A stretch of DNA of 64,000 bases from contig NZ_CP009455.1 in NCBI RefSeq assembly GCF_000759535.1, positions 2,170,001 to 2,234,000 of the forward strand, in the 5' to 3' direction. Of this stretch, positions 1-64,000 are shown piece after piece (positions within the stretch are counted from its first letter, which is position 1; each line of letters begins with the position of its first letter). The notes beneath the pieces were generated by a model. That model was not told where the DNA came from. It did no database searches and saw only the letters and a program-made list of their open reading frames with translations. Source of the stretch: Pseudomonas cremoricolorata. Its GTDB lineage: Bacteria > Pseudomonadota > Gammaproteobacteria > Pseudomonadales > Pseudomonadaceae. The position numbers were made by a program, and so were the translations under genes.

Positions 1-408
1 CAGAGCTTCTTCGCGGTGATCTTCTGGTACTTCCTGCTGGGCCCTGCTGCGGCGCTGGCCTATCGGTTGCTGGCGCTGACCCTGGAGCACAGCCGGCAGG
101 CGAGCGTGCAGGCCCTGACCGGACGCCTGCGGCACTGGCTCGATTGGCTGCCAGTGCGGGCGCTGGGCATCAGTTTCGCCCTGGTCGGCAACTTCGTCGC
201 GGTAGGCCGCGTGATGCTGCATGATCTGCTCAACGGCCAGCTGCGCGCCGAGCCTTGGGTGGTGCAGTTGGGCCGGGTCGCAGACGATATTCCCGAAGAC
301 GACGGTGCCGAGCAGGCCAACCAGCGCCTGGACAGCCTGTGGGATCTGCTGCTGCGCAGCGCGGTGTTGTGGTACGTGGTGTTCGCGCTGTTCACGGTAT
401 TTGCCTGA
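1..408 (+). CDS. ampE: AmpE-like inner-membrane protein, 3' part only
   Basis: The reading frame is open from the first base of the window and stops at TGA 406-408, so only the last 135 codons are present. The fragment has hydrophobic segments at both ends, including a C-terminal one ending ALFTVFA. Between them lies a soluble stretch with a DDIPEDDGAEQ acidic patch. This matches the C-terminal half of AmpE (regulatory signalling modulator of the AmpC beta-lactamase/AmpD system, CobD/CbiB-like membrane fold). In P. putida I recall ampDE lying just upstream of the tatD-like and fru genes, which fits the neighbours here. The start, RBS and promoter are outside the window. A related CbiB-type membrane protein is the alternative. 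Confidence 0.75.
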   Translation, partial: QSFFAVIFWYFLLGPAAALAYRLLALTLEHSRQASVQALTGRLRHWLDWLPVRALGISFALVGNFVAVGRVMLHDLLNGQLRAEPWVVQLGRVADDIPEDDGAEQANQRLDSLWDLLLRSAVLWYVVFALFTVFA

Positions 409-414
409 CGCCTG

Positions 415-1197
415 TCAATCGGCCCAGCCAAACAGCGCTCGGGCGTTGGCGCTGCTGGCCTCGGCCAGGCGCTCGCGCCCGATGCCCATCACCTCGGCCA
501 GCGCGGTGGCGATATCGGGCAAGTGCAGCGGGCTGTTGCGCTGCGCCGGGAACATCGCCGGGGCCATGTCCGGGGCGTCGGTTTCCAGCACGATGCTGTC
601 CAGTGGCAGGCGCGGCAGGGTTCGCCGCAGGCGCAGCGCCTGCGGCCAGGTCGCGGCGCCGCCCAGGCCCAGTTTGAACCCCAGCTTGATGTACTCGCGT
701 GCCTCTTCAAAGCTGCCGGCGAAGGCGTGCACGATACCGCCGCGCGGCAGCCGATGGCGCTTGAGCGTGGCGATCACCTCGGCATGGCTGCGGCGCACAT
801 GCAGCAGCGCGGGCAGCTCGAATTCCAGCGCCAGGTGCAGCTGGGCTTCGAACCAGTACTGCTGGCGCTGGCGATCCAGCTCGGGCAGGTAGAAGTCCAG
901 GCCGAACTCACCGACCGCGCACAGCCGTGGGTCGCCCCGGTGGCGCTGCAACCAGTCGCGCAGTTGCTCGAGGTGCTGATCCTCATGCGCCTGCAGGTAC
1001 ACCGGATGCAGGCCCAGCGCCGCATGCAGCCCAGGGTGCGCACAGACGGTGTCCCATACCCGTTGCCAGTTGGCTTGTTCGACCCCCAGCACGATCACCC
1101 GCTCGACCCCCGCAGCCTTCGCTGCGTTCAACAGCGATTCGCGATCGCTGTCGAAGTCGGGAAAGTCGAGGTGGGTGTGGGTGTCGACCAGGCGCAT
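415..1197 (-). CDS. TatD-family metal-dependent hydrolase (YjjV-like)
   Basis: 260 residues, the usual TatD length. Metal-site motifs appear in family order: DTHTH near the N-terminus (D5, H7, H9), GEFGLDFY, LLHVR, GIVHAFAGS and a late LETDAP. These build the two-metal TIM-barrel site of TatD DNases, cytoplasmic enzymes acting on nucleic-acid 3' ends. The start at 1197 was chosen because the conserved MRLVDTHTHLDF begins there; the longer frame upstream is the antisense or read-through of fruR. The gene begins 2 bases after the fruR stop on the same strand, so the two are probably co-transcribed. It converges with ampE with a 6-base gap. TatD family is secure; the exact in vivo substrate is not. 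Confidence 0.88.
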   Translation of the reverse strand: MRLVDTHTHLDFPDFDSDRESLLNAAKAAGVERVIVLGVEQANWQRVWDTVCAHPGLHAALGLHPVYLQAHEDQHLEQLRDWLQRHRGDPRLCAVGEFGLDFYLPELDRQRQQYWFEAQLHLALEFELPALLHVRRSHAEVIATLKRHRLPRGGIVHAFAGSFEEAREYIKLGFKLGLGGAATWPQALRLRRTLPRLPLDSIVLETDAPDMAPAMFPAQRNSPLHLPDIATALAEVMGIGRERLAEASSANARALFGWAD

Positions 1198-1199
1198 GT

Positions 1200-2195
1200 T
1201 CAGGCGCTGCGGATACGTTGCTTGAAGGTTCGCGGCACCGCGTGCACGCCCGGCTCGTAGCGCTTTTGTTCGATGGCGGCCAAGGCCAGTTCCAGCGCAG
1301 CAGCGGCGATCAGGCCATGCTGCTGGGCCATGGCATTGACCGGCAGCGGCAGGAAGTCGAGCAACTGGTTGTCGCCGAAGGTGCCCAGTTGCACAGGGGG
1401 TGCGCTGCCGGCAGGGCATTGCAGGGCATCGAACACCCCCTGCAGCAGCACGTAGGAGGTGGTCACCAGGGCATCGGGCAGGCCGCCCAGTTCATCGATC
1501 AACTGGTTCATCAGGCGCTGACCACAGGCGCGGCTGAACGCTTCGCCCGCATAACGCCGCACCTCTCCACCAAACCCTTGCAAGGCGCTGTCGAAGCCGG
1601 CCGCACGGGCCTGGCTGACCGACAGTTCCGGGCGTGCGCCGATCAGCGCGATGCGCTGCGGGGCGCTGTCGAGCAGGCTGCGGGTCAGTTGCAGGCTGGC
1701 CTGGTGGTCATCGCTGACCACCGAGCAGAACTGCGCAGGGTCGAGGCTGCGGTCGATGCCGATCACCGGCAGGCCGTTGTCGAGCACCTCGCGGTAGCTG
1801 TGATCGTCCGGCGGCAGGCAACTGGCGACGAACAGCGCATCACAGCGGCGGGCGCGGAACAGCTGCTGCAACTGCCGCTCGCTGTCGGGCTGATCGTCAC
1901 TGCTGGCGATCAGCAACTGGTAGCCACGAGCCCGTGCGCCGGCCTCCAGCTGTTTGGCGATACGCGCGTAGCTGGGGTTCTCCAGATCGGGGAGGATAAA
2001 GCCAAGGGTGCGCGTATGACGGCTGCGCAAACCGGCCGCTTGCGGGTTGGGCATGAAGCCATGGGCCTCGACCACCGCGCGCACCCGGTCCACCGTGGCG
2101 CTGCTGATGCGCTGCTGCTCGGCCTTGCCGTTGATCACATAGCTGGCAGTGGTCACCGACACTCCAGCCAGACGGGCGATATCGCTGAGTTTCAC
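1200..2195 (-). CDS. fruR: Fructose repressor FruR (Cra), LacI family
   Basis: 331 residues starting at GTG 2195, giving an N-terminus that reads as KLSDIARLAGVS after the initiator. An AAGGAAC ribosome site lies 7 bases upstream and decides this start over longer versions. Residues 1-50 are the LacI-type helix-turn-helix (SDIARLAGVSVTTASYV) with a hinge helix; about 60-325 is the periplasmic-binding-protein-like effector domain. Pseudomonas FruR senses fructose 1-phosphate and represses the divergent fruBKA operon. Its likely operator (TTAAACGTTTCA, 2351-2362) is in the 326-base gap to fruB. The downstream TatD gene follows after 2 bases. Identification is strong from position and motif. Confidence 0.93.
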   Translation of the reverse strand: MKLSDIARLAGVSVTTASYVINGKAEQQRISSATVDRVRAVVEAHGFMPNPQAAGLRSRHTRTLGFILPDLENPSYARIAKQLEAGARARGYQLLIASSDDQPDSERQLQQLFRARRCDALFVASCLPPDDHSYREVLDNGLPVIGIDRSLDPAQFCSVVSDDHQASLQLTRSLLDSAPQRIALIGARPELSVSQARAAGFDSALQGFGGEVRRYAGEAFSRACGQRLMNQLIDELGGLPDALVTTSYVLLQGVFDALQCPAGSAPPVQLGTFGDNQLLDFLPLPVNAMAQQHGLIAAAALELALAAIEQKRYEPGVHAVPRTFKQRIRSA

Positions 2196-2521
2196 CAAAT
2201 GTTCCTTATTTTGACCGGGCTGATCCGCAGCCGTACCCGCTAGTCTGACCCAAATGAGCAAGGCCTCGCAGGCGACCAACGTCGCAATTGTCCGACAGTC
2301 TGGGGCTTTTTCACGGCCAGATTATCGAGTAACGTGGCCGGCGTTTCAGATTAAACGTTTCAGCCGGGGATTACTGCCAGGTTTTGGCCCTGCTCAAACG
2401 CGAAGGTGCGATGCCTGGTCCACGCTGCCACTGGCGCGCTGCCAGCGCTGCACCATCATCCATACTCATGCGTCCACAACAATACCTCGGCCCCGGCGCG
2501 GGGCTGCAAAAGGAGAAGGTC
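2196..2521. promoter_or_regulatory. fruR-fruB divergent regulatory region
   Basis: 326 bases without a gene. It carries the fruR ribosome site next to 2195, the FruR-type operator at 2351-2362 and, just before fruB, the ribosome site AAAAGGAGAAGG (about 2508-2519). The operator lies about 160 bases upstream of the fruB start, so fruB should have a long 5' leader. I could not assign -35/-10 boxes with confidence. Confidence 0.6.
2351..2362. promoter_or_regulatory. Candidate FruR (Cra) operator
   Basis: The sequence TTAAACGTTTCA is visible here. It is the near-palindromic operator that I recall being reported for P. putida FruR upstream of fruB. The position between divergent fruR and fruBKA supports the call. 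Confidence 0.8.
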
Positions 2522-5383
2522 ATGCTCGAGCTCGTCAAAGAGCAGATAGCGATGGGCCAGGTAGCGGCTGACAAATCCCAGGCCCTGAGCCTGCTGGCCG
2601 AACGCCTGCAGGCTGATGGGCTGGTCGCCGAAGGTTATCTGCAAGGTCTGCAGGCCCGCGAAGCGCAGGGCTCAACCTTCCTCGGGCAAGGCATCGCCAT
2701 TCCCCACGGCACACCGCAGACCCGCGACCTGGTGTTCAGCACCGGCGTGCGCCTGTTGCAGTTCCCGGATGGCGTCGACTGGGGCGACGGCCAGATCGTC
2801 TACCTGGCCATCGGCATCGCCGCGCGTTCCGACGAGCACCTGCGTCTGCTGCAACTGCTGACCCGCGCCCTGGGCGAGACCGACCTGGCCGAGGCCCTGC
2901 GCCGCGCCAGTTCCCCCGAGGCGCTGCTCAAGCTGTTGCAAGGCGCCCCGCGCGAGCTGGCGCTGGATGCGCAACTGGTCAGCCTCAACCTGCCCGCCGA
3001 CGACTTCGACGAACTGTGCTGGCGCGGTGCGCGCCTGTTGCGCCGTGCCGGCTGCGCCGAAGCGGGCTTTACCGCCGCACTGCAACAGGCGCAACCGCTG
3101 CCGCTGGGCGATGGCCTGTGGTGGCTGCACAGCGAGCGCCATGTCCTGCAACCGGGGCTGGCGTTCATCACGCCACAACAGCCGCTGCAGTACCGTGATC
3201 AGCCGTTGCGTGGACTGTTCTGCCTGGCCAGCCTCGGCGCCGCGCACCAGGCCCTGCTGGAACGGCTCTGCGAAGTGCTCATCGAAGGCCGCGGGCAGAC
3301 CCTTTACCAGGCCACCAGCAGCCGCACCGTGCTGGAGGTGCTCGGTGGTGAAGTCACCCCAGACTGGCCCAGCGCCCGCATCGTCCTGGCCAACGCCCAC
3401 GGCCTGCATGCGCGTCCGGCCAAGGTGCTGGCGCAGCTGGCGAAACGCTTCGACGGCGAGATTCGCCTGCGCGTGGTCGACAGTGGTGAGGCCGCCGTTT
3501 CGGTGAAGAGCCTGAGCAAGCTGCTCAGCCTCGGTGCTCGGCGCGGCCAGACCCTGGAGCTGCTGGCCGAGCCGCAGATCGCTGGCGACGCCTTGCCGGC
3601 GCTGCTACAGGCCATCGAGGAAGGTCTGGGCGAGGAGGTCGAACCGGTGCAGGCGGCGCAGGTCGATACCGCAGTTACGCCCGTTGCGCCTGTGGACGAG
3701 GTGACGGCGCCGGCGGCCGGCAGCGTGATTCAGGGCGTGTCGGCTTCACCGGGCATCGCCACTGGGCCGGCGCACGTCAAGGTCGAGCGCACCATCGACT
3801 ACCCGCTGCGTGGCACCTCCCCGAGCGAGGAACGACTGCACCTCGAGCAGGCCCTGACGGCGGTGGATAACGAGCTGCAAGGGCTGATCGCCCGCAGCGA
3901 CAAGGCCATCGGCGACATCTTCATCACCCACCAGGAGATGCTGGCCGACCCGGCGCTGGTCGAGGACGTGCAGCAGCGCCTGGCCGAGGGTGAAAGCGCG
4001 CCCGCGGCGTGGATGGCGGTGATCGACAGCGCCGCCCGGCAACAGGAAGCGCTCAACGACACCTTGCTCGCCGAGCGCGCCGCCGACCTGCGCGACATCG
4101 GTCGGCGCGTGTTGCAGCAGCTGTGCGGCGTGCAGCAGGCCGGCGAGCCTGAGCAGCCGTACGTGCTGGTGATGGCCGAAGTCGGCCCGTCCGATGTCGC
4201 ACGTCTCGATCCTGCGCGGGTCGCTGGTATCGTCACCGCCTACGGCGGCGCCACCGCGCACAGCGCCATCGTTGCCCGCGCGCTGGGCATTCCGGCGGTG
4301 GTCGGCGCGGGCGCGCAGATCCTCGCTCTGCAATCGAGTACTGCGTTGCTGCTCGACGGTCAGCGCGGCCGCGTCAGCATCGCACCATCTGCTGGCGACG
4401 TGGAGCAGGCCCTGGCCGAGCGCGATCGTCGCGAGCAGCGCCTGCAAGCCGCCTGGGTTGAGCGTCATCAGCCTGCGGTGACCCGCGACGGCCATGCCCT
4501 GGAGGTATTCGCCAACGTTGGCGAGACCGCTGGTATCGACAAAGTGGTCGAGCAGGGCGCCGAAGGCATTGGCCTGCTGCGCACCGAGCTGATCTTCATG
4601 GGTCATTCCCAGGCGCCGGATGCAGCCACCCAAGAGGCCGACTACCGGCGTGTGCTCGACGGGCTTGGCGGTCGCCCGCTGGTGGTGCGCACCCTCGATG
4701 TGGGCGGTGACAAGCCGCTGCCGTACTGGCCCATCGCTGCCGAAGAAAACCCTTTCCTCGGTGTGCGCGGCGTGCGCCTGACCTTGCAGCGCCCGCAGAT
4801 CATGGAAGAGCAGCTGCGCGCCCTGCTGCGCGCTGCCGACAACCGCCCGCTGCGCATCATGTTCCCGATGGTCGGGCAGATGCACGAATGGCGCGAAGCC
4901 AAGGCCATGGTCGAGCGTCTGCGCCTGGAGATTCCAGTGGCCGACCTGCAGGTCGGGATCATGGTCGAGGTGCCGTCCGCCGCGTTGCTGGCACCGCAGT
5001 TGGCACGTGAAGTGGACTTTTTCAGCATCGGCACCAACGACCTGACCCAGTACACCCTGGCCATCGACCGCGGCCATCCGAGCCTGTCGGCCCAGGCCGA
5101 CGGCCTGCACCCGGCGGTGCTGCAACTGATCGACATGACCGTGCGCGCTGCCCATGCCCATGGCAAGTGGGTCGGGGTCTGCGGTGAACTGGCCGCCGAT
5201 GCCCAGGCGGTGGCGATTCTGCTGGGTCTGGAGGTGGATGAGCTGAGCGTGGCTGCGCGCAGCATCGCCGAGGTCAAGGCGCTGATCCGCGAAACCGATT
5301 TCCAAGCCGCCCGCGCCCTCGCGCAGGCCGCCTTGCAACAAGACAGCGCCGCCTCGGTGCGCGCGCTGGTGGAGCACAACTGA
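2522..5383 (+). CDS. fruB: FruB: fused PTS EIIA(Fru)-HPr-Enzyme I
   Basis: 953 residues. The start ATG 2522 follows a strong AGGAG site; an upstream extension in frame is not conserved-looking. Three PTS phosphotransfer modules lie in order. EIIA(Fru), about 1-150, has the active His in IPHGTP (H62). HPr, about 280-365, has GLHARP (H296). Enzyme I, about 400-950, has the active His in GGATAHSAIVARALG (H580) and the PEP-binding motifs VGGDKPLPYW, NPFLGVRGVR, SIGTNDLTQY and GVCGELA. The protein therefore carries phosphate from PEP to FruA without separate EI or HPr proteins. Its stop overlaps the fruK start by one base (TGATG). Expression is expected to be repressed by FruR and induced by fructose 1-phosphate. 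Confidence 0.95.
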   Translation: MLELVKEQIAMGQVAADKSQALSLLAERLQADGLVAEGYLQGLQAREAQGSTFLGQGIAIPHGTPQTRDLVFSTGVRLLQFPDGVDWGDGQIVYLAIGIAARSDEHLRLLQLLTRALGETDLAEALRRASSPEALLKLLQGAPRELALDAQLVSLNLPADDFDELCWRGARLLRRAGCAEAGFTAALQQAQPLPLGDGLWWLHSERHVLQPGLAFITPQQPLQYRDQPLRGLFCLASLGAAHQALLERLCEVLIEGRGQTLYQATSSRTVLEVLGGEVTPDWPSARIVLANAHGLHARPAKVLAQLAKRFDGEIRLRVVDSGEAAVSVKSLSKLLSLGARRGQTLELLAEPQIAGDALPALLQAIEEGLGEEVEPVQAAQVDTAVTPVAPVDEVTAPAAGSVIQGVSASPGIATGPAHVKVERTIDYPLRGTSPSEERLHLEQALTAVDNELQGLIARSDKAIGDIFITHQEMLADPALVEDVQQRLAEGESAPAAWMAVIDSAARQQEALNDTLLAERAADLRDIGRRVLQQLCGVQQAGEPEQPYVLVMAEVGPSDVARLDPARVAGIVTAYGGATAHSAIVARALGIPAVVGAGAQILALQSSTALLLDGQRGRVSIAPSAGDVEQALAERDRREQRLQAAWVERHQPAVTRDGHALEVFANVGETAGIDKVVEQGAEGIGLLRTELIFMGHSQAPDAATQEADYRRVLDGLGGRPLVVRTLDVGGDKPLPYWPIAAEENPFLGVRGVRLTLQRPQIMEEQLRALLRAADNRPLRIMFPMVGQMHEWREAKAMVERLRLEIPVADLQVGIMVEVPSAALLAPQLAREVDFFSIGTNDLTQYTLAIDRGHPSLSAQADGLHPAVLQLIDMTVRAAHAHGKWVGVCGELAADAQAVAILLGLEVDELSVAARSIAEVKALIRETDFQAARALAQAALQQDSAASVRALVEHN

Positions 5384-6330
5384 TGGCCAAGATCCTGACC
5401 CTGACCCTCAACCCGGCGCTGGACCTCACCGTCAGCCTCGACACCCTGCGCCCAGGCCAGGTCAACCGCAGCCACGCGCAGCACAGCCATGCCGCCGGCA
5501 AGGGCCTGAATGTCGCGCAGGTGCTGGCCGACCTAGGCCATGCCATCAGCGTGGCGGGCTTTCTCGGCCGCGATAACCTGCAACCCTTCGAGGCACTGAT
5601 CGAGTGGCGCGGCTTTGCCGACCATTTCGTGCGCGTGCCGGGCGAGACCCGCAGCAACCTCAAGCTGGTGGAAGCCGATGGCCGAGTCACCGACATCAAC
5701 GGCCAAGGCCCGGTGGTCGACGTCGCCGCGCAGAGCGCGCTGCTGAGGCGCCTCGAGCAGTTGGTGCCCGAGTTCGATGCCGTGGTGGTCGCCGGCAGCT
5801 TGCCGCGAGGCATTACCCTCGCGTGGTTCGAGCAGTTGCTGCAACAACTGCGCAGGCAGGGCGCGAAGGTGGTGCTCGATACCAGTGGCGAAGCACTGCG
5901 CGTCGGGCTTGCCTGCGCGCCCTGGCTGGTCAAACCCAACCTGGAGGAGCTCGCCGAGGCGCTGGGTCATCCCGTGCCGGATGCAGCGGCTCGTCAGGCA
6001 CTGGTGCAGCAACTGCTGGATGCGGGTGTCGAGCACCTGGTGTTGTCCAACGGCGGCGAGGGCCTGAGCTGGTATTCCCACGGCGCGACCCTGCATGCGC
6101 AGCCGCCCGCCGTGCAGGTGGCGAGCACCGTCGGCGCCGGCGATTCGCTGGTGGCCGGCATGCTGCATGGTCTGTTGCAGGACGAGCCGGCCGCGCAGAC
6201 CTTGCGCCGCGCCACGGCCATTGCCGCGCAGGCAGTGACCCAGGTCGGCTTCGGCATCCGTGACCGCGAACAACTGGCGCGTCTGCAAGCGGCCGTGCAC
6301 ATTACCGAACACTCCGAGGCCAGCCGATGA
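5383..6330 (+). CDS. fruK: 1-phosphofructokinase FruK
   Basis: 315 residues of the PfkB/ribokinase family. The N-terminus has the TLNPALDLTV motif and an AAGKGLNVA substrate motif. The C-terminal half has the PfkB signature STVGAGDSLVAGM with the catalytic base at D254. The enzyme phosphorylates fructose 1-phosphate, delivered by FruA, to fructose 1,6-bisphosphate in the cytoplasm. The gene is coupled on both sides: the start shares one base with the fruB stop, and the stop overlaps the fruA start by ATGA (6327-6330). This indicates one translationally coupled fruBKA operon. Confidence 0.95.
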   Translation: MAKILTLTLNPALDLTVSLDTLRPGQVNRSHAQHSHAAGKGLNVAQVLADLGHAISVAGFLGRDNLQPFEALIEWRGFADHFVRVPGETRSNLKLVEADGRVTDINGQGPVVDVAAQSALLRRLEQLVPEFDAVVVAGSLPRGITLAWFEQLLQQLRRQGAKVVLDTSGEALRVGLACAPWLVKPNLEELAEALGHPVPDAAARQALVQQLLDAGVEHLVLSNGGEGLSWYSHGATLHAQPPAVQVASTVGAGDSLVAGMLHGLLQDEPAAQTLRRATAIAAQAVTQVGFGIRDREQLARLQAAVHITEHSEASR

Positions 6331-8072
6331 ACATCGCCATCGTCACTGCCTGCCCCAATGGGCAGGTCTCAAGCGTACTCAGCGCACGCCTGCTGACTGC
6401 CGAAGCGCACCGTCGTGGCTGGAGCGTCAGCGTCGAAGTCGCCGACCCCGAGCACCCCGAGCAGCGTCTGAGCGAAGCGCAGATCGCTGCCGCCGACTGG
6501 ATACTGGTGATCGCCACCGGCCCACTGGATGTGCAGCGCTTCATCGGCAAGCGCGTGTACCAGAGCACGCCGGCCCAAGCCCTGGCCGACCGCGAGCGGT
6601 TTCTCGACGAAGCGGCCGCCAACGCTCAGGTGCTGGATGCCAGCGCCGTGGCCAGTGCGTCTGCCGACGTCGCGCCGGCTACCGCTGCGCCGAAGCTGGT
6701 CGCGGTCACCGCCTGCCCAACCGGCGTGGCCCACACGTTCATGGCCGCCGAAGCCCTGCAGCAGGCCGCTGCCTTCAAAGGCTACCAACTGACCGTGGAA
6801 ACCCAGGGCTCGGTGGGGGCGCGCAATCCGCTGCCGGCCGAGGCCATCGCTGAAGCCGACGTGGTGCTGCTGGCGGCCGACATCGAAGTACCGACCGCAC
6901 GCTTCGCTGGCAAGCGCATCTACCGCTGTGGCACCGGCATCGCCCTCAAGCAGGCCGCGGCGACCCTGGACAAGGCCCTGGCCGAGGGCAAGCAGGAAAG
7001 CGCTGGCGCGACCAGCGCCGAGCCGGCCAAGGCCGAGAACACCGGGGTGTACAAGCACTTGCTCACCGGTGTCTCGTTCATGCTGCCGATGGTGGTGGCC
7101 GGCGGCTTGTTGATCGCGCTGTCGTTCGTCTTCGGCATCAATGCCCACAAGGAGCCGGGCACCCTGCCGGCGGCGCTGATGATGATCGGCGGTGATGCCG
7201 CGTTCAAACTGATGGTGCCGCTGCTGGCCGGGTACATCGCCTGGTCGATTGCCGACCGGCCGGGTCTGGCCCCCGGAATGATCGGCGGGCTGCTCGCCAG
7301 TACCCTGGGCGCCGGCTTCATTGGCGGGATCGTCGCGGGCTTTCTTGCCGGCTATAGCGCCAAGGCGATTGCCCAATGGGTACGCCTGCCCACCAGCCTC
7401 GAAGCGCTCAAGCCGATTCTGATCATTCCATTGCTGGCCAGCCTGTTCACCGGCCTGGTGATGATCTACGTGGTCGGGCAACCGGTGGCGGCCATGCTCG
7501 AAGGGCTGACACAGTTCCTCGACAGCATGGGCACCACCAATGCCATTCTGCTCGGCGTGCTGCTCGGCGGCATGATGTGCGTCGACCTCGGCGGGCCGAT
7601 CAACAAGGCAGCCTATGCGTTTTCGGTCGGTCTGCTGGCGTCGTCCAGCTACGCGCCGATGGCCGCCACCATGGCGGCGGGCATGGTGCCGCCGATCGGC
7701 CTGGGCATCGCCAGCTTCATCGCCCGGCGCAAGTTCGCCCAGAGCGAGCGCGAAGCCGGCAAGGCGGCCTTCGTGCTGGGCCTGTGCTTCATCTCCGAAG
7801 GCGCCATTCCCTTCGCCGCCAAGGACCCGCTGCGGGTGATTCCGGCGAGCATCGCCGGTGGCGCGCTGACCGGCGCGCTGTCGATGTACTTCGGCTGCAA
7901 GTTGATGGCGCCGCATGGTGGGCTGTTCGTCATGCTCATTCCCAACGCCATCAACCACGCCTTGCTGTATTTGCTGGCGATCGTCGCCGGTAGCCTGGTG
8001 ACGGCGCTGATCTATGCGTTGATCAAGAAAGGCGAGCCGGTAGAAATGGTCGTGGCACCAGCCAAGGGCTGA
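6327..8072 (+). CDS. fruA: PTS fructose transporter subunit EIIB'BC (FruA)
   Basis: 581 residues. The N-terminus carries two EIIB-type modules. The first has VTACPNG (C9) and is probably the degenerate B' domain; the second has VTACPTGVAHTFMAAEAL with the phosphorylated Cys at C130. From about 235 to 570 follows the EIIC membrane domain with eight to ten hydrophobic segments, including GVSFMLPMVVAGG, LGGPINKAAYAF and FISEGAIPFAAKDP. It imports fructose and releases fructose 1-phosphate, taking phosphate from FruB. It is the last gene of fruBKA and ends 7 bases before the convergent DUF3820 gene; no clear terminator lies between them. Confidence 0.95.
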   Translation: MNIAIVTACPNGQVSSVLSARLLTAEAHRRGWSVSVEVADPEHPEQRLSEAQIAAADWILVIATGPLDVQRFIGKRVYQSTPAQALADRERFLDEAAANAQVLDASAVASASADVAPATAAPKLVAVTACPTGVAHTFMAAEALQQAAAFKGYQLTVETQGSVGARNPLPAEAIAEADVVLLAADIEVPTARFAGKRIYRCGTGIALKQAAATLDKALAEGKQESAGATSAEPAKAENTGVYKHLLTGVSFMLPMVVAGGLLIALSFVFGINAHKEPGTLPAALMMIGGDAAFKLMVPLLAGYIAWSIADRPGLAPGMIGGLLASTLGAGFIGGIVAGFLAGYSAKAIAQWVRLPTSLEALKPILIIPLLASLFTGLVMIYVVGQPVAAMLEGLTQFLDSMGTTNAILLGVLLGGMMCVDLGGPINKAAYAFSVGLLASSSYAPMAATMAAGMVPPIGLGIASFIARRKFAQSEREAGKAAFVLGLCFISEGAIPFAAKDPLRVIPASIAGGALTGALSMYFGCKLMAPHGGLFVMLIPNAINHALLYLLAIVAGSLVTALIYALIKKGEPVEMVVAPAKG

Positions 8073-8079
8073 GTCAGCG

Positions 8080-8298
8080 TCAGCCGCGCTGGCCCCGCAA
8101 TGGGGTCAGCAGCTCCATCAGGCCGTTGTGGTCGATCTCGTGCATCAACGCCAGCAACCCGCCCAACTCCCCGGGCGGGAAGCCCTTGCGGGCAAACCAG
8201 GCCAGGTAGTCGCCGGGCAGGTCGGCGATCAGCCGGCCCTGGTACTTGCCGAACGGCATGGTTCGGGTCACCAGCAATTGCAGGGTTTCAGGTTTCAT
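8080..8298 (-). CDS. DUF3820 family small protein
   Basis: 72 residues beginning MKPETLQLL, with the DUF3820 core TMPFGKYQGRLIADLPGDYLAWF followed by a GELGGLLALMHEIDHNGL helix. Many Pseudomonas genomes label this family a putative quorum-sensing-regulated virulence factor, but I know of no assigned reaction. The start at 8298 was chosen because the family begins just ahead of this motif; in-frame ATGs upstream at 8331 and 8358 are possible but would add residues that do not look conserved. The gene is convergent with fruA and divergent from the PA2169-like gene. Confidence 0.7.
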   Translation of the reverse strand: MKPETLQLLVTRTMPFGKYQGRLIADLPGDYLAWFARKGFPPGELGGLLALMHEIDHNGLMELLTPLRGQRG

Positions 8299-8422
8299 CG
8301 CTGGCACTCTGAATGGGCAAGCGCGGACCATACTGCAAACTGCACGACCGCCCAACACCGATCATGCATAACGCGACGCATGGCGTTGCGCCACATTATT
8401 GTAAGTATCTGATATTCAAGGA

Positions 8423-8440
8423 TTTTATGGAGGTATAAAA
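8423..8440. promoter_or_regulatory. Inverted repeat next to a sigma-54-like promoter
   Basis: TTTTAT - GGAGGT - ATAAAA, perfect 6-base arms with a 6-base spacer. It ends two bases before the -24 element at 8442. It could be a regulator or IHF-type site; its function is unproven. Confidence 0.4.
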
Positions 8441-8441
8441 G

Positions 8442-8458
8442 CTGGCACGAAGGCTGCT
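8442..8458 (+). promoter_or_regulatory. Candidate sigma-54 (RpoN) promoter for the PA2169-like gene
   Basis: CTGGCACG-AAGG-CTGCT is read directly. It has the invariant GG at 8444-8445 and GC at 8456-8457 with exactly 10 bases between them, and differs from the YTGGCACG-N4-TTGCW consensus at one conserved base. It lies 40 bases upstream of the ATG at 8498, so transcription would begin near 8469. No enhancer-binding protein gene is adjacent. Confidence 0.65.
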
Positions 8459-8497
8459 CTATTCCTGAGACTAAACCAGTGCCAAGGAGTTTGAGCC

Positions 8498-9073
8498 ATG
8501 AGCAATCCGAACAAAGATGTAATCGACGTTCTCAACGACCTGATCGAATACAGCAAGGACGGTGAGAAGGGTTTCAAAGAATCGGCAGATGATGTCAAGC
8601 ACCCGGATCTCAAACGGTTTTTCGCTGAGCGGGCCGCGGCGTGCGCCACTGCTGTGCACGAGCTACAGGCTGAGGTTCGCCACCTGGGCGGTGAACCGAA
8701 AGACTCTACAAGCATTTCCGGCGACCTCCACCGCGGCTGGGTTAACTTCAAGTCGATAGTGACCGGCAAGGACGAAGAGGCGGTGCTGAACGAAGTCGAG
8801 CGCGGCGAAGACCATGCACTCAAGGCTTACAAGGATGCTCGCGAGAAGCTGGTCAAGCTCGGCGCCAACACCAACCATGCCGCGCCATTGGGTACTACCG
8901 GCCATGCAGCGCCACTGGGCACCACCACCACTGCGCCAGCCGACGCGATCACCGGTTCTGTAGCCGACAACGCGACCAGGGCCTTCATCTTGGTCCAGGA
9001 GCAGCTCGATGGCGTGCAGCGCAATCACGACCAGGTCAAAGCCCTGCGTGACCAGGCGCGCGCGCGCTCCTAA
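8498..9073 (+). CDS. PA2169-family (DUF2383) four-helix-bundle protein
   Basis: 191 residues, preceded by a good AAGGAG site at about 8484. Residues 1-120 (VIDVLNDLIEYSKDGEKGF, then DVKHPDLKRFF and ERGEDHALKAYKDA) match the PA2169/DUF2383 family, a ferritin-like helical bundle of unassigned role often seen among stress or anaerobic genes. Residues 127-134 and 136-143 are a small direct repeat, HAAPLGTT, in a low-complexity linker before a C-terminal helix (NATRAFILVQEQLDGV). A sigma-54-like promoter precedes it. The stop overlaps the stop of the convergent GGDEF gene by 4 bases. No signal peptide is seen, so a cytoplasmic location is expected. Confidence 0.8.
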   Translation: MSNPNKDVIDVLNDLIEYSKDGEKGFKESADDVKHPDLKRFFAERAAACATAVHELQAEVRHLGGEPKDSTSISGDLHRGWVNFKSIVTGKDEEAVLNEVERGEDHALKAYKDAREKLVKLGANTNHAAPLGTTGHAAPLGTTTTAPADAITGSVADNATRAFILVQEQLDGVQRNHDQVKALRDQARARS

Positions 9074-10632
9074 GCCAGCGCACCCTCTACCCGGTTACGG
9101 CCTGCGGCCTTAGCCCGGTAGAGCGCTTCATCCGCCAAGCCCAGCAAGGTCGTCAGATCGTGCTGGGTTTGTGCTGTGTGTACGGCAATGCCGATGCTCA
9201 CCGTCACCGGCGCGCTGTCGCCGCCGAACGGCGGTAGCGCCGCCACTGCCTTGCGAATCCGCTCAGCCAGCCAATAGGCACCGGCCAGGTCAGTTTCCGG
9301 CAGCACCACCTGAAACTCCTCACCGCCGTAACGCGCGGCCAGATCGGCAGGCCGCCTGATGCAGCGCTGCAGGGTCAGCGCCACCTCGCGCAGCGCATGG
9401 TCGCCGCCGGCATGGCCATGACGCTGGTTGAAGGCCTTGAAGTCATCGACATCGATCATCAGCACCGCCAGCGGCTGCGCATTGCGCTGGGCGCGCGCCC
9501 ATTCCTGCCGTAACACCTGATCCAGACGCCGGCGGTTGGCCAGGCCGGTCAGGCCGTCGGTGGCTGCCAGCGCTTCGAGGTTCTGTTCGGCCACTTGGCG
9601 CCGGCGCAGTTCGCGGCCCAGCAGCAGGCTCAGCCAGAGGATCGCCAGGCACAACACGCCTGTGGCACCCCCGACCAGCATCGCGGTGCGCCGCCAGGGC
9701 GCGAACACTTCATCCACGGAATGCACCACCAGCACGATCAGCGGCAGGTCGGCGACCTTGGCGAAGGTGTACATGCGCCGCTCGCCGTTACGTTCTGCCG
9801 AAGGGGCGATGAAACTACCCTTATGCTCACTGATGATGCGCTGGAAGTTGGGCCGCGCGCCGTAGTTGCTGCCCACTTGCGGGTCGCCCGCGCGCACGGG
9901 TTGGCGCGCAAGCAACTGGCCATCGAGGTTGAACAGGTTGACGCTGCTGTCTTCGCCCACGTCCAGGCGCTTGAACAGCTCGTCGAAGTACGACAGGCGC
10001 AGCGCCCCGGCAGCGATGCCGAGAAACTCGCCATGTTCGCCGGAAATGCGCCGGGTGAAACTGATGCACCAGTCCAGATCGCCCAGGCGCGCCTTGAACG
10101 GCGGACTGATCAACAGCCCGAGCCCCGGCTGGCTACGGTGCGTCTGGAACGGCGCGGTGTCGGCAAAATTGGCCTGGCGCGGCGTGCTGCTGGTGGAATC
10201 GCCGCGCACGTCGCCGTTGCTATCGAGCCAGAGGATGTCGCCGCGCACCGGCGTGGTAAAGGCTTGGCTGAACAAGATTTGCTGGCGCAATTGCGGTGGC
10301 AGGCGCAGCAGTTCTGGGTGCTTGACGCCCCAGATCACACCGCGCAGCGATTGATCGTACAGCTCGACGTTGCGCAGGATGTCGCTCTCGATGAGCTGCA
10401 CGATGTTGTTCGATGCGCGGATCGCCGCCTGCTCGATGCCATCGCGCTCGCGCGCCAGCAGATAGCCGACGATGCTGACGATGGCCAGCACTGCAAGACA
10501 ACTGCCCAGGCTCAGCGACAATTCCGGACGAGACTTGAACACGGCGAACAAAGCGCTAGGCGAGGGCAACGGCAGGCTCACGGTTCTATAACCCTGCAAA
10601 GCGTGCGGGGTTGCGGTGAAGGAAGGCGCCAT
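9070..10632 (-). CDS. Membrane diguanylate cyclase (CACHE-type sensor, GGDEF)
   Basis: 520 residues from ATG 10632; a TTG nine codons upstream is possible and no strong ribosome site settles the choice. A membrane helix (LGSCLAVLAIVSIVGYLLA, about 40-60) is followed by a periplasmic double-CACHE-like sensor to about 320. A second helix (AMLVGGATGVLCLAILWLSLLLG) and a C-terminal GGDEF domain follow. The active site is GGEEF at 436-440, a canonical active variant, and an RPAD inhibitory (RxxD) I-site lies five residues before the YGG, so product inhibition by c-di-GMP is likely. It should make c-di-GMP in response to an extracytoplasmic ligand. No EAL domain is present. Confidence 0.88.
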   Translation of the reverse strand: MAPSFTATPHALQGYRTVSLPLPSPSALFAVFKSRPELSLSLGSCLAVLAIVSIVGYLLARERDGIEQAAIRASNNIVQLIESDILRNVELYDQSLRGVIWGVKHPELLRLPPQLRQQILFSQAFTTPVRGDILWLDSNGDVRGDSTSSTPRQANFADTAPFQTHRSQPGLGLLISPPFKARLGDLDWCISFTRRISGEHGEFLGIAAGALRLSYFDELFKRLDVGEDSSVNLFNLDGQLLARQPVRAGDPQVGSNYGARPNFQRIISEHKGSFIAPSAERNGERRMYTFAKVADLPLIVLVVHSVDEVFAPWRRTAMLVGGATGVLCLAILWLSLLLGRELRRRQVAEQNLEALAATDGLTGLANRRRLDQVLRQEWARAQRNAQPLAVLMIDVDDFKAFNQRHGHAGGDHALREVALTLQRCIRRPADLAARYGGEEFQVVLPETDLAGAYWLAERIRKAVAALPPFGGDSAPVTVSIGIAVHTAQTQHDLTTLLGLADEALYRAKAAGRNRVEGALA

Positions 10633-10772
10633 TCTAGGCAAGCGTAGATTGTCGGACAACTACTACGGGAGCATGGCCCAGAGATGTCAACGCGGCTGAG
10701 CGACCCTCGCGCCAGCCGCCGTGACGCCAGCCGCGGCGCAGCGTCAACGGCTGCGCCAGGGCGGCAAATGGC

Positions 10773-12104
10773 TCAGAACACGTTGATCGGATAATCGACG
10801 ATGACTCGCACTTCGTCGTTGTCCCGGTCGACCGAGGAATAGCCGCGACTGCCGCGGTGGCTGGCATAGCGCAGCAACACCGAGAGGTCCTTGGCGGCGC
10901 CTTGCTGGACCACGTACTTCACATCCAGATCGCGCTCCCAATGCCGCGCATCCTTGCCATCGGCGCTGTACCAGCTGCCATAGCCAACGCTGTCGGCATT
11001 CGCCCGGGTGAGGTCGAGGGTGCCGCGCGAGTACGACACGGTCGAGGTCAGCCCCGGCACGCCGAGGCCGGCGAAGTCGTAGGCGTACTGCAGTTTCCAC
11101 GAGCGTTCGTGGGGGCCGTTGAAGTCCGAGTACATCCGCGAGTTGTCGAGGAACACGCTGTCGCCCTGGTTGATGTAGTCGAACGGCGTGTCGCCGTTGA
11201 CCCGCTGGTAGGCGGCAGTGACGCTGTGCGCGCCGGCGGCGACGATCAGGTGCAGACTGAAGGTGGTGTTGTCGATGTCGCCGAGCAGCGATTTGCCAGT
11301 GTCCTCGGTGCGGTACAGGTTCAGCCCAGGGTTGAGGCTGAGCTGATCGTTGACCACGTAGGTGTATTCGAGGTTGAGGTAGTGCTGGCGCCAGATGTCC
11401 TTGAGTTCTGCGCTGTACAGGCTGGCGCTGAAGGCATCGGTGCCGGTCCAGGTGCCGCCGGCCCAGTTCAGGTGGTCGCTGTGACGACCTTCGGGCAGGC
11501 TCGCATAGAAACTGTCGATACGGCGGTGGCCGCTCTGGTTGTAGGGCTTGGTGAAGCTGGCCTGGCCGGCTTCGAGCAGTAGACCATCGAGCGAGGTGTT
11601 GCTCAGGCTGACGCCGCGGAAGGTCTGCGGCAGCATGCGGGTTTCGCCGCCGGCGATCACCGGGTTGTTGATGAACAGATCGCCTGCCTTGAGCTCGGTG
11701 TCGAAGGCGCGCAGCTTCAGCGCCGCTCCGGCGGTGGAGAACGAGCGGGGCGCGGCGCCAAGTTCGCCATCGCTGCGCTGGTTCAGCGGCAGGATGCTGC
11801 TGCCGGCGTGGCCGCCGCCGCCGTCGAGCTTCAGGCCGAGCATGGCGAAGGCATCGACACCCACGCCGACCGTGCCTTCGGTATAGCCCGACTCGAAGCG
11901 CGCCACTGCGCCTTGGCCCCACTCGCGGTTGTCATGCACACCCGCGTCGAGCTGATTGCGATGGAAGTAGGCATTGCGCAGCTTGATGTTCAGCGACGAG
12001 CCGGCCACGAACCCTTCCTGGGCGGCCTCATCGGCCAGGGTGTGGGCAGGCATCGTTGCAGCCATTGCAACGAACAGCGGGGTATAGCGGAATGCGGACA
12101 GCAC
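10773..12104 (-). CDS. OprD-family outer-membrane porin
   Basis: 443 residues from GTG 12104, which follows AAAGGAG by 9 bases; this defines the start. A signal peptide ([14 protein letters not shown], cleavage expected before DEAAQEGF) precedes a beta-rich barrel with alternating polar and aromatic strands, and the protein ends in Phe (DYPINVF), the usual C-terminal mark of outer-membrane barrels. Internal motifs such as [21 protein letters not shown] and [17 protein letters not shown] fit the OprD family of substrate-specific channels. The substrate cannot be read from sequence. A GC-rich hairpin (arms GGCGCAGC and GCTGCGCC) lies about 15-40 bases downstream of the stop, without a T-run. 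Confidence 0.85.
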
Positions 12105-12196
12105 CGGGCACAGCTCCTTTGCGGGTGACCTCGAGCAGCACGCCAAGGTGCTTTCACCCTGCTGGATAACCGCCTCCCTGCGTCTGCACGAACATG

Positions 12197-12220
12197 AAAA
12201 AGCCGCTGTCTGGCAGCGGC
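12197..12220 (-). terminator. Intrinsic terminator for the small secreted-protein gene
   Basis: A 7-base stem, GCCGCTG with CAGCGGC and a 5-base loop, is preceded on the plus strand by AAAAA, which reads as a T-run after the stem on the minus strand. It lies about 80 bases downstream of the stop at 12299. Confidence 0.7.
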
Positions 12221-12298
12221 CTTGCAGGCTAACACGCGAGGATCTCAGCGCAACCGTAGGTTGCAGGAAAACGGCCCGGCGTGTCGTGCGTGCCGTGT

Positions 12299-12511
12299 TC
12301 AGCTGTCGATGTGATCGTCCGCCTGAAGCTTCGAAGCGGTCTGCTGCGCGTCTTTAACCACGTCGCGCTGCTGCGCGAAAAGCGCTTCGGCGTGTTCGGC
12401 CACGGCCTGGTTGCGCGCGGCGAACACCGGGGACTCTTCGGCGAAGGCCAGGGGCGACAACAACACCGAAGACAGAACGAAGACGCTGGCAAGACCCATA
12501 CTGTTGGACAT
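12299..12511 (-). CDS. Small exported protein of unknown function
   Basis: 70 residues from ATG 12511, with a modest AAGGTAG site upstream. Residues 1-24 are a signal peptide ([20 protein letters not shown], cleavage before EESP). The mature part of about 46 residues is a single charged helix rich in Ala, Gln and Glu ([22 protein letters not shown]) ending DDHIDS. No domain is recognised; a small periplasmic helical protein is all that can be said. A longer in-frame version starting at 12613 would place the signal peptide internally and is not favoured. It has its own terminator at 12197-12220. Confidence 0.65.
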
Positions 12512-12685
12512 GATGTAACTACCTTCTTGCTTGGCAAGTGCTATGTGAACGCCACTACGGTAGTCCCTGGACAGAGGCGGAAACAGCGCCGGGTTGAATA
12601 AGCACTGTTGCAAAAAAGGTAAAGATAGCCGGCCGTTCGCCGCACGATCGCCGTCAAACCCGCGCCGTTGAGCGGCGCCGGGGTA

Positions 12686-13420
12686 TCAGAAGCCGATGAA
12701 GGCGTAGCGCGCAGAGGGCTGTGCGGTGAACTGTACGCCCAGAGCCGCCAGGGTATCGCTGAGGGCCTGGTCTTCGATGTGCAACTGCCAGGCCTGATCG
12801 GCGACTTGGGCGCTTGCGTCCAGCGCGGCGGCCAGCGCGCCCATGTCCGGCAGCCATGCGGTGAAACCGTTGCCCTTGAGTGCGCTGGTGGTCATGCCCA
12901 GGGCCTGGCACACGGCGACCTTGGCGGCGATGTCGTCACGGTCGGCCTGGCGCGAAGCTTCGATCAAGGCGCGCAAGTGCGGATCGACGGCGATCTGACC
13001 ATGAATCAACTCGGGGCCTTGCTCCCAGGCTTCGCTGGGGCAGTCCTTGTTCTCGGGACGCAGCGGAATATGCGGGTTGATTTCCATGGGGTAGATGCGG
13101 CAGACCAGCGGTCGATCCTCATAGATGCTGCAGCGGTCGGCCGCATCCAGGTGCAGGCAGCGTCCGGGGTTGAAGGCGGCGAAGGTCACCGAGACCCGCA
13201 CTTCACCGGCCCCGCACGGCACCGCCAACGAGCGGCGCAACACGTGTTCACGCTGCTCGAGCGGCATGCCTGGCCCATCACTGATGAAGCCTTCGATGAG
13301 CACGATCACCTGGCCGCCGCGGGCAGCCCAGTGCCGGGTTTCGTCGAGGGTCAGCGGCACGTGGTGGCCGCTGCAGCATTTGCCACAACCGGTGCAGGCG
13401 AAGCGCAACGCGGTGCTCAC
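12686..13420 (-). CDS. YkgJ-family cysteine cluster protein
   Basis: 244 residues. The N-terminal CTGCGKCCSGHHVPL and the later CLHLDAADRCSIYEDRPLVCRIYPM are the paired Cys motifs of the YkgJ/UPF0153 (CxxCxxCC) family, thought to bind zinc or an iron-sulphur cluster. The start was taken as GTG 13420 because it overlaps the upstream stop as GTGA, the usual coupled arrangement; a GTG six codons earlier (13438) is the alternative. It is probably co-transcribed with the small exported-protein gene upstream. A short hairpin (GCGCCG-TTGAG-CGGCGC, 12662-12678) lies just past the stop, without a T-run. The biochemical role of the family is unknown. Confidence 0.78.
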   Translation of the reverse strand: MSTALRFACTGCGKCCSGHHVPLTLDETRHWAARGGQVIVLIEGFISDGPGMPLEQREHVLRRSLAVPCGAGEVRVSVTFAAFNPGRCLHLDAADRCSIYEDRPLVCRIYPMEINPHIPLRPENKDCPSEAWEQGPELIHGQIAVDPHLRALIEASRQADRDDIAAKVAVCQALGMTTSALKGNGFTAWLPDMGALAAALDASAQVADQAWQLHIEDQALSDTLAALGVQFTAQPSARYAFIGF

Positions 13421-13728
13421 GACTTGCCCGAGGTCCACTCGCTGACGAAGGCCTTCTGCACGCGACGGTCATACAGGCACAGCTCGGTGCCGGTGCGGCC
13501 CTTCATGTACTTCTGCGGGTACACGCCTTCGATGAGCATGGCGCTGTAGCCGACCTGGTCGTCGAACTCGGCAGGCTTGCCACGGGCGTGGGCATCTTTG
13601 AACTGGCTGGCGGCCAGGCAGCTCTTGAGCATCAGTTGACGGTGTTCGTTCCAGGCCTGGCTGCTGGAGGCATGGGCAGCGCCACTGGCCAAGGCGCAGG
13701 TGATCAGGATGGAGCAGAAAAACTTCAT
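13417..13728 (-). CDS. Small exported protein with two mature cysteines, unknown function
   Basis: 103 residues. The N-terminus KFFCSILITCALASGAAHA is a clear signal peptide with cleavage expected before SSSQAW. The mature part keeps two Cys (in KSCLAASQ and TELCLYDRR) that could form one disulphide. Its 3' end overlaps the YkgJ-type gene by 4 bases (GTGA), so the two are coupled. I do not recognise the family. Size, signal peptide and disulphide pattern would fit a periplasmic inhibitor or immunity-like protein, but nothing in the sequence proves this and no toxin gene is adjacent. Confidence 0.65.
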   Translation of the reverse strand: MKFFCSILITCALASGAAHASSSQAWNEHRQLMLKSCLAASQFKDAHARGKPAEFDDQVGYSAMLIEGVYPQKYMKGRTGTELCLYDRRVQKAFVSEWTSGKS

Positions 13729-13822
13729 ACGCGATACCGGCTAATTCATTTAAAGACGCTGAATTATGCCCGACCCGTGTCAGTCGGCAACCCTGCGGTT
13801 ATGTCTCCAGGTATCAGAAGGC

Positions 13823-14722
13823 TCAATGCTCACCAAACACCACGCTGCGTGCCGCCACCAACAGACAGTCGGTCAGCTCGGGTGATGAGAACTTGGTGAG
13901 AATCGCGTTGGCACCGGCCAGGCGAGCCTTCTCGCCACTCATGGTGCTGTCCAGCGAGGTGTGCAGCAGGATGTACAGGTGCTTGAAGTCGGGTGTTTCA
14001 CGCAGCGTGCGGGTAAGGGCGTAGCCATCCATCTCGGACATTTCGATGTCCGACACCACGATGTTGATTTCCAGGGCGGTGCCCTGCAACTCCAACAGCA
14101 GCTCGATGGCTTCCTTGGCGCTGCGTGCGGTGTGGCAGTCGATGCCCAGGTTGCGCAGGGTGTGGATCGACTGCTGCAAGGCGACCTGACTGTCGTCCAC
14201 CACCAGAATGTTGGCCGCAGCGAACAGGCTGGCGGCGTCCTCGTCGAGGGTTTCCGGCGCCGGAGCCGGCGGCGGCGGGGCGATGCCGTGGATGACCTTC
14301 TCGATGTCCAGTACCTGCACCAGTTGATCGTCCACCCGAGTCACGCCGGTGATGAACGAGCGGCTGCCCGAGCCGTAGGGTGGCGGTTTGATGTCGGTCG
14401 TTCGGCAGTGAATGATGCGCACTACCGCTTGCACGTGCAGGGCCTGGCGCGAGCGGCTGATCTCGGTGACGATCAGGCAGCCGCTGTCGGGCTGCTCCAG
14501 CGGGCGCTCACCCAGCGCACGGGCCAGGTCGATCACCGACAGCGGATTACCGCGCAGGGTTGCCACACCCTTCACATGAGGGTGGGCTTCGGGCAGCCGA
14601 GTCAGGCTCGGGCAGGGAATGATTTCGCTGACCTTGAGCAGGTTGATCGCCATCAGCTTGCCGCTGCGCAGGGTGAACAACAGCAGCGACAGCGAGTCGG
14701 CACGGGCGGATTGGGAGGCCAT
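13823..14722 (-). CDS. Chemotaxis protein CheV (CheW-REC)
   Basis: 299 residues. Residues 8-155 form a CheW-like coupling domain (LLLFTLRSGKLMAINLLKVSEII, then GVATLRGNPLSVIDLARALG and ITGVTRVDDQLVQVLDIEKV). A proline-rich linker (APPPPAPAPE) leads to a response-regulator receiver domain at about 170-295 with the acidic pocket LVVDDS and the phospho-acceptor in VVSDIEMSEMDGY (D225). CheV couples chemoreceptors to CheA and acts in adaptation at the membrane arrays. It lies downstream of the lap transporter genes on the same strand but is separated from them by REP sequences, so a shared transcript is uncertain. Confidence 0.92.
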   Translation of the reverse strand: MASQSARADSLSLLLFTLRSGKLMAINLLKVSEIIPCPSLTRLPEAHPHVKGVATLRGNPLSVIDLARALGERPLEQPDSGCLIVTEISRSRQALHVQAVVRIIHCRTTDIKPPPYGSGSRSFITGVTRVDDQLVQVLDIEKVIHGIAPPPPAPAPETLDEDAASLFAAANILVVDDSQVALQQSIHTLRNLGIDCHTARSAKEAIELLLELQGTALEINIVVSDIEMSEMDGYALTRTLRETPDFKHLYILLHTSLDSTMSGEKARLAGANAILTKFSSPELTDCLLVAARSVVFGEH

Positions 14723-14814
14723 CGGGCGACCTTTGCAAAAAGAGGGAATGACTGGTTATCGGCGCGAGGGCGGGGGGCTTTAGCCGAGGAGCAATCCTGG
14801 CTCCCTGAGCTGGG

Positions 14815-14905
14815 CCGGCGTTGCCGGCCTTCGCGACTGAAGTCGCTTGTACACACACACTGTGGGAGCGGCTTCAGCCGCGATGGCCTGCGCAGCAGGC
14901 CCGAC
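14815..14905. repeat. Pair of P. putida-type REP elements, inverted
   Basis: Two short hairpins face each other: GCGACT-GA-AGTCGC (14833-14846) and TGTGGGAGCGGCTTCAGCCGCGA-like (stem GCGGCT-TC-AGCCGC, 14868-14881), joined by an ACACACAC spacer. The second has the typical GTGGGAGCGGC REP core. The pair lies between lapJ and cheV and may limit read-through or stabilise the lapHIJ mRNA end. Confidence 0.75.
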
Positions 14906-14931
14906 CCCGACAGCTCGGAAACCACGCGGCC

Positions 14932-16116
14932 CTACCGCTCGCGCAACGCCTCCCGCGCGCGATTCATCGGCTTGATCAGGTAATCGAGAATGGTCTTCTC
15001 GCCGGTACGGATATCCACCGTCGCGACCATGCCCGGGGTGATCGCAAATTCCTTGCCGGCCTTGTTACGCAGGCTGTCGTGCTCGGTGCGGATGAACACC
15101 CGGTAGTAGTAGATCTCGGGCTTGACCTCATCCTGCAAGGTATCTGGGGAGATGCCTACCACCTGGCCGTCGAGGCTGCCGTACACCGAATAGTCGTAGG
15201 CGCTGATCTTCACCTTGGCGGCTTGTTCGGGGTGGATGAAGGCGATGTCCCGCGGCGAGATGCGCGCCTCGATCAGCAGCCGTTCGTCCATCGGCACGAT
15301 CTTCATCACCTGGCCGCCCGGCTGCACCACGCCGCCGAGGGTGTTGACCTCGATATCCTTGACGATGCCGCGCACCGGCGAACGCAGGGTCAGGCGGGTC
15401 AGCGAGTCGTTGCGTCCGCGGATCACCGCCTTGAGGCTGTCGGCCTCGGCGCTGGCCTTGGCCAGCTCTTCGCGGGCGCGCACCAGGTAGTCCGAACGCG
15501 CCTCGGTGGCCTTGAGCTCCAGTTCCGAGCGCTGGCGGTTCAGGCGAATCACCTCGACCCGGCTGGAGGCGCCGAGCTTGGCCAGGTTCTCGGTGATCTG
15601 CAGTTCGCTGCGCACCAGGCGCAGCGAATCCTGAATGCCGGCCAAGGTCTGTTCCAGGCCCTGGCGGCGAGTCTTGTACAACGCGGTTTCCGCATCGGTC
15701 AGCTCGGTGGAATCGGCCAGACTGGCGGGAAACTGCAATGGCTTGCCGCTGACTTCGGCGCGCAGCCGGGCGACGCTGGCCAATGCGGCGCGGTACTTGG
15801 CCTCGCTCTCGCCGACGTTGGATTCGCTCTTGGTCGGGTCGAGCTGGGCCAGGACCTGATCGCGCTGCACGCGGTCACCCTCGGCGACGTTCATCTGCGC
15901 GACGATGCCGCCTTCGAACGACTGGATCACCTGTTCCCGCGAGCTGGGAATCACCTTGCCGGTGCCGGTGGACACCTCGACCACCTCGAACCACGCCGCC
16001 CAGGCCAGGAAGGCGGCGAGCATCAGCGCGCAGACGATGATGATCCGCCCGGCACGCAGCACGGCGTGGTCATCCTGGCCATCGAGGTAGGAGGCGGGCA
16101 GGCTGTCGCGGCTCAT
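14932..16116 (-). CDS. lapJ: Type I secretion membrane fusion protein, HlyD family (LapJ)
   Basis: 394 residues. A single N-terminal membrane helix (IIIVCALMLAAFLAWAAW, about 25-42) is followed by a lipoyl-like half motif (SFEGGIVAQMNVAEGDRV), a long coiled-coil stretch at about 100-240 and the second lipoyl half (RSPVRGIVKDIEVNTLGGVV). The C-terminal beta-barrel domain ends ITPGMVATVDIRTGEKT, a HlyD-family signature. It bridges the inner-membrane ABC pump and the TolC-type channel. The start overlaps the lapI stop by ATGA and has an AAGGAA site. The symbol follows the lapHIJ naming that I recall for the LapF transporter of P. putida KT2440. Confidence 0.88.
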   Translation of the reverse strand: MSRDSLPASYLDGQDDHAVLRAGRIIIVCALMLAAFLAWAAWFEVVEVSTGTGKVIPSSREQVIQSFEGGIVAQMNVAEGDRVQRDQVLAQLDPTKSESNVGESEAKYRAALASVARLRAEVSGKPLQFPASLADSTELTDAETALYKTRRQGLEQTLAGIQDSLRLVRSELQITENLAKLGASSRVEVIRLNRQRSELELKATEARSDYLVRAREELAKASAEADSLKAVIRGRNDSLTRLTLRSPVRGIVKDIEVNTLGGVVQPGGQVMKIVPMDERLLIEARISPRDIAFIHPEQAAKVKISAYDYSVYGSLDGQVVGISPDTLQDEVKPEIYYYRVFIRTEHDSLRNKAGKEFAITPGMVATVDIRTGEKTILDYLIKPMNRAREALRER

Positions 16117-18269
16117 GACTGGGTTCCTTGTTGCAGGCGCGCCAGGGCAGCGTCGCGTGGGTCGTCGATGACGATTCGCCCGCCATCAAGCACCAGGATG
16201 CGGTCGACCCGTTGCAGCACGCTTAGGCGGTGGGTGGCGATGATCAGCGTGCGGCCCTGGCAGAAGCGCTCGAGGTTATCCAGCAGCTTGCGTTCAGTGA
16301 CGTCATCCAGTGCCGCGGTGGGTTCGTCGAGCAACAGCACCTGCGGCTGGCGGAGCAACAGGCGCGACAGCACCAGCGCCTGGCGCTGACCGCCGGACAG
16401 GCCCAGGCCGCCCTCGAGAATCAGGTGCTCCAGGCCCTTGGGCAGTTGCCGGACGAACTCCAGCGCGCCGGTAGCGTTGAGCGCCGTCAGCAGCTCCTGA
16501 TCGCTGGCCTGGCCGGCGCCGAGGCTGAGATTTTCCCGCAGGGTCCCGTGGAACAGCCGGGCATGCTGGGCCAGCAGGCCGACATCGCGGCGCAGGTCGG
16601 CAGGGTCCAGATGGGCCACGGCGATGCCATCGAGGCTGACTTCGCCCTGCATCAGGTCCATCGCGCCGCCCAGCGCTTGCAGCAGGGTCGACTTGCCGGC
16701 GCCATTGCGCCCCAGCACGGCGATGCGTTCGCCAGGGCTGATGCGCAGTTGGCCGATGCTCAGCGCCGGCGCGGCTTCCGGGCTGTAGCGAAACACCGCC
16801 TGACGCAGATGGTAGTCGCCACGAATCGCCGGCAGGTGCACCCGCGCTTCGCCTTCGGGGTGATCGACCGGGCTCTGCATGAGTTTGTCGATGCCTTCGA
16901 GCGCCACCTTGGCCTGCTGCCAGCGGGTCAGCACGTGGGTCAGCTGGGCCATCGGCGCCATCATCCGCGAGGCCAGCATCGACGCCGCCACCAGGCTGCC
17001 GGTGGTCAGATCGCCAGCGATGACCATCGGCGCACCCACCACCACGACCACGGCGAACACCGCGCCCTGGATGTTCTGCGTCCAGGTCACCAGGCCGTTG
17101 GTCAGGGTGCGCAGGCGCAGGCTGTTGTGCGCGCAGGCGGCGTTGTACTGGTTCCACTGCCGCTCGAAGCGCGCCTCGGCCTGTAGGGCTTTGATCTCGT
17201 CCAACCCTTGCACGCTTTCCACCAGCATCGCGTTGCGCAGCGCCGATTCACGCATCGAAGCATTGGCCAGGCGCGCCAGGCGGCGCTGGGCGAGGATGCC
17301 CGGCAGCACCATCAGCACCAGCGCCACCAGCGGAATCACCACCAGCACACCGCCGATCAGCCAGAACACGAAGAGGAACAGCAGGAAGAACGGCAGGTCG
17401 GCCAATGCCGTAGCCGTGCTTGAGGTAATCAGGTCGCGGATCTGCTCCAGCTCGCGCAACTGCGAGATGAACGAGCCGGTGGATTTCGGTCGCACCGAGT
17501 TGCGCAGGCGCAGGGCATGGCCATACACCAGGTCGGAGATACGCAGGTCGGCGCGCTTGCCGAGCAGGTCGGTGACCTTCAGACGCAGCAGGCGCATGGT
17601 CAGGTCGAACAGTAGCGCCAGCACTACGCCGCCGAACAGCACGTACAAGGTGGGCAGGGATTCAGCAGGAATCACCCGGTCGTAGACCTGCATGGAGAAC
17701 AGCACACCGGCCAGGGCCAATACGTTGGCCACCAGTGAGGCAAGCATCACCTGGCCATACGGTCGGATGTCGCGCAGTACGATGCGCGCGAACCAGTGGC
17801 GGTCGTAGGGGGCGGTGTAGTCATCGGTGCGTACGTCGCGCAAGGGCCGTGCCGGGCGCAGCAGGGCGACGCGGGTGATGCGCCCTTGCAGCTGGTCGCG
17901 GTGCAGGCGGCTGGTCAGGCCCTGGTCACCGGCAAAGGACAGGGCCAGGTGATCGTCTTCGGTCACGGCTTCGACCACCGCCAACTGGCCGTCGTCCAGC
18001 TCCAGCAGCAGGGGCGTACGCCACTGGCGCAAGGCCTTGGCATCGAAGGCCACGAAACGCAACGTCAGCCCGGCCTGGCGCGCCATGTGCTGGAGAATGT
18101 CGTCCAGCGGCCGCGCGTCTTCGGCGGCGGCCAGGCGGATGCGTTGCGGCGAGACATCCAGGCGGTAGTGGCGCGCCACCTGCAGCATGCATTCGAGCCA
18201 CGGCGTGAGGTCGGCGCGCGCTTCGGCGGCTGGCGGTGGGGCATGGGTGATCTGGACGGTGTCGTTCAT
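16113..18269 (-). CDS. lapI: Type I secretion ABC transporter with C39-like domain (LapI)
   Basis: 718 residues. Residues 1-140 are a C39-peptidase-like domain with no catalytic Cys in the usual N-terminal position, so it should bind the substrate without cutting it, as in other RTX/adhesin exporters. About 165-440 is a six-helix ABC membrane domain. The C-terminal ATPase has Walker A GRNGAGKST, signature LSGGQRQAL, Walker B VLLLDEPTAALDD and the switch His in IIATHR. The start ATG 18269 overlaps the lapH stop by 4 bases, as does its own stop with lapJ. It is expected to energise export of the adhesin encoded immediately upstream. Confidence 0.9.
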   Translation of the reverse strand: MNDTVQITHAPPPAAEARADLTPWLECMLQVARHYRLDVSPQRIRLAAAEDARPLDDILQHMARQAGLTLRFVAFDAKALRQWRTPLLLELDDGQLAVVEAVTEDDHLALSFAGDQGLTSRLHRDQLQGRITRVALLRPARPLRDVRTDDYTAPYDRHWFARIVLRDIRPYGQVMLASLVANVLALAGVLFSMQVYDRVIPAESLPTLYVLFGGVVLALLFDLTMRLLRLKVTDLLGKRADLRISDLVYGHALRLRNSVRPKSTGSFISQLRELEQIRDLITSSTATALADLPFFLLFLFVFWLIGGVLVVIPLVALVLMVLPGILAQRRLARLANASMRESALRNAMLVESVQGLDEIKALQAEARFERQWNQYNAACAHNSLRLRTLTNGLVTWTQNIQGAVFAVVVVVGAPMVIAGDLTTGSLVAASMLASRMMAPMAQLTHVLTRWQQAKVALEGIDKLMQSPVDHPEGEARVHLPAIRGDYHLRQAVFRYSPEAAPALSIGQLRISPGERIAVLGRNGAGKSTLLQALGGAMDLMQGEVSLDGIAVAHLDPADLRRDVGLLAQHARLFHGTLRENLSLGAGQASDQELLTALNATGALEFVRQLPKGLEHLILEGGLGLSGGQRQALVLSRLLLRQPQVLLLDEPTAALDDVTERKLLDNLERFCQGRTLIIATHRLSVLQRVDRILVLDGGRIVIDDPRDAALARLQQGTQS

Positions 18270-19699
18270 GGCAGGATCTCCACGCCTTGCAGGCTGCGCC
18301 CTTCCAGGCCCAGCACCGGGCGCAGGGCGCCATTGTTGTACAGGCAATCGATGTTCAGGCGCAGCAGGTCAGAGCGGGTGCCGGCCATGTCGAAGCGCGA
18401 CTGGTAGATTTCCTGCTCGGCGTTGAGCAGGTCGAGCAGCGGCCGCGTGCCGAGGTCGAGGTATTGCCGGCCGTAGAGCATGCGCGCCTCCTGGATGCTG
18501 CTTTGCCGCGCTTGCAGGGCGCGCAGGCGTCGACCGAGCCCTGCGGTCTGCGCCTGGGCTTCAGCCAGGCCGCGGCGGGCGCTCAGGCGGGCGGCATCTT
18601 CGGCCGAATCGGCGGCGCTCAGGGCATGCCCGGCGGCGCGGCTGCGGGCGTCGATGGCGCCGCCCTGGTAGATCGGCACCTCGACATTGAGGTAGATGCC
18701 CGCCTGGGTGCGGTCGAGGCGGCGGTTGTCGCGGTTGTAGTCGTTGTCCAGATAGTGGTTGAGCTGCGGTTGCAGGGACACCGTCGGGTAGGCCTCGGCC
18801 TTGGCCTGGGCCAGTTCGGCCTGGGACTGGCTGCGCAGAGCCAGGGCCATGAGCACCGCTGGCAGGCGATCATCGCTTTGCAGGGGACGGTTGCAGGCCT
18901 GTTGCAGTTGCGCCGGGGTCTCGTCGGCCAGCGCCGGCGGCGACACCCGGCCGAGCAAGGTCGCCAGCGCCGAACGCCAGCGCTGGTGTTGCGCCTGGTA
19001 CTCCTCGAACACCGCTTGTGCGCCATCGGCCCGCGACTGCGCCTGAACCACATCGGAGCGGGTACTGGCGCCCATGTCGCTGCGCTGTCGGGCCAGGCCG
19101 ACGATGTCGCCGACGCCTGCGATCTGCTCGCGGGCGATGCTCATCAGTTGCGCATAGCGACGGGTCTCGATCCAGGCGTAGGCGGTTTCCCGCGCCAGGT
19201 CGTCGACCACCAGCAGGATGTTGGCCTGGGCCCTCGCGGCGGCGGCGCGCGCTGCGTCCACCGCATGGTCGACCTTGCCGAAGTCATACAGCATCTGTTT
19301 GAGCGACAGGTTCAGCGCCTGGCTGTTGCGGTCGCCACCGTAGCCGGAGTCGTAGCCGCCGCGCAGGCCGCCGGAGATCTGCGGGTAGTAACCGGCGCGA
19401 GCGACGGTGATGCCCTCGCCCTGGCGGTCGAGGTCGGCCACCGCCTGGGCGATGCTGGGGTGCCATTGCACGGCCTGCAGTACCGCCTCGGCCAACCCCA
19501 GGCGCCCGGAATCGGCACCTGCCCGCGCCAGCGCCGGGCGCGCCGGCAGCGCGGCGGCGGGGTCGTGCAGGGTGGAGGGGCCGATCTGGCGCAGGGCCGG
19601 GTCGGTGTCATCGGCCGCCACGGCAGCCGGGTGGTAGAAACAGGCCAGGAGCGCGAAGGCCCCCGGCAACAGCGGTGACAGCAGACAACCTTGCTTCAC
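18266..19699 (-). CDS. lapH: Type I secretion outer-membrane protein, TolC family (LapH)
   Basis: 477 residues from GTG 19699. An N-terminal signal peptide (LLPGAFALLACFYHPAAVA) precedes two repeated TolC-type helical-hairpin modules: GLAEAVLQAVQWHPSIAQAVAD with PQISGGLRGGYDSG, and later PTVSLQPQLNHYLDND with YLNVEVPIYQGG. A late DLLNAEQEIYQSRFD helix is typical of OEP proteins. It forms the trans-periplasmic exit channel with LapI and LapJ. It begins 67 bases after lapF on the same strand, separated by a strong hairpin. Confidence 0.88.
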   Translation of the reverse strand: MKQGCLLSPLLPGAFALLACFYHPAAVAADDTDPALRQIGPSTLHDPAAALPARPALARAGADSGRLGLAEAVLQAVQWHPSIAQAVADLDRQGEGITVARAGYYPQISGGLRGGYDSGYGGDRNSQALNLSLKQMLYDFGKVDHAVDAARAAAARAQANILLVVDDLARETAYAWIETRRYAQLMSIAREQIAGVGDIVGLARQRSDMGASTRSDVVQAQSRADGAQAVFEEYQAQHQRWRSALATLLGRVSPPALADETPAQLQQACNRPLQSDDRLPAVLMALALRSQSQAELAQAKAEAYPTVSLQPQLNHYLDNDYNRDNRRLDRTQAGIYLNVEVPIYQGGAIDARSRAAGHALSAADSAEDAARLSARRGLAEAQAQTAGLGRRLRALQARQSSIQEARMLYGRQYLDLGTRPLLDLLNAEQEIYQSRFDMAGTRSDLLRLNIDCLYNNGALRPVLGLEGRSLQGVEILP

Positions 19700-19730
19700 G
19701 GTATTCCCTTACTGGCGTTTCATCCCTGAA

Positions 19731-19751
19731 CGCCGGGCGCATCGCCCGGCG
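19731..19751 (-). terminator. Strong GC hairpin between lapF and lapH
   Basis: CGCCGGGCG-CAT-CGCCCGGCG is a perfect 9-base stem with a 3-base loop. It sits 15 bases after the lapF stop and 31 bases before the lapH start. On the minus strand only TT follows, so it lacks the T-run of an efficient intrinsic terminator. It may be an attenuator or an mRNA-stabilising end. Confidence 0.55.
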
Positions 19752-19766
19752 GCCCTGCAGGCACCC

Positions 19767-22700
19767 CTAAACCACATGAATGCCGTTCTGTACCCACAAC
19801 TGCTGGCTCGGATCCTCCGCGGCCGTGTACTGGTTATAGTCGATGCCATCGGCGACGTCCTGGCCGGTGAGGCTCCAGGCATCGCCCAGGCGCACGGTGT
19901 CAGCGTCGTCGCCCTTGATCAGCAGGGTGTTGCCCTGCTCCTGGGTGACGGCCAGCACGTCGTCGAGGGTCAGGCTCAGGCTCACCGCGCTGCTGGCGTT
20001 GAGGTCGAGCACTTCGAGGTCGTGCACCTCGCCGACCAGGCTGGCCAGGTCGATGCTGGCATCGCCGCCTTGCCACAGCAGGGTGGTGTCGGCGTTGTCC
20101 GCACCGATGCTGGCAAAGCCGGTTTCCTCGGCCAGCACTGCATCGTCGGCGGTCTGCGCGGCCAATCCCGGCTCATCGTCCGTACCGGGCGTAGCGGCAG
20201 CGGACGCGGCAGCATCCTGCCCGTCGTCCTGCTGATCGGCCAGGGCCGCCAGCACCACGGCCTCGCTACCTTCATCGGCCTGGGCTTCTAGCATCCGCGC
20301 CCCTGAAGCGCCGGTAGCGATGGTGATCTTCAACTGCGCGGTGTCGCTGCTGCCGTTGGGGTGGGTGAGGGTGTAGTTGAAGGTATCGACCTGGCCGACC
20401 ACCGCAGCGCTGAGGCCGGGTTTGAGGGTGTAGCTGTAGCTGCCATCGGCGAACACCAGCAGCGTGCCGTACAGCCCGGCCACGCTGACGCCGTTGTAAC
20501 CGGGCAGGGCATAGCTGTTGGCGGCGGTTTGCACGCTCAGGGTAGTGAGGCTCGAACCTAGGGTGTCGCCGTTCAGCAGGTTGCCGGTGGCAGTGGTGGC
20601 GGTATTGACCACGAACTCGGTGAGCGACTTGGTGGTGGTGTTGAGGCTGGCTGTCACCGAGCCGCTCAGGCCGAGCGTCACGGCCGCCTTGATCGTCACC
20701 TGGTAAGTACCTGCCGTCTGGTCACGGAACACGTGGCTCTTGCCGCCACTGCCGAGCAGGTCTAGCAACTGACTGCCGCTGACCGTATTGACCACCGTAT
20801 AGCGACCGTTGCTGCCCAGCTTGCTCAGCTCCAGGGTGATGCTGTTGCCCAGGTTGAGCAGGCTGTTGGTGGTCAGGTTCACCTCAAGGTCGGCGGTGGT
20901 GTTGTTGGCCACGGTATGCGTCACCGTGCCGACCCGCGTACCTGCCAGGCCGGCCAGGCTGATCGGATCGAACGCCTGGCTACCAGGGGTGAGCTTGTTG
21001 GTCAGGCTCACCGTGCTGCGCCCGACATCGTCCACCGCATCGACCACGGTGGCGGGTGCGCCGAGGTTGGCGTCGTTCCAGATCTCCGTGGCCTGCGGGC
21101 TGTCGATGCGCACGTACAGGTTGGCGGTGTCGCTCTTGCCGTTGGGGTGGCTCAGCTGATAGCTGAACACATCCACCTTGCCGACGCTGGCCGGGGTGCC
21201 GCTGGGCGTGTAGGTGTAGCTGCCATCGGCCTTGATCAGCAGGGTGCCGTACAGCCCTTGCACGCTGGTGGCGGCACCGGCATTGACGTACACGCCGCCC
21301 TTGAGCACTTGCAGTACCGCGCCGTTGTCCGGGCCGAGAATGTCTGGCGTGCCATCGGTGCCCGGGTCAGTGATGACGTTGCCGCTCTTGACCACGCCGC
21401 TGCCGGTGAACTGGGTCAGGCTGGTGACCTCGAGTTCGAGCCGGGTATTGACCGTGGTCACTGCGCTCAACCCGCCGGAGGTGACCAGCAGTTGGTAGTC
21501 ACCGGCGCGCAGGGCGCCGATCTCGGCACGCACACCGACGCCGGGCAGCAGCACCAGGGTCAACAGGGCGGAGCTGCCCCCGGTGGCGACATCGACCCAC
21601 GCGCCAGCGGCGTTCTTCACTTGCAAGGTGAAGGTCGGGTTGTTGAGCACGCCAATGAGGTTGTCGACGCTCAGGGTCAGGGTCGGGTTGACGGTGGTGC
21701 CGGCGGCCACGCTCCAGGTGAAGGCCTTGGTGGTGTTGAGGCCGACCAGCAGGGTGTAGCTGTCGTTGATGGTCGGCAGCTTGCTGGTCACCGGCGCCAG
21801 GTTGACCACGGCGGTGACCAGGTTGTCGCTGGCCACCACTGGCCGGTCGGCATCGACGTCCGGCGCCACCACCGTGGCGATACCCGAGACATTGCCGCGC
21901 GGGTCGGTGAGGGTCACGCTCAGGCGCTGACCGTTGTCCTGCGCGGGGTTCAGGACCACGCGGAAGGTACCATCGGCGCCGATCACCACGCCGCTTTGCA
22001 GCACGCTGCCATCGGCCCCGCGGACGGTGACGCGGGCACCGACTTCGCCGGTGCCGCTGAGCTCGCTGCCGGTGGCGTTGACCAGCAGGTTTGCGGCGAT
22101 GGCCGGTGGGGTGATGTCCGGCGCGGTGAGGGTCAGCACCGGCGAGACGTTGCCAGCGGCATCGGTGAGGCTGACGCTGAGGGTTTCATGGTTGATCTGC
22201 GCAGCGGTCAGAGTCACCACGAAGGTGCCGTTGGCGGCCACCACAGCCTGCCCGATGACGTTGCCGTTGCTGCGCACGATGACTCGCGCCCCCGCTTCGC
22301 CGCTGCCGCTGAGCAGCGTGCCGGCGGCGTTGAGGGTGGCGCTCGGCAGCGCCGGTGGCGTGGTGTCCGGGGCAGTGAGGCTGGCGCTGGCCGAGGTGTT
22401 GCCGGCGGCATCGGTCTGGCGCACGGTCAGCACCTGACCGTCGGCCTGCACCGCGTTGAGCACCAGGCTGAATTGCCCGTTGGCGGCCACGGTGGTCGAA
22501 CCGAGCACCACGCCGCCGCGACCGGTCACCTCGATCCGCGCGCCGGCTTCGCCGACCCCGCTCAGGCGGCTACCGCCGTCGAGCAGTTGCAGGTTGCTCG
22601 GCGCCAGCGGCGCCTGCACGTCCGGCACGGTATAGCTGAGCACGGGGGAGGGATTACCCGCCGCATCGGTCTGCCGCACGCTCAGCACCTGGCCATTGAG

Positions 22701-25700
22701 CTGCGCGCTGGCCAGATCGACGCTGAACGTGCCGGCCAGGCCGACCACTGCCGTGCCGAGCAAGGTGCCGTTGGCGCTGCGCACGGTCACCGTGGCTCCT
22801 GCTTCGCCGCTGCCGCTGAGCACCAGGCCATTGGCCGAGAGCGCCGTGACCAGCGGTTGCGCAGGTGGGGTGACGTCGGCGGCGATCAGCACGAACGGCT
22901 GCGACTCGCCGCCGCTGGAGCGGGCGCTGACGTCCAGGCGCTGGCCGTTAAGCTGAGCCTGGTTCAGTTCGACCGTGAAGGTGCCGGCGGCGCTGGCCTG
23001 GGCTGAACCCAGGAGTGTTCCGGCGGCGTTGACCACGCGCACTTCGCTGCCCGCCGTGGCGCGTCCGCTGACCACCAGGCCATCGACGCTAAGTTGCACC
23101 AGGGTCGGTGTGGCCGGCACCGGTTCCAGTGGCGTCGTGTACGGCACCACCGTCGAGGTGTTGCCGGCGGCATCGGTCTGCGTCACTGCCAGTTCCACGC
23201 CGGGGTTGGCTTTCGGGCTGAGGCTGACCTGGAAGCGGCCATCGGCACCGACCTCGGCGCTGCCGAGCAAGGTGCCGCCCTGCACGACACGCACCGTGGC
23301 GCCGACTTCACCGCGACCGACCAACACCTCATAGGCGCTGTTGATCGACAGATTGCTGACCGGGTCGGGTGCGGTGGTGTCGGCGGCGACCACGGTCTGC
23401 GGGGTCGAGGTGTTGCCCGCTGCGTCGGCGGCGGTCACGGTCAGGGTCTGGCCGTTGGCCTGGGGCGGCAACAGGGTGATGACGAAGGTGCCGCCTGCCG
23501 GCACCACGGCCTCGCCGAGCAGGTTGCCGTCGGCACCCCGCACGCGCACCATGCTGCCCACCTCGCCGCTGCCGGTGAGGGTGGTGCCGGTGGGGTTGAG
23601 GGAAAGATCCTGCAGTTGCGCAGGTGGCGTGAGATCAGGCGCGGTCAGCAACAAGGGCTGCGACGGATTGCCCGCGGCATCCTGGGCGACGATGCTCAGC
23701 ACTTCGCCATTGCGCTGCGGCGGGGTCAACTCGACGACGAAGCGGCCTTCGGCGTCGATGGTGCCCTGGCCGACCCGATCGCCGAAGTTGTTCAGCACCG
23801 TCAGCCGGGCGCCGGCCTCACCGCTGCCGCTCAAACGCGTGCCTTCGGCGTCGAGGCTGGCTACCACCTGGGCCGGAGGGGTGAGGTCGGGGGCGTCGAG
23901 CAGGGTCGGCAGCGATCGGTTCTGGCTGGCGTCTTCCAGGCTCACCTGGAGTTGTTCGCCATTGCGCAGTGGCGTGTCGAGGGCAACGCTGAAGCGCCCA
24001 TCGGCCCCCACCGTGGCGCGACCGACCTCGACCCCGGCGACGCTGACGCGCACGGTGGTGTTGGCTTCGCCAGTACCGCTGAGCAGATCGCCGGCAGCGT
24101 TCAGGCGCAGTTCCTGCGGCGCCAGTGGCGGAGTGCGATCCGGAGCGATGATCAGCACCGCCTCGCTGAGGTTGCCGGGCGGATCGGCCTGCACCACGCT
24201 GAGCTGTTGATTGTTGATCTGCGCGGGGGTCAGTTCGATGCGGAAGGTCTCGTCGGCCTGCACCACGCCACGCCCGATCACCACGCCAGCGGCGTCGCTG
24301 ATGGTGACGCTGGCGCCGGGTTCACCGCGCCCGGTCACCACTGCGCCGTCGGCGCTGATACGCACCTCGGTGAGTGCTGCCGGTGGGGTGAAGTCTGGAG
24401 TGGTCAGGGTGATGACTGGCGAGACGTTGCCGGCAGCATCGGCCTGGCTCAGGCTCAGCACTTCGGCGTTGCCCAGCGGCGGGTCGAGCACCAGGGTGAA
24501 GTTGCCGCTGGCATCGACCGTGGCACTGCCCAGGCGTTCACCGTCGGCATTGCGCACCGTCACCACTGCACCGACCTCGCCACGACCACTGAGGCTGGCG
24601 CCGTCAGCCGCAACGCTGACCTCACTGAGTGCCGCCGGCGGGGTGGTGTCGGGGGCGGTGAACTCGGCGGCGGCCGAGCGGTTGCCGGCGGCGTCGGTGA
24701 GCACCACCTTGAAGGTTTCGCCATTGGCCTGAAGCGGCAGTAGCTCGACCTGGAAGGTGCCGTCCAGACGTACCATGCCGGTGCCGATCACATTCCCATC
24801 AGCGGCCAGCACCGTGACCCGTGCGGCGGCTTCGCCGGTGCCTTGCAGCAGGCTGCCGCCAGCGCTCAGTTGCAGATCCTCGGCAGGCTCGGGTGCGACC
24901 AGATCCGGCGCCAGCAGGCTGACGCTGTCGGAGATATTACCGGCGGCGTCGGTCTGGCTGGCGTCGAGGCGTTCGCCGTTGATCTGCGCAGCGCTCAGGG
25001 TAACGCTGAAGCGGCCGTTGGGGCCCACCTGCCCGCTGCCGAGAATGACCCCACCGTTGCCGGTGATGCTCACCTGGGCACCCGCTTCGCCTCGACCCGT
25101 GACGACCAGCCCATCGACCGACAGGCGCAGCTCGCTGAGCGGCTGCGGTGCAGTGGTATCCGGCGCTTGCAGCAGCACCGGCAGCGAACGCGTGCCGTCC
25201 TCGCCGACCGCGCTGACCTCCAGCCGTTCGCCGTTGGCCTGGGGCTGTTGCAGGTTCACCGTGAAGCTGCCGTCGGCGCGCACCTCGGCGCTGCCCAGTA
25301 GCAGGCCGGTCGGGCCATACACCTCGATACGGCTGCCGACGCTGCCCTGGCCGCTCACGCTCTGGCCATCGGCGGCCAGTTGCAGTGCCGCTGGCACGTC
25401 TGGGGCGAGCACGCCGGGCAGGGTGAAGGTTTCGCTCAAGGACACATTGTTGCTGGCATCGGCCTGCACCACGCTCAGGGTCGTGCCCGGCGCCGCTGCC
25501 GGCGTGAGGGTGACGACGAAGTGGCCGTCGACATCGACCTCGGCGCTGCCCAGCACCTCGCCGTCGGCATTGCGCACGGTGACGGTCGCGCCGATCTCGC
25601 CGTGACCGCTCAGGCTGCTGCCGTCGGCGGCCACCGCCAGGTGGGTGACCAGTGCCGGCGGCGTGGTGTCGGCGGCCTCCAGATTGGCGACCGGCGAGAC

Positions 25701-28700
25701 ATTACCCGCCGCATCGGTGGCGGTGATCGACAGCTGCTCGCCGTTGGTCTGTGGACTGTTCAGGGTCAGCTGGAAGGTGCCATTGCTGGCCACCTGTCCG
25801 GTGCCGAGCAGCTCACCGCTGGCCGAGCGTACGTTGATGGTGCTGCCTGCCTCGGCGCTGCCGGACAATTGCAGACCACCACTTGCCAGCAGTAAATCGT
25901 CAGGTGCCGCAGGTGGGGTCAGGTCAGGCGCGACCAACCCTGTAGGAGTGGACGCGTTGCCGGCCGCATCGGTCAGCACCACGCTCAGTGCCTCGCCGTT
26001 GAGCTGGGCGGTGTCGAGGGTCAGGGTGAAGCTGCCATTGGCGGCCACCTGGCCACTGCCGATCAGTGCGCCCTGGGCGTTGCGCACACTTACTTGGCTG
26101 CCGGCTTCGCCCGCCCCGTGCAGGGTCAGGCCGTCAAGGTTGAGCACCACGTTGGTCGGTGCAGCAGGGGCTTGCAGGTCAGGGGTGTTCAGCGTCACGG
26201 CAGGCGAAACGTTGCCGGCAGCATCGATCTGGGTCACGCCCAAGGGCTGGCCACTGTTCTGTGGCGGGGTGAAGGTGACCGTGAAGTAGCCATCGGCATC
26301 GACTGTGGTGCTGCCGACCACGGCGCCTGCGGCAGTGCGCACGCGCACGCTTGCGCCCGGCTCGCCAGTGCCGGTGAGCTGGCTGCCGTCGACACTGAGG
26401 TTGAGCTGGCTGACCGCAGCCGGTGGCGTACGGTCGGGGGTGGCAATGCTGGCAGGGTCAGAGATATTGCCGGCGGCGTCGGTGAGGATGACTTGCAAGC
26501 GTGCGCCGCTGATCTGCGCGTTGGGCAAGGTGATCTGGAACTGACCGCTCTGGTTCACCGTGCCGGTTGCCAGCACCACGCCGTCGGCGTCGCGCACGCT
26601 GACACTGGCGCCGGCTTCGCCACGACCGCTGAGCACCGTGGCGGCATCATTCAGCGCCAGGGCGGTCGCTGCCTGCGGTGGGGTGAGGTCCGGCGCCTGC
26701 ACGCTGCTGATCGGCGAGGGGTTGCCGGCCGCATCGATCAGACGCACCAGCAGGGTTTCGCCGTTGACCGGCGCCGGTTGCAGGTCGACACGGAACGCGC
26801 CGTTGTCATCGACCTGCGCGCTGCCCAGCAGGTTGTCGGCGCTGTCACGCACGTTGACCGTGGCGCCGGCCTCGCCGCGCCCGCTCAGCGCCGCACCGTC
26901 GCGCTCGACGACGATTTGCAGCGGCGCATCTGGCGGGGTGATGTCGCGCGCGGTGATGCTCGCAGGCTCCGAGACCACACCATTGTCTGCGCGGGCGCTG
27001 ACCTGCAGCACCTCGCCGTTGAGCTGGGCGCGCTCGAAGAACACCAGGAAGCTACCGTCGCTGCCCACCGTGGCGCTGCCCAGGGCAACACCGCCGGCAC
27101 TGACGCTGACTACCGTACCTGCAGTGGCCTGGCCGCTCAGACTGAAACCGTCGAGGCTGATCTGCAAGGCGCTTGGGGTGTCGATGGTTTGCGCGGGCGG
27201 AATGCTGACGTCGACCGGCTCCAGGGTTTCGTTGCCGGCCTGGTCGATGACCACCACCTCGGCGCTGTCACCGGGTTGCAGCGGCGGTTCTACCGTGAGC
27301 ACGAAGCTGCCATCGCTGGCCGCCGTGGTTTGTCCCAGTTCGCCGCTGGCGTTACGCACGATCACCGTGCTGCCAGGCTCGGCGTTGCCGCTGATGCTGC
27401 TGCCATCGGCACTGACCAGCACATTCTGCGCCGCTGCCGGCGGGGTGGTGTCGGGGGCATTGACCGGCAACTCGGCCGAACTCAGGCCGCCGCCATCGAC
27501 CGCCACGATATTGAGGGCTTCGCCATTGGTCAGCGGGGTCGGCAGGCTGACGCTGAAGCTGCCGTCGGCGGCCACTGGCGCGCTGGCCAGCTCATTGCCG
27601 GCCGCGTCACGCACCACCACCTGGCTGGCGCCCGGCGCGCTGCCCCTCACAGTGCTGCCGTCAAGGCTCACCGTGGCGCTGGCCGGCACCTCTGGCGGTG
27701 CGGTATTGGGCGCAGTGATGTCGGTCGCATCCGAGGTATTGCCGGCCGCATCGCGCAAGGTCACCTGCAAGGCCTGGCCATCGTTCTGCACAGGCTGGAG
27801 GTTGATCAGGAACGCGCCACCCTCCAGTACCACGCCTTCGCCGACCAGCACGCCGGCTGCGTTGCGCACCTCGACCACGCTGCCGACTTCGCCACGGCCG
27901 CTGATTTGCGAGCCATTGGCGTTGATCTGCAGTTCGCTCGGCGCATCAGGGGCGGTGGTGTCAGCGGCGGTGTAACTGACGCTCGGCGACGCGTTGCCCT
28001 GGCCGTCGATGACTTGCACGGCCAGCACTTCGCCGTTGGTCTGCGCGGGCAGACCGATGCTGAAGCGGCCGTCGTCATCGACCTCGGCGCTGCCTAGCAG
28101 GGCACCGGCGCTGTCGCGCACCTCCACCCGGCTGCCCGGCTCGGCGCTGCCGCTGAGCAGGGTGCCGGCTGGATTGAGTTGCAGGTCATCAGCCGCCAGT
28201 GGCGGTTGCAGATCGGGGGCGGTCAGCTCAACTGGCGGCGAAACGTTCCCGGCAGCATCGGTGAGGGTGGTGGAGAGGGTCTGGCCATTGAGCTGGACGG
28301 GCGTGAGCGGCACGTCGAAGCGCCCGTCCGCGCCCACCTCGGCGCTGCCGACGATGCCCTGGGCGTTACGTACCGTCACTGTGCTGCCGGGTTCGCCGAC
28401 ACCGCGCAAGCTACTGCCATCGGCCGATAGCAGCAGTTGGCTGGGCGCCGCTGGCGCTTCGAGGTCGGGCGCCTGCAATGCGACCTGCTCGGAGACATTG
28501 CCCGCCCCATCGCGCTGTTCGACGGTGAGTGCCTGGCCATTGCGCTGGGCGCTGTCGAGCGCAACGCTGAAGGTGCCGTCGGCATCGACCTGCGCCGTGC
28601 CCAGCAGGTTGCCTTCGGCGTCGCGCACGCTGACCACGGCACCCGGCTCGCCCTGGCCGCTGACTTGCAGGCCATCGGCGCTCAATTGCAGCGCCTCGAC

Positions 28701-31700
28701 CGGCACTGGCGGTTGCGTATCGGCCACGGTGATGGTGACCGGCTCAGCGCTGTTGCCGGCCGCATCGGTGGCCTCGACGCTGAGCTGCTGGCCGTTGCGT
28801 TGCACCGGTTCCAGGCTGATCTCGAAGCGGCCGCTGGCGCCGACCGTGGTGCTGCCGAGCACCTCGCCGTCAGCCCCGCGCACGGTGAGGGTAGAGCCGA
28901 CCTGGCCGATGCCGCTGAGCAGGCTGCCGCTGGCATCGACCACGATGGCCGAGGGCTGCAACGGGCCGAGCAGGTCGGGCGCGGTGACGCTGCTGGGCGC
29001 CGAGCTGTTGCCCGCCGCATCGGTGAGGCTGACATCCAGTTGCTGACCTTGAATCTGCGCCGGTTGCAGGGTCAGGCTGAAGCTGCCGTTGTCGGCCACG
29101 CTGGCGCTGCCCAGCAATTCGCCCTGGGCATTGCGCACCTCGACACGGGCACCGGCTTCGCCGCGACCGCTCAGGGTGCTGCCATCGGCGCTCAGTTGCA
29201 GGTCGCTGGCCGGTTGCGGTGCGGTGGTGTCCGGGGCCTGGGTGGGGGTGGGCAGCGAGCTGTTGCCCGCAGCGTCGACCACCACCACGCTCAGCGATTC
29301 GCCGTTGCGCAGCGGTGGCTCGAGTGGGAGATCGAAACTGCCATCAGGGTTTGTCTGGACGCTGCCAATCAGCCTGCCGTCGCTGTCGCGCACCTGCACC
29401 TCACTGCCGGCTGACGCATTGCCGCTGACACTGCTGCCATCGGCACTGACTTGAACATCGCTGGGGCTGGCTGGCAGTACGGTCGGCGGTACGCTGAACT
29501 CCAGGGTCGGCGACAGGTTGCCGGCAGCATCCTGCTGCACCACGGTCAGCTCCGCACCTGCGGTCACCGGCGGATCGAGCGTCACCCGGAAGCTGCCATC
29601 GGCGGCAACGTCGGCACTGCCCAGCAACACGCCTTCGGCATCGCGCACCTGCACCACAGCGCCCGGTTCACCGCGACCGGCCAGCACGCTGTCGGTGAGG
29701 TCGATCTGCACGTCGCTAACGGCTGCTGGAGGCGTGGTATCGGGCACTGCATAGTCGAGCGTGGTCGAGCGATTGCCGGCGGCGTCGATGACCTGCACGG
29801 CAAGCGTCTCGCCATTACGCAGCGGCGTCTCCAGGGTCAGGCTGAAACGCCCGTCGCCATCGGCCACGGTACTGCCCAGCAGCTCGCCATCGGCGTCGCG
29901 GACCTCGACCCGCGCGCCCGCTTCGGCGCTGCCGGTGAGGGTCTGTCCATCACTGAACAGCAGATCAGCGGCAGGCCCAGGCGCGACCAGGTCCGGCGCA
30001 GTCAGCGGCGCACTGCTGCTGTTGCCGGCGGCATCGGTGAGGGTCACGCGCAGCGGGCTGCCGTCGATCACCGGCGGTTGCACCTGCACGGTGAACTCAC
30101 CATTGGCCGGCACCGCCGCTTCGGCCAGCACTTGGCCCTGGGCATCCAGTACCCGCACCACGGTGCCCGGCTCGCCGCGTCCCGAGACGCGGCTGCCGTC
30201 ATTGCTGATCGCCAGGTCGGTCGGGGCCTGGGGTGGAGTGATGTCCACCGGCAGGCTGAGGTCCGGAGCACTGACGCTGCCGCTGATCGAGGTATTGCCC
30301 GCCGCATCGGTAGCGCTGACCTGCAAAGTCTGACCGTCGACCTGAACCGGGTCTAGGCTGACCACGAAGCTTCCGGTGCTGTTGGCGGTGCCGGAACCCA
30401 GCACAGTGCCTTGGGCATCGCGCACCTGCACTTGGCTACCTGGCTCGGCGCGGCCGATCAGCAGGCTGCCGTCGGCGCTGACGCTGAGCTCGACCGGCGC
30501 GTCAGGCGCGGTGAGGTCGGGCGCGGTAATGGGGGTTGGCAGCGAGCTGCTGCCATTGGCGTTCAGCGCCACCACATGTAACGGCTGACCGTCGGCAATC
30601 GGCGGATTGAGCGGCAGCGTGAAGGTGCCCTCGGCACCGACCACGACGCTCGCCAGCGTCTCGCCACTGGCATTGCGCACCTGCACGGTAACCCCTGAAG
30701 GCGCGCTGCCGCTGAGGCTGCTGCCGTCTTCTGCCAGCAGCAGATCGCCCGGGCTGGGCAAGGCCGGGATGGCCGACACCAGGTGGTTGACGAAGTCCGA
30801 CGTCAGGCCGGCCGCATCGGTCTGCACCAGCGTCAGGGTGGCGCCTGCCTGCACCGCTGGGTCCAGGGTCACAACAAAGTTGCCGTCGATGCCGACCACC
30901 CCAGTGCCCAGCAGTTGGCCATTGCCATCACGCACGCTGACCGTCGCCCCCGGCTCGCCACGCCCGCCGATCAGGCTGCCGTCGACACTGACCAGGATGT
31001 CGCTGACCGGGTCGGGCGAGCTGATGTCTGGGGCCTGGAACAGCAGCGGCGTCGAGCTGTTGCCAGCGGCGTCGAGCAGGCGGATGTCGAGGGTTTCACC
31101 GTTGAACTGCGGCACATCCAGAACCAGCTCGAAGCGGCCATCGGCGTCCACCTGGCCGCTGCCGATGAGGGTTCCGTTGGCGTCACGCACCAGCACCTGC
31201 GCACCGACCTCGCCCGTGCCGCTGAGCACGCTGCCGTCGACCAGTTGCAGGTCGCCTGGCTGCGCTGGCGGGGTCAGGTCGGGGCTGCTCAACGACACCG
31301 GGGTGGAGTCGTTGCCCGCAGCATCGGTGAGCATCACTTGCAGGCGACTGCCGTCAATCACTGGCGGATCGAGGGTGAGGCTGAATTCACCGTCGACAGT
31401 GACGACACCGCTGGCGATCACATTGCCTTGGGCATCACGCACGGTGACGGTAGTGCCCGCTTCGCCACGACCGCTCAGCTGGCTGCCACCGATGTTGATG
31501 GTAAGGCCGGTTGGCGCTTCTGGCGGCGTGTCGTCGGTTGGCGCCTCCAGGTCTGGTGCGGTGACGCTGGCGTTGGTCGAAACGTTGCCAGCGGCATCCT
31601 CGGCACTGACCTGTAGAACCTGACCTGCGGTTTGCGCCGGGTCGAGGGTGACGCTGAAGGTACCGTTGGCGGCGACCTGGGCGGTACCGATCACTGCGCC

Positions 31701-34700
31701 CTGGGCGTTCGTCACACGGATGCTGCTGCCCGCTTCGGCGCGACCGCTGAGGCTGCTGCCGTCGGCGCTGACCTGCAGTTGCGCCGGCGTGTCCGGCGCG
31801 GTGGTGTCCGGGGCGTTGAGGGTCGCGGGGATGGAGTTCTGTCCAGTGGTCGGGTCGACCGCTACCACTTCCAAGGTTTCGCCGTTGCGTTGGGCTGGGG
31901 TCAGCGTGATGGCAACGGCGCCATTGGCACCTGCCACGGCGCTGCCGAGCAGCGTGCCGTCGGCGCCGCGCACCTCGACGCGGGTGCCGGCGGTTGCGCT
32001 GCCGGTGAGCGAGCTGCCATCGGCACTGAGCAGCAGATCGCCGGGAGTGGCGGGTGCTGGGGTGCTCGGCACGCTGAACTCGGTGGCCGGCGAGGCGTTG
32101 CCCGCAGCGTCGGTCTGAACCAGGCTGATCACTTGGCCAGCGGCGAGCGGGCTGTCCAGCTCCAGCACGAAGCTGCCAGTGGCGCCGACCGCGCCGCTGC
32201 CGATCAGGTTGCCCCCGGCATCACGAACTTGCACGGTAGCGCCCGGCTCACCGTCGCCAGACACGCTCAAACCATCGGCGCTGACCACCACATCAGTGAT
32301 GGCTGCAGGCGCCGTGGTGTCTTGCGCCTGGAATTGCAGCGGGGTGGAGCTATTGCCGGCGGCGTCGACCAGGCGAATGTCGAGCAGCTCGCCGTTGCGT
32401 TGCGGCGCATCGAGGGTGACGCTGAACGTGCCGCCGGCGCCGACCTGGCCACTGCCGATGAGCGCACCTGTGGTATCACGCACCTGCACCGTGGCGCCGG
32501 ATTCGCCGTTGCCGGTGAGGGTCACGCCATCGAGCAGCGTCAACGCGGTGGGTTGCGCCGGCGCGATGAGGTCGGGGGAGGTGATCGACGTGGCCGCGGA
32601 GACATTGCCGGCTGCATCGCTCAGTTGCACCTCAAGCGTGCTGCCATCGGTGACGGCAGGGCTGAGGGTAACCGAGAAGCTGCCATCGGCGGCGACTGTT
32701 GCGCTGGCAATCAGGTTGCCTTGGGCATCGCGCACACTGACGGTGGTACCCGCCTCGCCGCGACCGCCGAGTTGGCTGCCACCGGCATTGATCACCAGGC
32801 CTGTGGGCGCCGCAGGTGGCGTGTCGTCGACCGGGGTTTCCAGGTTTGGCGCGGTGATGGCTGCGTTGTCGGAAAGGTTGCCGGCAGCGTCCTCGGCGCT
32901 GACTTGCAGGCGCTGGCCTGCGGTCTGCGGTGGGTCGAGGGTGATGGCGAAGCTGCCCGCCGCATTGATGACTGCTGTGCCCAATGGATTGCCCTGGGCA
33001 TCGACGACACGCACCGTGCTACCCGGCTCACCACGACCCGTGAGCACGCTGCCGTCTGCATTCACGGCAAGGTCGAAGGGCGCCACCGGCGCGGTGATGT
33101 CCGGCGCCTGGAACGTCAGCGGAATCGACTCGTTGCCGGCCGCATCGATCAAGCGGACGTCGATGAACTCGCCGTTGGCCTGTGCCGGGGTCAGCTCGAC
33201 ACTGAACTGGCCATTGGCAGCGACCACGCCGCTGCCGATGACTGCGCCCGCCGCATCGCGCACCTGCACGCTCGCACCCGGCTCGCCGCTGCCGGTCAGG
33301 GTCACACCTGCGGCCAAGGTCAGGTCAGTCGGCTGCGCGGGGGCGATCAGGTCTGGCGAGCGCACCGACGCCGCTTCGGAGACATTGCCCGCCGCGTCCG
33401 TCAGCGCGACTTGCAAGGCGCTGCCGTCGATCACGGCTGGGTCGAGTGAAATCGAGAACGTGCCGTCCGCAGCGACCGTGCTGGTGGCGATCAGGTTGCC
33501 TTGAGCATCACGCACGCTGACGCTGGTGCCCGCCTCGCCGCGACCGCTGAGTTGGCTGCCGCCGGCATTGATCACCAGGCCCGTGGGCGCTGCAGGTGGC
33601 GTGTCGTCGACCGGGGTTTCCAGGTTCGGCGCGGTGATGGCTGCGTTGTCGGAAAGGTTGCCGGCATCGTCCACGGCGCTGACTTGCAGGCGCTGGCCTG
33701 CGGTCTGTGGTGGGTCGAGGGTGATGGCGAAGCTGCCTGCCGCATTGATCACCACCGTGCCCAATGGGTTGCCCTGGGCATCGACTACCCGAACGGTACT
33801 GCCCGGCTCGCCACGCCCGCTGAGCACGCTGCCGTCAGCGCTGATTACCAATTCAGATGGGGTGACAGGCGGGGTGATATCTGGAGCGGTGATGCTAGTC
33901 GGAATCGAGCTCTGATCGGTGACTACGTCAACCGCGAATACTTGCAGCGCTTCGCCGTTGGCTTGTGCTGGCACCAAGGTGAGGGTGAAGGAACCGTCCT
34001 GAGCGGCGATTGCGCTGCCCAGCAGGGTGCCGTCTGCGGCGTGGACCTCGACCCGGTTTCCGGGCGTCGCGAGGCCGCTCAGTTCCGAACCATCGGCATT
34101 CAGTGCAAGCTGGGTTGGCGTGGCAGGGGCGGGGGTTGCCGGAACGGTGAAGTCAATGGCCGGCGAGGTATTGCCGGCTGCATCGGTCTGCACCAGGTTG
34201 ATGACTTCGCCAGCTTCTACTGCACCGTCCAGAGCAATGACGAAGGCGCCGTTGGCACCGACGACACCGGCACCGATGATGGCGCCAGCCGCATCACGTA
34301 CCTCCACACTGGCGCCAATCTCGCCATGGCCTGCAACCGTGCGCCCATCGGCGCTGACCACCACCTCGGTCACCGCCTCCGGCGCGGTGATATCGGGCGT
34401 CTGGAAGACCAGGGGAATCGACTCATTGCCGGCGGCATCGATCAGGTGAATGTCGATGAACTCACCATTGGCCTGGGCCGGCGCGAGTTCGACGGTGAAG
34501 CGGCCATTGGCCCCGACAGTCCCGCTGCCAATCACCGTGCCGGCAGCGTCGCGCACCTCTACCGTTGCGCCTGGTTCGCCGCTGCCGGTTAGAGTTATGC
34601 CTTCGGCCAGGGCCAGGTCAGTCGGTTGAGTAGGGGCGAGCAGGTCCGGTGAGACGACCGAGACGGCGGCGGAAGCATTGCCCGCGGCATCGGTAAGGTC

Positions 34701-37700
34701 GACTTGCAGCGTACTGCCGTCGATCACGGCTGGATCGAGGACGACCGAAAAGGTGCCATCCGCCGCAACCACACCCGTGGCGAGCACAGCGCCCTGGGCA
34801 TCGCGAATGCTGACAGTGGTTCCCACCTCGCCGCGTCCGCTCAGTTGGCTGCCGCCAGCGCTGATGAGCAGATCGGTCGGGGCTTGCGGCGGGGTATCGT
34901 CAACAGGCGTCTCAAGATTGGGGGCCGTGACCGAACCGCTTGGTGACACATTGCCAGCTGCATCTTGCGCGCTGGTTTCGAGCGTCTGACCTGCGGTCTG
35001 CGGTGGGTCGAGGGTGATGGCGAAGCTGCCCGCCGCATTAATGATCGCCGTGCCCAGGGTATTGCCCTGCGCATCGACCACCCGCACGGTACTGCCCGGC
35101 TCGCCACGCCCGCTGAGCACGCTGCCGTCTGCACTGACCGCCAATTCAGACGGTGCCACCGGCGGAGTGATATCCGGAGCGACGAGGCTGGCGGGGATCG
35201 AGGCCTGATTGGTGACCACATCAACCGCGAACACTTCCAGCACCTCGCCATTGGCTTGTGCTGGCACCAAGGTGAGGGTGAAGGAACCGTCTTGAGCGGC
35301 GATTGCGCTGCCCAGCAAGGTACCGTCTGCGGCGTGGGCCTCGACCCGGTTTCCGGGCGTTGCAACGCCGGTCAGCTCGGAGCCGTCGGCGCTCAGTGCC
35401 AGCTCGGTTGGGGTGGCAGGGGCAGGGGTCGCAGGAACGGTGAAGTCGATGGCCGGCGAGGCATTGCCGGCTGCATCGGTCTGCACCAGGTTGATGACTT
35501 CGCCAGCTTCTACTGCACCGTCAAGGGCAATGACGAACGCGCCGTTGGCTCCGACTACGCCGGTGCCGATGATGGCGCCAGCCGCATCACGTACCTCCAC
35601 ACTGGCGCCAATCTCGCCATGGCCTGCAACCGTGCGCCCGTCGGCGCTGACTACTACCTCGGCCACCGCCTCCGGCGCGGTGATATCGGGCGTCTGGAAG
35701 GCCAGCGGAATCGACTCGTTGCCGGCCGCATCGATCAGGTGAACGTCGATGAACTCGCCATTAGCCTGGGCCGGCGCGAGTTCGACGGTGAAGCGGCCAT
35801 TGGCCCCGACAGTCCCGCTGCCAATCACCGCGCCGGCAGCATCGCGCACCTCTATCGTCGCACCTGGCTCACCGCTGCCGGTCAAGGTTATGCCTTCGGC
35901 CAGGGCCAGATCGGTCGGTTGTGCAGGGGCGAGCAGGTCTGGCGAGACTACCGAAACGGCGGGGGAGACATTACCCGCTGCGTCGGTCAGATCGACTTGG
36001 ACGCTGCTGCCATCGATGACAGCGGGATCGAGCACGACCGAGAAGCGGCCATCAGCTCCAACCGTGCCGCTGGCGAGGACAGTACCCTGCCCATCGCGCA
36101 CGGTCACGGTCGTGCCCGCTTCACCACGGCCCGACAACTCGCGCCCGGCCGCATTGATCAAGAGGCCGGTGGGTGCATCCGGCGGGGTATCGTCGATCGG
36201 CGTTTGGAGGTTCGGTGCGATGACCGAGGTGGTCGGCGACACGTTACCAGCAGCATCCTGTGCAGTGGCTTGAAGATTCTGCCCTTCGGTCTGGGCAGGC
36301 ACCAGCGTCACTGCGAAGCTGCCTGCGGCGCCCACCACAGCGTTGCCCAGTTCATTGCCCTGTGCATCGACGATTCGAACCGTACTCCCCGGCTCACCGC
36401 GACCGCTGAGCACGCTGCCATCGGCGCTGACCTGCAATTCGAACGGCGCGACAGGCGCGGTGGTATCAGGCGTCTGGAAGGCCAGCGGCAGCGATTCATT
36501 GCCGGCTGCATCGATCAGGCGGATATCGATGAACTCGCCATTGGCCTGGACTGGGTTCAGCTCGATGCTGAATCGCCCGTCCGCCCCGACGACACCGCTG
36601 CCGATGATTTCGCCAGTGGCACTATGCACCTGTATGGTCGCGCCCGGTTCGCCGCTACCGGTCAGCGTGACGCCTTCTGTCAACGCCAGATCAGTCGGCT
36701 GCGCTGGTGCAGTCAAATCCGGCGAGGCCACCGAAGCAGGCTGCGAGGTGTTACCTGCGGCATCGGTCAGCTCGACCTGCAAGCTGCTGCCGTCGATGAC
36801 CGCTGGAGCGAGCGTGATGGCGAACGTTCCATCAGCCGCAACGATCCCCGTGGCGATTACATTGCCTTGGGCATCACGCACGGTCACGGTGGTGCCGGCT
36901 TCGCCCCGGCCAGAGAGCTCGCGACCACTGGCGTTGATCACCAGGTCGGTTGGCGCTTGCGGCGCGGTGTTATCGATAGGGGTTTCGAGGTTGGGTGCAG
37001 TGATCGAACTGGCGGGCGATAGGTTGCCAGCAGTGTCCTGTGCTGCGGCCTCCAGGGTCTGCCCTTCGGTCTGTGCCGGAACCAACGTAACGGCGAAACT
37101 GCCCGCCGCATTCACCACGGCAGTGCCTAACTGATTGCCTTGAGCATCAGTGACACGAATGGTGCTGCCCGGCTCACCGCGTCCGGTAAGTACGGTGCCG
37201 TCGGCGCTTACGGCCAACTCACCTGGCGCAGCAGGTGGGGTGATATCTGGAGCAGTGATGGTAGCGGGGATCGAGGCTTGATCGGTGACTACGTCAACCG
37301 CGAATACTTCCAGCGCTTCGCCGTTAGCTTGTGCTGGCACGAGGGTAATGGTGAACGAGCCGTCTTCACCCGCAATAGCGCTGCCCAGTAACGTGCCGTC
37401 AGCGCCACGTACCTCGACACGATTGCCGGGCGTGGCGAGGCCGCTCAGTTCTGAGCCATCGGCGTTCAATGCCAGTTCGGTCGGGGTAGAAGGAGCAGGG
37501 GTCGACGGAACAGTGAAGTCAGTGGGCGGAGAGGTATTTCCAGCCGCATCGGTTTGCACCAGATTAATCACATCGCCAGCCGCAATGGCACCGTTCAATG
37601 CGATAACGAATCCACCATTTGCACCGACAACACCGGTGCCAATCACCGTTCCCTGAGCATCACGAACCTCAACACTGGCGCCAATCTCACCACGTCCTGA

Positions 37701-40700
37701 AACCGTCAGCCCATTAGCACTGACCACCACATCGGTAACCGCCTCGGGTGCAGTGATATCCAGTGCCTGGAATGTCAGCGGAATCGACACGTTACCGGCT
37801 GCATCGACCAGGCGGATATCGATGAACTCGCCATTCGCTTGTGCAGGGTTCAGCTCGATGCTGAATCGCCCATCCGCGCCCACCACTCCAGTGCCAATCA
37901 CTGCACCGGCAGCATCCCGCACCTGGACGGTCGCGCCCGGTTCGCCAAGGCCAGTTAATGTCACGCCTTCCGCCAAGGCCACCTCAGTTGGTTGCGCAGG
38001 GGCGATCAAGTCCGGGGAGGCTACCGAAGCGGGTTCGGAAACATTGCCTGCGGCATCAGTCAGATCGACCTGCAAACTGCTGCCGTCGATGACCGCTGGA
38101 TCCAGCACAACCGAGAACGTGCCATCAGCGGCAACAACGCCGCTGGCAATCACGTTGCCTTGCGCATCGCGAATCGTAACGGTGGTGCCAGCTTCACCAC
38201 GTCCTGACAATTGACGACCACCTGAGCTAACGACCAGATCGGTCGGAGCATCTGGCGGGGTGGTGTCGATTGGTGCTTCAAGATTCGGTGCGGTGACCGA
38301 ACTCGCTGGCGATACGTTGCCAGCGGCATCCTGTGCCGTGGCGTCTAGGCTCTGACCTTCGGTCTGTGCCGGGACCAGCGTCACGGCGAAGCTCCCTGCA
38401 GCGTTCACCACAGCGCTGCCAAGCTCGTTGCCCTGCGCATCGACCACCCGAACGGTGCTGCCTGGCTCTCCACGACCAGTAAGCACGCTGCCGTCTGCGC
38501 TAACGGCCAATTCGGATGGCGCCAGCGGAGGTGTGGTATCTGGCGCTGTGATGCTGGCCGGGATCGAGGCCTGATCGGTGACTACGTCGACCGCGAATAC
38601 TTCCAGCGCTTCGCCGTTGGCTTGTGCTGGCACGAGGGTAATGGTGAATGATCCGTCTTCACCCACAATAGCGCTGCCCAGCAACGTGCCATCTGCGCCA
38701 TGCACCTCGACACGGTTTCCGGGCGTGGCGAGGCCGCTCAGTTCTGAGCCATCGGCGTTCAATGCCAGTTCGGTCGGGGTAGAAGGAGCAGGGGTCGACG
38801 GAACAGTGAAGTCAGTGGGCGGAGAGGTATTTCCAGCCGCATCGGTTTGCACCAGATTGATCACATCCCCAGCCGCAACGGCACTGTCCAGGGCAATAAC
38901 GAACGCTCCATTTGCACCGACAACACCGGTGCCGATGACGGTGCCCTGAGCATCACGAACCTCGACACTGGCCCCAATCTCACCGCGCCCGGAAACCGTC
39001 AGCCCATCGGCACTGACCACTACATCGGTAACCGCCTCCGGCGCCGTGATATCCGGTGCCTGGAAGGCCAGCGGCAGTGATTCGTTGCCGGCTGCATCGC
39101 CCAGGCGGATATCGATGAACTCGCCATTAGCTTGTGCGGGGTCGAGCTCTACGGTGAACCGACCGTCAGCTCCGACGACTCCGCTGCCAATCACCGCCCC
39201 AGAAGCATCACGCACCTGCACGGTCGCGCCCGGCTCACCAAGGCCAGTCAATGTCACGCCTTCGGCCAAGGCCAATTCAGTCGGCTGCGCCGGTGCAATC
39301 AGGTCCGGCGAGGCAACGGAAGCGGATTCGGAAACATTGCCTGCGGCATCAGTCAGATCGACCTGCAAGCTGCTGCCGTCGATGACTGCGGGATCAAGCA
39401 CAACCGAGAACGTGCCATCAGCCGCAACGACCCCTGTGGCAATCACATTGCCTTGGGTATCACGCACGGTCACGGTGGTGCCCGCCTCGCCACGGCCGTT
39501 CAGTTGGTTGCCGCCTGTGCTAACGATCAAATCGATCGGGGCATCCGGCGGAGTGTTGTCGATTGGTGCTTCAAGATTCGGTGCAGTGACCGAACTCGCT
39601 GGCGATACGTTGCCGGCAGCATCTTGAGCCGTCGCCTCTAGGCTTTGCCCTTCTGTCTGGGCCGGCACCAGCGTCACGGCGAAACTACCCGTCGCGTTCA
39701 CCACAGCGCTGCCCAGCTCGTTGCCCTGCGCATCGACGACCCGAACGGTACTACCCGGTTCACCGCGTCCGGTAAGCACGGAACCGTCTGCGCTTACGGC
39801 CAACTCGGATGGCGCCACAGGTGGTGTGATATCTGGCGCGGTGATGCTGGCCGGAATGGAGCTTTGTTCGGTTTCGGTATTGATCGCCACCACTTCCAGC
39901 GCTTCGCCGTTGGCCTGTGGCGGCACCAAGGTGATGTTGAAAGAACCATCCTCTGCAGCGATTCCACTGCCCAGCAACGCTCCGTCTGCGCCATGCACCT
40001 CGACACGGTTTCCGGGCGTGGCGAGGCCGCTCAGTTCGGAGCCATCGGCATTCAGCGCAAGCTCGGACGGGGTGGCAGGGGCAGGGGTGGAAGGCACGGT
40101 GAAATCGGTGGCTGGCGAGGCATTACCTGCCGCATCGGTCTGCACCAGATTGATCACGTCGCCAGCAGCGACAGCATCCTCCAGAGCGATGACAAAGGCA
40201 CCATTCGCCCCGACCACACCGGTGCCGATCAGAACACCCTGCGCATCTCGAATCTCAACGAGCGCCCCAATCTCACCGCGCCCCGAAACCGTCAGCCCAT
40301 CAGCACTGACCACCACATCGGTAACCGCCTCGGGTGCGGTGATATCCGGTGCCTGGAATGCCAGCGGAATAGACACGTTACCGGCTGCATCGACCAGGCG
40401 GATATCGATGAACTCGCCATTAGCTTGTGCGGGGTCGAGCTCTACGGTGAACCGACCGTCAGCTCCGACGACTCCGCTGCCAATCACCGCCCCAGAAGCA
40501 TCACGCACCTGCACGGTCGCGCCTGGTTCTCCAAGGCCAGTCAGCGTCACGCCTTCGGCCAAGGCCAGATCAGTCGGCTGTGCCGGTGCAATCAAATCGG
40601 GGGATTGAACCGAAGCCGGCTCGGACACATTACCTGCGGCGTCGGTTAGATCGACCTGCAAGCTGCTGCCGTCGATAACTGCGGGATCGAGAGCAACCGA

Positions 40701-43139
40701 AAAGGTGCCGTCGGCTTGAACTGTACCGGTTGCGATCACGTTGCCTTGAGCATCGCGGACATTCACCGTGGTGCCCGCTTCGCCACGACCGCTCAGTTGT
40801 GTACCACCTGCACTGACAGCCAAGTCGATCGGGGCGTCAGGTGGGGTGTTGTCGATAGGCGCTTCGAGATTAGGTGCTATCACCGAGGCGGCGGGCGATA
40901 TGTTGCCAGCGGCATCTTGAGCCGTGGCTTCCAGGCTTTGCCCTTCGGTCTGTGCTGGAACCAGCGTTACTGCGAAGCTACCCGCCGCGTTCACCACGGC
41001 AGTGCCTAGCTGATTGCCTTGAGCATCAGTGACACGAATGGTGCTGCCCGGCTCTCCACGACCGGTGAGCACGGTGCCGTCGGCGCTTACCGACAATTCG
41101 GATGGAGCAACAGGCGGGGTGATATCTGGAGCAGTGATGCTGGCCGGAATCGAACTTTGTTCAGTTTCGGTGTTGATCGCCACCACCTCCAGGGCTTCGC
41201 CATTTGCCTGTGGAGGGACGAGGGGGATGGTGAACGAACCATCTTCACCCGCGATAGCACTGCCCAGCAGCATGCCGTCTGCGCCATGGACCTCTACACG
41301 GTTTCCGGGCGTAGCAAGGCCGCTCAGTTCTGAGCCATCGGCGTTCAATGTCAGTTCGGTCGGGGTGGCAGGAGCAGGCGTTGCAGGAACGGTAAAGTCT
41401 GTAGCTGGCGAGGCATTACCTGCCGCATCGGTCTGCACCAGATTGATCACATCGCCAGCCGCTACGGCACTGTCCAGGGCAATAACGAACGCGCCATTTG
41501 CACCGACAACACCGGTGCCGATGACGGTGCCCTGAGCATCACGAACCTCAACACTAGCCCCAATCTCACCACGCCCCGAAACCGTCAGCCCATCGGCACT
41601 GGCCACTACATCGGTAACCGCCTCCGGCGCCGTGATATCCGGTGCCTGGAAGGCCAGCGGCAGCGACTCATTGCCGGCGGCATCGATCAGGCGGATATCG
41701 ATGAACTCGCCATTGGCCTGCGCTGGGTCCAATTCGACACTAAAGCGCCCATCCGCGCCCACCACGCCACTGCCAATCACCGCCCCCGAAGCATCACGCA
41801 CCTGCACGGTCGCACCTGGTTCACCAAGGCCGGTCAACGTCACGCCATTGGCCAGAGCCAGTTCAGTCGGCTGCGCCGGCGCAATCAAGTCTGGCGAGGC
41901 TACCGAAGCGGGTTCAGAAACATTGCCTGCGGCATCAGTCAGATCGACCTGCAAACTGCTGCCGTCGATGACCGCCGGATCAAGCACCACCGAGAACGTG
42001 CCATCAGCGGCAACAACGCCGGTTGCAATCACATTCCCCTGGGCATCACGCACGGTCACGCCAGTGCCCGCTTCGCCGCGGCCACTCAGCTGACGGCCAC
42101 TGTCACCGATCACCAGGTCGGTCGGCGCATCGGGTGCGGTGGTATCGGGCGGTGTGCCAAGGTCGGGCGCGCTAAGGGTGCTGGCCGGTGAGGTGTTGCC
42201 AGCGGCGTCGGTGGCGCTGACTTGCAGGGTCTGACCGGCGCTCTGCGGCGGTTGCAGGGTCACGCTGAAGGTGCCGTCGCTGCCGCTGACGGCGCTGCCC
42301 AGCAGGTTGCCATCGGGGCCGCGCACCTGAACCGTCGAGCCAGGCTCGGCGCGGCCGCTGAGCACGATGCCTGCGTCATCGATGGCGAGGTCGGTGGGGG
42401 CGGCAGGCGGTGTGATGTCCGGGGCGTTGACGGTGCCGGGTTCGGAGACGTTGCCGGCGGCGTCGGTCAGGTCGACGGTCAGCACCTCGCCATTGGCCTG
42501 GGGCGTGTCCAGCGCCAGATCGAAGCTACCGTCGCTGCCAACAGTGCCGCTGCCGATCAGATTGCCGGCTGCGTCGCGCACGTTGACCGTCGTGCCGGCC
42601 TCGCCGCGGCCGCTCAGGCGCAGGCCATCGGCTGACACCAGCAGGTCGGTGGGGCGGGCCGGGGCCAGGGTGTCGCCGGGTTCACCGTCGCCACCACCTC
42701 CGCCGCCACCTGCGCCGCCTGCCGCGGCGGCTGCACCGCCCAGGCCCAGCAGGCCAAGACCGGCAATGGCGAAGGTCTGCGTGGCATTGCCAGCCTCGCC
42801 GATGCCCGCCATCAGCTGATCGAGGGAGGCGACTTCATCGAAAGTGAAACCGCTGAAGGCATTGGCATCATAAGACGCCTGCCAGAGAGTGCCGTCTTCG
42901 CCGACGAAGACCAGGTCGTTGCCCACGCCGTCCTGATCGACGACGAAGAAGTTGGCGATGGTCAGACGCTCCCCAGACTTGAGTGTCAGCACCAAGTTCT
43001 GCCCGTTGCGGCTGACCGAGGCCACCGCATCTGGCGACACCGGCAGTTGCACCAGGCTTGCTTGGCTGAGACTGAGGTCGCCCCAGGCGGTTTGCGACAG
43101 TTGGGCGGTATTTTTATCGGCGACGACGATGTTATCCAT
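19767..43139 (-). CDS. lapF: Giant surface adhesin LapF, type I secreted, about 81 Ig-like repeats
   Basis: 7790 residues from ATG 43139, with a GGGAG site 5 bases upstream; the GTG two codons earlier has no spacing for a ribosome site. Residues 1-120 match the BapA/LapF prefix-like domain (MDNIVVADKNTAQLSQTAWG). Then comes a hydrophobic Gly/Ala-rich stretch (about 123-150), probably lodging in the outer-membrane pore. From about 156 to 7095 I count 81 bacterial Ig-like units of about 86 residues with the pattern TPPxAPxDLxVSADGxxLSG / GEPGxTVxVRDAxG / DAAGNxS. Two tandem VCBS-like modules follow (each with LYGTLL..ADGSY.YT and HPNG.SDTA), then an acidic C-terminus ending QNGIHVV that holds the secretion signal. 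No RTX nonapeptides or cysteines were noticed. LapF mediates cell-cell adhesion and biofilm architecture. I recall the KT2440 protein at about 6300 residues, so this one would be longer. Confidence 0.9.
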   Translation of the reverse strand: MDNIVVADKNTAQLSQTAWGDLSLSQASLVQLPVSPDAVASVSRNGQNLVLTLKSGERLTIANFFVVDQDGVGNDLVFVGEDGTLWQASYDANAFSGFTFDEVASLDQLMAGIGEAGNATQTFAIAGLGLLGLGGAAAAAGGAGGGGGGGDGEPGDTLAPARPTDLLVSADGLRLSGRGEAGTTVNVRDAAGNLIGSGTVGSDGSFDLALDTPQANGEVLTVDLTDAAGNVSEPGTVNAPDITPPAAPTDLAIDDAGIVLSGRAEPGSTVQVRGPDGNLLGSAVSGSDGTFSVTLQPPQSAGQTLQVSATDAAGNTSPASTLSAPDLGTPPDTTAPDAPTDLVIGDSGRQLSGRGEAGTGVTVRDAQGNVIATGVVAADGTFSVVLDPAVIDGSSLQVDLTDAAGNVSEPASVASPDLIAPAQPTELALANGVTLTGLGEPGATVQVRDASGAVIGSGVVGADGRFSVELDPAQANGEFIDIRLIDAAGNESLPLAFQAPDITAPEAVTDVVASADGLTVSGRGEIGASVEVRDAQGTVIGTGVVGANGAFVIALDSAVAAGDVINLVQTDAAGNASPATDFTVPATPAPATPTELTLNADGSELSGLATPGNRVEVHGADGMLLGSAIAGEDGSFTIPLVPPQANGEALEVVAINTETEQSSIPASITAPDITPPVAPSELSVSADGTVLTGRGEPGSTIRVTDAQGNQLGTAVVNAAGSFAVTLVPAQTEGQSLEATAQDAAGNISPAASVIAPNLEAPIDNTPPDAPIDLAVSAGGTQLSGRGEAGTTVNVRDAQGNVIATGTVQADGTFSVALDPAVIDGSSLQVDLTDAAGNVSEPASVQSPDLIAPAQPTDLALAEGVTLTGLGEPGATVQVRDASGAVIGSGVVGADGRFTVELDPAQANGEFIDIRLVDAAGNVSIPLAFQAPDITAPEAVTDVVVSADGLTVSGRGEIGALVEIRDAQGVLIGTGVVGANGAFVIALEDAVAAGDVINLVQTDAAGNASPATDFTVPSTPAPATPSELALNADGSELSGLATPGNRVEVHGADGALLGSGIAAEDGSFNITLVPPQANGEALEVVAINTETEQSSIPASITAPDITPPVAPSELAVSADGSVLTGRGEPGSTVRVVDAQGNELGSAVVNATGSFAVTLVPAQTEGQSLEATAQDAAGNVSPASSVTAPNLEAPIDNTPPDAPIDLIVSTGGNQLNGRGEAGTTVTVRDTQGNVIATGVVAADGTFSVVLDPAVIDGSSLQVDLTDAAGNVSESASVASPDLIAPAQPTELALAEGVTLTGLGEPGATVQVRDASGAVIGSGVVGADGRFTVELDPAQANGEFIDIRLGDAAGNESLPLAFQAPDITAPEAVTDVVVSADGLTVSGRGEIGASVEVRDAQGTVIGTGVVGANGAFVIALDSAVAAGDVINLVQTDAAGNTSPPTDFTVPSTPAPSTPTELALNADGSELSGLATPGNRVEVHGADGTLLGSAIVGEDGSFTITLVPAQANGEALEVFAVDVVTDQASIPASITAPDTTPPLAPSELAVSADGSVLTGRGEPGSTVRVVDAQGNELGSAVVNAAGSFAVTLVPAQTEGQSLDATAQDAAGNVSPASSVTAPNLEAPIDTTPPDAPTDLVVSSGGRQLSGRGEAGTTVTIRDAQGNVIASGVVAADGTFSVVLDPAVIDGSSLQVDLTDAAGNVSEPASVASPDLIAPAQPTEVALAEGVTLTGLGEPGATVQVRDAAGAVIGTGVVGADGRFSIELNPAQANGEFIDIRLVDAAGNVSIPLTFQALDITAPEAVTDVVVSANGLTVSGRGEIGASVEVRDAQGTVIGTGVVGANGGFVIALNGAIAAGDVINLVQTDAAGNTSPPTDFTVPSTPAPSTPTELALNADGSELSGLATPGNRVEVRGADGTLLGSAIAGEDGSFTITLVPAQANGEALEVFAVDVVTDQASIPATITAPDITPPAAPGELAVSADGTVLTGRGEPGSTIRVTDAQGNQLGTAVVNAAGSFAVTLVPAQTEGQTLEAAAQDTAGNLSPASSITAPNLETPIDNTAPQAPTDLVINASGRELSGRGEAGTTVTVRDAQGNVIATGIVAADGTFAITLAPAVIDGSSLQVELTDAAGNTSQPASVASPDLTAPAQPTDLALTEGVTLTGSGEPGATIQVHSATGEIIGSGVVGADGRFSIELNPVQANGEFIDIRLIDAAGNESLPLAFQTPDTTAPVAPFELQVSADGSVLSGRGEPGSTVRIVDAQGNELGNAVVGAAGSFAVTLVPAQTEGQNLQATAQDAAGNVSPTTSVIAPNLQTPIDDTPPDAPTGLLINAAGRELSGRGEAGTTVTVRDGQGTVLASGTVGADGRFSVVLDPAVIDGSSVQVDLTDAAGNVSPAVSVVSPDLLAPAQPTDLALAEGITLTGSGEPGATIEVRDAAGAVIGSGTVGANGRFTVELAPAQANGEFIDVHLIDAAGNESIPLAFQTPDITAPEAVAEVVVSADGRTVAGHGEIGASVEVRDAAGAIIGTGVVGANGAFVIALDGAVEAGEVINLVQTDAAGNASPAIDFTVPATPAPATPTELALSADGSELTGVATPGNRVEAHAADGTLLGSAIAAQDGSFTLTLVPAQANGEVLEVFAVDVVTNQASIPASLVAPDITPPVAPSELAVSADGSVLSGRGEPGSTVRVVDAQGNTLGTAIINAAGSFAITLDPPQTAGQTLETSAQDAAGNVSPSGSVTAPNLETPVDDTPPQAPTDLLISAGGSQLSGRGEVGTTVSIRDAQGAVLATGVVAADGTFSVVLDPAVIDGSTLQVDLTDAAGNASAAVSVVSPDLLAPTQPTDLALAEGITLTGSGEPGATVEVRDAAGTVIGSGTVGANGRFTVELAPAQANGEFIDIHLIDAAGNESIPLVFQTPDITAPEAVTEVVVSADGRTVAGHGEIGASVEVRDAAGAIIGAGVVGANGAFVIALDGAVEAGEVINLVQTDAAGNTSPAIDFTVPATPAPATPTQLALNADGSELSGLATPGNRVEVHAADGTLLGSAIAAQDGSFTLTLVPAQANGEALQVFAVDVVTDQSSIPTSITAPDITPPVTPSELVISADGSVLSGRGEPGSTVRVVDAQGNPLGTVVINAAGSFAITLDPPQTAGQRLQVSAVDDAGNLSDNAAITAPNLETPVDDTPPAAPTGLVINAGGSQLSGRGEAGTSVSVRDAQGNLIATSTVAADGTFSISLDPAVIDGSALQVALTDAAGNVSEAASVRSPDLIAPAQPTDLTLAAGVTLTGSGEPGASVQVRDAAGAVIGSGVVAANGQFSVELTPAQANGEFIDVRLIDAAGNESIPLTFQAPDITAPVAPFDLAVNADGSVLTGRGEPGSTVRVVDAQGNPLGTAVINAAGSFAITLDPPQTAGQRLQVSAEDAAGNLSDNAAITAPNLETPVDDTPPAAPTGLVINAGGSQLGGRGEAGTTVSVRDAQGNLIASATVAADGSFSVTLSPAVTDGSTLEVQLSDAAGNVSAATSITSPDLIAPAQPTALTLLDGVTLTGNGESGATVQVRDTTGALIGSGQVGAGGTFSVTLDAPQRNGELLDIRLVDAAGNSSTPLQFQAQDTTAPAAITDVVVSADGLSVSGDGEPGATVQVRDAGGNLIGSGAVGATGSFVLELDSPLAAGQVISLVQTDAAGNASPATEFSVPSTPAPATPGDLLLSADGSSLTGSATAGTRVEVRGADGTLLGSAVAGANGAVAITLTPAQRNGETLEVVAVDPTTGQNSIPATLNAPDTTAPDTPAQLQVSADGSSLSGRAEAGSSIRVTNAQGAVIGTAQVAANGTFSVTLDPAQTAGQVLQVSAEDAAGNVSTNASVTAPDLEAPTDDTPPEAPTGLTINIGGSQLSGRGEAGTTVTVRDAQGNVIASGVVTVDGEFSLTLDPPVIDGSRLQVMLTDAAGNDSTPVSLSSPDLTPPAQPGDLQLVDGSVLSGTGEVGAQVLVRDANGTLIGSGQVDADGRFELVLDVPQFNGETLDIRLLDAAGNSSTPLLFQAPDISSPDPVSDILVSVDGSLIGGRGEPGATVSVRDGNGQLLGTGVVGIDGNFVVTLDPAVQAGATLTLVQTDAAGLTSDFVNHLVSAIPALPSPGDLLLAEDGSSLSGSAPSGVTVQVRNASGETLASVVVGAEGTFTLPLNPPIADGQPLHVVALNANGSSSLPTPITAPDLTAPDAPVELSVSADGSLLIGRAEPGSQVQVRDAQGTVLGSGTANSTGSFVVSLDPVQVDGQTLQVSATDAAGNTSISGSVSAPDLSLPVDITPPQAPTDLAISNDGSRVSGRGEPGTVVRVLDAQGQVLAEAAVPANGEFTVQVQPPVIDGSPLRVTLTDAAGNSSSAPLTAPDLVAPGPAADLLFSDGQTLTGSAEAGARVEVRDADGELLGSTVADGDGRFSLTLETPLRNGETLAVQVIDAAGNRSTTLDYAVPDTTPPAAVSDVQIDLTDSVLAGRGEPGAVVQVRDAEGVLLGSADVAADGSFRVTLDPPVTAGAELTVVQQDAAGNLSPTLEFSVPPTVLPASPSDVQVSADGSSVSGNASAGSEVQVRDSDGRLIGSVQTNPDGSFDLPLEPPLRNGESLSVVVVDAAGNSSLPTPTQAPDTTAPQPASDLQLSADGSTLSGRGEAGARVEVRNAQGELLGSASVADNGSFSLTLQPAQIQGQQLDVSLTDAAGNSSAPSSVTAPDLLGPLQPSAIVVDASGSLLSGIGQVGSTLTVRGADGEVLGSTTVGASGRFEISLEPVQRNGQQLSVEATDAAGNSAEPVTITVADTQPPVPVEALQLSADGLQVSGQGEPGAVVSVRDAEGNLLGTAQVDADGTFSVALDSAQRNGQALTVEQRDGAGNVSEQVALQAPDLEAPAAPSQLLLSADGSSLRGVGEPGSTVTVRNAQGIVGSAEVGADGRFDVPLTPVQLNGQTLSTTLTDAAGNVSPPVELTAPDLQPPLAADDLQLNPAGTLLSGSAEPGSRVEVRDSAGALLGSAEVDDDGRFSIGLPAQTNGEVLAVQVIDGQGNASPSVSYTAADTTAPDAPSELQINANGSQISGRGEVGSVVEVRNAAGVLVGEGVVLEGGAFLINLQPVQNDGQALQVTLRDAAGNTSDATDITAPNTAPPEVPASATVSLDGSTVRGSAPGASQVVVRDAAGNELASAPVAADGSFSVSLPTPLTNGEALNIVAVDGGGLSSAELPVNAPDTTPPAAAQNVLVSADGSSISGNAEPGSTVIVRNASGELGQTTAASDGSFVLTVEPPLQPGDSAEVVVIDQAGNETLEPVDVSIPPAQTIDTPSALQISLDGFSLSGQATAGTVVSVSAGGVALGSATVGSDGSFLVFFERAQLNGEVLQVSARADNGVVSEPASITARDITPPDAPLQIVVERDGAALSGRGEAGATVNVRDSADNLLGSAQVDDNGAFRVDLQPAPVNGETLLVRLIDAAGNPSPISSVQAPDLTPPQAATALALNDAATVLSGRGEAGASVSVRDADGVVLATGTVNQSGQFQITLPNAQISGARLQVILTDAAGNISDPASIATPDRTPPAAVSQLNLSVDGSQLTGTGEPGASVRVRTAAGAVVGSTTVDADGYFTVTFTPPQNSGQPLGVTQIDAAGNVSPAVTLNTPDLQAPAAPTNVVLNLDGLTLHGAGEAGSQVSVRNAQGALIGSGQVAANGSFTLTLDTAQLNGEALSVVLTDAAGNASTPTGLVAPDLTPPAAPDDLLLASGGLQLSGSAEAGSTINVRSASGELLGTGQVASNGTFQLTLNSPQTNGEQLSITATDAAGNVSPVANLEAADTTPPALVTHLAVAADGSSLSGHGEIGATVTVRNADGEVLGSAEVDVDGHFVVTLTPAAAPGTTLSVVQADASNNVSLSETFTLPGVLAPDVPAALQLAADGQSVSGQGSVGSRIEVYGPTGLLLGSAEVRADGSFTVNLQQPQANGERLEVSAVGEDGTRSLPVLLQAPDTTAPQPLSELRLSVDGLVVTGRGEAGAQVSITGNGGVILGSGQVGPNGRFSVTLSAAQINGERLDASQTDAAGNISDSVSLLAPDLVAPEPAEDLQLSAGGSLLQGTGEAAARVTVLAADGNVIGTGMVRLDGTFQVELLPLQANGETFKVVLTDAAGNRSAAAEFTAPDTTPPAALSEVSVAADGASLSGRGEVGAVVTVRNADGERLGSATVDASGNFTLVLDPPLGNAEVLSLSQADAAGNVSPVITLTTPDFTPPAALTEVRISADGAVVTGRGEPGASVTISDAAGVVIGRGVVQADETFRIELTPAQINNQQLSVVQADPPGNLSEAVLIIAPDRTPPLAPQELRLNAAGDLLSGTGEANTTVRVSVAGVEVGRATVGADGRFSVALDTPLRNGEQLQVSLEDASQNRSLPTLLDAPDLTPPAQVVASLDAEGTRLSGSGEAGARLTVLNNFGDRVGQGTIDAEGRFVVELTPPQRNGEVLSIVAQDAAGNPSQPLLLTAPDLTPPAQLQDLSLNPTGTTLTGSGEVGSMVRVRGADGNLLGEAVVPAGGTFVITLLPPQANGQTLTVTAADAAGNTSTPQTVVAADTTAPDPVSNLSINSAYEVLVGRGEVGATVRVVQGGTLLGSAEVGADGRFQVSLSPKANPGVELAVTQTDAAGNTSTVVPYTTPLEPVPATPTLVQLSVDGLVVSGRATAGSEVRVVNAAGTLLGSAQASAAGTFTVELNQAQLNGQRLDVSARSSGGESQPFVLIAADVTPPAQPLVTALSANGLVLSGSGEAGATVTVRSANGTLLGTAVVGLAGTFSVDLASAQLNGQVLSVRQTDAAGNPSPVLSYTVPDVQAPLAPSNLQLLDGGSRLSGVGEAGARIEVTGRGGVVLGSTTVAANGQFSLVLNAVQADGQVLTVRQTDAAGNTSASASLTAPDTTPPALPSATLNAAGTLLSGSGEAGARVIVRSNGNVIGQAVVAANGTFVVTLTAAQINHETLSVSLTDAAGNVSPVLTLTAPDITPPAIAANLLVNATGSELSGTGEVGARVTVRGADGSVLQSGVVIGADGTFRVVLNPAQDNGQRLSVTLTDPRGNVSGIATVVAPDVDADRPVVASDNLVTAVVNLAPVTSKLPTINDSYTLLVGLNTTKAFTWSVAAGTTVNPTLTLSVDNLIGVLNNPTFTLQVKNAAGAWVDVATGGSSALLTLVLLPGVGVRAEIGALRAGDYQLLVTSGGLSAVTTVNTRLELEVTSLTQFTGSGVVKSGNVITDPGTDGTPDILGPDNGAVLQVLKGGVYVNAGAATSVQGLYGTLLIKADGSYTYTPSGTPASVGKVDVFSYQLSHPNGKSDTANLYVRIDSPQATEIWNDANLGAPATVVDAVDDVGRSTVSLTNKLTPGSQAFDPISLAGLAGTRVGTVTHTVANNTTADLEVNLTTNSLLNLGNSITLELSKLGSNGRYTVVNTVSGSQLLDLLGSGGKSHVFRDQTAGTYQVTIKAAVTLGLSGSVTASLNTTTKSLTEFVVNTATTATGNLLNGDTLGSSLTTLSVQTAANSYALPGYNGVSVAGLYGTLLVFADGSYSYTLKPGLSAAVVGQVDTFNYTLTHPNGSSDTAQLKITIATGASGARMLEAQADEGSEAVVLAALADQQDDGQDAAASAAATPGTDDEPGLAAQTADDAVLAEETGFASIGADNADTTLLWQGGDASIDLASLVGEVHDLEVLDLNASSAVSLSLTLDDVLAVTQEQGNTLLIKGDDADTVRLGDAWSLTGQDVADGIDYNQYTAAEDPSQQLWVQNGIHVV
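32822..33601 (-). repeat. Shortened three-domain copy (eighth) of the lapF module
   Basis: Same 513-base loss and the same chimeric junction (TAPVAPF) as the fifth copy. Its first 60 bases (33601-33660) differ from those of the next copy (32821-32880) at a single position. Confidence 0.85.
36188..36967 (-). repeat. Shortened three-domain copy (fifth) of the lapF module
   Basis: 780 bases instead of 1293: exactly 513 bases (171 codons, two domains) are absent. The junction fuses the start of the third domain opener to the fifth, giving the chimeric TAPVAPF. Confidence 0.85.
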
Positions 43140-43231
43140 AAGCACTCCCTGCTGGATGGGGTGCCACTCGTCCGAGGTGACGAGCAGCTAATCCTTGCCT
43201 CCGAGCACGCGCATGAGCACACGCGGGAGGC

Positions 43232-43251
43232 CTGTAACAGCCCTGTTACAG
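43232..43251. promoter_or_regulatory. Perfect palindrome in the lapF leader
   Basis: CTGTAACAG-CC-CTGTTACAG, 9-base arms with a 2-base centre. It lies 93-112 bases upstream of the lapF ATG and about 11-30 bases downstream of the candidate -10 box at 43262-43269, where a regulator would block or modulate initiation. The regulator is unknown. Confidence 0.55.
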
Positions 43252-43261
43252 ATCGTTTGGC

Positions 43262-43269
43262 AGGTATAG
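43262..43269 (-). promoter_or_regulatory. Candidate RpoS-type -10 element for lapF
   Basis: On the minus strand this reads CTATACCT in the context GCCTATACC, close to the stationary-phase sigma consensus KCTATACT. lapF of P. putida is known to depend on RpoS. No clear -35 is seen, as is common for such promoters. Confidence 0.45.
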
Positions 43270-43301
43270 GCAGAGCTGACCGAACGGACCAGTTTCCCTG
43301 G

Positions 43302-43320
43302 CGCGCCAAATAAAGGCGCG
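43302..43320. terminator. Weak stem-loop just downstream of norR
   Basis: CGCGCC-AAATAAA-GGCGCG, a 6-base stem with a 7-base loop, 16 bases after the norR stop. No T-run follows on the minus strand, so termination may be incomplete. Confidence 0.35.
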
Positions 43321-43335
43321 TCGGTTAGTTGGCGC

Positions 43336-44886
43336 TCAGTCGATTCCCAGGCGCTTGGCCAGGCGGCTCAGGTTGGCGCGATCGATTTCCAGCTCCCGAG
43401 CCACAGCGGCGCGGTTTTGCTCATGGCGGTCGAGACTTTTCAGGATGAGCTGTCGCTGGAAGTCATCCACTGCACGACGCAATCCGACGTGGGAGGAACC
43501 GACCGGCGGTAGTGGCATCTCGCTAATGACGGCCGGTGCTACAGTGCCTGGGTGCAATTCCAGATCACTTGAAGTGAGCGTCAGTATGCGCGGACGCAAG
43601 CGATGCTGGCCGAGTGCCTTGAGGGCGCTGCGGCCTATGAGGTGTTCCAGTTCGCGGACATTGCCGGGCCAGTCGTAGTCCAGCAGCGCAGTTTGGGCAT
43701 CCATGCTCAGGCGCAGGCTGTTCAGGCCAAGCCGCGAACGGTTTTGCTCAAGGAAGTAGCCGGCCAGCAGCAGTACGTCGCGTCCGCGTTCACGCAGTGG
43801 CGGCACCTGCAGCGGATAAACGCTCAAGCGGTGGTAGAAGTCGGCGCGAAAGCGCCCGCAGCGTACTTCCTCGGCCAGATCACGGTTACTCGCGGCGATC
43901 AGGCGCACATCGACATGGTGCTCACGGTCCGAGCCCAGGCGCTGCAGTTGTCCGCTCTGCAGCACCCGCAGCAGCTTGGCTTGGACGGCCAGGGGCAGCT
44001 CGCCGACCTCATCGAGAAACAGCGTGCCGCCGTGGGCCAGCTCGAACTTGCCACGCCGCTCGACATGGGCGCCGGTGAAGGCGCCACGGACGTGGCCGAA
44101 CAACTCGCTTTCCACCAGGGTATCGGGCAGCGCCGCGCAGTTGAGACTGACCAGCGGCTTGTCGGCGCGCGTGCTGGCCTGGTGCAGCGCCTGGGCCACC
44201 AATTCCTTGCCGACACCGGTTTCACCGGTGACCAGAACCGTCAGTTCACTGTTGCCGACCAGGCGAATCTCTTCCAGCAATTGCCGGTGGGCGTTGCTCT
44301 GACCGATCAGTTGGCGCTCCTGATGGGTGGCCTGGCGGTACTGCTCGGCACGCTGCTGCTCGTTTTTTACCCGCAGGGCCAGGTGCTCGATGCGCTCAGC
44401 GACGGTGACGGTAGCCGCCGCCAGGCTGGCGAAGGCCTGCAAGGCGTCCAGTTGCAGCGGCTGGAACTGGCCTGCGGTCAGCGCGTCGAGGGTCAGCAGG
44501 CCCCACGGCCGCTCGTCGACCATCAGCGGGCAGCCCATGCAATCGTGCACCTGCAGGTCGACATGGGCGGCGGCGACCAGGCCGTCGTACGGGTCGGGCA
44601 GATCGCTGTCGCTGGCAAAGCGCGTTGGTGATCGATTGCCCAGCAGAACGGCGAAGCGTGGGTGCTCGCTGACCTTGAAGCGCCGGCCCAGGGTGTCTGC
44701 CACCAGACCATCGACGGCCAGGGGCACCAGCCACTCGCCCTCCAGGCGCAGCAGGGCGGCCGCATCGCAGGGCAGCAGATCGCGCAGGGCTTGCAGCAGG
44801 CGGCGGTAGCGCTCGTGGTCGGGCAGGTCGCGCGACAGGTCGCGTACCAGCGGTAGAAGGGCGGTGAGCAACGGCGTAGCAGTCAT
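43336..44886 (-). CDS. norR: Nitric oxide-responsive sigma-54 activator NorR
   Basis: 516 residues. The N-terminal GAF domain (about 20-170) keeps the residues that ligate the NO-sensing non-haem iron in E. coli NorR: R77, D98 and D101 in LPDPYDGL, H114 and C116 in VHDCMG, D134 in LTLDAL. The central AAA+ domain has Walker A GETGVGKE, the sigma-54-contacting GAFTGA loop and Walker B GTLFLDEVGELP. The C-terminus is a Fis-type HTH (NRAAVARELEIDRANLSRLAKRLG). The ribosome site GGAG lies 5 bases before ATG 44886. It is divergent from hmp, its likely target, with two GTC-N5-GAC sites between them; lapF lies downstream on the same strand. Confidence 0.93.
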   Translation of the reverse strand: MTATPLLTALLPLVRDLSRDLPDHERYRRLLQALRDLLPCDAAALLRLEGEWLVPLAVDGLVADTLGRRFKVSEHPRFAVLLGNRSPTRFASDSDLPDPYDGLVAAAHVDLQVHDCMGCPLMVDERPWGLLTLDALTAGQFQPLQLDALQAFASLAAATVTVAERIEHLALRVKNEQQRAEQYRQATHQERQLIGQSNAHRQLLEEIRLVGNSELTVLVTGETGVGKELVAQALHQASTRADKPLVSLNCAALPDTLVESELFGHVRGAFTGAHVERRGKFELAHGGTLFLDEVGELPLAVQAKLLRVLQSGQLQRLGSDREHHVDVRLIAASNRDLAEEVRCGRFRADFYHRLSVYPLQVPPLRERGRDVLLLAGYFLEQNRSRLGLNSLRLSMDAQTALLDYDWPGNVRELEHLIGRSALKALGQHRLRPRILTLTSSDLELHPGTVAPAVISEMPLPPVGSSHVGLRRAVDDFQRQLILKSLDRHEQNRAAVARELEIDRANLSRLAKRLGID

Positions 44887-44901
44887 AAGGACTCCGGTGT
44901 A

Positions 44902-44912
44902 GTCGTTTGGAC
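44902..44912. promoter_or_regulatory. Candidate NorR enhancer site 1
   Basis: GTCGTTTGGAC fits the NorR half-site pattern GT-N7-AC (here also GTC-N5-GAC). It lies between norR and hmp. Confidence 0.6.
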
Positions 44913-44927
44913 TATAGCGCGAGCTAG

Positions 44928-44938
44928 GTCATTTTGAC
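44928..44938. promoter_or_regulatory. Candidate NorR enhancer site 2
   Basis: GTCATTTTGAC has the same GTC-N5-GAC form as site 1, centred 26 bases from it. A third, less regular copy (GTACGGGTAC with a 6-base spacer) follows at 44941-44950. NorR normally binds three tandem sites. Confidence 0.6.
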
Positions 44939-44979
44939 TTGTACGGGTACCCAGCCGTTGAATTTACGAGTCTGCAGCG

Positions 44980-44996
44980 TTGGCACGATTACTGAA
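44980..44996 (+). promoter_or_regulatory. Candidate sigma-54 promoter of hmp
   Basis: TTGGCACG-ATTA-CTGAA. The -24 half is perfect; the -12 half has GA where GC is expected. The site lies 45 bases before the hmp start and downstream of the NorR sites, as a NorR target should. Confidence 0.5.
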
Positions 44997-45040
44997 ATGT
45001 GCATTGCATCGTTCAGATCATCGTTTCAGGAGAATCGCCA

Positions 45041-46219
45041 ATGCTCACCGCTGACCAACGCGCCATCATCAAAGCCACCGTCCCGCTGCTGAAAAGCGGC
45101 GGCGAGGCGCTGACCACGCATTTCTACAAGATGATGCTCGACGAGCACCCCGAAGTGCGTCCGCTGTTCAACCAGGCGCACCAGGCCAGTGGCGACCAGC
45201 CGCGCGCCCTGGCCAACGGCGTGCTGATGTATGCCAGGCACATCGACCAGTTGGAACAACTGGGCGGCCTGGTCGGGCAGATCATCAACAAGCATGTGGC
45301 GTTGCAGATTCTTCCCGAGCACTACCCGATCGTTGGCGCGTGCCTGCTGCGGGCGATCAAGGAGGTGCTTGGCGAGGACATTGCCACGCCTACGGTCATC
45401 GATGCCTGGGCAGCGGCCTACGGGCAACTGGCGGATATTCTGATCGGTGCCGAGGAAAGTCTGTACCAGGCCAAGGAACACGCCGAGGGCGGCTGGCGCG
45501 GTGCGCGGGCTTTCACCTTGGTGCGCCGCGAGCAGGAAAGCGAGGAGATCGTGTCGTTCTACTTCGCGCCGGTCGACGGCAAGCCGGTACTCAAGGCCGA
45601 GCCTGGCCAGTACATCGGCCTGCAGCTGTTCATCGACGGCAGCGAGCAGCGCCGTAACTATTCGCTGTCGGCCCGGTGCGATGGCCGCGAGTACCGCATC
45701 AGCGTCAAGCGCGAGGCCGGTGGCAAGGTCTCCAACTACCTGCATGACCAGCTCAAGGTCGGCGACACGCTGCCGCTGTTTCCGCCAGCGGGGGATTTCA
45801 CCCTGGTCGCAAGCGACAAGCCGCTGGTGCTGATCAGCGGTGGTGTGGGCATCACCCCGACCCTGGCGATGTTGCAGGCGGCCGTGGAAAATGGCCGCCC
45901 GGTGCACTTCATCCACTGCGCGCGCAACGGTGCGGTGCATGCCTTCCGCGACGCGGTCGACACGCTGGCAGCGCAGCATCCTCAGCTCAAGCGCTTCTAC
46001 TGCTACGACGAGGACGACGGCAGCGGGCATGCCCATGCGCTGGGGCGGATGAGCCAGGACCTGCTTGGCGAGTGGTTGCCCAGCGAGCGCGACGTCGACG
46101 TGTACTTCCTTGGGCCGAAGCCGTTCATGGCAGCGATCAAGCGGCAGCTCAAGGCCTTGGGCGTACCAGAGGCGCAGAGCCGCTTCGAGTTCTTCGGCCC
46201 CGCTGCGGCGCTGGTCTGA
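45041..46219 (+). CDS. hmp: Flavohaemoprotein Hmp, nitric oxide dioxygenase
   Basis: 392 residues from ATG 45041 after a CAGGAG site; the in-frame ATG at 44999 overlaps the promoter and is rejected. Residues 1-140 are the globin domain with distal Y29 and Q53 and proximal H85 (NKHVALQI), all at the positions known in E. coli Hmp. About 150-260 is the ferredoxin-reductase-type FAD domain (RNYSLSA), and the rest is the NAD(P)H-binding domain (ISGGVGITPTLAML). It oxidises NO to nitrate using O2 and NAD(P)H in the cytoplasm. Regulation by divergent NorR is expected from the sites upstream. Confidence 0.95.
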   Translation: MLTADQRAIIKATVPLLKSGGEALTTHFYKMMLDEHPEVRPLFNQAHQASGDQPRALANGVLMYARHIDQLEQLGGLVGQIINKHVALQILPEHYPIVGACLLRAIKEVLGEDIATPTVIDAWAAAYGQLADILIGAEESLYQAKEHAEGGWRGARAFTLVRREQESEEIVSFYFAPVDGKPVLKAEPGQYIGLQLFIDGSEQRRNYSLSARCDGREYRISVKREAGGKVSNYLHDQLKVGDTLPLFPPAGDFTLVASDKPLVLISGGVGITPTLAMLQAAVENGRPVHFIHCARNGAVHAFRDAVDTLAAQHPQLKRFYCYDEDDGSGHAHALGRMSQDLLGEWLPSERDVDVYFLGPKPFMAAIKRQLKALGVPEAQSRFEFFGPAAALV

Positions 46220-46270
46220 AGGTCGAGCGCAGGGGTGTCAGGCCAAGCTGCCCGCCGCCCTTGCGCTGCC

Positions 46271-47227
46271 TCAGCCGCGCACCAGCCGCGGTAGCAGGCG
46301 AATGTACGCAAGTTCCGCGAGCAGCTCGACCAGGGTCTGGCAGACCACCGCTGCCGCCGCCAGGCTACGCATCTCGGCCGGCAAGGCCAGGGCCAGCGGC
46401 AGCACCACCAGTGAATTGCGTGTGGCGCTGCTGAACATCAGCGAGCGGGTCTGCGCCGGCGGCAGGCGCCACAGCCGCGCCGTCAGCAGCCCCAGCGCCG
46501 GCGCCAGCACGGCAAAGCCCAGGTACACCGGCAGCACTGGCACGATGCCGGGCCAGTCGGCGGCCACCTTGCCACTCTGCGAACCCACCACCAGCAGCAA
46601 CACCAGAGCCATGGCCGGCACCGGTAGCCAGCTGCACGCCTGACTCCACGCAGCGACCGCCGCTTGCCGGCGCGCCGCCGCCAGGGTCAGCAGCGCCAGC
46701 CCGAGGGGCACGGCGATCAGCCCGACAAAGGCTTCGACGAACGGGGTCAGCGGCAGGTCAAGCACCCACTGGGTATCGACCATCAGCGCCAGGTACAGCG
46801 GCAACAGCAGCAATTGCACCAGCAGCAACAGCGGCGTCGCGGCCAGGGTCAGGCTGGCGTCGCCCTTGCCCAGTTGGGTGAATACCACGACGTAGTCGAT
46901 GCAGGGGGTGAGCAGCACGAGCAGCGCCCCGATCAGCAGCGCCGGATGCCCCAGCAGGCTGCGGCTGGCCAGCCACACCAGCAGCGGCACGAAGACGAAA
47001 TTGGCCATCAGCAAGGCGGCGAGAAAACGCGCCTGACGCAGGCCCTGACGCAACTCGAACAGCGGCAGTTGCAGGAACATCACGTACATCAACAGGGCCA
47101 GCGCCGGGCTGATCAGCCACTCGCCGTGGGCGGCCAGTGCTGGCAGGGTCAGACCCAGGACGGCGGCGGCCAGCACCACGACGAAATACAGCGGGATTTG
47201 CTGGTGTTCCAGTTGTTCGCGGGTCAA
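46271..47227 (-). CDS. BASS/ArsB-ACR3-like membrane transporter
   Basis: About 318 residues if it starts at TTG 47227 (TREQLEHQQIPLYF); no ribosome site is convincing, so the start is uncertain, and longer frames would overlap the thiolase gene. Nine or ten hydrophobic helices are visible. Motifs LLTPCIDYVVVFTQLGKGD and SSATRNSLVVLPLAL resemble the conserved membrane-kink segments of the bile acid:sodium symporter superfamily, including the ACR3 arsenite carriers. The substrate cannot be assigned; no arsR or arsC gene is nearby. It converges with hmp, with 51 bases between the stops. Confidence 0.72.
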   Translation of the reverse strand: MTREQLEHQQIPLYFVVVLAAAVLGLTLPALAAHGEWLISPALALLMYVMFLQLPLFELRQGLRQARFLAALLMANFVFVPLLVWLASRSLLGHPALLIGALLVLLTPCIDYVVVFTQLGKGDASLTLAATPLLLLVQLLLLPLYLALMVDTQWVLDLPLTPFVEAFVGLIAVPLGLALLTLAAARRQAAVAAWSQACSWLPVPAMALVLLLVVGSQSGKVAADWPGIVPVLPVYLGFAVLAPALGLLTARLWRLPPAQTRSLMFSSATRNSLVVLPLALALPAEMRSLAAAAVVCQTLVELLAELAYIRLLPRLVRG

Positions 47228-47372
47228 GGCAGGTACCGGGAGTGAGATGAGCGAGCCGCGCAGCGACCGCGCCGGTGACCCTTTGCGCGGCCACCGACGG
47301 GTGGCTGCGCATTGTGCGTCAGCGGCGCGCTGCGGTGAACCGCCGATCCCCTTGGCCGGGCAAACGCTGCGC

Positions 47373-48551
47373 TCAGCGGCTGATGGCCAGCGCCACGCCC
47401 TGGCCACCCCCGATGCATAGCGTTGCCAGGCCCTTGTGCGCGTCCCGCTTGAGCATTTCATGCAGCAGCGTCACCAATACCCGGCAGCCGGATGCACCGA
47501 TCGGGTGGCCGAGGGCGATGGCCCCGCCGTTGACGTTGACCCGGCTCGCCTCCCATTGCAGCTCACGGCCCACTGCCAGGGCCTGGGCGGCGAAGGCTTC
47601 GTTGGCTTCGATCAGCTCGACGTCCTGCAACTGCCAGCCGGCTTTCTCCAGGCAGCGGCGGGTGGCCGACACCGGACCGATGCCCATGATCGCCGGGTCG
47701 ACACCCGCGCTGGCATAGCCACTGATGGTCGCCAGCACCGGCAGGCCCAGAGCCTGGGCTTTGCTGACGCTCATCAGCAGCACTGCGGCGGCGCCATCGT
47801 TGAGGGTCGAGGCGTTGCCGGCGGTGACGCTGCCGTCCTTGCGAAACGCTGGGCGCAGGCCAGCGAGGCTCTCGGCCGTGGTGCCCGCGCGCGGTTGCTC
47901 GTCGGTGTCGAACACCCGCGCCGGACCTTTGCGCTGGGGAATGTGCACGGGGGTGATTTCCTCGACGAAGCGCCCACTGGCAATCGCTGCCAGGGCCTTG
48001 CGCTGGGATTCGGCGGCGAAGGCGTCCTGCTCGGCGCGGGTCAGGCGGTAGGCATCGACCAGGTTCTCGGCGGTGATGCCCATGTGGTAGTCGTTGAACG
48101 CGTCCCACAGGCCGTCGCTGATCATGCTGTCGAGCATCTGTCCGTGGCCCATGCGCTGGCCGGTGCGCGCCGAGGGCAGCACGTAGGGCGCCAGGCTCAT
48201 GTTTTCCTGGCCGCCGGCGATCACCACCTCGGCGTCGCCGCAGCGAATCGCCTGGGCTGCCAGGTGCACGGCCTTGAGCCCCGAGCCGCAGACCTTGTTC
48301 AGGGTCAGTGCGGGCACTGCGTGGGGCAGGCCGGCCTTGATCGCACTCTGGCGCGCCGGATTCTGCCCGGCGCCGGCAGTGAGCACCTGGCCAAGGATCA
48401 CTTCGTCGACCTCGGCCGGGTCCAGGCCGGTCTGGGTCAGCAGTTGCCGGATCACCGCAGCGCCCAGTTCGATGGCCGGCACGTTGGCCAGGGCGCCCTG
48501 GAAACAGCCGATGGCGGTGCGAGTGGCGGCGACGATGGCGACTTCGTTCAT
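47373..48551 (-). CDS. Acetyl-CoA acetyltransferase (thiolase)
   Basis: 392 residues from ATG 48551 after a GGAGAAC site. The thiolase signatures are complete: nucleophilic C88 in [11 protein letters not shown], the NEAFAAQ motif, H349 in [14 protein letters not shown] and C379 in [10 protein letters not shown]. Length and motifs fit a biosynthetic or degradative acetoacetyl-CoA thiolase (AtoB/PhaA type), which joins or splits acetyl-CoA units in the cytoplasm. Chain-length preference cannot be read from sequence. It is divergent from fabV across a 387-base region. Confidence 0.9.
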
Positions 48552-48938
48552 TGCGGTTCTCCGAAAGGCGAGGCTGTGAAGGCCACAGCATCCACGCCTG
48601 CAGGGCAGTTGAGAAGTTTGTTTTTCTGGGTGATTGATCGGCTTTTGCAATCAATCAGGTGGATTGACACTGATTGTGCAGGTGCTTGAAACGTGACGTG
48701 CAGCCCTTAAGATGTGTCGCAACGCTGACCGGTGTAGTCTTACGCACCGCCAAGGGTTGTATGAAAAGAGGTTGGGCCGCTGTTCATCAAGGGTATTGGG
48801 GCCGCTTTGCGGCCCTTCGCGGGTAAACCCGCTCCTCCCTATCAGGCACAGCGCCCGACAGCTTTTCATACGACCCCTACCGATACGAGATCGCCCCACG
48901 CGACTCCACACCCGATTAAACCTGACGAGGTACAGACA
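48552..48938. other. Intergenic region between the thiolase and fabV genes
   Basis: 387 bases with no supported gene. The thiolase ribosome site lies at the left end and a GAGG site before the fabV TTG at the right end. A weak sigma-70-like pair, TTGAAA (48686) and TAAGAT (48708) spaced 16, could serve fabV. A REP element occupies 48799-48839. Confidence 0.5.
48799..48839. repeat. P. putida-type REP element
   Basis: Two adjacent stems, GGGCCGC-TTT-GCGGCCC (48799-48815) and GCGGGT-AA-ACCCGC (48819-48832), followed by TCCTCC. The TTCGCGGGTAAACCCGCTCC core is the common REP of P. putida genomes. Confidence 0.85.
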
Positions 48939-50150
48939 TTGGCCATCATTCATCCCAAGGTTCGCGGTTTCATCTGCACCACGACCCATCCGAAGGGCTG
49001 CGAGCTCAACGTCCGTGATCAGATCGAAGCCACCCGCAAGCAGGGTGTGCGCGAAGACGGGCCGAAAAAGGTTCTGGTCATCGGTGCCTCCAGCGGCTAC
49101 GGCCTGGCGGCGCGCATCACTGCCGCGTTCGGCTTCAAGGCCGATACCCTGGGCGTGTTCTTCGAAAAGCCGGGCAGCGAAACCAAGGCCGGTACCGCCG
49201 GCTGGTACAACGCCGCCGCGTTCGACAAGTTCGCCAAGGCCGAGGGCCTGTACAGCAAGTCGATCAATGGCGATGCGTTCTCCGACGAGGCGCGTGCCAA
49301 GGTCATCGAACTGATCAAGAACGAGATGGGCGGCAAGGTCGACCTGGTCATCTACTCCCTCGCCTCGCCGGTGCGCAAGCTGCCCGGCAGTGGCGAGGTG
49401 GTGCGCTCGGCGCTCAAACCCATCGGTCAGCCGTACACGTCGACCGCCATCGACACCAACAAGGACTGCATCACCGAAGCCAGCATCGAGCCGGCCACCG
49501 AGCAGGAAATCGCTGACACCGTCACCGTCATGGGCGGCCAGGACTGGCAGCTGTGGATCGACGCCCTGGCTGGCGCCGACGTGCTCGCCGAAGGCGCGCG
49601 TACCGTGGCCTTCAGCTACATCGGGACTGAAATCACCTGGCCGATCTACTGGCATGGCGCGCTCGGCCAGGCCAAGCAGGACCTCGACGAAACCGCCTTG
49701 CGCCTGGACCAGAAGCTGTCCGCTTCGATTCACGGCGGCGCCAACGTGGCCGTGCTGAAATCGGTCGTCACCCAGGCCAGCTCGGCCATCCCGGTGATGC
49801 CGCTGTACCTGTCGATGGTGTTCAAGATCATGCAGGAGAAGGGTGTCCACGAAGGCACCGGCGACCAGCTCAACCGCATGTTCCGCGAGCGTCTGTACCG
49901 TGAAGACGGCCAGCCTGCCGAAGTCGACGAGAAGGCTCGCCTGCGTCTGGACGACTGGGAACTGCGCGACGACGTGCAGGACGCCTGCAAGGCCCTGTGG
50001 CCGCAAGTGACCACCGAGAACCTGTTCGAAGTCACCGACTACGCCGGTTACAAGAAGGAGTTCCTCAACCTGTTCGGCTTCGAGCGCAGCGATGTCGACT
50101 ACGACCAGGACGTCGCCACCCTGGTGGACTTCGACTGCGTCCAGCTGTAA
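48939..50150 (+). CDS. fabV: FabV-type enoyl-ACP (trans-2-enoyl-CoA) reductase
   Basis: 403 residues if started at TTG 48939, which places the conserved [20 protein letters not shown] at the N-terminus, as in all FabV proteins; a GAGG site lies 9 bases upstream. The NADH-binding motif is [13 protein letters not shown]. The FabV-specific active site Y-X8-K is present (Y237 and K246 in [10 protein letters not shown]). FabV reduces enoyl-ACP in fatty-acid elongation and is intrinsically resistant to triclosan, unlike FabI. Upstream in-frame ATG codons lie inside the REP-containing leader and are rejected. Confidence 0.93.
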
Positions 50151-50236
50151 CGCCCGTCAGGCGCTGGTGTTCACCAGCGCCCATGGCCGCGGTCGACGCT
50201 GTTCGCGTCGGCCCGCGCCGTCTCAGGCTGAATCCA

Positions 50237-50578
50237 TCAGCCCAGCCGCTCGAGCGGTTGCTGCGCAAAACGTACCCCAGCCAGACCATGCTTGATCAGC
50301 GAACGGATGTTGCCGTGGTCGCTGCCTTCGGGCGTCTCCAGCACGCTGCGGTAGTGCTCGCCGAAGGCCAGCAGGGCTTCCTGGTCGCTCAAACCTTCGA
50401 GCAGGGCCAGGCCCAGGGTCTTGCACGAGCCTTCGTTCTGCCCGGCGGCGCTGACCAGACCGCCGTTGTCGAAGCCTTGCGGGGTGTAGCGATAATGTTC
50501 GGCGACGAACGCCAGGGTACTGGCGAAGGCGTGTTCGCCGCTGTTGAGCGATGCGCGCAGGGTGTTCAGATCGGTCAC
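50237..50578 (-). CDS. HopJ-family protein
   Basis: 113 residues from GTG 50578, with GGAAAG upstream. The sequence (SGEHAFASTLAFVAEHYRYTPQGF, GQNEGSCKTLGLALLEGLS, AFGEHYRSVL) matches the HopJ family. That family was named for a P. syringae type III effector but is widespread in bacteria without such systems. No type III secretion genes or hrp box are seen, and the gene is coupled (GTGA overlap) to a DUF1244 gene and lies 300 bases after folM on the same strand. A house-keeping role is therefore more likely than an effector role. Confidence 0.8.
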   Translation of the reverse strand: MTDLNTLRASLNSGEHAFASTLAFVAEHYRYTPQGFDNGGLVSAAGQNEGSCKTLGLALLEGLSDQEALLAFGEHYRSVLETPEGSDHGNIRSLIKHGLAGVRFAQQPLERLG

Positions 50579-50868
50579 GGTGCTTTCCTTTGGTCGAACG
50601 CCGCTTGTTGTTCGGCGCTGGCTTCTTTCTGGTACTGGGCTTTCCATTCGGCGTAGGGCATGCCGTACACCGCCTCGCGGGCGTCATCCAGGCTGACGTC
50701 GAGCTGGCGCTCGTCGGCTGCGGCCTTGTACCACTTGGACAGGCAGTTGCGGCAGAAGCCGGAGAGGTTCATCAGGTCGATGTTCTGCACGTCGGTGCGC
50801 TGCTGCAAGTGGTCGACCAGGCGACGGAAGGCAGCGGCTTCGAGTTCGAGCTGTTGTTGTGGGGTCAT
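50575..50868 (-). CDS. DUF1244 family protein
   Basis: 97 residues. The core FRRLVDHLQQRTDVQNIDLMNLSGFCRNCLSKWYKAA, with the FCRNCL cysteine pair, is the DUF1244 signature; the family has a small helical fold and no assigned reaction. It begins 9 bases after the folM stop and its stop overlaps the HopJ-family start by 4 bases, so folM, DUF1244 and hopJ form one transcription unit. Confidence 0.85.
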   Translation of the reverse strand: MTPQQQLELEAAAFRRLVDHLQQRTDVQNIDLMNLSGFCRNCLSKWYKAAADERQLDVSLDDAREAVYGMPYAEWKAQYQKEASAEQQAAFDQRKAP

Positions 50869-50877
50869 GGTGGGCTC

Positions 50878-51564
50878 TCAGGTCATGCGGTTTTTCAGGT
50901 GGCGACCACCATTGATGGTCACGAACGTGCCGGTGCTGTACGGACTTTCGAGCAGGAACAGCACGGCCTCGATCAGTGGCTGGGCGCCAGGTTCGAATTG
51001 CAGCAGGGCTTTTTGCAGGGTGTGCTGACGGTAGGCTTCGTCACCGTCGGGCTTGAACATCAGAAGGCCCGGGAGGATACCGTTGACGCGCACGTTGGGC
51101 GCGTACTTCTGCGCGAACGACAGCACCATGTTCTGCAGGGCGGCCTTGGTCGCGGCGTAGGCGATATGGCTCTGGCTGCCCCGTGAGGAGGTCTCGTCGC
51201 AGATATGAATGATGTCGGCCTTGCCGGCATTGCCGAGCAACTCGCCCAGTGCCAGGTTCAGATGGTAGGGCGCCTCGACATGCAGACGAAACAGCGTATC
51301 GAGGTTTTCCAGGCTGTCATCGAGCCACAAAGAGGCGTTGTGGATGACCCCGCGCAGGCTCTGGCAATGGCGCTGCAGGTAGTCGATCAGCGCCTGGCGA
51401 TCATCGGCCCGGCACAGGTCGGCTTCGAAATGCTGGATATTCGGGTGCGCGGGCGGCTGGCGGCGGCTGGCACTGATGACCGTGTGGCCGGCCTCTGCCA
51501 GGGCCTGGGCCAAGGCCAGCCCGACGCGTTGGCTGGCGCCGGTGAGAAGGATAGGACTGTTCAT
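50878..51564 (-). CDS. folM: Dihydromonapterin reductase FolM (SDR family)
   Basis: 228 residues from ATG 51564. Short-chain dehydrogenase motifs: cofactor glycines in LLTGASQRVGLALA, NAS in VIHNASLW, and the catalytic Y and K in AYAATKAALQNM. The C-terminus YSTGTFVTINGGRHL is typical of the FolM/pteridine reductase group. It reduces dihydromonapterin to tetrahydromonapterin, a cofactor of phenylalanine hydroxylase in Pseudomonas. The later hmg genes degrade the homogentisate made from that route, a loose metabolic link only. The ribosome site is weak. It heads the folM-DUF1244-hopJ cluster. Confidence 0.82.
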   Translation of the reverse strand: MNSPILLTGASQRVGLALAQALAEAGHTVISASRRQPPAHPNIQHFEADLCRADDRQALIDYLQRHCQSLRGVIHNASLWLDDSLENLDTLFRLHVEAPYHLNLALGELLGNAGKADIIHICDETSSRGSQSHIAYAATKAALQNMVLSFAQKYAPNVRVNGILPGLLMFKPDGDEAYRQHTLQKALLQFEPGAQPLIEAVLFLLESPYSTGTFVTINGGRHLKNRMT

Positions 51565-51650
51565 GTTCGGGGCGGTCGACTCGTCTGTCCTGGCGATGAT
51601 CGCCCAGCATACCCGAACTGTTTCCCTGTGTGGCCGCCTGCCCGGTTGGC

Positions 51651-52217
51651 TCAGCGGCTGTGCAGCTGGCGCGTGGCCTTGCCTGCCCGCGGCGCAGCAT
51701 TCAGCCAGTTGGCCAACAGACGCGTCGACAGCGGTATGAAGCAGTACACCATCAGCGGTGTCAGTGCCGCCGTGCTGAGCAGAATGCGCGGCAGTAGGGG
51801 CAGGGCGCTCAGCCAAGGGCCGAACACCAGGTTGAACAGCAACGACACCGGGAAGAACGCCAGCCAGATGGCGATGGCCTGTTTCCAGCGCGGCGGGCGC
51901 ACCAGGCCGCTGGTGAACCAGCCTTCAATGCCGCTGGCGCGGTGCTCGGTGGGCCGTTCGAACAGGCCGTCACCGCGTTGCAACCAGGCACGGCGCGAGG
52001 CGGAGAACTCCCAGGCATGCAGGGTCTGTTCGTTGGTGAAGCGGAAGATGATCTGGAAGGCATCGCCATCGGCGGGCGGGGCGAGGATGCCCGAGCCGAG
52101 GTAGCCGGGGAAGTCGGTGGCCAGCTGTTCGCCTTCGTGCAGCCAGGCCAGCAGCTCCTGGTAGCGGCCACGGGCAGCGCGGCGCGAGACCATCAAGGTC
52201 ACAGGTGCGGTAGACAT
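51651..52217 (-). CDS. Antibiotic biosynthesis monooxygenase-domain membrane protein
   Basis: 188 residues from ATG 52217 with GGAG 7 bases upstream. Residues 5-95 form an ABM (dimeric alpha-beta barrel) domain: VTLMVSRRAARGRYQELLAWL, then GSGILAPP and FQIIFRFTNEQTLHAWEFS. Two hydrophobic helices follow (WLAFFPVSLLFNLVFG and ILLSTAALTPLMVYCFIPL), with a short basic tail. ABM-plus-two-helix proteins of this size are common in proteobacteria; their function is unknown. It is divergent from the MerR regulator. Confidence 0.8.
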   Translation of the reverse strand: MSTAPVTLMVSRRAARGRYQELLAWLHEGEQLATDFPGYLGSGILAPPADGDAFQIIFRFTNEQTLHAWEFSASRRAWLQRGDGLFERPTEHRASGIEGWFTSGLVRPPRWKQAIAIWLAFFPVSLLFNLVFGPWLSALPLLPRILLSTAALTPLMVYCFIPLSTRLLANWLNAAPRAGKATRQLHSR

Positions 52218-52377
52218 TATGTATCTCCTCAACGCGGCGCTGGCGGGTAGCCGGCACCTGGGCTCGATCGCCCGGGGTGGTGGGCGATGCAAGCGTGGAT
52301 GCAAGAATCAGGCGCGAATCATCGCGCAGTTCGTGTGCCGACGACAGGTTTTCCAGCTCGGTGGGTTTTCAGCGGCG

Positions 52378-52383
52378 TACACT
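52378..52383 (+). promoter_or_regulatory. Possible -10 box for the MerR-family gene
   Basis: TACACT lies 27 bases before the ATG at 52410. No convincing -35 is seen at normal spacing, which is usual for promoters of MerR-type genes. Low confidence. Confidence 0.3.
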
Positions 52384-52409
52384 GGCGTTCTTTACCTCGC
52401 ACAGGTTAC

Positions 52410-53345
52410 ATGCCGATGAACGACCAGGCCCCCGGCCCACGGGCCGACGCCGACACTGCCGAGCCAGTGCTGTACTCGATCGGTGAAGTGGCCAGCCGTA
52501 CTGGCGTGAATGCCGTGACCCTGCGTGCCTGGGAGCGCCGGCATGGCCTTTTGCAGCCCCATCGCACCGAGAGCGGGCACCGGCTCTATAGCGGTGCGGA
52601 CATCGACACGATCCACAGCATCCTTGGCTGGCTCGCCCGCGGCGTGCCGGTGAGCCGGGTGGCGCGGATCCTCGCACGCCCCAGTGAACACCTGCTGCCG
52701 GCGGGCGCCTCCCAGCCGCCGCGCTACTGGCAGACTCAAGCGCGCGCAGCGCTGGCCGAGTTCGATCCAGCCAAGCTGGGCGAGGTCTATCAGCGCGCCC
52801 TGGCGGTGCTGGGTCAGGATGCAGTGTTCGAACAGGTATGGATGCCACTGTGGACCACCCTGCGCGGCGCGCGGCAGGGTTACGGGCAGACCAGCGAATG
52901 GCTGTTCCTTGACCAATTCCTGCGCCATCAGGTGTGGCAGCGCTTGCCGCAGGCTGGCAACCGTACGCTCAATGTTCTGGTGGCGCCGCTCAACGACGAT
53001 GTCGCCAAGCTGGAGTTGCTGGTGGCCGGGCTGTTGCTGTGCAGCGACGAGATCGGGGTGATCGTGCTGCCGCCAGGGCAACCACCTGACGAGCTGGCGC
53101 TGGTCTGCGAGCGCCGCCGCGCCGATGCGCTGATACTGGTCTCCAATCATCACCCGTCAGCGGAGTTGGCACCGCGTCTGGCCCAGGTGGCCTGCGGGCT
53201 GGTGTGCCCACTGGCGCTGGCCGGGGAGATGTCGGAGCGGGCGCAAGCGCGTTTGCAGGCCAGCGCCATCGCCTGCCTGGGTGCGCAGGCGACGCAGATG
53301 CGTCAGCGTCTGGCGTTGTTCATGAGCGCTCAGCTCGATACTTGA
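52410..53345 (+). CDS. MerR-family regulator with degenerate B12-binding-like domain (LitR class II-like)
   Basis: 311 residues; ATG 52410 follows AGG by 4 bases, and ATG 52416 is an alternative. Residues 22-90 are a MerR helix-turn-helix (SIGEVASRTGVNAVTLRAWERRHGLL..HRLY). The rest resembles the B12-binding module of the LitR/CarH photoreceptor regulators, but the cobalamin-binding His segment is replaced (APLNDDVAKLELL), as in class II LitR proteins that do not bind B12. In P. putida such regulators act with a short LOV protein; a LOV gene lies 660 bases away on the opposite strand. The stop overlaps that of the convergent PilZ gene by 16 bases. MerR family is certain; the LitR subclass is inferred. 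Confidence 0.8.
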   Translation: MPMNDQAPGPRADADTAEPVLYSIGEVASRTGVNAVTLRAWERRHGLLQPHRTESGHRLYSGADIDTIHSILGWLARGVPVSRVARILARPSEHLLPAGASQPPRYWQTQARAALAEFDPAKLGEVYQRALAVLGQDAVFEQVWMPLWTTLRGARQGYGQTSEWLFLDQFLRHQVWQRLPQAGNRTLNVLVAPLNDDVAKLELLVAGLLLCSDEIGVIVLPPGQPPDELALVCERRRADALILVSNHHPSAELAPRLAQVACGLVCPLALAGEMSERAQARLQASAIACLGAQATQMRQRLALFMSAQLDT

Positions 53346-53965
53346 GCGTGAAGTTCGGGATGGGCCTGGCGGTGTGCGTGCAGCACATAGTCGCGCAAGC
53401 GCTCGATTTCATCGGTGGCGCTGTGGCTCAGGTCGTAGGCGGCCAGATCGGCCCCGATACGTCGGCGCAGTTCACCGTGCAGGGTGATAGGGCAGAGTCC
53501 GGGCGGGGTGAACTGCAAGTCGAACGCTGCCGGTGCCGGCGCTTGGTCGCGTAGCTCCACCAGCATGCCCTTGAACGACAGGTCACGCACCCACAGCGCA
53601 CTGGCCTGACCTTGGGCGTCGTGCAGGGCACAGGGTCGTTCGAGCGCCAGGCGCCAGGCGCGCAGCATTGGACCGTCTTCGTAGATTTCCGGTGAGCCCA
53701 GTTGCAGGTGCAGGGCGTGGAATTCGTCCTCGACCACGTGCAGCGGGAAGGTGATCTGCTGATTGTTGACGCTGGCCTGCAGGGTCACCTGCTCGTTGGC
53801 CACCAGGCGCGTGAGCAGCGCCTTGGTGCGCCCGTCGCCGTTGACCAGCAGGCGCGAGGTCGGATCAGCCAGGTGCAACTGCGGCGCGTGCTGCAGGTGC
53901 TGGATGAAGTCCAGTTCGTCCTGGCTGAGCAGAGGGTCGGCGGACATGTCGTTGCTCACGGTCAT
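53330..53965 (-). CDS. PilZ-domain protein (putative c-di-GMP receptor)
   Basis: 211 residues from ATG 53965; GTG codons at 53959 and 53971 are alternatives. An N-terminal YcgR-like region (LDFIQHLQHAPQLHL, about 15-95) precedes a PilZ domain at about 100-205, with the second c-di-GMP motif DLSFKG at 128-133 (D/NxSxxG). The first motif, RxxxR, is irregular: only an RLALER-like segment lies before it, so binding affinity is uncertain. It lies 42 bases downstream of the LOV gene on the same strand, suggesting co-transcription, and may couple light sensing to c-di-GMP output. Confidence 0.75.
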   Translation of the reverse strand: MTVSNDMSADPLLSQDELDFIQHLQHAPQLHLADPTSRLLVNGDGRTKALLTRLVANEQVTLQASVNNQQITFPLHVVEDEFHALHLQLGSPEIYEDGPMLRAWRLALERPCALHDAQGQASALWVRDLSFKGMLVELRDQAPAPAAFDLQFTPPGLCPITLHGELRRRIGADLAAYDLSHSATDEIERLRDYVLHAHRQAHPELHAQVSS

Positions 53966-54007
53966 TCTCACAGGCGACGGGCGAAGGGGCGGTCGTCGCG
54001 GTTGGGG

Positions 54008-54445
54008 TCAGTCTTGCAGGTCGGCCTGCAGTGCGGCCAGCCTGGCTTGGGCTTCGGCCAGTTGGCGCTCGAGCTCCACTTGCCGGGTAACGTCTTTTTG
54101 CACACCAATGTAGTAGACACGTGGATCACCGGGCGTATGCACCGGGGCGATGGACAGCTCGTTCCAGAACGCGCTGCCATCGCGGCGATAATTGCGCAGG
54201 ATCTCCCGGCATGGCTGACCGGCTGCCAATGCGCGGCGGATGCGCGCACGGGCCAGTTGGTCACGATCGTCGCCCTGGAGGAAGCGGCAGTCCTGGTACA
54301 GCACCTCGCTGCTGGAATAGCCGGTCAGCCGCTCGAAGGCCGGGTTCATGTAGATGAGGATGGTGTCCTCACCTTCTCGCTCGGTGACCACGATGCCGTC
54401 GTTGCAGGCCTCGACCATCGATTGCAGCAGTTGCGCGTTGATCAT
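54008..54445 (-). CDS. Short LOV blue-light photoreceptor (PpSB1-LOV-like)
   Basis: 145 residues. One LOV/PAS core (about 10-120) with the flavin-adduct Cys at C53 in YQDCRFLQGDDRDQ, the same position as in PpSB1-LOV of P. putida. Other flavin-pocket segments are YMNPAFERLTGY, NYRRDGSAFWNELSIAPV and YYIGVQKDVT. A C-terminal helix (QVELERQLAEAQARLAALQADL) is the dimerising extension; no output domain is fused, so it must signal by protein contact. It is followed by the PilZ gene and lies near the LitR-like regulator. A GAGG/AAAGG ribosome site precedes ATG 54445. Confidence 0.93.
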   Translation of the reverse strand: MINAQLLQSMVEACNDGIVVTEREGEDTILIYMNPAFERLTGYSSSEVLYQDCRFLQGDDRDQLARARIRRALAAGQPCREILRNYRRDGSAFWNELSIAPVHTPGDPRVYYIGVQKDVTRQVELERQLAEAQARLAALQADLQD

Positions 54446-54540
54446 GCCTCGGGCCTTTCATAGGGGTGCGCAGGCCAGGCGGCCAGCGACGACGAATGTT
54501 AGTATCCTACGTTTACACTCAAGTTCGGAATCGTTTCCTG

Positions 54541-55002
54541 ATGAAAGTCGCCATCCTTTCCGGTTCGGTCTTCGGTGCAGCCGAAGAGGTCGCCCATCAC
54601 GCCGAGGCTTTGCTCAACGCCGCTGGGTTGCAGGCCTGGCACGCCACGCGTGGCACTCTCCAGGACATCCGGCGCTTCGCCCCCGATGCCGTGCTGGCCG
54701 TGACCTCGACCACTGGCATGGGCGAACTGCCGGACAACCTGATGGATCTCTACAGCGCGCTGCGCGACACCCTGCCGAGCGAACTGCGTGGTCTACCGGG
54801 CGCGGTGATCGGACTGGGCGATTCGAGCTACGACACGTTCTGCGCCGGCGGCGAGCAGATGGTCGAATTGTTCGACGAGCTGGGCATCGAATCGGTGCTG
54901 CCGCTGCTGCGTCTGGATGCCAGTGAGACAGTGACCCCGGAAACCGATGCCGAGCCCTGGCTCGCGGAGTTGGTGACGGCGCTCAAGGCGCGTCAGGCCT
55001 GA
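54541..55002 (+). CDS. MioC-like flavodoxin
   Basis: 153 residues from ATG 54541. FMN-binding loops of the short flavodoxin fold are visible: SGSVFGAAEEVA for the phosphate, TSTTGMGELPDN, and GLGDSSYDTFCAGG. These match the MioC/flavodoxin family of one-electron carriers in the cytoplasm. The redox partner cannot be told. It is divergent from the LOV gene across 95 bases and followed by the alpha/beta hydrolase gene after 179 bases. Confidence 0.85.
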   Translation: MKVAILSGSVFGAAEEVAHHAEALLNAAGLQAWHATRGTLQDIRRFAPDAVLAVTSTTGMGELPDNLMDLYSALRDTLPSELRGLPGAVIGLGDSSYDTFCAGGEQMVELFDELGIESVLPLLRLDASETVTPETDAEPWLAELVTALKARQA

Positions 55003-55181
55003 GGCCTACCGTTCGCACCGCTGTCCTGCACGGTCATCAAGCTGGCTGCCAAGGCAATCTCCCGGGCCTTGCCGGCTGACTAGACTCAGCCTCGATACAG
55101 AGAGCACATGCATGTGCCGAGGTGAGTTGCCATGATCGTAGCCGAGTCGTTGCAGTCCGGTGGTTCAGAGGGGCGTGTCTG

Positions 55182-56105
55182 ATGCCCCTCGCCGAAATTC
55201 CCCTTCGTATCTGGCGCACCCGTGCGCAATCTTTCCTGTTCCGCGGGCAGAGCATCCGCTACTGGAGCGCAGGCCAGGGCGAGCCGCTGTTGCTGCTGCA
55301 CGGTTTTCCCACCGCCAGTTGGGACTGGCACTACCTATGGGCGCCCTTGGCCCAGCGCTTTCGCCTGATCGCCTGCGACATGCTTGGCTTTGGTGACTCT
55401 GACAAGCCGTTGCAGCACGCGTACAGCCTGCTCGAGCAGGCCGACCTGCAGCAAGCGCTGCTGGCCCATTTGCGCATTGACCAGCCGGTGCACGTGCTGG
55501 CCCACGATTACGGTGGCAGCGTGGCCCAGGAACTGCTGGCGCGCCATCATGAAGGGCGCGCCGAGCTTGGCAGCTGCATGTTTCTCAACAGCGCCTTGCT
55601 GGCGGAGTGTCATCCCTTGCAGATGGCCCACAAGCTGCTGTTGAGCCCGTTGGGCTGGCTGGTCGGTCGTGCCTTCGGTCGTGAAGACCTGGTGCGCAGT
55701 CTGTCGCAGGTGTGCAGCCTGGGCGCCCACCCCAATGAAAGCGCGCTGGACGACTACTGGAGCCTGATCGTGGCCAACCGGGGCACGCGCATTCTGCACA
55801 AGCTGATGGGCTATGTGCGTGAGCGCAGCCTGTACCGGGAGCGGTGGGTCGGCGCCCTGCAACGCCAGGGCGTGGCGCTGGGGCTGATCAATGGTGCGCT
55901 CGACCCGCTGTGCAGTGCACCGGTGCTGGAGCGCTACCGGCAACTACTGCCCGACACCGACATGGTGCTGTTGCCGGGCATCGGCCATTACCCCCATACC
56001 GAAGCCGCAGTGCAGGTCTTGCATCATTACCTGGCATTTCGTGACCAACCGCTGGCTCACCTGCCGCAGAAAGCAGCCTGGAGCGTCCATGCCATCGGCT
56101 CATGA
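55182..56105 (+). CDS. Alpha/beta hydrolase, Asp-nucleophile type
   Basis: 307 residues from ATG 55182 after AGAGGGG. The fold is clear: oxyanion motif LLHGFPTASWDW, nucleophile elbow AHDYGGSVAQ with Asp (not Ser) in the catalytic place, a cap region at about 130-220, an acid in NGALDPLCS and the His in GIGHYPHTEA. Asp at the elbow is the mark of haloalkane dehalogenases and epoxide hydrolases, so one of these reactions on an unknown substrate is likely. A hairpin terminator begins at its stop codon. Confidence 0.82.
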   Translation: MPLAEIPLRIWRTRAQSFLFRGQSIRYWSAGQGEPLLLLHGFPTASWDWHYLWAPLAQRFRLIACDMLGFGDSDKPLQHAYSLLEQADLQQALLAHLRIDQPVHVLAHDYGGSVAQELLARHHEGRAELGSCMFLNSALLAECHPLQMAHKLLLSPLGWLVGRAFGREDLVRSLSQVCSLGAHPNESALDDYWSLIVANRGTRILHKLMGYVRERSLYRERWVGALQRQGVALGLINGALDPLCSAPVLERYRQLLPDTDMVLLPGIGHYPHTEAAVQVLHHYLAFRDQPLAHLPQKAAWSVHAIGS

Positions 56106-56132
56106 AAAAAAACCGCTGCGTAAACGCAGCGG
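56105..56132 (-). terminator. Intrinsic terminator (hmgR side)
   Basis: CCGCTGCG-TAAA-CGCAGCGG, an 8-base stem, with AAAAAAAA immediately to its left on the plus strand. This reads as stem plus T8 on the minus strand, a textbook terminator for transcription coming from hmgR. It may also slow plus-strand transcripts of the hydrolase gene. Confidence 0.85.
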
Positions 56133-56281
56133 CTCAAGGAAGACGGCAGATCAAGGAGCTTCAAAATCAGCCTAGGTATACCGACCACCGTCCAGCGCGG
56201 AGGGGGAGGTGCGCGGACCGATGGTCAGTGAAGCCAGCATAAGCCGTTGACCGCAGGGGAAAAACACTCATCCGAGACATT

Positions 56282-56306
56282 CACTGTTACCTGCCGGGTA
56301 ACAGTG
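56282..56306. repeat. Inverted repeat downstream of hmgR
   Basis: CACTGTTACC-TGCCG-GGTAACAGTG, perfect 10-base arms with a 5-base centre, 18 bases after the hmgR stop and with no T-run. The CTGTTAC/GTAACAG core also occurs in the lapF leader palindrome. Function unknown. Confidence 0.5.
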
Positions 56307-56324
56307 GACCGACCGTGTGGCTGC

Positions 56325-57104
56325 TCAAGCTTGGTGGCCCATGCGCCAACTGGTCGCCTGTGCAGCCAGGCGCAGACGCTCGGCTGCTGGGCCCTGACTG
56401 TCGGCATTGAACATCGAGGTAGGACCGACCACGGTCATGACTGCGGCGATTTCACCCATGGCATTGAAGATCGGCGCCGACAACGCATCGACCCCCGGCA
56501 TCAGCAGGCCATGCACGTGGTGCAGGGCGTTGTTGCGAATCTCGGCCAGCAGCGCCGTGTAGTCGTCGGCGCTGCGACCGAGGCGGGCCAGTTCCTGGTC
56601 GCGCAGCTCGGCGGTTTCGCGCTCGGGCAGGTAGGCGGCGAACACCAACCCGGTGGACGAGCTGAGCAGCGGCAGCACCGAGCCGATCTGCGTCACCACG
56701 GTTACCGCGCGCACTGCCGGCTCGATGTTGACCACCGTTGCGCCCTGATTGCCCCAGACCGCGACGAAGCAGCTCTCGTTGAGAGTGTCGCGCAATTGCG
56801 ACAGCGGCACGGCGGCGACCTTCAGCACATCGATGCTGCCCAGGGCCGCGAGCCCCACGCGCAAGGCCTCGCGGCCGAGGCCGTAATGGTTGGTTGCCGG
56901 GTTCTGCTCGGCGAAACCGCTGGCAATCAACGCCTGCAGATAGCGATGGACCTTGCTGGCGGGCATGTCGACGTGTTCGGCCAGGCGCGACAACGAGGTT
57001 GCGGGGGACAACTGTGCCAACGCCTTGAGGATGTCGGTGCCGACTTCTGCCGAGCGGACCTTCTGTTTACCGCTGTCAGAGGTGGAAACATTGACCTTGG
57101 TCAT
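56325..57104 (-). CDS. hmgR: Homogentisate-responsive repressor HmgR, IclR family
   Basis: 259 residues. An N-terminal winged helix (VGTDILKALAQLSPATSLSRLAEHVDMPASKVHRYLQAL region, about 20-80) is followed by an IclR effector domain (about 95-250: VAVWGNQGATVVNIEP, SSTGLVFAAYLP, LLMPGVDALSAPIFNAMGE). It is divergent from hmgABC. P. putida HmgR represses that operon and releases DNA when homogentisate binds; a 17-base palindrome at 57173-57189 is the likely operator. The transcript should end at the terminator at 56105-56132. Confidence 0.93.
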   Translation of the reverse strand: MTKVNVSTSDSGKQKVRSAEVGTDILKALAQLSPATSLSRLAEHVDMPASKVHRYLQALIASGFAEQNPATNHYGLGREALRVGLAALGSIDVLKVAAVPLSQLRDTLNESCFVAVWGNQGATVVNIEPAVRAVTVVTQIGSVLPLLSSSTGLVFAAYLPERETAELRDQELARLGRSADDYTALLAEIRNNALHHVHGLLMPGVDALSAPIFNAMGEIAAVMTVVGPTSMFNADSQGPAAERLRLAAQATSWRMGHQA

Positions 57105-57172
57105 TGGAATGATTTCCCAGTTGAGTTGGCGACCTTATAGCTTGACGCTTGCTCCGGAGCAAATTACGTTAT

Positions 57173-57189
57173 TCGTAATCTGATTACGA
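57173..57189. promoter_or_regulatory. HmgR operator, 17-base palindrome
   Basis: TCGTAATC-T-GATTACGA, perfect 8-base arms. A partly overlapping weaker repeat (ATTACG..CGTAAT, 57162-57179) lies on the hmgR side. A 17-base palindrome in the hmgR-hmgA gap is what is known for P. putida HmgR. Confidence 0.8.
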
Positions 57190-57262
57190 TAAATACAATT
57201 CAGCGCGGGATTCAGGGTCAACCATTGCCTCTCGATTCCCCTGCGGTCAGCCGGAGGCATCA

Positions 57263-58564
57263 ATGCAGCACGTTCCTTCAACCGATCTGCAGTATCTCAG
57301 CGGTTTCGCCAACGAGTTCGCCAGCGAGGCGCTACCCGGCGCGCTGCCAGTGGGGCAGAACTCCCCGCAGCGGGTGCCTCATGGTTTGTATGCCGAGCAG
57401 CTTTCTGGCACTGCGTTCACCATGCCGCGCCATGAACAGCGGCGAACCTGGTTGTACCGGATCCGCCCCAGCGCCCTGCATCCGCGCTTCGAGCGGCTGG
57501 CGCAGCAGCCGCTGGCGGCGGGTGCCGGGGCGGTCAACCCAAACCGTCTGCGCTGGAGTCCGCAACCATTGCCTGGGGTGCCGACCGATTTCATCGACGG
57601 CTGGCTGCCCATGGCCGCCACCGCTGCAGGCGATGCTGCCAGCGGGGTGAGTATTTACCTGTACGCGGCCAATCGCTCGATGCAGCGCGCCTTCTTCGAC
57701 GCCGACGGCGAGTTGCTGGTGGTACCGCAGCAGGGTCGCCTGCGTATCGTCACCGAGCTGGGGGTGCTGCTGGTCGAACCGCAGGAAATCGCCGTGCTGC
57801 CGCGTGGCATGAAGTTTCGTGTCGAGTTGCCTGATGGGCAGGCCCGCGGCTATCTGGCGGAAAACCACGGCTCGCCGCTGCGCATTCCCGATCTTGGCCC
57901 AATCGGCAGCAATGGTCTGGCCAACCCGCGTGATTTCCTCACCCCGGTCGCACACTTCGAAGACCGCACTACGCCGACCGCGCTGGTGCAGAAATTCCTC
58001 GGCCAGTACTGGGGCTGCGAGCTGGGCCATTCACCGCTCGATGTGGTCGCCTGGCACGGCAACAACGTGCCGTACAAGTATGACCTGCGCCGCTTCAACA
58101 CCTTGGGTACGGTCAGTTACGACCATCCCGACCCGTCGATCTTCACCGTGCTGACCTCGCCCGGCAGCGTGCCTGGCCAGGCCAACATCGATTTCGTGAT
58201 CTTCCCGCCTCGCTGGATGGTGGCCGAGAACACCTTCCGTCCGCCCTGGTTCCACCGCAACCTGATGAACGAATTCATGGGCTTGATCACCGGCGCCTAC
58301 GACGCCAAGGCCGAAGGTTTCCTGCCCGGCGGAGCCTCGCTGCACCCGTGCATGAGTGCCCACGGCCCCGATGCCGAAAGCTGCAGCAAGGCCATCGAGG
58401 CGCAGTTGGCGCCGCACAAGCTCGACGGCACCATGGCCTTCATGTTCGAAACCAGCCAGGTGCTGCGCCCCAGCACGCAGGCCCTGGAAAGTGCGCAACT
58501 GCAGGCGGACTATGACCAGTGCTGGGCGAGTCTTGCCACCACCTTCACCCCGCCACGGAGCTGA
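57263..58564 (+). CDS. hmgA: Homogentisate 1,2-dioxygenase
   Basis: 433 residues from ATG 57263 after CCGGAGG. The conserved N-terminus [19 protein letters not shown], the core [18 protein letters not shown] and the iron-site region [16 protein letters not shown] with [13 protein letters not shown] identify the Fe(II) enzyme that opens the homogentisate ring to maleylacetoacetate. Length is normal for the family. It leads hmgABC; hmgB follows after 3 bases. Induction by homogentisate through HmgR is expected. Confidence 0.96.
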
Positions 58565-58567
58565 CCA

Positions 58568-59860
58568 ATGATTCTCACTCGCCAATCCCGTAGCTGGATC
58601 GACCACGCCAATGGCCACGCGGATTTCCCACTGCACAACCTGCCGCTGGGTATCTTCAGTCGTGGTGACGCCGCCCATCGCTGCGGCGTTGCCATCGGCG
58701 AGGCGGTGCTCGACCTGCACGGCGTGCTGGCCGCCGGTTTGCTCGACGGGCTGGCGCGCCAGGCCGTCGAGGCCACCGCCGATGGCGCCTTGAACGGCCT
58801 GTTCGGCTTGGGTCCGGCGGCGCGCGTTGCGCTGCGCGAGCGCCTGCTTGACCTGCTTGGCGAACACAGCGAGCACCAGGCCGCCCTCGAGCCGCTGCTG
58901 TACCCGAGCAGCGAATGCCAGATGCACGTGCCCGCGCGGGTTGGCGACTACACCGATTTCTACGTGGGCATCCAGCACGCCACCAACGTAGGCAAGCTGT
59001 TCCGCCCCGACAGCCCATTGCTGCCCAACTACAAATACGTACCGATCGGCTACCACGGCCGCGCCTCGACCTTGCGCCCCTCCGGAGCCGACGTGCGCCG
59101 GCCGAAAGGCCAGACGTTACCCGCCGGCCACAGCGAGCCGCGCTTCGGGCCCTGCGCACGCCTCGATTACGAACTGGAACTGGGTATCTGGATCGGCCAG
59201 GGCAACGCCATCGGCGAACCCATCGACATCGCCGAGGCTGGTCAGCACGTGGCTGGCTTGTGCCTGCTCAACGACTGGTCGGCGCGCGACATCCAGGCCT
59301 GGGAGTACCAGCCGCTTGGGCCATTTCTGTCGAAAAGCTTCATCACCACGCTGTCGCCCTGGGTCATCACGGCCGAAGCCTTGCAACCTTTCCGCTGCGC
59401 CCAGCCGGCGCGCCCGGCAGGTGATCCGCAACCGCTGGCGTACATGCTCGATGCCGCCGACCAGGCCCATGGCGCCTTCGATATCGAACTGCAGGTGCTG
59501 CTGCTGACCCCGACCATGCGCGAACAGGGTCTGGCACCGCAGCGCCTGACCCTTAGCAACAGCTTGAGCATGTACTGGACCGTGGCGCAGTTGGTCGCGC
59601 ACCACAGCGTCAATGGCTGCCAGCTGCAACCGGGCGACCTGTTCGGCTCGGGCACGCTGTCCGGTGCAGACCCCCAGGCCTATGGCAGCCTGCTGGAGAT
59701 CACCGAAGGCGGCAAACGGCCGTTGCTGCTGAGCAATGGCGAGCAACGCACCTTCCTCGAAGATGGCGACGAGATCATCCTGCGCGGTCGCTGCGTGCGT
59801 GAGGGCGTTGCCAGCATCGGCTTCGGCGAGTGCCGCGGCAGAGTCGTCGCGGCACCTTGA
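58568..59860 (+). CDS. hmgB: Fumarylacetoacetase
   Basis: 430 residues from ATG 58568, with GGAG upstream in the end of hmgA. The family motifs are in place: DYTDFYVGIQHATNVG, YKYVPIGYHGRAST, the metal-binding acids in YELELGIWIGQGN, and LLNDWSARDIQAWEYQPLGPF with SGADPQAYGSLLEI near the C-terminus. It cleaves fumarylacetoacetate to fumarate and acetoacetate, the last step of the route. It is tightly packed between hmgA and hmgC. Confidence 0.95.
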   Translation: MILTRQSRSWIDHANGHADFPLHNLPLGIFSRGDAAHRCGVAIGEAVLDLHGVLAAGLLDGLARQAVEATADGALNGLFGLGPAARVALRERLLDLLGEHSEHQAALEPLLYPSSECQMHVPARVGDYTDFYVGIQHATNVGKLFRPDSPLLPNYKYVPIGYHGRASTLRPSGADVRRPKGQTLPAGHSEPRFGPCARLDYELELGIWIGQGNAIGEPIDIAEAGQHVAGLCLLNDWSARDIQAWEYQPLGPFLSKSFITTLSPWVITAEALQPFRCAQPARPAGDPQPLAYMLDAADQAHGAFDIELQVLLLTPTMREQGLAPQRLTLSNSLSMYWTVAQLVAHHSVNGCQLQPGDLFGSGTLSGADPQAYGSLLEITEGGKRPLLLSNGEQRTFLEDGDEIILRGRCVREGVASIGFGECRGRVVAAP

Positions 59861-59872
59861 GAGGCAAGCGTG

Positions 59873-60505
59873 ATGGAGCTGTTCACCTACTACCGTTCCA
59901 CATCGTCCTACCGCGTACGTCTGGCGCTGGCCCTCAAGGGCCTGGACTACCGGGCGGTGCCGGTCAACCTGCTCAGCGGTGAGCAGCACCTGCCGGCCTA
60001 TCTGGCCGTCAATCCCCAAGGTCGAGTACCGGCCCTGCGCACTGAGAATGGCCAGGTGCTGGTGCAATCGGCGGCGATCATCGAATACCTGGAGCAGGTC
60101 TACCCCGAGCCCGCGCTGCTGCCGGCCGATGCCGCAGCCCGTGCCAGAGTGCGTGGTGTAGCGGCGTTGATCGGCTGCGATGTGCATCCCTTGCACAACG
60201 TCAGCGTGCTCAACCGACTGCGGGCTTGCGGGTTCGACGAGCCGGCGGTCTACCAGTGGGTTCAACACTGGATCGGCCACGGGCTGCAGGCGGTCGAGCA
60301 GTTGCTCGACGATCAGGGCTGGTGCTTCGGCGCAACGCCAGGGCTGGCCGACGTATACCTGGTGGCGCAGCTTTACGCTGCGCAGCGCTTCGGCCTGGAG
60401 CTCAGCGGCTACCCGAGGATTGCCCGGGTCGCGGCGTTGGCCGCGCAGCACCCGCAGTGGCAGGCCGCGCACCCGGCCCGGCAGGCGGATGCGCCGGCTC
60501 AGTGA
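59873..60505 (+). CDS. hmgC: Maleylacetoacetate isomerase
   Basis: 210 residues from ATG 59873; a GTG one codon earlier is possible. It is a zeta-class glutathione transferase: SSYRVRLALALKGLDY with the active SS pair, NPQGRVPAL and QSAAIIEYLEQVYP for glutathione binding, and an all-helical C-terminal half. It converts maleylacetoacetate to fumarylacetoacetate. The gene follows hmgB by 12 bases and its stop overlaps that of the convergent SirB1-type gene by 7 bases. Confidence 0.94.
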   Translation: MELFTYYRSTSSYRVRLALALKGLDYRAVPVNLLSGEQHLPAYLAVNPQGRVPALRTENGQVLVQSAAIIEYLEQVYPEPALLPADAAARARVRGVAALIGCDVHPLHNVSVLNRLRACGFDEPAVYQWVQHWIGHGLQAVEQLLDDQGWCFGATPGLADVYLVAQLYAAQRFGLELSGYPRIARVAALAAQHPQWQAAHPARQADAPAQ

Positions 60506-61305
60506 AGCGAGGCTGAGGGCGTGCCGAGCAGGCCCAGGCGTTCAGTCAGTTGCAACCGTTGCAGTGGATCGTCACTGAGCAGCAGGGCATGTTGCAGATC
60601 GAATCGCTCGGCCTGCGGGCAATTCAGGCGCTGGTAGAGGTTGGCCCGCGCCAGATAGTCGGCGCTGCCCACCGGGCCCAGTTGCATGACCCGTTCGGCA
60701 TCGACGAGTGCGGCCAGGTCGTGGTCGTGGGTGGTGTGCAACTGGCGCAGGTTGCGTGACAGGCGCTGGAGCATCTGGGTCGGCGTGGCGCGGATGAGGT
60801 GATCCCCATTGAGCGTGGCGCTGTCGCCATACTGCCGGGCGAGCAAGTCACGGCAGTCCTTGGCGTACAGTCGTCTGCCGCCGCACGGATCGAGCAAGTG
60901 GTCAGCGCCTGGCAGACGCAGCAGAAAGTGCCCCGGAAAGTTCACCCCCTCCAGTGGAATGCCCAGCCGTTGAGCCAGCTCCAGGGCGACGATGGCCAGT
61001 GCCAGGGGTTGGCCGCGGCGGCGCTTGAGCACGCTGTCGAGCAAGGCGGCGTGGGGGCGGATGGGGTGATATTCATCCTGTTGGAAGCCGAGGGTGTTCA
61101 ACGCCCGCAGCAGGGGTTGCGCCAGTTCGCCCAGCGGCAATACCGGCAGCAGGTTGCGCACCTGCTGCTGGAGGTGCAGCAGCCGATCCAGGCTGTCTGC
61201 TGGCGTGACAGAGCCATCATGTTCGACGGCGATCCACAGCGCTGCCTCCAGTAGAGCGGCCGGGGAGCGTTGCAGGCATGACAGGCAGCGTTGACGTGGA
61301 TTCAT
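60499..61305 (-). CDS. SirB1-family transglutaminase-like/TPR protein
   Basis: 268 residues from ATG 61305 after GGAGGG. The core VLKRRRGQPLALAIVALELAQRLGIPLEGVNFPGHFLLR matches the SirB1 N-terminal (transglutaminase-like) domain, followed by DPCGGRRLYAKDC. The C-terminal part (ADYLARANLYQRLNCPQAERFDLQHAL) looks like a TPR-type pair. The family has no proven reaction; in other bacteria it lies near prmC or kdsA, which is not the case here. Confidence 0.82.
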   Translation of the reverse strand: MNPRQRCLSCLQRSPAALLEAALWIAVEHDGSVTPADSLDRLLHLQQQVRNLLPVLPLGELAQPLLRALNTLGFQQDEYHPIRPHAALLDSVLKRRRGQPLALAIVALELAQRLGIPLEGVNFPGHFLLRLPGADHLLDPCGGRRLYAKDCRDLLARQYGDSATLNGDHLIRATPTQMLQRLSRNLRQLHTTHDHDLAALVDAERVMQLGPVGSADYLARANLYQRLNCPQAERFDLQHALLLSDDPLQRLQLTERLGLLGTPSASLH

Positions 61306-61392
61306 GGAGGCCCTCCATACACGTCTAACTTGTAGTCCGCAGGGCATCATTCGTCCAGTGGTCCGGATCGGCTTCGCCGTGCGTGGGGCTGC

Positions 61393-61399
61393 CTATACT
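61393..61399 (+). promoter_or_regulatory. Candidate -10 element for the Leu/Phe/Val dehydrogenase gene
   Basis: CTATACT lies 32 bases before the ATG at 61431 and has the C at -13 favoured by RpoS. No clear -35 box is visible. Confidence 0.45.
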
Positions 61400-61430
61400 G
61401 GGAATCTGCACCGTAATCGGGAGCTCGTCG

Positions 61431-62450
61431 ATGTTCGCGCTCATGCAAAGCACCCGCGCCCATGCGCTTCATCTGTGGAGCGATCCATCGACCGGTCTGC
61501 GCGCGGTCGTGGCGATTCACAGCGAGCAACTCGGCCCAGCGTTCGGTGGCTGTCGCTACCTGCCCTATGCCGATGATGAAAGCGCCATCAGCGACGCGCT
61601 GCACCTGGCACGCAACATGAGCTACAAGGCAGCGCTTGCCGGACTGCCGCTCGGTGGCGCCAAGGCCGTGATTCTGCGCAGCCCCCATGTAGAGAACCGC
61701 GCCGCCTTGTTCGAAGCCTTCGGTCGATTCGTCGATACCTTGCAAGGGCGTCTGGTGGTGGCAGTCGACAGCGGCACCTCGACCGTGGACATGGACTGCA
61801 TCGCCCGCAGTACCGTGCACGTCAGCAGCACCACCGCCGGCGGTGATCCTGCGCCCTATGCGGCCATGGGTGTGTTCGCCGGGCTGCGTGCCACTGCCCA
61901 GGCGCGTCTGGGCAGCAGCAACCTCGAAGGCTTGCGCGTGGCGCTGCAGGGGTTGGGCAACGTCGGCTTTGCCCTGGCCGAGCAGTTGCACGCCGCCGGC
62001 GCTGAGTTGCTGGTCAGCGATCTCGATCCTGGGCGGGTACGGCTGGCCGTGGAGCGCTTCAATGCCTGGCCGGTGGCCCATGACGCGGTGTTGTCCACGC
62101 CTTGCGACATCTTCACGCCATGCGGGGTAGGGCCGGTGCTGAGCGCCCACAGTGTCATGCAGTTGCGCTGCGCTGCCGTGGCCGGGGCCGCCAATCAACA
62201 GTTGACTGGCCTGCCAGTGGCCGACCAGTTGGAGTCGCGCGGTATCCTCTATGCGCCCGACACCGTGATCAATTCGGGCGGTCTGATCTACGTGGCGTTG
62301 TCCCACCACGGCCAGGCTGTCGAAGCCATCACCGAGCACCTTGCACGTATTCCATCACGACTGACCGAGGTTTTCGCCCATGCCCAGGCGGAAAACCGCT
62401 CGCCTGCCAGGGTGGCGCAGGTGCTTGCCGAGCGATTGCTGTACGGTTAG
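61431..62450 (+). CDS. Leu/Phe/Val dehydrogenase family enzyme
   Basis: 339 residues from ATG 61431 after GGGAG. The substrate-binding part has GGCRYLPYADDESAISDALHLARNMSYKAALAGLPLGGAKAV, with the catalytic Lys residues of Glu/Leu/Phe/Val dehydrogenases. The Rossmann part has LQGLGNVGFALAEQL. These cytoplasmic enzymes deaminate hydrophobic L-amino acids with NAD. The position beside hmgABC suggests a role in phenylalanine or tyrosine use, but branched-chain substrates are equally possible. Confidence 0.88.
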   Translation: MFALMQSTRAHALHLWSDPSTGLRAVVAIHSEQLGPAFGGCRYLPYADDESAISDALHLARNMSYKAALAGLPLGGAKAVILRSPHVENRAALFEAFGRFVDTLQGRLVVAVDSGTSTVDMDCIARSTVHVSSTTAGGDPAPYAAMGVFAGLRATAQARLGSSNLEGLRVALQGLGNVGFALAEQLHAAGAELLVSDLDPGRVRLAVERFNAWPVAHDAVLSTPCDIFTPCGVGPVLSAHSVMQLRCAAVAGAANQQLTGLPVADQLESRGILYAPDTVINSGGLIYVALSHHGQAVEAITEHLARIPSRLTEVFAHAQAENRSPARVAQVLAERLLYG

Positions 62451-62548
62451 CGATCAGCGGGAACCTGCGCGGCGGCGGTCGCTCATAACGCTTACGCGCT
62501 GGCGGTTCGACCTCGCGTCGCAGTCCCCTTAAACTGGCGTCTCTGGCC

Positions 62549-62571
62549 GTGCCGCCTCATAAGGGCGGCAC
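62549..62571. terminator. Hairpin between the dehydrogenase and MFS genes
   Basis: GTGCCGCC-TCATAAG-GGCGGCAC, a perfect 8-base stem with a 7-base loop, about 100 bases past the dehydrogenase stop and 58 before the MFS start. No T-run follows, so terminator function is uncertain. Confidence 0.4.
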
Positions 62572-62628
62572 GCGCATGCGTCAACGCGCTCGACCTTGCA
62601 GCGCACCCTTGCAACCATAAGGTTTTTC

Positions 62629-63834
62629 ATGACATTACGACACACCGAACCCCACGCGGGCACGGCACTGGTGCTGTTCGCGCTGGCGGTCGGTGGCTTT
62701 GCCATCGGCACCACCGAATTCGCCACCATGAGCCTGCTACCGTTCTTCGCCCCTGACCTGGGCATCGATGCTCCTACTGCCGGCCACGTGATCAGTGCCT
62801 ATGCCCTGGGCGTTGTGGTCGGCGCTCCGCTACTGGCGGTGCTCGGCGCACGGCTATCGCGGCGCACGTTGTTGATCGCCCTGATGGCGCTGTTCGCGGT
62901 AGGCAATGGGCTATCGGCGGTGGCACCGGATTATCACTGGATGCTGGTGTTTCGCTTTATCGCAGGCTTGCCCCATGGCGCGTACTTCGGCATCGCGTCC
63001 CTGGTCGCCGCTTCACTGGTGCCGGCCAATCGCCGTACCTGGGCGGTGGGGCGCATGTTCTTTGGCCTGACCATCGCCACCATCGTGGGCGTGCCGCTGG
63101 CCAACTGGCTGGGCCAGCTGTTCGGCTGGCGTTACAGCTTCGCCCTGGTGGCGTTGCTGGGCCTGAGCACCATGCTCGCCCTGACCCTGTACGCCCCTCG
63201 CGACAAGGCTGACCCCACCGCCAGCCCGCTGCGCGAACTCAGTGCGTTGCGCAATACCCAGGTCTGGCTGACTTTGGCCATTGGCGCAATTGGCTTCGGT
63301 GGCCTGTTCGCGGTGTATACCTACCTGGCCGACATCCTCGGCGCTGTCACTGGCGTGCCGCACAGTACGGTTCCGCTGGTGCTCGCGGTGTTCGGCGTCG
63401 GCATGACGTTAGGCACCCTGATCGTGCCGATCTTCGCCGACCGCGCGCTGATGGCCACTGCCGGCGGCATGCTGGTGTTCAGCGCTGTGATGCTGGCGCT
63501 GTTTCCCTTCGCCGCAGGCAACGTCTGGACGATCTCGCTGTGTGTGCTGTTGATCGGCTCGGGCGGCGCGCTCGGCACCGTCCTGCAAACCCGCCTCATG
63601 GATGTGGCAGCCGATGCCCAGGGGCTGGCTGCTGCGCTGAACCACTCGGCCTTCAACTTCGCCAATGCCTTGGGCCCGTTCCTCGGTGGCCTGGCGCTGG
63701 CGGCCGGCTACGGTTGGACCTCCCCCGGCTGGGTGGGCTGCGGCCTTGCCTTGGGCGGGCTGGCGATCTGGGCGGTGTCTGCTGGCCTGGAGAAGCGCAA
63801 CCCTACTGCGGCAGCAGGCCAGGCGCAGGCCTGA
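62629..63834 (+). CDS. MFS transporter, DHA1 (YdhP/AraJ-like) family
   Basis: 401 residues from ATG 62629 with AAGG upstream. Twelve hydrophobic helices are visible. The first helix has the GGFAIGTTEFATMSLLP motif typical of the AraJ/YdhP/SotB drug-and-sugar efflux branch, and the loop between helices 2 and 3 has LGARLSRRTLL. The C-terminal half has LGTVLQTRLMDVAADAQGLAAA, also characteristic. It is probably a proton-driven exporter in the inner membrane; the substrate is unknown. No regulator gene is directly adjacent. Confidence 0.87.
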   Translation: MTLRHTEPHAGTALVLFALAVGGFAIGTTEFATMSLLPFFAPDLGIDAPTAGHVISAYALGVVVGAPLLAVLGARLSRRTLLIALMALFAVGNGLSAVAPDYHWMLVFRFIAGLPHGAYFGIASLVAASLVPANRRTWAVGRMFFGLTIATIVGVPLANWLGQLFGWRYSFALVALLGLSTMLALTLYAPRDKADPTASPLRELSALRNTQVWLTLAIGAIGFGGLFAVYTYLADILGAVTGVPHSTVPLVLAVFGVGMTLGTLIVPIFADRALMATAGGMLVFSAVMLALFPFAAGNVWTISLCVLLIGSGGALGTVLQTRLMDVAADAQGLAAALNHSAFNFANALGPFLGGLALAAGYGWTSPGWVGCGLALGGLAIWAVSAGLEKRNPTAAAGQAQA

Positions 63835-63860
63835 CACTGCTTGGGGCAGCGCTGGCAGAC

Positions 63861-64000
63861 TCAGGCCTCTTCGCTGCCCGACCCTTCCAGTTCCGCCAGC
63901 GCCGCGGCGTTGTTCTTGAACGCCGCGGCGAATACGGCGCGGTTCTTGGCCATGAAGATACTCGCTTCCTCGGCGAGGTTTTCCTCAAGCCCTGGCACGT
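63861..64000 (-). CDS. Unrecognised protein, C-terminal 45 residues only
   Basis: A frame open to the right edge of the window ends at TGA (63861-63863). The visible C-terminus contains LEENLAEEASIFMAKNRAVF and then AAAFKNNAAALAELEG and SGSEEA, an Ala-rich helix with an acidic tail. It converges with the MFS gene with a 26-base gap and its codon use looks normal. The family cannot be told from this fragment. Confidence 0.5.
   Translation of the reverse strand, partial: VPGLEENLAEEASIFMAKNRAVFAAAFKNNAAALAELEGSGSEEA

What the first reader, a model, noticed from the sequence alone, without database searches (positions are those of the whole stretch)
30238..42149. Second-order repeat in lapF: a five-domain cassette of exactly 1293 bp repeated ten times
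Reading one marker through the gene gives steps of 1293 bases seven times, 780 twice and 1290 once. Each 1293-base cassette encodes five distinct Ig-like domain types in the same order. Adjacent domains inside a cassette differ, but domains 431 codons apart are nearly the same. The unit being amplified is thus a block of five domains, not the single domain. This may keep neighbouring domains different, limiting misfolding, while allowing length change in large steps.
Basis: seen in the sequence. Interest (0 to 1): 0.8.

Follow-up and report, generated by a model that had tools for sequence, protein, structure and literature searches.

The report
Five-domain repeat cassette in LapF adhesin
A giant Pseudomonas surface adhesin appears to have grown in blocks of five different Ig-like domains rather than one domain at a time, and in related bacteria the same block, in the same order, sets a ladder of protein lengths.

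Summary
The repeat is real and as described. The 7790-aa LapF-type adhesin (19767-43139, minus strand) has 81 Ig-like domains; its N-proximal part repeats A-B-C-D-E in steps of 1293 bp seven times, 780 twice and 1290 once (control). The cassette is shared: 68 of 98 related LapF proteins carry 2-9 copies, and close relatives differ mostly by whole cassettes (59, 64, 69, 74 domains). So block growth and the length-step prediction hold in relatives. In the window the copies are old (c1-c4 0.86-0.90 alike in protein, 0.36-0.48 of 4-fold sites changed) and mosaic. The misfolding rationale is not supported: neighbours are no less alike than other pairs, the order ranks 9 of 12 for dissimilarity, and sister LapFs duplicate single domains. 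New point: each full cassette has one joint (C/D) short of putative Ca2+-site residues and one long linker (E/A), both recurring across species. Best read as a titin-like super-repeat that works like a periscope stalk; new variant of a known kind.

The parts
19767..43139 (-). lapF-like gene, BapA/Bap/LapF-family giant adhesin, 7790 aa from the ATG at 43139 (ORF from GTG 43145 is 7792 aa)
42771..43139 (-). BapA_N prefix domain
   Evidence: PF22783 E 4.5e-38; NF033677
40854..42146 (-). cassette c1 (A-B-C-D-E), 1293 bp
39561..40853 (-). cassette c2, 1293 bp
38268..39560 (-). cassette c3, 1293 bp
36975..38267 (-). cassette c4, 1293 bp
36195..36974 (-). short cassette c5 (A-B-E, lacks C and D), 780 bp; a counterpart is present in P. 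cremoricolorata DSM 17059
34902..36194 (-). cassette c6, 1293 bp
33609..34901 (-). cassette c7, 1293 bp
32829..33608 (-). short cassette c8 (A-B-E), 780 bp; its B/E junction resembles that of c5, while the apparent DSM 17059 counterpart has a normal D/E junction
31536..32828 (-). cassette c9, 1293 bp, diverged (0.67 aa identity to c1)
30246..31535 (-). cassette c10, 1290 bp, diverged; groups with the P. cremoricolorata cassette in the tree
28956..30245 (-). decayed cassette c11 (a-B-c-d-e labels), 1290 bp
41127..41384 (-). D-type domain of c1, lacking the linker Asp, the GxGE acidic residue and the DAAGN Asp
39834..40091 (-). D-type domain of c2 (three of three ligand positions lost)
38541..38798 (-). 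D-type domain of c3 (two of three lost)
37248..37505 (-). D-type domain of c4 (two of three lost)
35175..35432 (-). D-type domain of c6 (two of three lost)
33882..34139 (-). D-type domain of c7 (two of three lost)
31809..32066 (-). D-type domain of c9 (two of three lost)
30519..30770 (-). D-type domain of c10 (three of three lost)
40854..40871 (-). example of the 6-residue extra linker between E and the next A; all 11 domain spacings >=89 aa in the gene are E-to-A
21861..30245 (-). divergent half: domains 49-81, no five-domain period at lag 5; ligand-poor domains at spacings kept across species (starts with decayed c11)
20319..21716 (-). C-terminal region of BapA/Bap/LapF adhesins
   Evidence: NF045619 E 1.7e-116; same place
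18266..19699 (-). TolC-family outer-membrane protein of type I secretion
   Evidence: TIGR01844, PF02321
16113..18347 (-). type I secretion permease/ATPase (LssB family)
   Evidence: TIGR03375 E 4.2e-251
14932..16116 (-). HlyD-family type I secretion adaptor
   Evidence: TIGR01843 E 2.7e-98

Best explanation
The repeat is a higher-order (super-repeat) array in the N-proximal part of a LapF-type adhesin with type I secretion genes beside it. A run of five already different Ig-like domains was duplicated head to tail, probably before the P. putida group diversified. From then on the only long, highly similar DNA lies five domains apart, so homologous recombination (unequal exchange and gene conversion) acts in that register and adds, removes or patches whole cassettes, mostly at the N-proximal end, while the C-proximal cassettes and the distal half stay fixed. 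Each full cassette is also a structural module: four joints keep the acidic residues of the putative interdomain Ca2+ site, one (C/D) lacks most of them, and one (E/A) has a linker about six residues longer; growth by cassettes adds complete segments. Shown by computation: the period, the shared type order, block-step length differences between relatives, mosaic identity, protein-level constraint, and the recurring position of ligand-poor domains. Inferred: the ancestral duplication, recombination as the agent, Ca2+ binding itself, mechanical consequences, and orientation on the cell.
For: Period and map. Family and secretion genes. Same A-B-C-D-E order in many P. putida-group loci and in 68 of 98 proteins with 2-9 copies. 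Length ladder; the published KT2440 LapF length, 6310 aa (PMC4278767, passage), falls on a rung. Tree of 68 cassettes from 23 loci (7 further loci dropped as duplicates of the same contig): the C-terminal-most counted cassettes of 20 of the 23 loci fall in one clade; the exceptions are the window, L031 and L047; window c1, c2, c3, c4, c6, c7 and c9 form a window-only clade; c10 pairs with P. cremoricolorata. In all 11 arrays tabulated the most alike pair lies among the first five copies and the last copy is 0.51-0.61 identical to the rest. Recombination in register: c2/c3 B 0.93, c3/c4 C-D 0.90/0.93 with a 140-bp identical run, c6/c7 B-C 0.92/0.94 but A 0.72; c8 carries a c5-like B/E junction where the apparent DSM 17059 counterpart has a normal D/E junction; N-proximal domains of DSM 17059 mostly have several about equally good window matches (roughly 84-88%), whereas most domains elsewhere have one clear counterpart (about 85-97%). 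Constraint: aa identity 0.86-0.90 in c1-c4 with 0.36-0.48 of 4-fold sites changed, against 0.58 expected for unrelated codons. Ligand co-loss: over 2195 domains of 53 proteins odds ratios 177, 76, 105; the six pairs among columns 1, 25, 71, 75 are the top six of 231 conserved-column pairs (phi 0.55-0.73, median 0.02). Position of ligand-poor domains: spacing mostly 5 in cassettes, last two spacings 7 and 9 in 67 of 68 cassette proteins.
Against: No recombination event was observed directly and no second complete genome of the window's own species was available: the DSM 17059 assembly breaks inside the array, so the c8 counterpart is uncertain (its D best matches window c6, its E window c8). 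The window's own copies are mostly too diverged for frequent exchange today. Off-ladder alleles exist (43, 67, 68 domains), so multiples of five are not obligatory. A cassette-free LapF of 64 domains exists (L088, 6327-aa frame), so the cassette is not the only way to a long LapF. Ca2+ ligands are assigned by position from SiiE, not by structure; 71% of clear D-type domains keep the DAAGN Asp. AlphaFold gives the C/D joint no low-confidence stretch, so C/D need not be flexible. Ladder pairs share ancestry and are not independent.
Confidence: 0.8

Rival explanations
1. The cassette is kept because neighbouring domains must differ to avoid tandem misfolding: single-domain duplications are purged, leaving block duplications.
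For: Neighbour identity in window cassettes c1-c4 is 0.30-0.55, around the below-50% said to be usual between neighbours in large multidomain proteins (PMC8201768, passage). 0 of 68 cassette LapFs have a neighbour pair >=0.75, and in that set of 98 cassette LapFs reach 7515 aa while cassette-free ones stop at 5358 aa. In two of 14 tails neighbours are slightly less alike than random pairs.
Against: Order ranks 9 of 12 for dissimilarity; no neighbour effect in 12 of 14 tails; 25 of 30 cassette-free LapFs carry near-identical neighbours; L082 has both modes in one protein. Outside the set of 98, L088 is cassette-free with 64 domains, so length does not need cassettes. MpIBP/MpAFP has about 120 tandem copies of an identical repeat (PMC4083281, abstract in search listing; 100% identity, PMC7493085, passage).
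Confidence: 0.1
2. Neutral origin only: the first duplication happened to span five domains, recombination keeps the register, and neither the block size nor its joints matter.
For: Recombination register alone explains the ladder; related adhesins use one-, two- and five-domain units, and other giant frames of the order show other periods.
Against: Protein sequence of each type is held while many silent sites have changed, and positions of ligand-poor domains and of the long E/A linker recur across species.
Confidence: 0.35
3. Assembly artefact of long repeats.
For: Tandem repeats are known to cause assembly errors (PMC6868369, abstract in search listing); the DSM 17059 draft breaks in the array.
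Against: Window cassettes c1-c8 differ by 15-29% in DNA, longest shared exact run 140 bp; the window's genome is one contig and the frame is open throughout; ladder rungs occur on chromosome-sized contigs of relatives.
Confidence: 0.03

Closest known systems
LapF of Pseudomonas putida KT2440 (BapA/Bap/LapF family)
   Same: N-terminal BapA_N, long Big_6 array, C-terminal adhesin region and adjacent type I secretion genes in the window; KT2440 LapF is 6310 aa, first gene of an operon with an ABC transporter (PMC4278767, passage), a length on the ladder found here
   Different: That paper describes 'only one large repeat domain'. No title, abstract start or passage that I saw describes a five-domain unit or length ladder
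Periscope Proteins (SasG, Aap, Rib, Sgo0707, CdrA)
   Same: Surface stalks whose length varies between strains by repeat number, with recombination proposed (PMC8201768, PMC9704523, passages)
   Different: There highly similar domains are neighbours (SasG alternates two domain kinds); here neighbours are about 45% identical and similarity returns only every fifth domain
Titin A-band super-repeats
   Same: Domains at equal super-repeat positions resemble each other more than their neighbours, recursive block duplication, position-specific linkers, age gradient along the array (PMC10665226, passages)
   Different: Muscle protein with an Fn3/Ig mixture; no relation by sequence was tested. In titin the youngest part is said to be the middle of the C-zone, here the N-proximal end
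SiiE of Salmonella and MpAFP extender domains
   Different: No five-domain unit in the passages read; SiiE type II site residues were not looked for in the window
Bap C-region of Staphylococcus aureus (PDB 7dm0; species recalled)
   Different: The match covers only about two domains; anchoring differs (recalled)

Membership tests
BapA/Bap/LapF family large adhesin | N-terminal BapA_N prefix domain | tested here: met
   PF22783 130 bits against cut-off 27
BapA/Bap/LapF family large adhesin | C-terminal region NF045619 over the curated cut-off | tested here: met
   390 bits against cut-off 180
BapA/Bap/LapF family large adhesin | Array of bacterial Ig-like domains (Big_6) | tested here: met
   Big_6 in all four gene segments scanned; 81 domains by own HMM
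BapA/Bap/LapF family large adhesin | Type I secretion genes beside it | tested here: met
   TolC, ABC and HlyD genes at 14932-19699, same strand
BapA/Bap/LapF family large adhesin | Role in biofilm and adhesion | not testable with these tools
   Reported for P. putida LapF (PMC4278767, passage)
Periscope Proteins | Highly similar neighbouring repeat domains | tested here: not met
   Neighbours 0.30-0.55 identical in c1-c4; similarity at lag 5 and its multiples
Periscope Proteins | Repeat number varies between closely related strains | tested here: inconclusive
   Met in P. putida-group relatives; no second complete genome of the window's species
Periscope Proteins | Rod-like folded array | tested here: inconclusive
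   AlphaFold five beta-sandwich domains, pLDDT 95, pTM 0.78 for ABCDE and 0.56 for CDEAB; model coordinates were not examined
Titin-type super-repeat (works like, not a member) | Positional similarity across blocks exceeds that between neighbours | tested here: met
   Lag 5 identity 0.73 against 0.44-0.48 at lags 1-4
Titin-type super-repeat (works like, not a member) | Homology to titin domains | not tested
   Only fold-level matches to many Ig/Fn3 proteins were seen
Type I Ca2+ site of BIg domains | Linker Asp plus two acidic residues at a domain interface | tested here: inconclusive
   Columns 1, 25, 71 acidic and co-lost; matched to SiiE by position only; PMC5466336 says LapF has type I site residues (passage)

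The most novel reading that the evidence does not exclude
LapF of the P. putida group is a length-variable stalk whose growth unit is a mechanically complete segment: three domains and two domains, with a Ca2+-site-free joint between them and a lengthened linker at the segment end. Growth by whole segments keeps joint density constant and neighbours dissimilar, so the adhesin can vary in length by recombination without making runs of identical neighbours, easing the conflict that identical-neighbour periscope stalks are said to face.
Probability: 0.35. Interest if true: 0.75.

Novelty: new variant of a known kind. Interest (0 to 1): 0.6.

Why it matters
It shows in a bacterial adhesin the kind of super-repeat layout known from titin, shared across species and varying in copy number among close relatives in steps of about 429-431 residues. 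This gives a natural test of why multidomain proteins keep neighbours different: sister LapF lineages show one-, two- and five-domain repeats, so folding, secretion and length variation can be compared within one family. It also warns that short-read assemblies are likely to break in or miscount this gene, and it predicts regularly spaced Ca2+-independent joints in a protein of the biofilm matrix.

Tried and rejected
Tandem Repeats Finder reported no array inside the gene, probably because its longest period here is 500 bp. The class-wide search with BapA_N gave one genome over the cut-off, the window's own (1 of 321).

Neighbour-difference selection was tested three ways and dropped as the main cause. 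Independent origin of the two short cassettes was considered; c5 is shared with DSM 17059 while the apparent c8 counterpart is a full cassette end, and c8 carries the c5-like junction, so copying is likelier. P. monteilii-type P0075 and P0077 also have two A-B-E cassettes with a different B/E junction, so absence of the C-D pair recurs. Reading C/D as a flexible hinge was weakened: the model containing C/D but not E/A has pTM 0.78, the one containing both 0.56, which points to E/A as the looser joint; pTM is only suggestive.

Rows dropped: 7 loci duplicating other loci's contigs, and also L084 and L091 with 5 and 4 domains before the 53-protein counts; L090 had no domain found. Cassettes with under 4 clear type labels or outside 410-450 aa were left out of the 68-cassette tree. 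A1 holds 42 and A2 43 sequences, from the window and from loci L031-L072 only; A2 left out 4 of the 47 listed. Papers read only as passages: PMC5466336, PMC7493085, PMC10665226, PMC9180339, PMC7716237, PMC4278767, PMC5094663, PMC10619420, PMC7616799, PMC8201768, PMC9704523.

Full report
Observation. The open frame 19767-43145 on the minus strand encodes 7792 aa without an internal stop; the likely start is the ATG at 43139. It has BapA_N at the N-terminus, Big_6 domains, and the BapA/Bap/LapF C-terminal region, and is followed by TolC, ABC and HlyD genes of type I secretion. Offsets between shared exact 12-mers peak at 1293 (1181 pairs) with overtones, against 27 at 255 and at most 10 at any offset in 20 codon shuffles.

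Age and constraint. Window cassettes c1-c4 are 0.86-0.90 identical in protein and 0.79-0.85 in DNA, yet 0.36-0.48 of their 4-fold sites differ (0.32 for c6/c7; 0.47-0.55 between c1-c4 and c6-c7), against 0.58 expected for unrelated codons of this gene. So they are old copies held at protein level, not a fresh amplification; selection for silent divergence could also raise these figures. By contrast, in an unnamed relative with a 4.69-Mb one-contig genome (L074) the first four counted cassettes differ at only 0.05-0.10 of 4-fold sites from one to the next, the later ones at 0.50-0.57. Local identity in the window is mosaic (c2/c3 B 0.93; c3/c4 C-D 0.90/0.93; c6/c7 B-C 0.92/0.94 beside A 0.72), with exact runs up to 140 bp, as expected from gene conversion in register.

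Relatives. Of 149 genomes of the genus, 37 have a C-terminal match over the family cut-off, some of these only through joined weaker matches. Twenty regions were fetched, and 42 named loci came. Labelling domains with HMMs of the window's five types shows the order A-B-C-D-E in many P. putida-group loci and in one P. fluorescens isolate (L071); apart from the window, 1-7 copies per locus passed the stricter filter, many loci covering only part of the gene. P. graminis LapF loci (L060-L062) show no clear copy. In an N-terminal search, 98 proteins (one per 90% cluster) were found; 68 have 2-9 cassettes and 30 none.

Length ladder. In the largest cluster with tails >=95% identical, 20 proteins have 43 (1), 59 (2), 64 (3), 69 (7) and 74 (7) domains. 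Over all 648 pairs with tails >=90% identical, the domain difference is 0 in 171, 5 in 242, 10 in 87, 15 in 30 and another number in 118. Of 477 pairs differing by more than 40 aa, 336 lie within 6 aa of a multiple of 429 or 430. Several rungs lie on contigs of chromosome size, for example P0058 (5881 aa), P0067 (6310), P0013 (6738), P0054 (7167). Pairs share ancestry and are not independent counts.

Tree. In a midpoint-rooted tree of 68 cassettes from 23 loci, the C-terminal-most counted cassettes of 20 loci fall in one clade (not those of the window, L031 and L047), window c1, c2, c3, c4, c6, c7 and c9 form a window-only clade, and c10 pairs with the P. cremoricolorata cassette. So the unit has multiplied separately in different lineages. 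P. cremoricolorata DSM 17059 has the gene on two contigs. It has the c5 counterpart as the same short A-B-E cassette (E domain 97.6% in DNA). The cassette before its c9 counterpart has D and a normal D/E junction; its E is nearest to window c8 (88.6%) but its D to window c6 (92.6%), and the contig ends there, so it is an apparent counterpart only. The window's c8 instead carries a c5-like junction.

Joints. Three acidic positions (linker Asp, Glu of GxGE, Asp of DAAGN) match by position the type I Ca2+ ligands described for SiiE: 117 of domain n-1, 43 and 97 of domain n; the same paper says LapF has such residues (PMC5466336, passages). In 2195 domains of 53 proteins they are lost together (odds ratios 177, 76, 105), also without D-type domains, and with Asn75 they give the six strongest co-variations among 231 pairs of conserved columns. 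No clear D-type domain keeps all three (0 of 87; 25% lose all, 71% keep the third). In the 68 cassette proteins ligand-poor domains recur mostly every fifth domain and end with spacings 7 and 9 in 67 of 68. E/A is the only long linker in the window (11 of 11 spacings >=89 aa) and is 90-93 aa in 70 of 78 clear E-A pairs of the survey. AlphaFold gives five beta-sandwich domains with pLDDT 95; Bap C-region and SiiE are the nearest adhesin structures. pTM falls to 0.56 in the register that includes E/A.

Misfolding idea. The Periscope Proteins paper states that identical neighbours break a rule that neighbours in large multidomain proteins are usually below 50% identical (PMC8201768, passages). 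LapF cassettes keep close to that rule (mean neighbour identity 0.45 in the 68; the largest in each protein 0.53-0.65) while still varying in length. But no clear sign of selection for dissimilar neighbours was found (two of 14 tails slightly in favour), 25 of 30 cassette-free LapFs in the set contain near-identical neighbours, and L088 reaches 64 domains without cassettes. The by-product reading stays open.

Literature. Searches on LapF repeats, higher-order repeats in adhesins, giant adhesin copy number, super-repeats, LapF 6310, periscope proteins and LapF polymorphism gave no title or abstract start, and the passages read gave no text, that describes a five-domain unit or block-wise length ladder in LapF. 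Only open-licence papers are held, and the original LapF paper (Martinez-Gil 2010) was not read, so it may be described there.

Verdict. A real super-repeat, shared and copy-number variable among relatives; ordinary in its likely mechanism (recombination), unusual in its unit and in the regular joints that the unit carries.

Noticed in passing
L102 (G469:C16:76000-95743), frame L102_2; hit C16:80118-81634: P. cremoricolorata DSM 17059 has a second, small LapF-like gene (open frame 1225 aa, 10 domains labelled .eABEABCDE, own BapA_N-like start and LapF-like C-terminus) just downstream of lapF; the window has TolC there instead.
   Followed up: partly
P0065 (5358 aa), P0082 (5111 aa): Cassette-free LapF proteins with a two-domain period (high identity at lags 2, 4, 6), a third amplification mode beside one and five domains.
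   Followed up: no
L088 (G042): A cassette-free LapF-family frame of 6327 aa with 64 domains and no strong repeat offset: long without cassettes or single-domain copies.
   Followed up: no
L104, L105, L107, L113, L118, L111: Other giant adhesin-like frames of the order show strongest repeat offsets of 558-636 bp (possibly two domains; domain length not determined) and in L111 of 4293 bp; 20 loci examined.
   Followed up: partly
L062, L069, L061, L081, L082, L067: LapF loci with near-identical single domains among the first six found (279-, 276- or 255-bp steps): the N-proximal end varies whatever the unit.
   Followed up: partly
P0075, P0077 (7263 aa): P. monteilii-type LapFs have two A-B-E short cassettes separated by two full ones, the same layout as window c5-c8 but with a different B/E junction.
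   Followed up: partly
window 30246-36974: Offset 3366 (780 + 2 x 1293) is the second-best whole-gene diagonal by identity, a possible third-order block c5-c7 / c8-c10; DSM 17059 data favour copying of the short-cassette junction.
   Followed up: partly
window 43336-44886: Gene upstream of lapF, same strand, scores as nitric oxide reductase regulator NorR (NF003451, 760 bits); no link to lapF was tested.
   Followed up: no
L090, L091: Two LapF C-terminal loci lie on frames dominated by 6-bp-period repeats, with 0 and 4 Ig-like domains found.
   Followed up: no
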